Positions 1 to 32,785 of a DNA stretch of 32,785 bases are shown here, piece by piece. This stretch comes from Ruminococcus sp. (lineage in GTDB: Bacteria > Bacillota > Clostridia > Oscillospirales > Ruminococcaceae), in the NCBI GenBank assembly GCA_017543595.1, contig JAFYFU010000082.1, forward strand, positions 1 through 32,785. Direction: 5' to 3'. A program made the translations under genes and the position numbers. The notes under the pieces are model-generated. The model did not search any database and was not told the origin of the DNA. It worked only from the letters and a program-made list of their open reading frames with translations. The stretch's first letter is position 1. Every line of letters starts with the position of its first letter.

Positions 1-6
1 AAAACA

Positions 7-282
7 ATGCGGAGATTTCTGAATCATGAAGTTTTTGAATATGTCAAGGCAAGTTATGATGTTCGTGGTCTTACGGGCGATATAATCGTCATAAGGGACA
101 GTGACGGGTCAATTGAGAACATAATAATAAAAAATACAAGACAAGCCCCGAATTTCAGCTTTGAAGAAAAATACAGAGACTACTGCAACGACAACGACAT
201 TGATTTCGTTCCGAAACAAAGCTTTGACGAGTTAAGTCAGAAAGAACAGAGAAAAATGCTTGAATGGGAAATAGACAACTGA
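7..282 (+). CDS. Hypothetical protein, possibly the C-terminal end of a longer gene
   Basis: I do not recognise this family. The frame is already open at the first base of the window, so the protein may start further left. If ATG 7 is the start, its ribosome binding site lies outside the window. The visible 91 residues are mixed charged and hydrophobic, with no signal peptide and no membrane segment; the last third is acidic and lysine-rich and probably helical. It ends 24 bases before the next gene, which has its own clear Shine-Dalgarno, so it is the first visible member of the EssC operon. A small cytoplasmic accessory protein is possible, but nothing in the sequence fixes a function. Confidence 0.6.
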   Translation: MRRFLNHEVFEYVKASYDVRGLTGDIIVIRDSDGSIENIIIKNTRQAPNFSFEEKYRDYCNDNDIDFVPKQSFDELSQKEQRKMLEWEIDN

Positions 283-306
283 CATTAGTTTTCAGGGAGT
301 GATTTT

Positions 307-810
307 ATGCCCGAAATATGCATATTTACGGGAGAAGATGAAAAATGGCGTGAACAACAGATAATATCATGGAAAGAAAATTTCTGCCGTAACAGTTTCT
401 ATCTCCAAGAGAAAAACGGCTGTCCGATAAAAATAAAATGTGAAAATATTTCTGCTGAAAATATTAAAAAATATTTTGAAAATCTTGATTCTTCCGAATG
501 GTCTGTCTGCATATGCATAGACAAGACAAAAAATTTCAGCCTTATAAAAGATATAATAATAAACAAATGGGAAAACAAACCCGACAGATATCTTTGTCTG
601 CTTGCAACGGATTCATATGACGAATCCGAAAGAACGGAAGAATGGCGAAAAAAAGGAATTTATCTCTGCAATTCCTTTTATGCGGGAAAACAGGAATCCC
701 TTGAAACGCAGATATACCGTTTTCTTTCGGAGTTACACACAAACAGGCGGAAAGCATGGGAAAAATATGAATCTCTTTCACGCCCCGTATCATCATACTA
801 CGAACTTTAA
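307..810 (+). CDS. Hypothetical 167-residue protein of the EssC operon
   Basis: Family not recognised. The start is supported by AGGGAGTGA placed six bases before the ATG. The protein is soluble-looking, with an alternating strand and helix pattern and no signal peptide or transmembrane helix. It contains several cysteines and tryptophans and a C-terminal helical basic stretch near residues 145-155. It lies nine bases upstream of a VWA protein and is clearly cotranscribed with it. From position it is probably a cytoplasmic accessory component of the secretion machine encoded downstream (inference). No catalytic motif was visible, so an adaptor or chaperone role is no better supported than any other. 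Confidence 0.75.
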   Translation: MPEICIFTGEDEKWREQQIISWKENFCRNSFYLQEKNGCPIKIKCENISAENIKKYFENLDSSEWSVCICIDKTKNFSLIKDIIINKWENKPDRYLCLLATDSYDESERTEEWRKKGIYLCNSFYAGKQESLETQIYRFLSELHTNRRKAWEKYESLSRPVSSYYEL

Positions 811-819
811 GAGGATAAT

Positions 820-1425
820 ATGAACAGAAACTTAACGGAAATTATTTTTAAATCCGTAAACAAAGAAACGGGAAAGTCTCTGATTAAAGGCAATTTTCCG
901 TCCCCTCCCGAAAAAAATTCAGATATTTCAATTACTGTAATATTTGACAACAGCCTCAGCATGGAAATATCAGAAAAACTATGCGGAAAAATACAGGACG
1001 GAACAGACAAATTCTGCAAGCTGCTCCCCGAATTTATAGAAATATCTGTAATATCCGTTGTAAATTCGCAGATAAGACTTATCCGTGATTTTCAGGACGA
1101 AAAATCCGAATGGTATCAGCCGTGCAAATCAAAAGGTATGTCGCCGATAAAAGCCTGTATCTGCCTTGCAAATGAGAGAATGTCAGGCAGGGGAGAGGAA
1201 AAATATATTTTTCTGATTTCCGACAAAAAAGGAAACGATGAATATTTTTTCAGCGATGACGATATGAAAATTATTGAAGAAACAGCCGAAAACTGCAAAA
1301 CTGAAAATATTTCCTCAAATCCCGAAAAACTTTCCGAATATTTATACTGGTTTGTAAGGAAATTTTCCGATGACGATTCGGGAGATGACCCCTTTTCTGC
1401 AAAAGATTTTCTTTTTGGTGAGTGA
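820..1425 (+). CDS. Small von Willebrand factor A domain protein (first of two)
   Basis: The central core begins with a hydrophobic strand ending in D43-N-S-L-S47, matching the DxSxS metal-ion-dependent adhesion site that opens VWA domains. It continues with alternating strands and helices to about residue 175 and has an acidic C-terminal tail. There is no signal peptide, so it should act in the cytoplasm. VWA domains bind protein partners through a divalent cation. Next to the EssC-type ATPase it may help assemble or gate the complex, which is inference. Its stop overlaps the region of the next start, suggesting translational coupling to the second VWA protein. The two proteins are only distantly alike outside the motif. 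Confidence 0.75.
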   Translation: MNRNLTEIIFKSVNKETGKSLIKGNFPSPPEKNSDISITVIFDNSLSMEISEKLCGKIQDGTDKFCKLLPEFIEISVISVVNSQIRLIRDFQDEKSEWYQPCKSKGMSPIKACICLANERMSGRGEEKYIFLISDKKGNDEYFFSDDDMKIIEETAENCKTENISSNPEKLSEYLYWFVRKFSDDDSGDDPFSAKDFLFGE

Positions 1426-1427
1426 AT

Positions 1428-2144
1428 ATGAAAAATTTTTCCGAAATAAAAACAGTTTCAGGCAGTCAGCTTATCGACTGCGAAAATATTAAAAAAATTA
1501 AAAATGCCGACAGAATGGCAGATGATGTCCTTCATCTTATGATTCTGCTTGATGTGAGCGAAAGCATGAAAAATTATATTCCGCTCCTCAGAAATATGAC
1601 GGAACAGATTTACGGCTGTAAAAATACGGATTTGTGCATAATCGGAATATGCAGCGACAGAATCGAAATAGTAAAAAATTTTACAGGAAATGCTGAAATT
1701 ATTACCGATATAGAAAAAAATCTTCTGAATATTTTTTTTGAGCATACAGGCGGAAATATTTCCCCTCTGGGGGTTCTTCTTTCGGTTGCGGGCGAAAAAT
1801 TCAGAAAGAGGTGCGGTGCGGATTCCGAAAAGAAAGCAATTATCATATGTTCGGATTTTCTGCCGAATGATTACAGCAAGACAGATGCGTTTGAATCTCC
1901 CGATGAATTTGTTTCGGCTTTTACGAATTTCAGCAGATTTATAACCGAAACAAACACAAATCTTTATACCATACCTTTCGGGGAGGAAAATCCCCTGCAC
2001 CGAAAATGGCTTGATATTCTCAGAGGTCAGGAACAAAATCCCGAAATTTCTTCAATAAAAGAAATTATAGATAAAAGTTTTGTCAAAAATACCCCGAAAG
2101 TTAAAATCAAAAAGCCAAGCCTTGCGGATTTGCTGTCACGATAA
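1428..2144 (+). CDS. Von Willebrand factor A domain protein (second of two)
   Basis: A clear VWA protein: the strand LMILLDVSESM carries the metal-site motif D42-V-S-E-S46. A later segment HTGGNISPLG supplies the threonine/glycine loop typical of these domains, and a strand IIICSDFLPND follows in the position of the third metal-site loop. The lysine-rich C-terminal tail could be a docking peptide. ATG 1428 is preferred because GGTGAG lies just before it; GTG 1422, which overlaps the previous stop, is possible and adds two residues. Seventeen bases separate it from the EssC-type gene, which has a very strong ribosome binding site. A cytoplasmic scaffold role with the ATPase is inferred from context only. 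Confidence 0.8.
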   Translation: MKNFSEIKTVSGSQLIDCENIKKIKNADRMADDVLHLMILLDVSESMKNYIPLLRNMTEQIYGCKNTDLCIIGICSDRIEIVKNFTGNAEIITDIEKNLLNIFFEHTGGNISPLGVLLSVAGEKFRKRCGADSEKKAIIICSDFLPNDYSKTDAFESPDEFVSAFTNFSRFITETNTNLYTIPFGEENPLHRKWLDILRGQEQNPEISSIKEIIDKSFVKNTPKVKIKKPSLADLLSR

Positions 2145-2161
2145 CAAAAAGGAGGAATTTA

Positions 2162-5100
2162 ATGAAAATACAGGATAATGACAAGTACATAGTTTCCCCT
2201 GAATACCACAGCGAAAGAATCCCCGATTCCGAACCCGTAACACTCAAAAAGCCCGAAATCAAGCATAAACCGCCCGAATTAAGGGCTGATACGATAATTA
2301 TTCCGCTTGTTTCGGCAAGTGCATATTATGTTTTCTATAATAAAATTTTGCCTATGCTTACCGAAAATAAAATGTCAAAATATATAGTATATTTTATACT
2401 GGTCGGAAGTGCGATAACTTTTCTGACAACTGTTTTAAGATTCATAATAGGCTGGATTTATTATTTATTTGAGAGAAATTCAAAAATTAAAAAATTAAAA
2501 GATGATTCGGAAAAATTATGTCATGAATCAATTGAAAAGGGAAACAAATATATTGACAATATTTCCGATGTTTATAATTATCAGGAAACAGATGAAAAAT
2601 TATTGTGGTCGCACACGCATAATCACAAAAGTTTTCTGCAAATAAGAATAGGTCACTGCGAAGAAATTCAAAATCCCTTCAGAATATTGAAATGGGAGGG
2701 TAAAGATGACGATTTATCCACGAAATTCAAGGAAATTGCAGATTCTCTCATCGAAAATACCGAACTTTTATGCAGGGAAAATATACCCTATACAATAGAC
2801 ATCAGCGAGCCGACAGCAATAGGAATTGTCAATGCAGACGAAAATTATAAAAAGGCTTTTCTGAATAATATTTTATTTTTACATTCTCCCGCAGACGTTA
2901 CAATTAATATAATCCCCGAAAACAGCATAGAAAAAAATATTCCCAAATCCTATTCAAAGGAAAAAGAAAAAAAGCCCGTTGTATATATTTTTAACGATTA
3001 CGGAAATTACTGTGCGAAAAATCCCATGATTATTGAATTTACAGCACAGCTTGAAAATAAAGCGTCTGTTATTATTTTCAGTGAAAAAGAAACGGATTTT
3101 CCGAGTTTCTGCGATATGGTATATGATGTAAAGGCGGACAGTCTTTCTTTCCGTGATTCAAAACCGCCTGTGAACGTTCTGCATGACATTCCTGATATTT
3201 CAAAGACGGAAAAACAATATTTGACTTTGATTCAGAGCGACATTCCGCACACGGAAAATATCATGAGTACGGATATTCCCGATATGCTGGGGCTTTTTCA
3301 GTTTCACGGCATTGAGGAAACAGACGATATATTAAAACTGCATGAGAAATCCGCATCTGAACGCTATCCCGAAAAACTGAATATTCCAATAGGTATCGGA
3401 AATAACGGCAGGCATATATGCGTTGATATAACAAGTGCGAAACACGGTGTAATGGCAGGCTATACGGGAAGCGGAAAATCGCAGTTTCTCCTCAGTATGA
3501 TGATGTCGCTTTCACTGTTGTATCACCCTGATTTTGTCAAATTTACATTTATTGATTTCAAGGGCGGTTCGTCCTCGGAACAGTTAAAAAATCTTCCGCA
3601 TTTTGCAGGTTCTTTCACGGACGTTGACGGAGAAGAAAAAATAATCCGTGTTATAACCATTCTTGAACAGGAAGGAAAACGCCGTCAGAAAATATTGCAG
3701 AAAGTTTTTGATGACGGAAAAATTGAACAGATGGAAATTTCCGAATATCACAGATATCTCAGAACGCTCTCTCAGGAACAGCTTAAAAATGAGGAAAATC
3801 TGCCCTATCTCCTGATTGTGATTGATGAGTTTACCGAACTTATGAGCAGATACAGCAATTTTTCAAAGGATTTGGAATCTGTTGCAAGACTCGGACGAAG
3901 CAGGGGAATGTTTCTTTTGCTTTGCGCTCAGAGACCTTTCGGTTCGCTTAACGGTCAGATACGCAGTAACCTCGGATATACAATATGCCTTAAAACAAAC
4001 TCCGCAGAGGATTCACGCTCCGCAATAGGAAACGACAAAGCCTATTCACTGGTAAACAAGGGAAGCGGTTATCTGTGGAATGTTGAAACAAGCGAATGTC
4101 TGTATTTTCAGTCGCCGTATTCAATGACAAGAGATGTATTTTCGGGCAGAAGTCAGTTAAATATTACATCACTTACGCTTAAAAATTTTTATCTGAGGAA
4201 AAATTTTGAAAGGGATATGGTTTTCAGCGAGGAACTTCCGCCTGTGCTTAACGGAGATGAAACGCTGATATCATGCTGTGAAAACAGCTTTAATGTCACA
4301 AGAAACAAATGGGGAACTGATTTTGACGGGAAAATCCCTGTCGGAAAAATTGACAACGTTATCATGCAGAAAACAGAAACGGCTTATCTTAATGTTTTTA
4401 ACGAAAATACCATAATATACGGAAATCCCGCAACAGGAAAAACATATTTCTTAAAGACGATTCTTATGAATCTTATAAAAAGCTGTCCGCCTGATATTGC
4501 CGATATTTTTGTGATAAACGCAATGGAACTCAGTTACGGAAGTTTCAAAGATGTTCCGCACATATCATGCGTTATAAATCCAAGCTATGAGGAAGATACT
4601 TTTATTTTCACAAGGTTCACTCTTATTCTTGACGAGGAAATAAAAAGAAGAAAAAAGATTCTGTCGTCCAAAACCATTGAGCAGTACAATTCCGAAAATC
4701 CTAACAACCGCCTTAATTACCTTGTATGTATAATTGACGGGTTTGATTTTCTGCGTGAGGAATATCCGCAGGAATACGAAAAAATTCAGTATTTCATAAA
4801 AAAATCAGGCAAATGCGGTGTGAGTTTCATTGTATCGACAAGAACAAATCTGCCATCTGTAATAAAATCGCAGTTTCCGAATATATTTACATTTTCTTTC
4901 CGTGACGACAGTTACAGGGAATTGCTGACGCTCGGAGCAATAAAAAAACCTTCACCTTTTGCAGGCAGATGTCTTACAAATATTGCAAATCAGGGAGTAG
5001 CCCTTGAAATGCAGGTCATGCTCCCCGTAGGCGTACAGTCGGTTGATGAAGGCTTTGAACGCCTTGTCGATGAGGAAATCTCCTGTCAGCTAAAAGGCAT

Positions 5101-5926
5101 AAAATATAAATATTACAGCTCCGGAAAAAACGTATACAGCGCAAAATTAATTCCCGAAATGCCGACAGACAGAAAAAAATCAATTTCAAATCCCGACTAT
5201 ACACCGCTTAAAGCAGTTGATGATTTTACAAAAGACAAGGAATTTAAAACTTTTCCGCTTCATGCCGTTATGGGTATGCGAACCGACACTGTAAAGCCCT
5301 TTACCGCAGATATGAAACTTTGGAGAATGTTGACAATACTCGGCATACCGAAATCAGGAAAAACCACTGCAATTCATCAGTTAATACAGCCCGTTATCAA
5401 TAAAATAAAAAACGAAAAAGAACTCGGAATAATTATAATTGACAACAGGGAAAACAGCCTCGGTCAAGTATATTCAGTTTTTGAAAATATTAAAGTTTTT
5501 CCGCAGTCAAGGGAAACCGTTGAATTTTTCCACAATGATGAGAATTACAGAAAGATTATTCAGGAGGCACTCGAAAAATACAGAACCGTATTTTTTATAA
5601 TTGAGGACTACCCACGGCTTGTGAGAATCGCAGAAGCCTATGGAATACAGGGATTTGTCAAGGAACTCAACACCTACATAACAAACTGCTATCAGAGCAA
5701 CGAAAATTTCAAATTTATCTTTACGGGAAATATGGGCGACTGCAATCAAAATTCAATGTTCTACAATCATGAAACAAATAACCTTAATCTGTGGATTGTC
5801 GGAGGTGTGCTTTCACAGCTCGGAAGTTATGACCCCGACAGCATATTCGGACGATACCGCACGGCACTTCCCGAACATACAAGCATATACAGGCGCATGG
5901 GCGAAATTATAAGCATTAAATTCTGA
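2162..5926 (+). CDS. essC: EssC-type FtsK/SpoIIIE triple-ATPase of a type VII secretion system
   Basis: Start fixed by AAGGAGG at good spacing. The 1254-residue protein has two membrane segments near residues 44-62 and 73-97. A soluble region with the EssC-like pattern of a tryptophan-containing helix followed by an RIGH strand comes next, then three P-loop ATPase modules. Module 1 has GYTGSGKS with K439 and Walker B IVIDEF (D555, E556), plus the FtsK-like arginine-rich segment LGRSRGM. Module 2 has GNPATGKT (K760) with a weaker Walker B IIDGF. Module 3 has GIPKSGKT (K1067) and IIEDY. This is the order and length of EssC, the motor that drives WXG100-type substrates across the membrane. The tandem FHA domains at the N-terminus of canonical EssC are missing: only about 43 residues precede the first helix. 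The gene symbol is by family resemblance. Confidence 0.88.
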   Translation: MKIQDNDKYIVSPEYHSERIPDSEPVTLKKPEIKHKPPELRADTIIIPLVSASAYYVFYNKILPMLTENKMSKYIVYFILVGSAITFLTTVLRFIIGWIYYLFERNSKIKKLKDDSEKLCHESIEKGNKYIDNISDVYNYQETDEKLLWSHTHNHKSFLQIRIGHCEEIQNPFRILKWEGKDDDLSTKFKEIADSLIENTELLCRENIPYTIDISEPTAIGIVNADENYKKAFLNNILFLHSPADVTINIIPENSIEKNIPKSYSKEKEKKPVVYIFNDYGNYCAKNPMIIEFTAQLENKASVIIFSEKETDFPSFCDMVYDVKADSLSFRDSKPPVNVLHDIPDISKTEKQYLTLIQSDIPHTENIMSTDIPDMLGLFQFHGIEETDDILKLHEKSASERYPEKLNIPIGIGNNGRHICVDITSAKHGVMAGYTGSGKSQFLLSMMMSLSLLYHPDFVKFTFIDFKGGSSSEQLKNLPHFAGSFTDVDGEEKIIRVITILEQEGKRRQKILQKVFDDGKIEQMEISEYHRYLRTLSQEQLKNEENLPYLLIVIDEFTELMSRYSNFSKDLESVARLGRSRGMFLLLCAQRPFGSLNGQIRSNLGYTICLKTNSAEDSRSAIGNDKAYSLVNKGSGYLWNVETSECLYFQSPYSMTRDVFSGRSQLNITSLTLKNFYLRKNFERDMVFSEELPPVLNGDETLISCCENSFNVTRNKWGTDFDGKIPVGKIDNVIMQKTETAYLNVFNENTIIYGNPATGKTYFLKTILMNLIKSCPPDIADIFVINAMELSYGSFKDVPHISCVINPSYEEDTFIFTRFTLILDEEIKRRKKILSSKTIEQYNSENPNNRLNYLVCIIDGFDFLREEYPQEYEKIQYFIKKSGKCGVSFIVSTRTNLPSVIKSQFPNIFTFSFRDDSYRELLTLGAIKKPSPFAGRCLTNIANQGVALEMQVMLPVGVQSVDEGFERLVDEEISCQLKGIKYKYYSSGKNVYSAKLIPEMPTDRKKSISNPDYTPLKAVDDFTKDKEFKTFPLHAVMGMRTDTVKPFTADMKLWRMLTILGIPKSGKTTAIHQLIQPVINKIKNEKELGIIIIDNRENSLGQVYSVFENIKVFPQSRETVEFFHNDENYRKIIQEALEKYRTVFFIIEDYPRLVRIAEAYGIQGFVKELNTYITNCYQSNENFKFIFTGNMGDCNQNSMFYNHETNNLNLWIVGGVLSQLGSYDPDSIFGRYRTALPEHTSIYRRMGEIISIKF

Positions 5927-5939
5927 AAAGGAGAAATTT

Positions 5940-6563
5940 ATGAAATTTTACGAAAAATTCACATTACTTGAATGGAAAGAAACAGCATACACCGATGAAG
6001 TGTTTTTGCCTGAGTCGCCTGACCCGTCATTTATTTCTCTTGCAAAGCGTTTCAATATGGGTCAGAATCTTTTTTCTGTTACCTGTCCGCAGATATGCGA
6101 GGGGACAAATTCCTGCATGATTATCGGAGTTTCCGATGAAAAGATTGAAATTTGCCTTGCTGTACCCGAAAAGCCTGCATTTTTCGCATCAAATCCGAAA
6201 AATTTCCTTGATTCTTCAATAATTGGCTTTATCAGAATGTGTACCGATTTTCTTTTTTCCGAAAATGAAGAATTTGAAGAAGAAATTACAATTGACTCAG
6301 ATGAAAAACCGCCGAGAGAATTTTATCATGACTTTTGGCGTTCAAAATATGGAGAAAAAAGATTAAGAATTGAAAAAATAAATAATTTTATCGGGGATAA
6401 ATTTCCATCGGTAGTTCTTGCTTTTTCGTCATCTGACGGGGGAGTGTGGAGCAGTTTTCTTATGCGTGATTCTTCGGGCGGGTATTCTTCAAATATTTCA
6501 AAACAGACGGCAACGCATTTCCGCCAGAGTTTTTTTAGGCTGCTCCCCTTGATATTTTCATAA
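5940..6563 (+). CDS. Hypothetical protein following the EssC-type gene
   Basis: Family not recognised. It starts 13 bases after the EssC-type gene behind AAAAGGAG, so it is the last visible gene of that operon. The 207 residues show no signal peptide or membrane helix. There is an acidic stretch around residues 105-125, with runs of glutamate, and a mixed alpha/beta C-terminal half with a serine- and glycine-rich turn. Soluble accessory proteins of this size are common next to secretion ATPases, so a chaperone, adaptor or immunity role is possible; none is shown by the sequence. A weak promoter for the next operon lies across its last codons. Confidence 0.75.
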   Translation: MKFYEKFTLLEWKETAYTDEVFLPESPDPSFISLAKRFNMGQNLFSVTCPQICEGTNSCMIIGVSDEKIEICLAVPEKPAFFASNPKNFLDSSIIGFIRMCTDFLFSENEEFEEEITIDSDEKPPREFYHDFWRSKYGEKRLRIEKINNFIGDKFPSVVLAFSSSDGGVWSSFLMRDSSGGYSSNISKQTATHFRQSFFRLLPLIFS

Positions 6564-6577
6564 AAATATGTTATTAT
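6549..6577 (+). promoter_or_regulatory. Possible sigma-A promoter for lipoprotein-cotH-sortase
   Basis: TTGATA and TATTAT are separated by 17 bases. The box pair overlaps the end of the upstream CDS and lies about 20 bases before the lipoprotein start. One mismatch in each box makes it plausible but not certain; readthrough from the EssC operon is the alternative, because no terminator is visible between them. Confidence 0.45.
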
Positions 6578-6598
6578 ATTTTCAGAGGGGGTATATTT

Positions 6599-7516
6599 AT
6601 GACCAAAAAAAGAATTTATTTTGCTTTATCGGCGGTTATTGTCTTTGGGCTTGCAGGCTGCGGAACAGAACAGCCAACTGCTGAAAGCAGTCAAAGCAGT
6701 TCAAATATTGAACTCCAAACAACCGAAACGACAACTACCGAAACTACGACAACGGCCACAGAATCCACGACAACGACTGCATCAACAACCACAGAGGCTG
6801 CGACAACAACCACATCAACAACTACCGAGACTACGACAACAACTATACTTACAACCACCGAACCTGTGACAACAACTGTATTGACAACTACCGAGCCTGT
6901 AACAACGGCTGCGCCCGTGGCAACCGAACCAACAGTCACTGAACCGCCGATTCCCGAAATTGTTCCTCAGAACAATAATGACTGGAAATCAGCATACAGG
7001 GAAGTCCTTAACGCTTACAAAAATTCGTCCGATTATGTAAATACGTCCGGATACTACATTGGTTCAGGTTGGGATTTGCAGGATTTGGACTTTGACGGCA
7101 TACCCGAACTTCTCATATCGGAAGGAGAATATCATGCGGCAAGCGTTATATATTATTACTTTGAAAACGGCGAGGCACACCCGATTATTGATGATGCGGA
7201 CGGCTATCAGGTTCATTACGGAGCATACGGAACTGTCTTTGTCTGCAACGAAGAACATCTTTTAAGCTGTATGAATATGGGTATGGGTTATTCGTTCACA
7301 GGTATAATAAAATATGAAAACCATAAGTTTATAAATGATATATGGTCGGCTACCGAGGATTCAGGCGCAGTAGGCGAGGAAAACGCAACATATACGGTAA
7401 ACGGTATGAATGTGACAAAAGCAGAGTATGACACGGCAATCAGTCAATATAATTCAAAAAACTGGGTGAGTGCAGGACAGAGATACAGCTTTGACGATTT
7501 TTCAGCACTTAATTAA
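6599..7516 (+). CDS. Threonine-rich surface lipoprotein
   Basis: The first 20 residues form a lipoprotein signal with lipobox L-A-G-C, so C21 should be lipidated and anchored outside the membrane. A low-complexity linker made almost only of threonine, glutamate, alanine and valine follows to about residue 115, which should act as an extended, probably glycosylated stalk. The C-terminal domain of about 190 residues contains DLQDLDFDGIPELL, a repeat-like acidic motif seen in many secreted Ruminococcus and Clostridium proteins and suggestive of calcium binding. The ribosome site GAGGGGG is strong. It sits directly before a dockerin-CotH protein and a sortase, so a cell-surface role linked to them is likely. 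Its exact function is unknown. Confidence 0.85.
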   Translation: MTKKRIYFALSAVIVFGLAGCGTEQPTAESSQSSSNIELQTTETTTTETTTTATESTTTTASTTTEAATTTTSTTTETTTTTILTTTEPVTTTVLTTTEPVTTAAPVATEPTVTEPPIPEIVPQNNNDWKSAYREVLNAYKNSSDYVNTSGYYIGSGWDLQDLDFDGIPELLISEGEYHAASVIYYYFENGEAHPIIDDADGYQVHYGAYGTVFVCNEEHLLSCMNMGMGYSFTGIIKYENHKFINDIWSATEDSGAVGEENATYTVNGMNVTKAEYDTAISQYNSKNWVSAGQRYSFDDFSALN

Positions 7517-7530
7517 GGGAGTATTTAATA

Positions 7531-9567
7531 ATGAGCAAAAATTTCAAATATAAATTCCTGATTTCGGGAATTTCCGCACTTCTTGCACTTTCATCGGTAA
7601 ATACAACTGCCTTTGCTGAGTCATATCAGCCATATGAAACGGCTTTGAATCTGATTCAGTCAATCAAAAATGAAAAAGACTCAGATGAAGAAAAATCGGG
7701 AGTTTATGAAAATATTCCCGTTTCGGATTTTGAAGTCGGAAATCTTTCTCCCGGCATTGACACAGAATTTGATTTTACCGACTGGTGGTACAGCGAATGG
7801 GACGACTGCCGTTATATTTTTCTGCCTGTTACCGCAAACCGCAAAAATTTGCAGATAACCTATTCCGCAGAAGATATGCTTTATCTCAACGGCAGACCCG
7901 TAAAATCAGGGGAACTTACTTCAATTCTGAGTGAATCAGATACTTTTCAGGTAAGAGTCGGAAAAAAAGACTGCGGAACTCTTAAAGTAATGCAGTCTAA
8001 TCTCGGCTGTATATATCTTTCAACAACGAACGGAGGAGTTGAAGCTCTCGATAAGGACAGGAGTGCCATACAGGGCGGAGATATTCTGATGCTCAATTCC
8101 GAAGGCGATATTGAATACAGCGGACCAATGGAAAAATTTTCATCTCACGGAAATTCTTCATGGGATTACAGCGATAAAAAGCCGTATAACCTCAAACTGC
8201 CGAAAAAAGAAAACCTCTACGGCATGGGCAAAGGTAAAAAATGGGTACTGCTTTCAAATTATCTTGACCATTCCATGCTCAGAAACAAGCTTACGGAGGA
8301 AATGTGCAGGGCGTGCGGAATGGAATTTGTAATGGATTCCGTGTTCCTTGACTTATATGCAGACGGTTTATACCGTGGAACTTATCAGCTTTATGAAAAG
8401 ATACAGGTAAACGAAAGCCGTGTCAATATAGATGATTTGGAGAAAAAGACCGAAAAACTCAATGACCTTGAACTTGACGAATACCCGCACGAAGTTTCAG
8501 GGGCGGAAAGCCTTGGTGAATATATCGAAAACAGCTGTAAATACTATGATATACCAAATAATCCCAAAGATATAACAGGCGGTTATCTCTTGCAGTTTCA
8601 GTTGTGGAACAGATACGGAGAAAAGGCTGACAGCGGATTTGTAACTTCAAGGGGACAGGCAATTTCCATTGACGGTCCCGAATATGCCTCAAAGGAACAG
8701 GTTGAATATATACGTTCCTTTGTTCAGGATATGGAGGACGCTGTTTATTCCGAAACGGGATACAACGGAAAGGGCAAACATTACAGCGAATATCTTGATG
8801 TTGATTCCTTTATTGTTGCATATCTTGTTCAGGAAATAAGCGAAAACGTTGACGCAGGTTCTTCAAGTTTCTATTTCTGGAAAGATTCAGACCTCACGGG
8901 TGACGGCAAAATTCATTTCAGTCCTGCATGGGATTTTGATTTCAGCTACAATAATTTCAGGGCATCACGCAGAAATTCCGAAGGAAAAGTCGGCTACTCC
9001 TCTTTAAGCAACAATATGTTTGCAATATGTTTCCCGATAAACGGCTATGGAGTCAGCGGACGACCTACTTTCGGTGTGAACTGGATTGGTCAGCTTTATA
9101 ATTACAAGGAAATTGAAGCAAGAGCCGCAAAAATTTATTTACAGCGTTTTAAGCCTTTTCTCGACAATCTGACAGGCGGACAAACTCCCTATCTCAGACA
9201 GCTTGCTCAGGATATTCTTCCCTCTGCGGAAATGAGCAACGCACGCTGGCATACATACGGCGGAAAGGAATACTGCGTATTCGGTTCGTCAAGCGGAGAG
9301 GATTTTATGGGTTCTGTTGATATTCTCCGTGAATTTATAAACAAGCGCAGTAATTGGCTTGCTGAACACTGGTCAGAATATCTTTCTGTTGACGGTGATG
9401 TGGACGATAACGGAATAACCGAAATTTCCGATGCTGTTTTGTTGCAGAAATGGCTTCTCAACGCTTCCGATTCACATATCGGAAACACGGATTCTGCGGA
9501 CTTGAACAAAGACGGAAAAATTGATATCTTTGACATGATAGAACTGAAAAAATTATTGTTCAAATAA
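7531..9567 (+). CDS. Secreted CotH-family kinase with C-terminal dockerin
   Basis: A signal peptide of about 30 residues ends at AFA. The body matches the CotH family (spore coat protein H kinases). It has a KPYNLKLPKKENL segment, a lysine- and asparagine-rich strand WVLLSNYLD, a YLVQEISENVDAG helix, and the metal-binding DFD of SPAWDFDFSYNN. The last 65 residues form a dockerin with two calcium loops, DVDDNGITEISD and DLNKDGKIDIFD, so it should attach to a cohesin on a scaffoldin. CotH modules with dockerins are known in Ruminococcus cellulosomes, where their role is not settled; protein phosphorylation or a structural role are options. It is flanked by a lipoprotein 14 bases upstream and a sortase 4 bases downstream. 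Confidence 0.9.
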   Translation: MSKNFKYKFLISGISALLALSSVNTTAFAESYQPYETALNLIQSIKNEKDSDEEKSGVYENIPVSDFEVGNLSPGIDTEFDFTDWWYSEWDDCRYIFLPVTANRKNLQITYSAEDMLYLNGRPVKSGELTSILSESDTFQVRVGKKDCGTLKVMQSNLGCIYLSTTNGGVEALDKDRSAIQGGDILMLNSEGDIEYSGPMEKFSSHGNSSWDYSDKKPYNLKLPKKENLYGMGKGKKWVLLSNYLDHSMLRNKLTEEMCRACGMEFVMDSVFLDLYADGLYRGTYQLYEKIQVNESRVNIDDLEKKTEKLNDLELDEYPHEVSGAESLGEYIENSCKYYDIPNNPKDITGGYLLQFQLWNRYGEKADSGFVTSRGQAISIDGPEYASKEQVEYIRSFVQDMEDAVYSETGYNGKGKHYSEYLDVDSFIVAYLVQEISENVDAGSSSFYFWKDSDLTGDGKIHFSPAWDFDFSYNNFRASRRNSEGKVGYSSLSNNMFAICFPINGYGVSGRPTFGVNWIGQLYNYKEIEARAAKIYLQRFKPFLDNLTGGQTPYLRQLAQDILPSAEMSNARWHTYGGKEYCVFGSSSGEDFMGSVDILREFINKRSNWLAEHWSEYLSVDGDVDDNGITEISDAVLLQKWLLNASDSHIGNTDSADLNKDGKIDIFDMIELKKLLFK

Positions 9568-9571
9568 GCTT

Positions 9572-10129
9572 ATGAAAAATAAAATTGAAAACAATTCAAA
9601 TCCTGATTTAAAACAACGGATTATTTTTGTAACCGGAATTATTTTCATTGCTGCGGGATTGTCTGTTTTGGGTTTTTTCGGTGTCAGGAAAATTTACAGG
9701 GAGTATCGGAAATTTCAATTAATGCGTGAAAATGTCGTTGTGGAAATACCGAGCGTAAATATAAAAGCTCCCGTTCTTGAAGGAACTGAAAACGAAATAC
9801 TTTCACAGGCAACAGGGCATTTTAACAATACGGGTGATGTCGGAGCAGGAAATTACTGTATCGCAGGTCACAGCAGTACAATATACAAGGAATATTTCAA
9901 CAACCTGAAAAAAGTCAGCACAGGAGATGAAATTTTTCTTTACGATAAGCAAAAAAATAAATATGTGTACGTAATTGATGATATTTTTATCGTAGAGCCG
10001 AACGAAACTTGGATATTACAGGATTTTGATGATGTAAGAGTAACTTTGGTGACCTGTACAGATGACGGAACACAAAGACTTACAGTCGTGGGAAAATTAT
10101 CCGACAATAAAAAACAGTCGGAAAAATAA
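9572..10129 (+). CDS. Membrane sortase (class D/E-like transpeptidase)
   Basis: One N-terminal transmembrane anchor near residues 17-38 is followed by an extracellular sortase domain. The catalytic triad is complete: H100 in AGHS, C162 in TLVTCT and R169 in QRLTV. Sortases cleave a C-terminal sorting motif and join the protein to the peptidoglycan or to a pilin. The short domain (185 residues in total) and the TLVTC signature fit class D or E better than the long class A or C forms. No LPxTG-type substrate is encoded in the window, so the substrate is elsewhere; a scaffoldin is a natural candidate (inference). The start is only four bases after the CotH gene with no strong ribosome site, implying translational coupling. 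Confidence 0.88.
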   Translation: MKNKIENNSNPDLKQRIIFVTGIIFIAAGLSVLGFFGVRKIYREYRKFQLMRENVVVEIPSVNIKAPVLEGTENEILSQATGHFNNTGDVGAGNYCIAGHSSTIYKEYFNNLKKVSTGDEIFLYDKQKNKYVYVIDDIFIVEPNETWILQDFDDVRVTLVTCTDDGTQRLTVVGKLSDNKKQSEK

Positions 10130-10136
10130 TTTTTTT
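10098..10136 (+). terminator. Probable terminator of the lipoprotein-cotH-sortase operon
   Basis: TCCGAC and GTCGGA can form a short stem over the last codons of the sortase gene, followed by a run of T from 10130. The stem is short and the loop long, so it is a modest terminator. Confidence 0.45.
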
Positions 10137-10137
10137 C

Positions 10138-10166
10138 TTGACATTTAGGATATACAATGATATAAT
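10138..10166 (+). promoter_or_regulatory. Consensus sigma-A promoter of the queuosine operon
   Basis: A perfect TTGACA (10138-10143) and a perfect TATAAT (10161-10166) are separated by 17 bases. Transcription should start near 10173, leaving about 160 bases of leader before queD. A promoter this strong usually needs downstream control, which the leader appears to supply. Confidence 0.92.
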
Positions 10167-10186
10167 ATTATCTGTAAGTTTTTTAC

Positions 10187-10314
10187 CGACAGTTCGTTTG
10201 CGCTATCCTGTCGTAAAACAAAACCAAGGCTGGCTATAAAAAATAACGGCATAAAAAGCCGTTTGTTTTCGTACGTGTTTTTAGCTGTGCCTTTAAAAAA
10301 AGGCGCAGTTTTTT
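10187..10314 (+). promoter_or_regulatory. preQ1-I-like riboswitch with antiterminator and terminator
   Basis: The leader opens with stem CGACAG/CTGTCG (10187-10192 with 10208-10213). Its 15-base loop ends in C10207, the place where type I preQ1 aptamers use a cytosine to read the ligand. The A-rich tail 10214-10229, ending in CCAAGG, resembles the aptamer tail and can pair as a pseudoknot (10197-10200 with 10225-10228). A small hairpin follows at 10245-10263. The bases just after the aptamer (10228-10242) can pair with 10277-10291, which are the 5' half of the terminator at 10285-10314. Ligand binding should sequester GG 10228-10229, favour termination and switch the que genes off. The match to the preQ1-I class is by eye; class III was considered. 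Confidence 0.68.
10285..10314 (+). terminator. Intrinsic terminator in the que leader (attenuator)
   Basis: A ten-pair stem, CTGTGCCTTT with AAAGGCGCAG, has a four-A loop and is followed by six T. It stands about 17 bases before the queD start, between promoter and first gene. It can therefore only work as a conditional terminator for the riboswitch-like leader. Confidence 0.9.
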
Positions 10315-10331
10315 ATTGAAAGGGTGATAAT

Positions 10332-10751
10332 ATGTACTGTCTTAAAACATCAGCGGCTTTCGACAGCGCACATTTCCTCAGCGGATATAACGGAAAATGC
10401 GCCAATATTCACGGTCATCACTGGATAATTGAAGTTGTTGTCCGTTCGGAAAATTTGCAGGACAGCGGTGAAAAGCGTGGCATGATTTTAGATTTCGGAG
10501 ATTTGAAAAAAACTGTCAGGTCACTTGCGGACAGTTTCGACCATGTACTTATATATGAAAAAAATTCACTGAAAGCCAAAACAATTGAGGCTCTTGAATC
10601 GGAAAATTTCAGGTTAAAGGAAGTTTCGTTCAGACCTACTGCCGAAAATTTTGCAAAATATTTTTTTGATGTTCTCAAATCATCGGATTTGCCCGTCAAA
10701 AACGTTACAGTCTATGAAACCCCCGAAAACTGCGCTGTATATGAGGAGTGA
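10332..10751 (+). CDS. queD: 6-carboxy-5,6,7,8-tetrahydropterin synthase QueD
   Basis: It converts dihydroneopterin triphosphate to 6-carboxytetrahydropterin, the second step of queuosine and preQ0 synthesis. The 139-residue length is normal. Zinc ligands H14, H27 and H29 and catalytic C23 are visible in SAHFLSGYNGKCANIHGHH. A conserved FDH follows near residue 70, and a glutamate in ETPEN near the C-terminus is expected to bind the pterin. Ribosome site GAAAGGGTG precedes the ATG. It is the first gene after the riboswitch-like leader and overlaps the start region of queE, so regulation by preQ1 is expected for the whole operon. The family is PTPS-like, but the gene order makes QueD the clear choice. 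Confidence 0.95.
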   Translation: MYCLKTSAAFDSAHFLSGYNGKCANIHGHHWIIEVVVRSENLQDSGEKRGMILDFGDLKKTVRSLADSFDHVLIYEKNSLKAKTIEALESENFRLKEVSFRPTAENFAKYFFDVLKSSDLPVKNVTVYETPENCAVYEE

Positions 10752-10756
10752 TAAAT

Positions 10757-11416
10757 ATGTTTCCCGTAGTTGAAAAATTTGTAAGCATTAACGGAGAGGG
10801 CGCACACGCAGGCGAAATATCTGCCTTTATTCGTTTCAGGAAATGTAATCTCAACTGCGCTTACTGCGATACACGCTGGGCTAATTCAGACAACGCAGAA
10901 GCTGAAATGATGTCCGCCGAGGAACTCGCAGAATGGGTAAAAGAAAGCAATGTTAAAAATGTTACTCTTACGGGCGGAGAACCCCTCTTGCAGTCAGATA
11001 TATCCGAACTTACGGATATTCTCATAAAAAACGGCATAAGAACCGAAATCGAAACAAACGGCAGTATATTAATTAAAAATCTTTCGGAACGTGAACTCAG
11101 ACCCGTTTTTACAATGGACTATAAATGCCCGTCAAGCAATATGGAAAAACATATGTGCCTTGAAAATTTCAAGTATTTACAGTGCCATGATACTGTTAAA
11201 TTTGTTGTCGGAAATCATGAGGATATGCTCCGTGCGGAAGAAATAATTAAAAAATATTCTCTCGGTTCGGTCTGCCATGTTTATTTCAGCCCTGTTTTCG
11301 GGAGCATTGACCCTGCGGAAATGGTAAATTTTACAATAGAAAGACATATGAATGATGTAAGGATTCAGCTCCAAATGCATAAATTTATCTGGAATCCTTT
11401 AAAGAGGGGAGTGTAA
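10757..11416 (+). CDS. queE: 7-carboxy-7-deazaguanine synthase QueE (radical SAM)
   Basis: A radical SAM enzyme that rearranges 6-carboxytetrahydropterin into 7-carboxy-7-deazaguanine. The iron-sulfur motif CxxxCxxC is C30-NLN-C34-AY-C37. The TGGEP motif for SAM binding is in TLTGGEPLL, and a substrate-side INGEG segment lies near residues 11-15. The 219-residue length fits the compact Gram-positive QueE type. ATG 10757 is chosen because GAGGAG lies eight bases before it; GTG 10748 would add three residues and overlap the queD stop. The next gene starts one base after the stop region, consistent with a single transcript. Confidence 0.95.
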
Positions 11417-11417
11417 A

Positions 11418-11978
11418 ATGGATAAAAAAGCCATTGAATATCATGTTCTCGGATTGATTAAGGCTATCGGAGAAGACCCCGAAAGAGAGGGTCTGCGTGA
11501 AACTCCCCGCAGAGTTGCAAATATGCTCGAAGAAGTCCTTGAAGGTATAAATTATACGAATCACGAAATAGCCGAAATGTTCGGGAAAACTTTCACGGCG
11601 GATTACGGCGAATCCGAAAATACTGTCGTAATGAAAGATATAACTGTTTTCAGTTACTGCGAACATCACCTTGCGCTTATGTATGATATGACGGTGAATG
11701 TCGCATACATTCCGCATGGTAAAGTCCTCGGTCTCAGCAAAATCGCCCGTATATGCGATATGGCGGCTAAACGTCTGCAATTGCAGGAGCGTCTTGGCAG
11801 AGATATTGCCGAAATAATTTCAGAGGCAGCGGATACCCCCGATGTTGGCGTGAAAATTCTCGGCTCTCACAGTTGTATGACGGCAAGAGGCATAAAAAAT
11901 GCATCATCTCGCACCGAAACACGCACCTATACGGGAGAATTTAAAAACAGACAGGATTTACAGAAACTTTTAGATTAA
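11418..11978 (+). CDS. folE: GTP cyclohydrolase I FolE
   Basis: It opens the purine ring of GTP to give dihydroneopterin triphosphate, the feedstock for QueD and also for folate. Motif SYCEHHLA gives zinc ligands C81 and H84, and C153 in [10 protein letters not shown] is the third ligand, so this is the zinc-dependent FolE1 type. Length 186 is normal. GAGGGGAG precedes the ATG closely after queE. Its place inside the que operon suggests that it is dedicated to queuosine. Whether a second folE for folate exists elsewhere cannot be seen here. Confidence 0.96.
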
Positions 11979-12010
11979 TTATAATTTTCTGATTTAAATA
12001 AGGAGATATT

Positions 12011-12688
12011 ATGAAAGCACTTGTTTTATTCAGCGGCGGAGTTGACAGCACAACCTGTCTTGCTATCGCTGTAAAAAAATACGGTGCAGGAGAAGTTCTT
12101 GCACTTTCAATAAGCTACGGTCAGAAACATTCCCGTGAAGTAATTGCCGCAAAAGAATTAGCGGAATTTTACGGCGTTGAACATAAAATACTTGATTTGT
12201 CCGTAATATTTGAAGGCTCTGACTGCTCACTGCTTGTAAATTCAGATAAAGAAATTCCAAAGGAAAGCTACGCAGAACAGCTTGAAAAAAACAACGGCTC
12301 TCCCGTTTCAACATATGTGCCGTTCAGAAACGGCTTATTCCTCGCATCTGCGGCAAGTATAGCACTTTCAAGGGGATGTACGGAAATATATTACGGCGCA
12401 CATTCGGACGATGCCGCAGGAAATGCTTATCCCGATTGCAGTAAGGATTTTAACGATTCGATAAACCGTGCAATATTTATAGGGAGCGGAAATGTGTTGA
12501 ATGTTGTTGCCCCGTTTATCGGCATGAATAAAGCTGATGTTGTAAAAACAGGTCTTGAATTGAATGTTCCCTATGAGAAAACATGGAGCTGTTATGAGGG
12601 AAATGAAAAACCTTGCGGTGTCTGCGGAACGTGCCGTGACAGAATAGCCGCTTTCAGGGCTAACGGCATACAAGACCCTGTTTTATAA
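12011..12688 (+). CDS. queC: 7-cyano-7-deazaguanine synthase QueC
   Basis: An ATP-dependent ligase that turns 7-carboxy-7-deazaguanine and ammonia into preQ0. The PP-loop motif is FSGGVDST near residues 7-14. The C-terminal zinc site is CYEGNEKPCGVCGTC with four cysteines. The segment YYGAHSDDAAGNAYPDC is typical of the family, and the 225-residue length is normal. The start follows AAGGAG. It is the fourth gene of the operon, and the next gene, queF, is about 160 bases away with a GC-rich hairpin element between. Confidence 0.96.
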   Translation: MKALVLFSGGVDSTTCLAIAVKKYGAGEVLALSISYGQKHSREVIAAKELAEFYGVEHKILDLSVIFEGSDCSLLVNSDKEIPKESYAEQLEKNNGSPVSTYVPFRNGLFLASAASIALSRGCTEIYYGAHSDDAAGNAYPDCSKDFNDSINRAIFIGSGNVLNVVAPFIGMNKADVVKTGLELNVPYEKTWSCYEGNEKPCGVCGTCRDRIAAFRANGIQDPVL

Positions 12689-12710
12689 ATTTGGATTGTT
12701 AAGAAAAATT

Positions 12711-12823
12711 GTGCTTTGCGCTGTATAGGGTGGCTTGGGGGGAATAAGCCGCCTCTTGTGCTGAAAGTGAACGAAGCGAAGCGCAGTGAACGAAAGCACA
12801 AGCCCCAAAAGGCGGCTCCCCCC
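12711..12823. repeat. GC-rich palindromic element between queC and queF
   Basis: In an otherwise A+T-rich stretch lies a strongly folded block. The arms are GGGGGG 12737-12742 with CCCCCC 12818-12823, AGCCGCC 12747-12753 with GGCGGCT 12811-12817, and CTTGTGCT 12755-12762 with AGCACAAG 12795-12802. Competing pairs also exist, namely 12711-12722 with parts of 12780-12799, and GGCTT 12732-12736 with AAGCC 12746-12750. The central loop carries the short repeat AGTGAACGAA twice. No T-run follows, so it is not a normal terminator. It resembles a REP or MITE-like palindromic unit inserted in the operon, or an RNA switch ahead of queF. Confidence 0.7.
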
Positions 12824-12845
12824 ATTTAAAATAAGGAGTATGAAA

Positions 12846-13343
12846 ATGACAGGAAGAAATCAAAATGAAAAGGGAGATATTTCTCTCCTGGGAAACCGTA
12901 ATACTAAATATCCTATGGACTATGCGCCCGAATTGCTGGAAACTTTCCCGAACAAACACCCCGACAATGACTATTTTGTTAAGTTCAACTGCCCCGAATT
13001 TACGTCTTTGTGTCCCATAACGGGTCAGCCCGATTTTGCAACGATATATATATCATATATACCTGATGAGCGTATGGTTGAAAGCAAATCACTTAAATTA
13101 TATCTTTTCTCTTTCAGAAATCATGGGGATTTCCATGAGGACTGCGTTAATATAATCATGAAAGATTTGATTAAACTTATGAACCCGAAATATATTGAAG
13201 TATGGGGAAAATTTCTCCCAAGGGGCGGACTTTCAATAGACCCCTACTGCAATTACGGCAGACCAGATACAAAATGGGAAAAACTCGCATGGGACAGGCT
13301 TGCAAACCATGATATGTACCCTGAAACAGTAAACAACAGATAA
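12846..13343 (+). CDS. queF: NADPH-dependent preQ0 reductase QueF
   Basis: It reduces the nitrile of preQ0 to the aminomethyl group of preQ1, the last free-base step before insertion into tRNA. It is the short bacterial (B. subtilis-like) form, 165 residues. Catalytic C56 lies in [12 protein letters not shown] with D63, the E79-[13 protein letters not shown]/substrate motif is present, and FHED (H97, E98) follows. ATG 12846 is preferred because AAGGAG ends seven bases before it; ATG 12840 is too close to that site, and the frame open upstream is within the palindromic element. It completes the GTP to preQ1 route within one operon. Confidence 0.95.
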
Positions 13344-13345
13344 TT

Positions 13346-13372
13346 AAAGGGGCTTGCTGAAAGCCCCTTTTT
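13346..13372. terminator. Bidirectional terminator after queF
   Basis: AAAGGGGCTT (13346-13355) pairs with AAGCCCCTTT (13361-13370), with T continuing to 13372. It ends the que operon and also stands at the end of the convergent oxidoreductase gene, although the T-run on that strand is broken. Confidence 0.88.
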
Positions 13373-13374
13373 GA

Positions 13375-13923
13375 TTATATTTTATCTATTGTGTCTGATA
13401 TGATTTTTTCAATGTTTGCACCATAAATGTCAAGACCTGTCGCCTTTATGATTTTTACGTCATTTATTCCGTAGAAATTTTCTGCGAGGGCTTTTACATA
13501 TCCAAAACCATATCCTTCGGGCATATAGTCGCCTCCTGCTGTGGTGATATAATACAGTTCACTGCCTTTGCACAGACCTTTCGGAACTCCTTCGGGAGTG
13601 TAGACAAAAGTTATTCCGAGAACGTTTATCTGTTCGATATACTGTTTTAAAACTGCGGGAAATGACAAATCCCAGTACGGTGCAGCTATAACTATTTTGT
13701 CGGCAGATGCAAAAAGCCTTGCCTGTTCAAACATAGGATTATCGAATTGTTTTTCTGCAATAAGAGAATCCCTTGTCTGTAAAAATTTTTCGTCAACGTT
13801 CGGAAAATCAATTTCTGATAATTTAATTTCTTTTACATCATCGCCGAGTTTTTGCAGAAGTACATCTGCAAGGCATTTTGTCCTTGAATATTTTCTTACA
13901 CAGGCATTAATAAAAAGTATCAT
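13375..13923 (-). CDS. FMN-dependent NAD(P)H oxidoreductase (azoreductase-like, flavodoxin fold)
   Basis: The N-terminus ILFINACVRKYSRT matches the phosphate-binding loop that holds FMN in this fold. The middle segment IVIAAPYWDLSFPAVLKQYIEQI is the typical P-x-W-x-x-S-x-P-A-x-L-K-x-Y-I-D/E signature of NAD(P)H:quinone reductases and azoreductases. TTAGGDYMPEGYGF follows at the usual place for flavin ring contact. Length 182 is close to the family norm. It is probably a homodimer in the cytoplasm that reduces quinones or azo/nitro compounds. It overlaps the upstream hydrolase by four bases and shares its promoter. The true substrate is not evident. Confidence 0.88.
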   Translation of the reverse strand: MILFINACVRKYSRTKCLADVLLQKLGDDVKEIKLSEIDFPNVDEKFLQTRDSLIAEKQFDNPMFEQARLFASADKIVIAAPYWDLSFPAVLKQYIEQINVLGITFVYTPEGVPKGLCKGSELYYITTAGGDYMPEGYGFGYVKALAENFYGINDVKIIKATGLDIYGANIEKIISDTIDKI

Positions 13924-14714
13924 AAAAACCTCCTGAAAAAATCTCCTGCTTTCTGAGGGCAGTCTTTTGCCTCATCATAGACAGCGTGACCATATTCTTT
14001 ATATATATAATATTCAGCGTTGAGTTTTTCGGCAAGTTCAACAGAGGATTCCGCACTGAATATTTTATCGTTTTCTGCTCCGATTACAAATGCGGGGCAT
14101 TTTATATTTCCCGTCATATCGGTTAAACTGTCTATCGCCTCAGCTAAAATAATAAAGTTTTCAATATCCTTATCCGTTGCCATTTTTCCAAATTCGGGGA
14201 ATACAGCTTTATTTTTCAGGTAAAATTTTTCGCTGTATATATTTCTTGCGAATGAGTCCATAAGTTCAGACATATTTTTTTCTTTTGCAAGTTTTATCCA
14301 TTCGTTTATAATTTTCAGGCTGTTTTCCGAAAGTCGGGAGGCTGTCGAACAAAGCACAATCGAATTTACAAGGTCTTTACGCTTTGCGGCAATTGTCTGT
14401 GAAATCATTCCGCCCAGAGAAACACCGTAAATATTCACGGATTTAAGATTCAGAATGTCAAAGACTTCCGCTGTATCATCTGCCATATCGCTTATTGAAT
14501 ATCCTTTTTTGATATCCGAATTTTTATCAAATACATAAACATTAAAGTCAAATGCCAAATCCCTGTACTGTCTTGCAATTGCGTTTGCGTAGGGCATTAC
14601 GCTCATAAGGCTTATTCCGGGGATTATTGCAGCGGGTTGGGCATTTTCCTTTCCGAATCTGAAATATTGCATTTCGATTCTGTCGGTTTTTATTTTTTCG
14701 ATTTTTATTTCCAT
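13920..14714 (-). CDS. Alpha/beta hydrolase
   Basis: It has an alpha/beta hydrolase fold with the nucleophile elbow GVSLGG (serine in VNIYGVSLGGMIS), an acid residue in GAENDKIF and the catalytic histidine in YKEYGHAVYDEA, so the triad looks complete. Length 264 is normal for small esterases and lactone or carbon-carbon hydrolases. There is no signal peptide, so it acts in the cytoplasm. It is the first gene of a two-gene transcript with the flavin oxidoreductase, a pairing that suggests small-molecule or aromatic compound handling (inference). A perfect promoter lies upstream, and the start is supported by GGAGGT on the minus strand. Confidence 0.88.
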   Translation of the reverse strand: MEIKIEKIKTDRIEMQYFRFGKENAQPAAIIPGISLMSVMPYANAIARQYRDLAFDFNVYVFDKNSDIKKGYSISDMADDTAEVFDILNLKSVNIYGVSLGGMISQTIAAKRKDLVNSIVLCSTASRLSENSLKIINEWIKLAKEKNMSELMDSFARNIYSEKFYLKNKAVFPEFGKMATDKDIENFIILAEAIDSLTDMTGNIKCPAFVIGAENDKIFSAESSVELAEKLNAEYYIYKEYGHAVYDEAKDCPQKAGDFFRRFL

Positions 14715-14741
14715 AAGTACCTCCTCTTAAATCTTTTGATA

Positions 14742-14770
14742 ATTATATCATTTTTAATGCATAATGTCAA
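14742..14770 (-). promoter_or_regulatory. Consensus sigma-A promoter for hydrolase-oxidoreductase
   Basis: On the minus strand TTGACA (14765-14770) and TATAAT (14742-14747) are 17 bases apart, both perfect. Transcription should begin near 14735, about 20 bases before the start codon. It is divergent from the promoter of the AraC-type regulator about 65 bases away, so that protein may control both. Confidence 0.88.
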
Positions 14771-14833
14771 GTATAAAGACAGATAAAATAATTATTTCGT
14801 ACAGAATTATCAAAATAATATAATTTATATTTA

Positions 14834-14862
14834 TTGACACAAGTAAGATAAAATATTATAAT
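14834..14862 (+). promoter_or_regulatory. Consensus sigma-A promoter for the AraC-type regulator
   Basis: TTGACA (14834-14839) and TATAAT (14857-14862) lie 17 bases apart, both perfect. The expected transcription start near 14869 is only about 14 bases before the preferred start codon. The mRNA would begin almost with its Shine-Dalgarno sequence. Confidence 0.9.
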
Positions 14863-14882
14863 AATAATCGGGGGTGTGTAAT

Positions 14883-17072
14883 TTGACAAACGGAAGAATA
14901 GCTGTGATTATTTCGGAAATATTTGACCCGCTTGATTATGAACTTTTAAACGGCATATATTCTCAGGCAGAAAAATTAAACTATGACACTGTTGTACTGA
15001 CGGGAATAAGGGATATCAGGCTTGCGGCATATCACAAGATGTTTTCGGAAAAGCTTGACAATATTTATACACTTATAAATTCCGCACATTTTGACGGGAT
15101 TATATTCGTTGCGGAAAGCTTTTATGAAAGCCATACGGAACAGCATATTTTTTCATTAATTGAAAAAACAAATATACCATGCGTTACAATCGGCAGAAAA
15201 TATAAAAATTTCAGGAGCGTATTTCCTAATCAGCGTTTTATTATGCGTAAGATAACGGGACATCTCATAAAAGAACATCATTGCAGAAAATTCGGCTTTT
15301 TAAGCGGAATAAAGGGAGAATACAATTCCGAGGAACGTTTCGCAGGCTTTAAATCCGCCCTTGATTCCGCAGGAATAGCTTTTGATGAAAATAATTTATT
15401 CTATGGGGAGTTCTGGAAATACAAGCCCAAAGAAATAGGGCTTAAAATCGCAGAGAAAAAAGAACTTGACGCAGTGGTCTGTGCAAGCGATTTAATGGCG
15501 GTAAGTCTTTGTGAGGGGCTTGTTTCAGGCGGTGCAAAAATTCCGCAGGATATAAAAATTACGGGCTATGACGGGGAATGTTGCGCTGTTCTGAATACAC
15601 CGAATATCACAACAGCTACGGGCTGTAAATTTGATGAGGGAACACTCGCAGTAAATGAACTTTATAATATTATTAAGGGGGAAAATTTTAAAACTCCCGA
15701 AACATATAAAATCCTTTTCGGAACAAGCTGTGGCTGTAAATCCGATGTGACCTATTCCGACAGTTGGGCAAAGCGTGAACTTCTCAACATAATTAATCAT
15801 CATATGGACAGCGGGAGATATCTGACAGATGATATGACGGAGAAAATCAGCCGTGCAAATTCTTTTGACGAACTTATTGAAATAATCGGAAATTTAGCGG
15901 ATTTTCTTCATGACTGGTACGGGCTTGATATCTGTCTGTGTACGGACTGGAAATTTAATTTTGAAAATCACAACAGTTTCAGAAGTGACGGCTTTTCAGA
16001 TGAAATGCATTTAATCATGGATAAGAGAAGATATGTTCCCGACGGAAAACGGGAAACTTTCCCGACAAAAAATCTCCTGCCGACCCTTGAACGTGAACAC
16101 TCTCCGCTTTTGATTACAATGTCGGCTCTTAATATCGGCAGTCAGGTTCTCGGATATATAGCTTTTCTCTATGACAGACCCGATTTGATAAATTATGATG
16201 CAAGGTTTATGAACTGGAACAGTGCCGTGGCAAACGGATTCAGCCTTATTCAGCAGAAACTCTATGACGAATATAAATCAAGACAGAATATAGTAATGTC
16301 AGTTATAGACCCGATAACAGGCTATTACAATCAAAGAGGATTTCTTGAAAGACTTTCCGAAAGAAAAGATGATAAATTAATTGTCTGGTATTTCGGAATA
16401 TATGAAGAACGCATTTCAAATATTGAAAATAATTATTTTCAGATAATATCAACATCTTTGAGACTGTCCTCAGACCCCTCTGAGGATATATCCGTAATAG
16501 GAAAGAATCTTTTTGCAATTATACTCACCGCAGACGGCGACAATCCCGATAATGTTTCATTCCGCCGTATGCTGAGATTCATGCAGGAGGCTGAAAAAAT
16601 ACAAGGTTTTGACAGATACAGCAAATTCCCCGATATTCTCTCAAAAAGCATACTGATTGACGGCAGGGATAAAAATAAACTGCGGAAAACTGCGGAACTT
16701 GCGGAATCATCAAAATTATGCCTTTCTTCGGGCGAATGTGACAAATTAAAATCCGATTTGCTATGGCTGAGAATTAATATAAAACTTCACCCCGAATCTG
16801 ATTTGACAATTGACGATATGGCAAAATATTTAAATATCAGCCGTACATATTTGCAGAGAATTTATAAAAATCTTTTTGGAATCAGCGCAAAAGAAGATGT
16901 AATCATATCAAGGATTGAAAAAGCAAAATATCTTCTTTCTTTCACATCATCTTCAATAGCGGAAATTTCCGAACAGTGCGGTTACAGTGACGCAAACCAT
17001 TTTATGCGGCAGTTCCGTGAAAGAATCGGATTTACCGCACTTGAATACAGAAAGAAAAATGCATATAAATGA
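14883..17072 (+). CDS. Regulator: LacI-type sensor, degenerate GGDEF-like region, AraC HTH
   Basis: Residues 1 to about 270 match a periplasmic-binding-protein sensor of the LacI/GalR type: RIAVIISEIFDP at the start, KFGFLSGIKG, DAVVCASDLMA, and ITGYDG with a following TTA. A middle region resembling a GAF-like domain follows. From about residue 475, DPITGYYNQRGFLERL looks like the beginning of a GGDEF domain, but no GGDEF motif is present, so it is not a cyclase. The last 100 residues are an AraC double helix-turn-helix, with ISRTYLQRIYKNLFG and IAEISEQCGYSDANHFMRQF. It is likely a sugar-responsive activator. TTG 14883 is preferred over GTG 14874 because GGGGGTG sits seven bases before it. 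Targets are unknown; the adjacent GH genes and the divergent operon are candidates. Confidence 0.88.
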   Translation: MTNGRIAVIISEIFDPLDYELLNGIYSQAEKLNYDTVVLTGIRDIRLAAYHKMFSEKLDNIYTLINSAHFDGIIFVAESFYESHTEQHIFSLIEKTNIPCVTIGRKYKNFRSVFPNQRFIMRKITGHLIKEHHCRKFGFLSGIKGEYNSEERFAGFKSALDSAGIAFDENNLFYGEFWKYKPKEIGLKIAEKKELDAVVCASDLMAVSLCEGLVSGGAKIPQDIKITGYDGECCAVLNTPNITTATGCKFDEGTLAVNELYNIIKGENFKTPETYKILFGTSCGCKSDVTYSDSWAKRELLNIINHHMDSGRYLTDDMTEKISRANSFDELIEIIGNLADFLHDWYGLDICLCTDWKFNFENHNSFRSDGFSDEMHLIMDKRRYVPDGKRETFPTKNLLPTLEREHSPLLITMSALNIGSQVLGYIAFLYDRPDLINYDARFMNWNSAVANGFSLIQQKLYDEYKSRQNIVMSVIDPITGYYNQRGFLERLSERKDDKLIVWYFGIYEERISNIENNYFQIISTSLRLSSDPSEDISVIGKNLFAIILTADGDNPDNVSFRRMLRFMQEAEKIQGFDRYSKFPDILSKSILIDGRDKNKLRKTAELAESSKLCLSSGECDKLKSDLLWLRINIKLHPESDLTIDDMAKYLNISRTYLQRIYKNLFGISAKEDVIISRIEKAKYLLSFTSSSIAEISEQCGYSDANHFMRQFRERIGFTALEYRKKNAYK

Positions 17073-17103
17073 AAAAACGGTCATCTCTCTGTGACCGTTT
17101 TTT
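17072..17103. terminator. Bidirectional terminator between the regulator and GH5
   Basis: A twelve-pair stem, with arms 17072-17083 and 17092-17103, has core CGGTCA/TGACCG flanked by A-run and T-run. It can stop transcription from both convergent genes. Confidence 0.92.
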
Positions 17104-17149
17104 CGTGATTTGTCCTCTATATAATATCACAATGTGCAGAATTGTGATA

Positions 17150-18583
17150 TCAGCTTATTAATGCACTTCTCATCATGCAGAAGTCGTATATGTCAAGTAT
17201 TTCGTCTTTGCAGAAATCTGCATTTTCCCAGTTTTTAAACTCATCGGAAGAATCGCCGAGAAGCCATTTTTGGAAAGCGACAACATCTGCAATATTGAAA
17301 ATTCCGTCAAGGTTTACATCGCCCATTAAATTTTCGGGAGTTTCAGAAGTTTCGGGAATTTCTTCTTCGGGTTTTCCTGTAAAGCCTGTAATTTCGTTAA
17401 ACATATTTTTTAATTCTTGGTCGGAAAGCTTGCAGGTTGTGCGGTTGTAATGACCGTTAATCGGGTCATCGGGGTGGTCACTGCTCTGAGGAGTTGCCCA
17501 GAGTACAGGACACATATTTCTTTCATATGCTGCCTTGCAGACCGAGCTTAAAAATCTTCTGACGGATTCCTGTTCCTTTCCGACTGTCGGACAGCCGTAT
17601 TCGCCAATAATTACAGGGATTCCCTTGTCAACGTAATTTGTTTTCATCATATCCATTTGCTGATTGAGTTCCTTGTAATCGTCCTCAGTACCCCATGTTG
17701 AACGTGCCTTTGCCCAGCTTTCGTCTTTGTCTTCGAGAATCGCAAAGCCTGCGGGAGTATAATAATGAACAGATATTGCCATACGGTTTGCGGGGTCATT
17801 CGGCATTTTGAAAAGTGAATCGCAAGTGCGGTCAATTGCCGTGTTATAGCCCGAAATAAGCAGGTGACGCTGCGGATTGTTTCCGCCTGATGAACGTATT
17901 ACATCAACGAATTTCTGATTTACCTGATTTGCGAGAGCATAGGATTTTTCTTTTTGTTCCTGAGTACCGCTCCACGGATTCCAAATAGATTCCCAGCCGA
18001 GTTCTTCATTCTGAGATTCAAATATTAAATGGTCGCCGTAATCCTTGAAAGAATCTGCTATCTGTGTCCACATTCTTTCATAGCGGTTCATATAAGTTTC
18101 GGGGTCTTCGGGGAATTTGTTCACCCAGCCGTTATCCCAGTGAATATTTATTATGCAGTACATATCAGCATCAAGAACCCAGTCAACTATCTGCTGTACA
18201 CGGGCGGTATAATCCGCATTGATTGTATAAGTACCGTCATCTTCCATCATATTTGACCATGCAACAGGCACACGCACAACGCCGAATCCCTCACTTGCCA
18301 TACCGTCAATCATGGGCTTTGTAATAATGGGGCTGCCCCATGCCTTTTCGTAATCCTCCGTATGAAGTATACCGTCACCCCATTGTCTGTCAACTTCTGC
18401 AATCCAGTCACCGCAGGATTCCAGAGTATTTCCGAGGTTTATACCTATTCCCATATCACGGACAAGTTCCATGGTGGAAATATCACGCATATTGTTATTT
18501 TCTGCTTTTGCCTCTGTGCATACTGCCGAGCTTAACATTGTAATTCCTGCAATAAATGCAGCCGTAATTTTTGATTTCAACAT
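17150..18583 (-). CDS. Secreted GH5 endoglucanase with dockerin
   Basis: The start at 18583 is chosen because AGGAG lies nine bases before this ATG and a signal peptide follows; a longer frame upstream lacks both. After the signal (about 30 residues) comes a glycoside hydrolase family 5 domain with GINLGNTLE, IINIHWDNGW, acid/base E193 in SQNEE and nucleophile E328 in IIGEYG. This is closest in style to GH5 subfamily 4 endo-beta-1,4-glucanases, which can also act on xyloglucan. A short proline/glutamate linker leads to a C-terminal dockerin. Its first loop DVNLDGIFNIAD is normal, but the second, DFCKDEILDIYD, has cysteine in place of asparagine, so calcium binding there may be weak. It should join the cellulosome. 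Confidence 0.93.
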   Translation of the reverse strand: MLKSKITAAFIAGITMLSSAVCTEAKAENNNMRDISTMELVRDMGIGINLGNTLESCGDWIAEVDRQWGDGILHTEDYEKAWGSPIITKPMIDGMASEGFGVVRVPVAWSNMMEDDGTYTINADYTARVQQIVDWVLDADMYCIINIHWDNGWVNKFPEDPETYMNRYERMWTQIADSFKDYGDHLIFESQNEELGWESIWNPWSGTQEQKEKSYALANQVNQKFVDVIRSSGGNNPQRHLLISGYNTAIDRTCDSLFKMPNDPANRMAISVHYYTPAGFAILEDKDESWAKARSTWGTEDDYKELNQQMDMMKTNYVDKGIPVIIGEYGCPTVGKEQESVRRFLSSVCKAAYERNMCPVLWATPQSSDHPDDPINGHYNRTTCKLSDQELKNMFNEITGFTGKPEEEIPETSETPENLMGDVNLDGIFNIADVVAFQKWLLGDSSDEFKNWENADFCKDEILDIYDFCMMRSALIS

Positions 18584-18704
18584 AATAGAACACTCCTCAT
18601 TTAAAATCGTCAGATTTTGCCTTTTTAAAAACAAAGTCTTTGATACATGATAAAATCCCAATAAACAGGATAATTTTGTATTTCGCATTTCTGATTCCGC
18701 ATTT

Positions 18705-18733
18705 ATTATACACTGCTCACAAAAATTTTACAA
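18705..18733 (-). promoter_or_regulatory. Probable promoter of the GH5 gene
   Basis: On the minus strand TTGTAA (18728-18733) and TATAAT (18705-18710) are 17 bases apart. It leaves a leader of about 115 bases before the ATG at 18583. The -35 box is weak, as in promoters that need an activator; the neighbouring AraC-type regulator is a candidate. Confidence 0.62.
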
Positions 18734-18775
18734 TGGGAAAACAGGCAGAATTTAATGCATATTGTACACAGATAA

Positions 18776-18806
18776 TAAAAATCAGCATACAGACCGTATG
18801 CTGATT
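18776..18806 (-). terminator. Terminator of the GH30 gene
   Basis: An eleven-pair perfect stem, AATCAGCATAC with GTATGCTGATT, carries a five-base loop. It is followed on the minus strand by TTTTTATT. It lies between the GH30 stop and the GH5 promoter, so the two hydrolases are separate transcripts. Confidence 0.9.
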
Positions 18807-18834
18807 GTAAAATATTTTAAATTAAGTTTTGCTG

Positions 18835-21420
18835 TCACTGAAATAATAATTTTCTCATAATTATCATATCAAAGACATCAATTTTCCCGTCACCGTTCAA
18901 ATCGGCAGAATCGGGATTTTCAAGCTTTGTGTCGGGTACGTCAAGAATATAGTTCTGTAAAATTTCCAAATCAAGCTTGTTTGATTCTCCGTCATTGTTC
19001 AAATCGCAGAGGGCAGTTTCGGCAGGTTCGCCGTAAATTTTAATTTCTGCGATATTACAGCAGTAAACGCTGTCAGTGTTTGAGGAATTTTTCGGCGCAC
19101 CTTCGGGAACGGCATATCTTACATAGCGGGCAGTATTTTCGGAAAGCTTTGCATAGTGAATCCCGAAAGACGGAACATCGCTTATTGTATACACTTTTTC
19201 CCAGCTTTTTCCGTCCTTTGAAATCTCGAAAAATCCGTCCATACAGCGGTATTCGTGACCTTTTCTCGGACAGTAGCCAATCATCTTAATATTGTACAGT
19301 CCGCCCAAATCAGCCTGAACCCAGCCGTTTCCAACACCGTCAAAGAATGTATTGTTGTCGCCGTCAAAGGCTTTTCTTGAATCGTTTGCGGAATTGTTCC
19401 ACGGGTCTGAACCTGAAATATTCGTTGATTTTACGGGGATTTCCTCAAATTCCGATATGCCCGATTCAGAACCGAAAATTTCAATTTCAGCGATATTACA
19501 GCAATACGTGCTGTCTGTATTAACTCCGTTGTCTGGCTTGCCGTTCGGAACTTCATAGCGGATATATCTTGCCTTTACGGATTTTCCGTCAGGCTTAACG
19601 TAATGCATACCGTAGCTTGGTTTTCCGCTGATTGTATAGACAGTTGTCCAGTTTTCACCGTCCTCGGAGACTTTGAACATTCCGTCAGCGCATCTGCCTT
19701 CATATCCCGAACGTGGGCAGTAGCCTATTTTTGTAATGTCAAAAGTATTTCCCAAATCAGCCTGAACCCAGCCTGCCGAAAGTCCGTCAAAATAAGTTGA
19801 AGTATTTCCGTCAAAAGCCTTGTTGTAGTCGGTTTTGCTGTCATTTTTCCATGATTCAGTACCTGTTACAGAAACGGGAACAAGTTTTTCCCCGAAAGAG
19901 GTACTTCCTTTTACATCATCAATTATATAAGTCGTTACGGAATTTGGTGCAAGGGAAACGTTGAGAATATTATTTTTTATTTCAGTTTTTCCAGCGTCCG
20001 CCCAGTTTTCAGTATTGCTTGTACGCACAGCTACGGCATTTTTTCCGACAGAATCAAACTGTGTCAGGTCAAAAGTCATATTGGAGGCATTTCCGGAAGT
20101 ATTATATGCGACAAGGACAAGCTGTTCGTTTTCTTTGTCATATGCCGCCATTGTACTGCCCGAAGAATTAAGCATGGTCATTCCCGGGCGGATATATCTT
20201 GAATACTGTCCGAAACAGTAATATTTTTTAGTTAATATAATTGTATTTTTGTCGTGGTCAGCGACAGCAGTTCCCCAGAATCCTGTACTTATATCAGGCA
20301 TACCCGAATCTTTTCTGCCCTTGTAACCGTTGGCGCAGATATGCTTGTCTATTGCCTGCCAGATAATCCATGCGGAGGCGTTAAGACCGTTGCAGTCATC
20401 GGTTATTCTTCCTGCAAGCCATAATCCCGCAGCCATTTCGCCTGCGTTAGTTCCTGCCGTGCCGTTTCCGTCAACTTCACTCATCCAGAGATTTTTCCCT
20501 GCTGAGAGGGCGGTATTTTTAAGTTCCGCACGTTTGCTTCCGCTGTAAGTATGGGTATCAATTCTTGAAATTATATTTTTGGCATCTGAGGAAAGCGAAT
20601 TGAAAGCTGATATCTGTGTATCAATGTTTGTTTCGTCAGTACCGCAAATTATAACGTCATTCATGCCACGCTTGTCCATAGATTTTTTAAGTTCCGTCAG
20701 AATTTTACTTTCGGAATTTCCCATATCAAAATGACAGCCCTCCTGCTTCGGACTGAAAGCATACCAGAAATTCGTTGCAGGTTCGTTAAGCGGTTCAACA
20801 GACTGGATTTTTATTCCCCATTCGTCCTGATAGTGCTTGCAGACTTCTGCGAGATATTCCGCAAAATCATCATAGCAGTCGTCTTTGAGATTGTTTTTGT
20901 CGGCGGGGGAGTTTCCCGATGTACAGCCCGAATTGCACATATAATAAGGCGGAGAATTTGAGAACATTTCAACAATTGCGTCATCTCCCGCAGCTTCAAT
21001 GCACCTTTTGAGAACATTTCTCTGTGCGGAATCTGCGTTCCAGTCATAAGTCACAACGCCGTTTGAATATTTTGTATATCCGTCCATATCGGAATCAGTT
21101 CTTGTTATATGAGTGTGAGAGGGGTCATCACCGCCGCCTATATTAAATCGTGCTATATTCAGCCTTAAACCGTTATCACCGTAGAAAGCGTCAGCCGCCT
21201 GCTGTGCGAGGGAATCCGAATAGCCCACACGGTTAGCCCACCAGCAGAGAGAAGTTCCCCAGCCCTCAAATATGCCGTTGTTTATGGCATAAGTATCAAT
21301 AGGGGAGACAGTAACAACCGATGCAGCACTTGTTGTTTCGGTGAAATTATAAAACTCCGTGAATGAAAAAACGCTTCCTGCCGCCAGTATCACGGCAGTA
21401 AATTTTTTTAAAAATCGCAT
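18835..21420 (-). CDS. Secreted GH30 hydrolase with two discoidin-type modules and dockerin
   Basis: A signal peptide of about 34 residues is followed by a GH30 domain opening with FEGWGTSLCWWA. It has acid/base E213 in PLNEP and nucleophile E315 in WMSEVDG. The WGTSLCWWA opening resembles endo-beta-1,6-galactanases, so pectin side chains or arabinogalactan are likely substrates, though xylan-active GH30 cannot be excluded. A beta-sandwich follows to about residue 510. Then come two F5/8 type C (CBM32-like) modules, coded about 19470-19890 and 19025-19445. They are close copies of each other, sharing GYCPR, YIRY or YVRY and CCNIAEI. The dockerin at the end has two good calcium loops (DLNNDGESNKLD and DLNGDGKIDVFD). 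The 861-residue enzyme is likely cellulosomal. Confidence 0.92.
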   Translation of the reverse strand: MRFLKKFTAVILAAGSVFSFTEFYNFTETTSAASVVTVSPIDTYAINNGIFEGWGTSLCWWANRVGYSDSLAQQAADAFYGDNGLRLNIARFNIGGGDDPSHTHITRTDSDMDGYTKYSNGVVTYDWNADSAQRNVLKRCIEAAGDDAIVEMFSNSPPYYMCNSGCTSGNSPADKNNLKDDCYDDFAEYLAEVCKHYQDEWGIKIQSVEPLNEPATNFWYAFSPKQEGCHFDMGNSESKILTELKKSMDKRGMNDVIICGTDETNIDTQISAFNSLSSDAKNIISRIDTHTYSGSKRAELKNTALSAGKNLWMSEVDGNGTAGTNAGEMAAGLWLAGRITDDCNGLNASAWIIWQAIDKHICANGYKGRKDSGMPDISTGFWGTAVADHDKNTIILTKKYYCFGQYSRYIRPGMTMLNSSGSTMAAYDKENEQLVLVAYNTSGNASNMTFDLTQFDSVGKNAVAVRTSNTENWADAGKTEIKNNILNVSLAPNSVTTYIIDDVKGSTSFGEKLVPVSVTGTESWKNDSKTDYNKAFDGNTSTYFDGLSAGWVQADLGNTFDITKIGYCPRSGYEGRCADGMFKVSEDGENWTTVYTISGKPSYGMHYVKPDGKSVKARYIRYEVPNGKPDNGVNTDSTYCCNIAEIEIFGSESGISEFEEIPVKSTNISGSDPWNNSANDSRKAFDGDNNTFFDGVGNGWVQADLGGLYNIKMIGYCPRKGHEYRCMDGFFEISKDGKSWEKVYTISDVPSFGIHYAKLSENTARYVRYAVPEGAPKNSSNTDSVYCCNIAEIKIYGEPAETALCDLNNDGESNKLDLEILQNYILDVPDTKLENPDSADLNGDGKIDVFDMIIMRKLLFQ

Positions 21421-21470
21421 ACGTTACCTCCGTTCTGTTATAAACCGAACAAAAATTTAGTATATCTAAC

Positions 21471-21499
21471 ATTTTAGCATATTCTTCATAAAAAGTCAA
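21471..21499 (-). promoter_or_regulatory. Promoter of the GH30 gene
   Basis: On the minus strand TTGACT (21494-21499) and TAAAAT (21471-21476) are 17 bases apart. The leader is about 45 bases and ends in a GGAGGTAACGT ribosome site before the ATG. It is divergent from the GGDEF-EAL promoter. Confidence 0.78.
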
Positions 21500-21565
21500 T
21501 AGTTTCGGAAAATCATTGTGTAAAATTTATATTTTAAAAATTTTTTATTTTTTACAATTTACCTA

Positions 21566-21594
21566 TTGAAATTTTTGTAAAAATGATGTATAAT
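21566..21594 (+). promoter_or_regulatory. Promoter of the cyclic-di-GMP gene pair
   Basis: TTGAAA (21566-21571) and TATAAT (21589-21594) are 17 bases apart. Transcription should start near 21601, leaving a leader of about 68 bases that ends in AAAGGAG before ATG 21669. Confidence 0.78.
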
Positions 21595-21668
21595 TAAAAA
21601 TGTACAATATAATTTATATTATCTGAAAAATTATATAAATAACTGCTTAATTGCGGAAAGGAGCAAGT

Positions 21669-23936
21669 ATGAATTTTCAGAATATTGCAGACAAATTTCA
21701 GCCGCCGACCTGCGTCATATCCGTTGAAAGAAAAGAAAACGGCTACGGCGATATCCGCCTTGTTGCAGGCAATCAGAAATATATTGAACCGATTGAACAC
21801 CCCTTTTTTGAATCAGACCCGAATATTCCCGGTATGCCTGAAATTTTTCAGAGTACAAATAAATTTGTGCCTAATTCCCTGTATGAGAAATATTATCCGA
21901 AAGATACAGGCTTTGAAGATGTGTGCTACCGTGCCGCAGTAAAGAAAATCCCTGTGCATACATATGTGCATATCAATGAATTTAATCTTTGGTTTGATAT
22001 TTTCAGTATACCTCTTAAATATGAGGAGGGAGATACTTGCTACTGTCTGTATGTCACTCAGCGGAGCAATTCCGAAAATGTCGGAGTATCTTCGAGCGAT
22101 TCGGGAAATGCCTCGGAGGACGTTGTAAAAACCTGTATAAAACTTCACAGCACGCAGGATTTTAAGAAAACTATGGAGGACGTTGTAAAAGATATACGCC
22201 TTATATGCAGGGCTGAGGGCTGTTCAATACTTATGATAAATTCAGATACGAATACAAATTCAATTCTTGCAACAAATCTCAGCGAAAATTGCAGTATAAG
22301 AAGTCTGACAACGTTTGTGAATTTCAATGAGATTACTTCAACATGGATTGATACTCTTGCGGATAATGACTGTCTTATTGTCAGAAATGAAAATGACATG
22401 GAGCTTATAAAAAAAGTTAATTATCCGTGGTATGTCAATCTCAAAGAGGCAGGCGTGAAAAGTACCGTCATTTTCCCTCTGCGTTATAACAATGAAGTGC
22501 TTGGATTCATATGGGCTACAAATTTTGATACCGCAAACACAATGCGTATAAAAGAAACTCTTGAACTTACAACTTTCTTTATTTCGTCAAAGCTTTCAAG
22601 CTACAAAATGCTGGAACATCTCAGATATATAAGCTACACTGACACTCTCACGGGAATACCCAACAGAATTGCAGGCATGGAGCTTGTAGAAAATCTTGTG
22701 AAACAAGATGAAAGTTTTACTGTCGTTTCAATTGATATCAACGGATTCAAAAGTATCAACAATACAATGGGCTTTGAAACGGGAAATAAAGTCCTTAAAG
22801 AAATTGCTGCACGCTGGAAAACAATTGTTGATGCGAAACTTTCAGGGACTCAGGATTATATCGCAAGGGTAGGCGGAGATGAATTTGCCCTTATTATCCG
22901 TGACTATCGTTCCGATGACGAAATAATTAAAACGATTAAACAATATGAATCTGTTCTCGGCAGCAGGCTGACAATTGACGGCTGTGATTTCTATATCAGT
23001 GCAAGTTTCGGATACGCTGTATTTCCCGATGATGCGAAAACAAGCGACAATATTTGCTCATATGCAAATGCTTCAATGTGTGAAGTCAAACGCCTGAACA
23101 GCAGTAACCATATCATGCGCTTTACAAAGGATATGCTTAAAGTTGAGCGCACCCTTGAAATTGAACGGAAACTTAGAACGGCACTTGAAGAAGATACTGT
23201 TTACTACAATTTGCAGCCGCAGTTTGATTTGTCGCATAAACTGCGTGGTTTTGAGGCTCTTGCCCGCATGAAGGATTCGGAAGGCAATAATATTTATCCC
23301 AATGAATTTATACCTGTTGCGGAAAAAGTCGGTCTTGTCGATAAGGTTGACGGCACAGTTTTCAGAAAATCCGCAATATTCATAGGAGAACTCATAAGAA
23401 GAACAGGTGCGGATATTACTCTCAGCGTGAACGTGTCCGTAAGGCATCTCATGAAAAATGATTTTCTCGATGAAGTTGATGAAGTTATGAAAATCAGCGG
23501 TCTGCCGAAAGAAAATCTTGAAATAGAAATAACCGAGTCAATTATGATTGATTCGGCGGACAAAGCCCTTAAATGCATTGAAAAACTCCATGAAATGGGA
23601 ATAAAAATCGCCATTGACGATTTCGGAACGGGTTATTCTTCTCTCAGCTATCTGAATAAATTCCCCGCAAATCTGCTTAAAATTGATAAATCATTTATCG
23701 ACAAGATGAATATAAGCGATTCTTCAAAACAGTATGTAGCCGCAATTATTTCTATCGGTCATATTATGGGCTTTGATGTTATTTCAGAGGGCGTTGAGGA
23801 GCAGGAACAGCTTGAAACACTCAGAGAAATAGGCTGTGATTTCATACAGGGATATATCTGGGGCAAGCCCCTCCCGAAAGAAGATGCGGAAAAACTTGTA
23901 ATTGAATTTACGGAAAATAATAAAAATTTGAAATAA
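21669..23936 (+). CDS. GAF-GGDEF-EAL cyclic-di-GMP signalling protein
   Basis: Start chosen at ATG 21669 behind AAAGGAG; an in-frame TTG at 21651 lies within that ribosome site. The N-terminal 120 residues form a PAS-like module also found in the next protein. Residues about 140-320 look like a GAF sensor. The cyclase domain has GGDEF at 402-406 but no RxxD product-inhibition site five residues before it. The phosphodiesterase domain has EAL at 529-531, ITES, DDFGTGYSSL, KIDKSFI and SEGVE, so it appears active. The protein is soluble, with no membrane helix, and probably makes or degrades cyclic-di-GMP in response to a cytoplasmic ligand. It lies 14 bases upstream of a paralogous cyclase. Confidence 0.93.
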   Translation: MNFQNIADKFQPPTCVISVERKENGYGDIRLVAGNQKYIEPIEHPFFESDPNIPGMPEIFQSTNKFVPNSLYEKYYPKDTGFEDVCYRAAVKKIPVHTYVHINEFNLWFDIFSIPLKYEEGDTCYCLYVTQRSNSENVGVSSSDSGNASEDVVKTCIKLHSTQDFKKTMEDVVKDIRLICRAEGCSILMINSDTNTNSILATNLSENCSIRSLTTFVNFNEITSTWIDTLADNDCLIVRNENDMELIKKVNYPWYVNLKEAGVKSTVIFPLRYNNEVLGFIWATNFDTANTMRIKETLELTTFFISSKLSSYKMLEHLRYISYTDTLTGIPNRIAGMELVENLVKQDESFTVVSIDINGFKSINNTMGFETGNKVLKEIAARWKTIVDAKLSGTQDYIARVGGDEFALIIRDYRSDDEIIKTIKQYESVLGSRLTIDGCDFYISASFGYAVFPDDAKTSDNICSYANASMCEVKRLNSSNHIMRFTKDMLKVERTLEIERKLRTALEEDTVYYNLQPQFDLSHKLRGFEALARMKDSEGNNIYPNEFIPVAEKVGLVDKVDGTVFRKSAIFIGELIRRTGADITLSVNVSVRHLMKNDFLDEVDEVMKISGLPKENLEIEITESIMIDSADKALKCIEKLHEMGIKIAIDDFGTGYSSLSYLNKFPANLLKIDKSFIDKMNISDSSKQYVAAIISIGHIMGFDVISEGVEEQEQLETLREIGCDFIQGYIWGKPLPKEDAEKLVIEFTENNKNLK

Positions 23937-23950
23937 AAGGAGCATGATAT

Positions 23951-25357
23951 ATGGATTTTCAGTCTTTTGTTGAAAGATTCGGCGGATATTCAACGGTATG
24001 TGCATTTGATTTCATGCCTGACGGCAGCAGCGGCGACTTGCTTATGATAGCTGTCAACAGGGCTAATGCGGGATTATTAAGGCGTAATCCGAAAGCACCT
24101 GAATTTTATTCGGGTATTCCGTGGCGTGCATATTTCACGGACGTTAATCTTGAAAGTTATTGTTACAGGTGCGTAACGGAAAATAAAACGCTGTATTCTT
24201 ATGTAAATGCACATAACCGCTGGCTTAAAGGTCTTTATATACCACTGTCCGTGCCTGAACAGGAGGAAACTGACGGAAAAAAGAGACTTTATCTTCTGTA
24301 TATTTTAGATGTATCAAAAGAAATGGACTCGGAATCAATGTCACAGCGTTCGGCAGAAATTTCCAATACCGTAATAAATATAAGCGTCCAACTTCATCAG
24401 ACACAGAATTATCATGAGGCTATGGCGGCTGTCACGCATGAAATAAAAACCATATGCGGTGCTGAAAGCTGTTCAATCTATACTGTCGATACAGTGAAAC
24501 AGCACTGTAATTTTATAAACGAAAGCGGTGTGCATGAGGAATGGGTCAGAAATCTTTCGTTTGAAATGCATAAAACGCCCTATGAAATTGCCCTTGAATG
24601 GGAAAAAGACCTCGCAGGGAGCGACTGCCTTTTGCTTGATGAATTAAGTGTAATAAAAGAACGTGACCCTTTATGGTATGAATCTTTGAAAACTCACGGG
24701 ATAAGAAATATTATTCTTTATGCCGTCCGCTGTAATCAGACGCTTGTCGGATTTATATGGGCTATGAATTTTGATGCCACAAAAATGATGCAGATAAAAG
24801 AAACCCTTGAAATGACTACTTTTCTGCTCGGAGCGGTAATTTCAAATCATCAGCTTGTTGCACGCCTTGAAGAAAAAAGTACCGTTGACGGTCTTACTCA
24901 GGTAAGCAACAGAAACGCCATGAATGAAAGAGTTGACGGCTTTACTTCGGGAAGGGTAAGATTTCCGCAGGTTATGGGCGTTGCCTTTGCGGATTTAAAC
25001 GGACTTAAAACAGTAAATGATGATGAGGGTCACGAGGCAGGCGACAGACTTCTCAAAAGGGCTGCATCTCTGCTTAAAATTGCGTTCGGAGATTATGAAA
25101 TCTATCGTGCGGGCGGTGACGAATTTGTGATTTTCTGTCTTGATATCACGGAAGAAAAATTCAATGCACAGGTTGCACAACTGCGTGCGCTTGCCGATAA
25201 TACAACAGATGTAAGTTTTGCGGTGGGTACTGTCTACTGTACTGGCGAATACAATATAACTTCTGCAATGCAGACCGCAGACGAAAATATGTATAAGGAC
25301 AAAAAAGAATATTACCGCCTGCACCCCGAAAAAGACAGAAGAAAACAAAAAAGATAA
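23951..25357 (+). CDS. GAF-GGDEF diguanylate cyclase
   Basis: A paralogue of the upstream protein without the EAL domain. It has the same type of N-terminal module (residues 1-120), a GAF-like domain at about 130-300 with AESCSIYTVD and LVGFIWAMNFDA, and a GGDEF domain with AFADLNGLKTVND and GGDEF at 388-392. The I-site RxxD is absent, so feedback inhibition by product is not expected. The basic C-terminus HPEKDRRKQKR is lysine- and arginine-rich. Ribosome site AAAAGGAG precedes the ATG, and the two genes share one promoter. Similar sensor parts suggest that the pair reads related signals and sets the balance of synthesis and breakdown (inference). Confidence 0.92.
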   Translation: MDFQSFVERFGGYSTVCAFDFMPDGSSGDLLMIAVNRANAGLLRRNPKAPEFYSGIPWRAYFTDVNLESYCYRCVTENKTLYSYVNAHNRWLKGLYIPLSVPEQEETDGKKRLYLLYILDVSKEMDSESMSQRSAEISNTVINISVQLHQTQNYHEAMAAVTHEIKTICGAESCSIYTVDTVKQHCNFINESGVHEEWVRNLSFEMHKTPYEIALEWEKDLAGSDCLLLDELSVIKERDPLWYESLKTHGIRNIILYAVRCNQTLVGFIWAMNFDATKMMQIKETLEMTTFLLGAVISNHQLVARLEEKSTVDGLTQVSNRNAMNERVDGFTSGRVRFPQVMGVAFADLNGLKTVNDDEGHEAGDRLLKRAASLLKIAFGDYEIYRAGGDEFVIFCLDITEEKFNAQVAQLRALADNTTDVSFAVGTVYCTGEYNITSAMQTADENMYKDKKEYYRLHPEKDRRKQKR

Positions 25358-25384
25358 AATATTTGTTTTTATTGCCGTCCGATA

Positions 25385-25414
25385 TTGACAAATTATGGTA
25401 AAAAGTGTTATAAT
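25385..25414 (+). promoter_or_regulatory. Promoter of the membrane protein gene at 25464
   Basis: TTGACA (25385-25390) and TATAAT (25409-25414) are 18 bases apart, both perfect. Transcription should start near 25421. The leader of about 40 bases includes GGAAAGGAA before the ATG. Confidence 0.8.
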
Positions 25415-25463
25415 AAATAAGGTTTATCCGAGATATAACTATATGCGGAAAGGAATTTTTTAA

Positions 25464-26126
25464 ATGGATACTGAAAGAAAAATAGGACAGTTTATCGGAT
25501 TTTTTATGAGCCTTGTAATGGGGTTTGTGTTTTCACTTGTAAATTCCCTGCTTTCAGGGCATTTTGAGATAACATCATGGCTTGTCAGCTTCGGAGTAAG
25601 TTTTGTCCTTGCCCTGATAATCGGAAGAATTGTCCCCATGGGAAAAATCGACAGAGGCATACATAAAAAAATAAAAAGCAAACCTGCGGCTGTTATTGTT
25701 TCGGGGTTTGTTTCAAATCTGATTTATTCTCCGCTTATGACCGCAGCTATGACATATCTTATGATAACGCTTGCGCTCCATAATATGAACGGTTCAATTG
25801 CAATTCTCCGCAATCAAAAAACAATAATTCAGACAAGCTATTCACAGCTTGTCGCAGAATACAAAGGCACTGATTCCAACAACACCGAAAGACTTGAAGA
25901 AATACAGAAAAGCCTGTCCGAAATGGACGGCACTATGAAAGGAATCCAGCAGCAGATAAACGGCATTGAAAAATCAAAGCCCGATATGAAAGAATCTATG
26001 ATAAGGTCGGAAATAATGAACTGCATAATAGGTCTGTTTCTCTGCATAATCATGCAGCCCATAGGACAAAAGCTTGCGTTTATGATTTTTATAGGAAAAA
26101 AGCAGAGCAAGCCCGAAACAGATTAA
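25464..26126 (+). CDS. Membrane protein with central coiled coil, unknown function
   Basis: The 220 residues have three hydrophobic helices in the first half (about 8-30, 36-56, 72-98), the third joined to a glutamine- and serine-rich coiled-coil region of about 65 residues. A fourth helix near 176-202 and a short lysine-rich tail follow. The first half resembles small membrane proteins grouped as DUF2798, but I am not certain of that match. With an even number of helices, the loop between helices 3 and 4 and both ends can be placed on opposite sides only by topology prediction. It has its own consensus promoter and terminator, so it is a single-gene unit. No enzymatic or transport motif is visible. 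Confidence 0.82.
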   Translation: MDTERKIGQFIGFFMSLVMGFVFSLVNSLLSGHFEITSWLVSFGVSFVLALIIGRIVPMGKIDRGIHKKIKSKPAAVIVSGFVSNLIYSPLMTAAMTYLMITLALHNMNGSIAILRNQKTIIQTSYSQLVAEYKGTDSNNTERLEEIQKSLSEMDGTMKGIQQQINGIEKSKPDMKESMIRSEIMNCIIGLFLCIIMQPIGQKLAFMIFIGKKQSKPETD

Positions 26127-26131
26127 AGTAT

Positions 26132-26182
26132 AATCCCCTTAGAGATACACGCACAGCCGTGTGAAAACTAAGGGGATTTTTT
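26132..26182. terminator. Bidirectional terminator after the membrane protein
   Basis: AATCCCCTTAG (26132-26142) pairs with CTAAGGGGATT (26168-26178), enclosing a small inner hairpin ACACG/CGTGT, and is followed by six T. It also serves the convergent ADP-ribosylglycohydrolase gene, whose stop is four bases away. Confidence 0.88.
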
Positions 26183-26185
26183 ATA

Positions 26186-27133
26186 TCAGTCTAAAATTTT
26201 TATTAATTCATTGGTTAATTTTTCTGCCTTTTCATAATCTCTGAGCATATTAAGCCATTTTTCGGGAATGTTTTCATATCCGAATCTTATTCCCGCAATA
26301 CCGCCTGCAATACAGGCTGTTGTATCCGTATCGTTTCCAAGGGCAACAGCTTTTTTTACAACTTCTTCATATGAATCAGATGTTTTCATAAGCATGAAAG
26401 CTGACCTTATACTGTCAACAACGTAACCGCTTCCGTTTCCCTGCCATATATCGGGTTCATCGGGTCGGATTGTAAATTCAAATTCTTCCGCATATTCTGC
26501 CTTGTTTTTGTATATGCTCCTGAGTTTTCCGACAGATATTTCAAGTGCGTTTTCAAAGTTTTCGCCTTTGAGGAGCTGTCTTGCAACAAGACAGTAAAGC
26601 GCACAGCAGACCTGATTTGTGATATGCCCGTGAGTTATAAGGCATTGTCTGTGTGCATCGAAAACAAGTTCTTCATCTGTTCCCTTATGCCAGACGGCGA
26701 GCGGTAAAACTCTCATAAGCGCACCGTTTCCTTTTCCGTCGGGTTTTACATATCCGCATTTTTCGGGGGGAGTGCCTTTTTTGTATTCCGAAATCGCCCA
26801 TGAAGTCTGTATGCCTGAATCAAATACAATATTATCGACAGCCCATAAGCCTTTATCATACCATGCAAGGAGTTTATCGGAAAAATCTTTAAGGTCAAAT
26901 TTTCCCATTGAGAGCAGGCTGTCAAGCAGACAGAGAGCCTGCGCCCCGTCATCAGACCATGTGCCGAATTTTATATTCGGATAAGTTTTCCTGAAACCTT
27001 TCGGCGGTATCATGTCAATTTGTTCATATGGCGGAATTTTTTCCGCAGAGTAAAATTCATACGGCACGCCCAATGCATCTCCGACAAGAAGTCCGAAAAT
27101 ACCGCCCTTTATTCTGTTTTCCGATTGATTCAT
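26186..27133 (-). CDS. ADP-ribosylglycohydrolase family protein
   Basis: It matches the DraG/ARH family, which removes ADP-ribose from proteins or small molecules using two magnesium ions. GGIFGLLVGDALGVPYEF opens the protein. The metal motif is GTWSDDGAQALCLL, with serine and two aspartates retained. The second metal motif is GNDTDTTACIAGGIAG near residue 275. Length 315 is typical. There is no signal peptide, so it is cytoplasmic. It follows the unknown coiled-coil protein by 20 bases, with GAGGGTGAT as ribosome site, and is most likely cotranscribed with it. The substrate is unknown; arginine-linked ADP-ribose and ADP-ribosylated nucleic acid are both possible. Confidence 0.92.
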   Translation of the reverse strand: MNQSENRIKGGIFGLLVGDALGVPYEFYSAEKIPPYEQIDMIPPKGFRKTYPNIKFGTWSDDGAQALCLLDSLLSMGKFDLKDFSDKLLAWYDKGLWAVDNIVFDSGIQTSWAISEYKKGTPPEKCGYVKPDGKGNGALMRVLPLAVWHKGTDEELVFDAHRQCLITHGHITNQVCCALYCLVARQLLKGENFENALEISVGKLRSIYKNKAEYAEEFEFTIRPDEPDIWQGNGSGYVVDSIRSAFMLMKTSDSYEEVVKKAVALGNDTDTTACIAGGIAGIRFGYENIPEKWLNMLRDYEKAEKLTNELIKILD

Positions 27134-27153
27134 ATTATCACCCTCAGTTAATT

Positions 27154-29049
27154 TTAAGTAGTCTGTGAAGCTGTCGGCAGATGTTCGGGCATATACCCTA
27201 TAATTATCCTGCCTGATTTTTCGTCACGGCAGAAATAAATTCTTAGAAGAACCTGCGAACTTACTCCCCGTTTGAGGTGCAAATCAAGGAGATATTGTTT
27301 CCCGTTAATATTCACTGTGTAGTCACTTCTGCGGACTCTCAGAGTTTCCTTGCCGCAGCCTTCGACTTCCCAGTTATTGTCAAAAGAATACATTTCAAAT
27401 TCTTCGGAAGATATTTTTCCGTTTCGGTAGTCGGCATATGCATTGAGATAATATATTCCGTCACAAAGTATTCCTATGTCAAGCGAACCGTTATATTTTT
27501 TCATGCTTGATTCAGCTTTCGGAGCGAGAATTATATTATCCGAAAATTTTTTTCTTATCCAGTCGCAAACATCTTCTTTTGCTGTCGGGAAATATACGGC
27601 TGCTGCGGCTTTCCTCCTGAAAAATTCTATAATTCCGACAGATTTCCGATAAGCCTTTTCTATTTCCTTATGATTTTCAGTAATATTTTTAACATATATT
27701 TTCAGAGCCTCATTTTCGGCTGAAAGGGATTTGATTTGTTTTTCAAACATACGGGTATTTTTTTCGCTCATTCGCAGGTCTGTATTCTGCTGACTGAGTT
27801 CATTCCTTTGTTTTTTGAGTTCCTTGTTTTCCTGACGGTATATATTAAGTCTTTCTTCGAGAGAAATATTTTCGTGGCGTTTTTCCCTGAAATCCGCAAT
27901 TCTTGCATCTGAATAGAAAAGTACGTTTCCGAAAGTAAAAGAACTTCTTTTGAGCATTTTTTTTAATTCGTCTTTCAGAGTAGTTTTGAGATTCTTCATA
28001 TTTTCGGCGTTGTATTCTTTTCTGTCGGTTTCCGCATGATGGGAATATACAACTATTTCGCCTGTTTTGATGTCAATATCAAATTTGCTTTTCATTGACG
28101 GCAGATATTTTTCCTCAATGAAACAGACAACTGCAAAACCCATTGTTCTTGATGCGAGATATTCATAATCAAAGACGGGGAGTTTTTCGGGCTGTTTGAC
28201 GGGGAGTTCGTTTTGAAGTTCCGATTTTTCGGGAGTTTTTGATTTTTCCTCATCATTGCTGTCTTTGTTTTCCTTTGAAATTCCCTCTATGTCAAGTTTT
28301 GAGATATCAGCCCTTATGTCTCCTGTGAAGTCGAATTTTGAAAAGCCCGTAAACGAAAGTTTTCTGTTGTCGCAGGAGATATCTATATCGTGTTTTTCAT
28401 ATCCGCTGTCGGCAACAAAGGCAATCGGCATACAGAAATTTTCCGAACAGAACAGTCTTTCAAGCTTTTTCATACCTGAACTGCTTTTTATTATCAGGGG
28501 TTTTCCGTTTATATGGAAGCCTTCCTTTACAAATCCTACATTCGGATTTTCCGCAAGGGCTTTTACCACTGTCGGACGGAACACCGCACAGTCAGCCTCA
28601 CAGTCAAAAGGTTCGGAACAGGTAGTTCTTATTCCCGCCTCAACATTTTCGTTGTGCCTGAAAAAAGATATTTCTATACGGAAACCCCTTCCGCTTATGG
28701 GAAGTCTTTCCTGCGGAGTTCCTCTGTTTTCGCCTGTATCCTGTTCAAATATACTGAAAGACCATATCCCCGTATTTTTCATATATGTACAGTCTATGTT
28801 TGCTCCTATATTCAGTGAAAACGAAAACAGCATATCTTCCGTGAGTTCCTTGTAATTTTCGGGTTCGGGAGCGATAAGTTCTTTCGGGATATCCGCAAAT
28901 CTTTTCAGTCTCAGCCGTATCCACTTCAAAGTTTCAAGTATGCATATATTGAATACATCTTCGGAATTTAGTTTTGATGATGTAAAAGCGTGAAACTGAT
29001 ATGTGGGATAACTTTTTACAGGCTGTAACGCATTGGTCATGTATAGCAT
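27154..29049 (-). CDS. Unknown 631-residue coiled-coil protein
   Basis: I do not recognise this family with confidence. ATG 29049 is preferred because GAGGTGA stands six bases before it; GTG 29058 overlaps that site. Residues 1-250 are a mixed alpha/beta region. Around 255-290 a charged lysine/glutamate-rich linker lies, and a second folded region follows to about 400. A coiled coil of heptad-like KELKKQRNELSQQN pattern spans about 405-480. The C-terminal 150 residues end in a beta-rich domain with the strands VLLRIYFCRD and RIIIGYMPEHLPT. That ending recalls small RelE-like or nuclease-like C-terminal modules, which is only a guess. It is coupled to ADP-ribosylglycohydrolase downstream and follows a structured leader. 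Confidence 0.8.
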   Translation of the reverse strand: MLYMTNALQPVKSYPTYQFHAFTSSKLNSEDVFNICILETLKWIRLRLKRFADIPKELIAPEPENYKELTEDMLFSFSLNIGANIDCTYMKNTGIWSFSIFEQDTGENRGTPQERLPISGRGFRIEISFFRHNENVEAGIRTTCSEPFDCEADCAVFRPTVVKALAENPNVGFVKEGFHINGKPLIIKSSSGMKKLERLFCSENFCMPIAFVADSGYEKHDIDISCDNRKLSFTGFSKFDFTGDIRADISKLDIEGISKENKDSNDEEKSKTPEKSELQNELPVKQPEKLPVFDYEYLASRTMGFAVVCFIEEKYLPSMKSKFDIDIKTGEIVVYSHHAETDRKEYNAENMKNLKTTLKDELKKMLKRSSFTFGNVLFYSDARIADFREKRHENISLEERLNIYRQENKELKKQRNELSQQNTDLRMSEKNTRMFEKQIKSLSAENEALKIYVKNITENHKEIEKAYRKSVGIIEFFRRKAAAAVYFPTAKEDVCDWIRKKFSDNIILAPKAESSMKKYNGSLDIGILCDGIYYLNAYADYRNGKISSEEFEMYSFDNNWEVEGCGKETLRVRRSDYTVNINGKQYLLDLHLKRGVSSQVLLRIYFCRDEKSGRIIIGYMPEHLPTASQTT

Positions 29050-29170
29050 CTTTATCACCTCTGTATAATAATATTCAAAAACTCCTCACGTTCTGACGCA
29101 GGGAGCTTTTACATACCTTAAATTTTACAATGCCATTATGCTGATTCTCCGAAAAGGCATACTGACCTAT
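29050..29170 (-). promoter_or_regulatory. Structured leader with attenuator-like hairpin
   Basis: The transcript expected from the promoter at 29177-29205 has about 120 untranslated bases. It can form an ATGCC/GGCAT hairpin early on. A second stem, CTCCCTGCG with CGTGAGGAG (arms 29097-29105 and 29082-29090, two mismatches), is followed by five T at 29077-29081, like a terminator, and only then the ribosome site. This is the design of a conditional leader, but it matches no riboswitch class I know. Confidence 0.5.
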
Positions 29171-29176
29171 GCTAAA

Positions 29177-29205
29177 ATTATACATTATTTTTTGTTAAAA
29201 TGCAA
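29177..29205 (-). promoter_or_regulatory. Probable promoter of the coiled-coil protein operon
   Basis: On the minus strand TTGCAT (29200-29205) and a perfect TATAAT (29177-29182) are 17 bases apart. It lies just after two stem-loops that end the small upstream gene, so the operon is an independent unit. Confidence 0.65.
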
Positions 29206-29218
29206 TAGTTTTTATAAA

Positions 29219-29270
29219 AATCGGCAGTTTGCATATAGAAAACACAACTTAAATGTGCAGATTGCCGATT
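29219..29270 (-). terminator. Second long stem-loop upstream of the coiled-coil operon
   Basis: Arms 29219-29236 and 29253-29270 pair with AATCGGCA/TGCCGATT at the base and TGCA/TGCA above, and a five-T run follows on the minus strand. Together with the hairpin at 29274-29306 it forms a double terminator behind the 37-codon gene. Confidence 0.65.
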
Positions 29271-29273
29271 ATT

Positions 29274-29310
29274 AAAAACAGCGGAACAGTATAAACCGTC
29301 CGCCGTTTTT
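29274..29310 (-). terminator. Terminator directly after the 37-codon gene
   Basis: On the minus strand ACGGCGGA pairs with TCCGCTGT, with one G-U pair, and is followed by five T. It begins about 12 bases after the stop codon at 29318. On the plus strand the G-U becomes an A-C mismatch, so it favours the minus direction. Confidence 0.75.
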
Positions 29311-29317
29311 AATGGTT

Positions 29318-29431
29318 TTAATAATCAGGTTTTTTGTCGTCCCTTATACCGTCCGATGTTGTAATAACATCTTCCGCATCAAATGATATGATTTCGATTT
29401 CAGGCAAAACATAAGGTTTTTTCTGTTCCAT
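29318..29431 (-). CDS. Small 37-residue peptide gene
   Basis: A short frame on the minus strand encodes MEQKKPYVLPEIEIISF followed by DAEDVITTSDG and an acidic, lysine-containing tail ending in PDY. Peptides with a K-P-x-x-E-I-E-x-I-x-F-x-x-E-D-V-I-x-T-S pattern are common, unannotated small proteins of Ruminococcus and other Clostridia as far as I recall; their role is unknown. The strongest support is context: a good promoter at 29474-29502, a leader of about 35 bases and two terminators directly after the stop. The ribosome site is poor, which is the main doubt. A precursor peptide (RiPP-like) is possible, but no modifying enzyme is nearby. Confidence 0.62.
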   Translation of the reverse strand: MEQKKPYVLPEIEIISFDAEDVITTSDGIRDDKKPDY

Positions 29432-29473
29432 GTCAATTCTGCTTAATAATAAATTTAAAAAACTTACAGTAAT

Positions 29474-29502
29474 ATTTTAACACCTGTTTTTAAAAAAGTC
29501 AA
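29474..29502 (-). promoter_or_regulatory. Promoter of the 37-codon gene
   Basis: On the minus strand TTGACT (29497-29502) and TAAAAT (29474-29479) are 17 bases apart, in the 547-base gap between Pnkp and the coiled-coil protein. Transcription should start near 29467. Confidence 0.7.
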
Positions 29503-29605
29503 CCTTTTAATAAAAATTTAAAAAATACGCATATTAAAATCAATGTTTTAAATATTTTTTGTTCAAAATATAACTTTTAATCAGATTTTTGACATAAATA
29601 TCAAA

Positions 29606-32179
29606 TCAAAGTCTTGGGTCAACGGGTTCGCTTTCAAAGGCGAGTACACCGAACGAACATTCATGAACTCTGTAAAGCGGTTCACCTTTTACAAATCTCG
29701 TCAGTGACTCTATTCCGAGAGAAAATTCTTTGAGTGCAAGTGTGCGCTTGCGGTTAAGCGAACGGACTTTAAGACGTTTCAGATGTTCGGGCGAAAGATA
29801 TTCAGCCCCGTAGATTATACGCAGATATTCACGCCCTCTGCATTTTACAGCGGGCTGTAAAAGCTTGAATCCCTGTTTTGCCGTATAAGTTTCGGGTTTT
29901 ACCACCATGCCCTCACCGCCGTTTCCAGTCAGTGCAAGCCACCAGTCAACACCGTTTTTAATACTCTGTTCGTCCTCAGTATCTATGCAGATATACGGAG
30001 TTTCCATGTATACAGGGTCAATTCCTGTGATATATTTGCGGATATTTTCCATATGCCATATATGTTTTTCCTGAGAAAAAACACGCCCTTCAACTGCGAG
30101 AATATGAAACGGTGCAATTCGGTAATCGTCTGTGTTTTTAACTGTCCAGCAGTATTCACGGTAAGCCTTGATATATTTTTCAATATCGTTCTGCTTTGTC
30201 CTGTATGCTTTCAGAACTTCCTGCAAATTAACATTCTGTCCCGATGTAATTTTATCAATTTCAAAGGCATTATTCTGACGTTGACAAGCTTTTTCAAGGG
30301 CTTTAACGGCTGCGGAGAGACTGCCTGCACCTGCATTTCCCGTGGGGGCGTACTGTGAACGGATAAGCCCCTGTGCTTTTTCAGACCACGGCATAAGTTC
30401 GGTATCAAGGCATACCCAGTCCGTTTTGAAATCCTCCCAGAAATTTGTTTGTGTGAGGACTTTATCAAGTCTGTCAAGCAGGGCGATTTCCGTTATATCG
30501 TCATCGAAAAAGCGTCTGCCTGTTCTTGTGTAAATTATTCCTCTTGTGCCGTCATTTATGCCGAATCTTTTAAATGCGGTTTCGGGGGATTTGCAGAGAA
30601 TAACAACGGCTCTCGAACCCATATGTTTTTTCTCGCAGACAACGTTTTTAATACCACGACTGCGGTAATATTCAAATGCCTGCAAAGGGTGTTCAAGATA
30701 TCCGTCAAGTTCACTTGTTTCGCATGGTGACATTGTGGGCGGCAGATAAATAAGCCAGTGAGGGTCAGCCGCAAAACGTGACATAATTTCCAGTGCCGCA
30801 GCCGCATTATTTTCATGAATATCAATTGAATGCATAAGTTCGGTTTCAATGTGGAGTTTCCTGTTGAAATCACCGACTGTCAGCATATCGCCCATATTGG
30901 TATCAACAGATTTTTCAAGGGGTTTTATCGGCTCATAATACTGCTGTAAAGCTTCAACCTCCGAAAATTCTTTTTCGGGATAACGGAACGCTGTAAGTTT
31001 TCCGCCGAAAACACAGCCGGTATCAATGCAGAATGTATTATTTTGCGACCTGACTTCCTTGCCCGCAATATGACCGTATACAATAGTTGCACGACCTCTG
31101 TAATCCGCTGTCCAGTCAAGGCGCACAGGCAGACCGTAAGAATCCGTTTCGCCAGTAGTTTCGCCGTACAGACAAAATTCCCTTACTCTTGCCGAACCTC
31201 TGCCTATGTATTCCTGTTTCAAGCCTGCATGGGAAATTACAAGTTTTCCGTCATCAAGGACATAATGGCTGATAAGACTGTCGATAAATTCAGCGACTTC
31301 ATTTTTGAAATCATCGCCCTGCGCCTCTATTTCGGCAATTGTCTTGTCAATGCCGTGTGTCGGGGCAATATTTTTTCCACGGAGATATTTCAGGAGTTTT
31401 ATATCATGGTTTCCTGGGACGGCAATAGCGTTTCCGTTTTTGACCATATTCATTACAAGGCGCAGAACATCTGCATTTCTGTTTCCTCTGTCACAGAAAT
31501 CACCGAGGAAAACCGCTGTTCTGCCGTCAGGGTGAGAATATATATTATTATTTTTAACATATCCGAGTTTGTCGAGGAGTATTTCAAGTTCGTCACAACA
31601 GCCGTGAATATCACCGATAATATCAAAAGGACCGTGCAGTTCTTTTTTGTCGTTCCAAAGCTTTGTGCGGATAATTTCCGTATTTTCGAGCTGTTCAAGA
31701 GAATTTATAACATATACAAAACGGAAACCCTCACGCTTTAATCCCTTTATACTGCGCTTTACATCACGGCAGTGCTGACGGATAACACGTTCGGGGAAAT
31801 TTCGTTCGGGGCGAGCCTTATTGCGTTCCTGCATGATTTCTTCGGGGAGATTCAGAACGATTGCAGCCGCATGAACATTCTGTTCCCTTGCGAGGTCAAT
31901 GACTTGTTTTCTTGCGCTCTGCTGTATATTTGTTGCGTCAATGACAGTGAGTTTCATATTGTTCAGACGCTTGTTTGCCGCATAGTAAAGCAAATCGAAA
32001 GCATCGCCCGAAACGTTCTGACTGTTTTCGTCATCGCATACCATTCCCCTGAAAAAATCCGAGGAAAGCACCTCTGTCGGCTTGAAATGTTTCAGGGCGA
32101 AACTGCTTTTTCCCGAAGATGTACCGCCGACAAGCGCAACAAGGCAGAACTCAGGAATTTCTATTTTGTATTTATCCAT
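29606..32179 (-). CDS. pnkp: Bacterial RNA repair enzyme Pnkp (kinase-phosphatase-ligase)
   Basis: Three catalytic modules stand in the order known for bacterial Pnkp. First is a 5'-polynucleotide kinase with P-loop GGTSSGKSS (K24) and an RPERNFPERVIRQH lid (residues 1 to about 170). Second is a metallophosphoesterase that removes 2',3'-cyclic phosphate, with GDIHGC, GDFCDRG, GNHD and SHAG (about 180-400). Third is a C-terminal adenylyltransferase of ligase type with nucleophile K518 in KHMGSR and motif GEGMVVKPE. It heals and seals broken RNA, classically tRNAs cut by ribotoxins; sealing needs Hen1. Its ATG lies within the last codons of hen1 (eight-base overlap), so the pair is translationally coupled. 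Length 857 is normal for the family. Confidence 0.96.
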   Translation of the reverse strand: MDKYKIEIPEFCLVALVGGTSSGKSSFALKHFKPTEVLSSDFFRGMVCDDENSQNVSGDAFDLLYYAANKRLNNMKLTVIDATNIQQSARKQVIDLAREQNVHAAAIVLNLPEEIMQERNKARPERNFPERVIRQHCRDVKRSIKGLKREGFRFVYVINSLEQLENTEIIRTKLWNDKKELHGPFDIIGDIHGCCDELEILLDKLGYVKNNNIYSHPDGRTAVFLGDFCDRGNRNADVLRLVMNMVKNGNAIAVPGNHDIKLLKYLRGKNIAPTHGIDKTIAEIEAQGDDFKNEVAEFIDSLISHYVLDDGKLVISHAGLKQEYIGRGSARVREFCLYGETTGETDSYGLPVRLDWTADYRGRATIVYGHIAGKEVRSQNNTFCIDTGCVFGGKLTAFRYPEKEFSEVEALQQYYEPIKPLEKSVDTNMGDMLTVGDFNRKLHIETELMHSIDIHENNAAAALEIMSRFAADPHWLIYLPPTMSPCETSELDGYLEHPLQAFEYYRSRGIKNVVCEKKHMGSRAVVILCKSPETAFKRFGINDGTRGIIYTRTGRRFFDDDITEIALLDRLDKVLTQTNFWEDFKTDWVCLDTELMPWSEKAQGLIRSQYAPTGNAGAGSLSAAVKALEKACQRQNNAFEIDKITSGQNVNLQEVLKAYRTKQNDIEKYIKAYREYCWTVKNTDDYRIAPFHILAVEGRVFSQEKHIWHMENIRKYITGIDPVYMETPYICIDTEDEQSIKNGVDWWLALTGNGGEGMVVKPETYTAKQGFKLLQPAVKCRGREYLRIIYGAEYLSPEHLKRLKVRSLNRKRTLALKEFSLGIESLTRFVKGEPLYRVHECSFGVLAFESEPVDPRL

Positions 32180-32785
32180 TTTTTGTAAACACTCCCATCT
32201 GTGTCGGTGTTCCGAGTTTTTCGTCAGTATCGCCTATACCGCTTATTTCGCAGGTATAGCCGAATGTTTCGCAGATATGTTCTGTCCAAGTTTTAAATTC
32301 TTCTCTTGACCATTCAAAGCGGTGGTCACCGTGGCGAAGCGTATTTTCCTGCATATGTTCATAATTGGCGTTGTATTCTCTGTTTGGTGTTGTCAGAATT
32401 ACGGTTTTCGGAGCGGCAAATTCAAAGACGGCACGCTCAAATGCAGATATTCTCAGCGGTTCTATATGCTCAATGACTTCTATCACGCAGGCGCAGTCGT
32501 AACCTTCAAAGCGTTTGTCACGATAAGTCAAAGATGCCTGCATAAGCGTCAGTTTATTTTTGCGGTAAGGCTGCATACGGTCAAGATGTAATCTCTGTGC
32601 TGCTTTTTCAAGTTCGGAAACCGAAACATCGCAGGCAGTAACTTTTTTAATTTGCTGTTCGTTCAGTAAAAGCGATGTAAGGCGACACTCTCCGCAACCG
32701 AGGTCGATGACACTTGACGCACCGCTTGCAAGAACGGCATTTTTCACTGTTTCCATACGCTGAGTATTCAGGGGCGTACGGATTT
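32172..32785 (-). CDS. hen1: RNA 3'-terminal 2'-O-methyltransferase Hen1, C-terminal part
   Basis: The frame is open to the right edge of the window, so the N-terminal part of the gene is missing; an internal methionine at 32756 should not be taken as the start. What remains is the SAM-dependent methyltransferase domain: VIDLGCGECRL is the SAM-binding motif. VIEHIEP holds the E-x-x-E-H type metal ligands, and the second histidine is in RHGDHRFEW. TPNREYN is also typical of bacterial Hen1. The enzyme methylates the 2'-OH of the cut 3' end before Pnkp seals it, making repaired RNA resistant to a second cut. The full bacterial Hen1 also has an N-terminal Pnkp-activating domain, expected outside the window. 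Confidence 0.93.
   Translation of the reverse strand, partial: IRTPLNTQRMETVKNAVLASGASSVIDLGCGECRLTSLLLNEQQIKKVTACDVSVSELEKAAQRLHLDRMQPYRKNKLTLMQASLTYRDKRFEGYDCACVIEVIEHIEPLRISAFERAVFEFAAPKTVILTTPNREYNANYEHMQENTLRHGDHRFEWSREEFKTWTEHICETFGYTCEISGIGDTDEKLGTPTQMGVFTKNG

What the first reader, a model, noticed from the sequence alone, without database searches (positions are those of the whole stretch)
307..6563. EssC-type secretion ATPase without FHA domains, in an operon with two VWA proteins
The sequence shows a membrane protein with three P-loop ATPases (K439, K760, K1067) but almost no N-terminus before the first membrane helix, where canonical EssC carries two FHA domains. Upstream are two small proteins with VWA metal-site motifs and one unknown; downstream is another unknown. 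VWA proteins are not among the standard type VIIb parts (EsxA, EsaA, EssA, EsaB, EssB, EssC). This may be a distinct subtype in which VWA proteins replace FHA-based docking. The core partners would have to lie left of the window.
Basis: partly seen in the sequence, partly recalled or inferred. Interest (0 to 1): 0.78.

Follow-up and report, generated by a model that had tools for sequence, protein, structure and literature searches.

The report
Divergent vWA-linked type VII secretion operon
A relative of Ruminococcus carries a very divergent version of a type VII protein-export machine whose motor lacks the usual docking domains and sits beside two small metal-site (vWA) proteins; a machine with that mix of parts is already described, but this one resembles it only distantly and may also be tied to the cell-surface fibre-degrading system.

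Summary
ORF 2162-5926 is a membrane ATPase with three P-loops (K439, K760, K1067), no FHA domains and T7SS-type homology (NCBIfam EssC 341 bits; FtsK 47). Two small upstream proteins carry vWA metal-site motifs; only the second has profile support. The window is a whole contig, so its left neighbours are cut off. A second contig of the same genome (C112, 5751 b) holds a WXG100-like pair, a putative membrane pseudokinase with C-type lectin and dockerin domains, and the start of a large effector-like gene; it is probably the missing left half (inferred). FHA-less EssC plus vWA protein plus membrane kinase is already described as T7SSc (Garrett 2024, PMC11217815). The five best BLAST matches in hand are T7SSc ATPases (24-27% identity), but no T7SSc accessory profile matches, and the tree does not resolve its place. 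I call it a divergent, T7SSc-like variant, not a proven T7SSc. vWA proteins replacing FHA docking is untested. The newest element is a dockerin and lectin on a T7SS-linked membrane protein, which hints at coupling to the cell surface or cellulosome.

The parts
1..282 (+). 3' end of a gene cut by the contig start (93 aa, open at 5'); possibly the end of an effector-type gene (inferred)
   Evidence: open frame that runs off the contig start. No family. Contig C112 of the same genome ends inside a large + strand effector-like ORF. The two pieces were not joined.
307..810 (+). Unknown 167 aa protein; alternating strand/helix order in a low-confidence model
   Evidence: No family. AlphaFold2 on the single sequence: pLDDT 51, pTM 0.52. 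Foldseek best E 0.011 with TM 0.23, not meaningful.
820..1425 (+). Small vWA-like protein 1 (201 aa): D43-S45-S47, S108, D135
   Evidence: Motif only. Weak local similarity to vWA protein 2 over the later metal-site elements (E 0.036). No profile hit.
1422..2144 (+). Small vWA protein 2 (240 aa): D44-S46-S48, S114, D145
   Evidence: Pfam VWA_2 E 0.0024, under cut-off; hhalign E 7.7e-4 over 37-147.
2162..5926 (+). FHA-less EssC/TsxC-type secretion ATPase, 1254 aa, two hydrophobic stretches, three P-loops
5940..6563 (+). Unknown 207 aa protein, in the position where several T7SS loci carry an EspG-like protein
   Evidence: No family; no match to T7SSc TscG or a wider EspG-like set; model unusable, pLDDT 35.
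6599..7516 (+). Putative lipoprotein with Thr/Glu-rich linker; membership in the operon uncertain
   Evidence: judged from the sequence; promoter-like site 6549-6577 just ahead (10 of 12 matches).
7531..9567 (+). CotH kinase-like protein with type I dockerin; same direction, association uncertain
   Evidence: Pfam CotH 1.9e-31, Dockerin_1 1.6e-7.
9572..10129 (+). Sortase; last gene of the run, association uncertain
   Evidence: Pfam Sortase 4.4e-28; a 12-of-12 promoter-like site follows at 10138-10166.

Best explanation
The window holds the right half of a divergent type VII secretion operon. Its ATPase is an FHA-less EssC that sits in the membrane and, by analogy with EssC/EccC, drives export of helical-hairpin substrates. 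The left half is most likely on contig C112: a promoter, two WXG100-like proteins, a membrane protein with an inactive kinase-like cytosolic part plus an outside C-type lectin and dockerin, a small helical protein, and the 5' part of a large effector-like gene. The two vWA proteins have no membrane stretch and are probably cytosolic adaptors that link the pseudokinase and substrates to the ATPase, doing the docking that FHA domains do in T7SSb. Shown: sequence anatomy, ATPase homology, absence of FHA, vWA domain in the second small protein, presence of the C112 genes. Inferred: that the two contigs adjoin, kinase fold, topology, secretion, the adaptor role. Likelihoods: T7SS-type export about 0.85; C112 is the left half about 0.75; vWA proteins as docking adaptors about 0.4.
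For: EssC NCBIfam 341 bits against FtsK 47; best PDB sequence match is YukB, E 2.3e-40. The five best BLAST matches among the EssC in hand are FHA-less T7SSc proteins beside a vWA gene. Own genome: FtsK/SpoIIIE domains at E up to 0.001 only here and in one other frame of 872 aa; WXG100 matches under E 0.01 only on C112. Those two C112 proteins match WXG100-type proteins at T7SS loci, best E 1.1e-5 and 2.2e-4. The C112 effector-like ORF shares residues 156-273 with a protein about 6.4 kb (midpoints) from EssC in genome G232 of the same genus (E 8.6e-12). Terminator-like 1531-1559 and promoter-like site 1588-1616 on C112 mark a start. Both contigs end inside + strand ORFs.
Against: The ATPase scores under the EssC curated cut-off (341 against 778) and sits on a very long branch of unresolved position. 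Only five of the 11 T7SSc ATPases lead the BLAST list; the other six score 231 to 151 bits, among FHA-bearing ones, and FHA-bearing L103 (235) ties with the fifth. The C112 WXG100 matches are under the Pfam cut-off, and at E up to 1 that family rings in 13 of 14 control genomes, over the cut-off in only one. No YukC or YukD match in the own genome; EsaA and EssA were not sought. No accessory protein matches a T7SSc profile. Adjacency of the contigs is not proven; a search for a shared end with the first 200 bases found none. The left 1.5 kb of C112 differs in GC (45.3%).
Confidence: 0.68

Rival explanations
1. It is a fast-evolving member of T7SSc, with TscB, TscF and TscG lost, unrecognisable or in the assembly gap.
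For: FHA-less ATPase; five best BLAST matches are T7SSc; with actinobacterial rows left out the window falls beside the T7SSc clade (support 70); vWA protein and membrane kinase-like protein present.
Against: No accessory protein matches the T7SSc profiles. Placement unresolved: with three actinobacterial rows in, holding it with T7SSc costs 0.65 log units, p-AU 0.264, but other placements are not rejected at 5% either. The kinase active site is not conserved in the C112 protein (sequence).
Confidence: 0.3
2. FHA-less independently: a T7SSb-like system of this bacterial family that lost its FHA domains and recruited vWA proteins on its own.
For: FHA-bearing EssC with vWA neighbours occur in the same genus and family; Garrett 2024 reports that FHA presence does not track the ATPase tree (passage seen). 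A clade with L078, L050 and L051 of the same family is not rejected (p-AU 0.233).
Against: The four best BLAST matches are FHA-less T7SSc proteins.
Confidence: 0.25
3. A defence cassette like the vWA-flanked EssC/WXG100 cassette of CoCoNuT type III-A.
For: Two vWA genes, an EssC-like ATPase and two WXG100 proteins occur in both (PMC11090510, passages).
Against: Published CoCoNuT ATPases lack membrane helices and have only the D2 site active; here hydrophobic stretches and the D1 motifs are present. No McrBC-type hit among the 26 window and C112 proteins scanned. Both vWA genes here lie before the ATPase.
Confidence: 0.08
4. Decayed or non-functional remnant, or a bin error that mixes contigs.
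For: Long branch, core parts not found, contig ends inside genes.
Against: Long open frames with three P-loops; contamination given as 0.12; GC of the two T7 stretches alike, 36.9 and 37.7%.
Confidence: 0.08

Closest known systems
T7SSc (Garrett, Higginson and Palmer 2024, PMC11217815)
   Same: FHA-less EssC/TscC, a cytosolic vWA protein, a membrane protein with kinase-like domain, WXG100 protein; the best BLAST matches of the ATPase are T7SSc.
   Different: 24-27% ATPase identity for those five; two vWA genes, not one; kinase-like protein lacks catalytic residues (HKY in place of HRD) and carries lectin and dockerin; no TscB, TscF or TscG match; two WXG100-like proteins.
T7SSb with EssB/YukC pseudokinase (PMC9600267)
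   Same: Cytosolic pseudokinase, one membrane helix, outside domain; EssC ATPase.
   Different: T7SSb ATPase has FHA domains that bind the pseudokinase; here none. No YukC or YukD profile match.
CoCoNuT type III-A EssC/WXG100 extension (PMC11090510)
   Same: Two vWA genes with an EssC-like ATPase and two WXG100 proteins.
   Different: No membrane helices and D1 inactive there; embedded in a restriction operon.
Same-genus FHA-bearing T7SS with TerY-like vWA, phosphatase-like and kinase genes (L073, L241)
   Same: vWA protein near EssC, same genus.
   Different: FHA-type N-terminus present; vWA of another type; ATPase about 32% identical over residues 264-656.

Membership tests
T7SSc | TscC: EssC-type ATPase without FHA | tested here: met
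   24-27% identity to the five best T7SSc ATPases.
T7SSc | ATPase groups with T7SSc in a tree | tested here: inconclusive
   Long branch; beside T7SSc with support 70 when actinobacteria are left out, beside actinobacteria with support 51 when three are kept; T7SSh-like, T7SSg-like and others not rejected at 5% (these two labels are mine, from neighbouring genes).
T7SSc | TscE: cytosolic vWA protein | tested here: inconclusive
   vWA domain in the protein at 1422, motif in the one at 820; no match to the TscE profile.
T7SSc | TscD: membrane kinase with conserved active site | tested here: not met
   Candidate on C112 has one hydrophobic stretch and weak kinase similarity (Pfam E 0.0025, below cut-off) but HKY in place of HRD and no DFG (read); no TscD match.
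T7SSc | TscF: PPM phosphatase | tested here: inconclusive
   No match among frames of window 1-10400 and C112; gap between contigs and rest of the genome not searched for it.
T7SSc | TscB: YukD-like ubiquitin fold | tested here: inconclusive
   Own genome, PF08817: 0 matches at E up to 1, but Pfam also finds nothing in the TscB of L219 at E 0.01, so that test can miss it; profile of 7 TscB: none convincing in window 1-10400 and C112.
T7SSc | TscG: EspG-like chaperone | tested here: inconclusive
   No sequence match; structure model of the protein at 5940 unusable.
T7SSc | TscA: WXG100 protein | tested here: inconclusive
   Two WXG100-like proteins on C112, all under curated cut-offs; linkage to the window inferred.
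T7SSb | Two FHA domains on EssC | tested here: not met
T7SSb | EssB/YukC | tested here: not met
   PF10140 in own genome: 0 matches at E up to 1.
T7SSb | EsaA and EssA | not tested
CoCoNuT type III-A extension | EssC-like ATPase without membrane helices, D1 inactive, beside McrBC-type core | tested here: not met
   Hydrophobic stretches and D1 motifs present; no such neighbours among 26 proteins scanned.
FtsK or conjugation ATPase | Closer to FtsK/TraB than to EssC | tested here: not met
   EssC 341 bits, FtsK 47, TraB 25.

The most novel reading that the evidence does not exclude
A type VII secretion machine that is physically coupled to the cellulosome or other surface scaffold: a membrane pseudokinase with an outside C-type lectin and a dockerin anchors the exporter to cohesin scaffolds or to plant or microbial glycans, while two vWA proteins replace FHA docking on the inside. 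This would be a T7SS subtype of its own in fibre-degrading ruminococci, used against competitors that sit on the same fibre. Cohesins were not searched for.
Probability: 0.2. Interest if true: 0.75.

Novelty: new variant of a known kind. Interest (0 to 1): 0.45.

Why it matters
It extends the FHA-less, vWA-linked T7SS layout, described as T7SSc, to a fibre-degrading relative of Ruminococcus in a form too divergent for accessory-gene profiles. It makes a clear question testable: what docks the pseudokinase to the ATPase when FHA is absent. The dockerin on a T7SS-linked membrane protein hints at a link between a contact-dependent secretion system and the cellulosome; I know of no report of such a link, and a full-text search for both terms listed two general reviews, which I did not open.

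Tried and rejected
Shared contig end by DNA search: none. Close relatives of the ATPase: none in 197 family genomes, 125 genus genomes (which takes in those), 391 class genomes, 394 order genomes, or plasmids; the samples overlap. Short segments of up to 39% identity over about 250 residues were the best. Peptide patterns from the window protein alone gave 19 and 23 stretches in genome and viral contigs, none confirmed. vWA protein 2 in plasmids: no match. Both vWA proteins against the PDB by sequence: nothing. T7SSc profiles against frames of window 1-10400 and C112: nothing convincing. Structures of 307 and 5940: too poor to use. EspG-like set of eight against 5940: no. One of five clade tests did not finish. 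My first motif scan missed TerY-type vWA (DxTxS) and was widened after L241 was seen. The full-pattern shuffles used patterns fitted after seeing the sequences, and the first pattern missed vWA protein 2, so I give them no weight. The vWA count is 22 of 131 EssC loci; the 131 include the window and at least five places fetched twice, and the profile was built from 14 of the 22. Possible riboswitch ahead of the queD-like gene: no Rfam match at gathering level.
Full report
What is in the window. The window is an entire contig, C62 of a draft genome of 2.41 Mb in 127 contigs, so nothing to the left of base 1 can be read from it. A genome of the same genus (G278) shares a place with a record titled Ruminococcus sp. 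from goat rectum, so it is a Ruminococcus relative. On the + strand lie, close together, a gene cut by the contig start (1-282), an unknown (307-810), two small vWA-like proteins (820-1425, 1422-2144), a 1254 aa ATPase (2162-5926) and an unknown (5940-6563). A lipoprotein-like protein, a CotH-dockerin protein and a sortase follow in the same direction; whether these three belong is uncertain, because a promoter-like site lies at 6549-6577.

The ATPase. It scores 341 bits against NCBIfam EssC (curated cut-off 778) and 47 against FtsK; the best solved-structure match is B. subtilis YukB at E 2.3e-40. P-loops K439, K760 and K1067 are as stated; Walker B with a glutamate is seen in the first domain; hydrophobic stretches begin near residues 45 and 78. 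The FHA-sized N-terminal blocks of other EssC proteins are missing in the alignment. It is therefore an FHA-less EssC-type ATPase.

The vWA proteins. The protein at 1422 has a vWA domain over residues 37-147 (Pfam E 0.0024 below cut-off; hhalign E 7.7e-4; hmmsearch E 0.058). The protein at 820 has the metal-site residues in the same order and similar spacing but no profile support. Neither has a membrane stretch or a PDB sequence relative. The T7SSc protein TscE of L219 also stays under the Pfam cut-off, so low scores are not unusual for this group.

The probable left half. In the same genome, WXG100 hits under E 0.01 occur only on contig C112 (5751 b): two adjacent small proteins, both under the curated cut-off (a third hit elsewhere has E 0.27, and at E up to 1 the family rings in 13 of 14 control genomes). 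They match WXG100-type proteins at T7SS loci of other genomes, best E 1.1e-5 and 2.2e-4. C112 reads: a dockerin-bearing beta-galactosidase-like end, a terminator-like site (1531-1559), a promoter-like site with extended -10 (1588-1616), the two WXG100-like genes, a 499 aa protein, an 87 aa protein that looks helical, and a large ORF of at least 522 aa that runs off the end. The 499 aa protein has weak similarity to the kinase catalytic loop (Pfam E 0.0025; PDB best E 0.022, most of the 60 listed hits kinases), reads HKY where kinases have HRD and lacks DFG (read), then one membrane stretch near 245, a C-type lectin domain (E 4.8e-9) and a type I dockerin (E 3e-9). That is the layout of EssB/YukC and TscD with different outside domains. 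The large ORF shares residues 156-273 with a protein near EssC (midpoints about 6.4 kb apart) in genome G232 of the same genus (E 8.6e-12). Both contigs end inside ORFs of the same direction; GC of the two stretches is alike (36.9 and 37.7%), while the left 1.5 kb of C112 has 45.3%.

Relatives. Other ATPases reach at most 39% identity, over about 250 residues of the first ATPase domain, 30-31% over some 555 columns of the two first domains, and 23-27% over long BLAST matches. Genomes with a match: 4 of 125 of the genus at E up to 1e-44 including its own, 5 of 391 of the class at 1e-45 including its own, 3 of 394 of the order at 1e-47 including its own. Peptide-pattern scans with the window protein alone confirmed nothing. 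In 148 Paenibacillaceae genomes 50 had a match at E up to 1e-22, and 20 neighbourhoods were fetched. Eleven of these have most or all of the T7SSc parts: TscE in 11, TscD 11, TscG 10, TscF 9, TscB 7, found by profile within the 20 kb taken.

Known systems. Garrett, Higginson and Palmer 2024 (PMC11217815; abstract, methods, sections on discovery, T7SSc, T7SSg and substrates, and passages of the rest) define T7SSc by an FHA-less ATPase, vWA protein, membrane kinase, PPM phosphatase, ubiquitin-like protein, EspG-like protein and WXG100. The five best BLAST matches of the window ATPase among the EssC in hand are T7SSc (274, 265, 249, 236, 235 bits), just ahead of FHA-bearing L103 and L078 (235, 233); the other six T7SSc score 231, 214, 203, 202, 165 and 151, mixed with FHA-bearing ones. 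The tree does not resolve its place: its end branch is 3.85 to 4.6 long; it lies beside actinobacterial rows in one tree (support 51), beside T7SSc in another (support 70), and clade tests reject neither T7SSc (p 0.26), T7SSh-like (0.12 and 0.28) nor, at 5%, T7SSg-like rows (0.059 and 0.10) (the labels h and g are mine, from neighbouring genes). No window or C112 protein matches a T7SSc accessory profile, and the genome has no YukD or YukC match, though the YukD test would also miss the TscB of L219. I therefore call it T7SSc-like in layout and do not file it as T7SSc.

Mechanism. In B. subtilis the FHA region of YukB binds the pseudokinase domain of YukC (PMC9600267, passages). The window ATPase has no FHA, yet the genome seems to have a membrane pseudokinase and two cytosolic vWA proteins in the set. 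Against a simple replacement: vWA proteins also occur beside FHA-bearing EssC. In 131 EssC loci (window included, at least five places twice) 22 have a vWA protein by profile, all on the strand of EssC. Six proteins from Clostridia loci, chosen for the motif, all fuse vWA and FHA domains, one Paenibacillaceae-labelled protein fuses kinase and vWA, and two genomes of the window's own genus carry a TerY-like vWA with kinase and a phosphatase-like protein near an FHA-bearing EssC (the phosphatase is judged from its sequence, no Pfam hit). vWA thus looks like a frequent T7SS companion.

Verdict. Papers searched: dockerin with type VII secretion, two reviews, listing only; Ruminococcus with EssC and type VII secretion, one paper on LXG toxins, listing only; type VII secretion system with Ruminococc and gut, 25 papers of which 12 were listed, none on this by title. 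Library limits apply: open-licence PubMed Central only.

Noticed in passing
L083:1590-3335, L114:9519-11195, L123:13966-15333, L131:19235-20986, L134:15983-17497, L136:15459-17198: Proteins near FHA-bearing EssC genes in Clostridia that fuse a vWA domain to a C-terminal FHA domain, six of the six tested above both Pfam cut-offs. Possibly a general T7SS component; I did not see it in the parts of PMC11217815 that I read.
   Followed up: partly
L073:13709-16323 and L241:9614-12228: TerY-like vWA, phosphatase-like and kinase genes beside an FHA-bearing EssC in two genomes of the window's genus.
   Followed up: partly
L103:18008-19705: Ser/Thr kinase fused to a vWA domain at a Paenibacillaceae-labelled EssC locus with FHA-type N-terminus.
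   Followed up: no
G000:C112 (L100) 2405-3904: Membrane pseudokinase-like protein with C-type lectin and dockerin.
   Followed up: partly
L052, L054, L056 to L062, L064, L066, L067: Other genomes of the genus and family carry EssC-like ATPases split in two ORFs of about 1040-1090 and 510-590 aa, like EccCa and EccCb.
   Followed up: no
window 10138-13343: Queuosine-type gene cluster (QueD-like, QueF, others judged from sequence). A perfect promoter-like site and a terminator-like stem lie ahead of the first gene; no Rfam family reaches its gathering score there.
   Followed up: partly
window 17150-21420: Glycoside hydrolases of families 5 and 30, both with a dockerin by a local profile, one also by Pfam.
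   Followed up: no
window 29606-32179: Bacterial Pnkp-type RNA repair protein: kinase, phosphoesterase and ligase domains.
   Followed up: no
window 26186-29058: ADP-ribosylglycohydrolase family protein beside a 634 aa protein without Pfam family.
   Followed up: no
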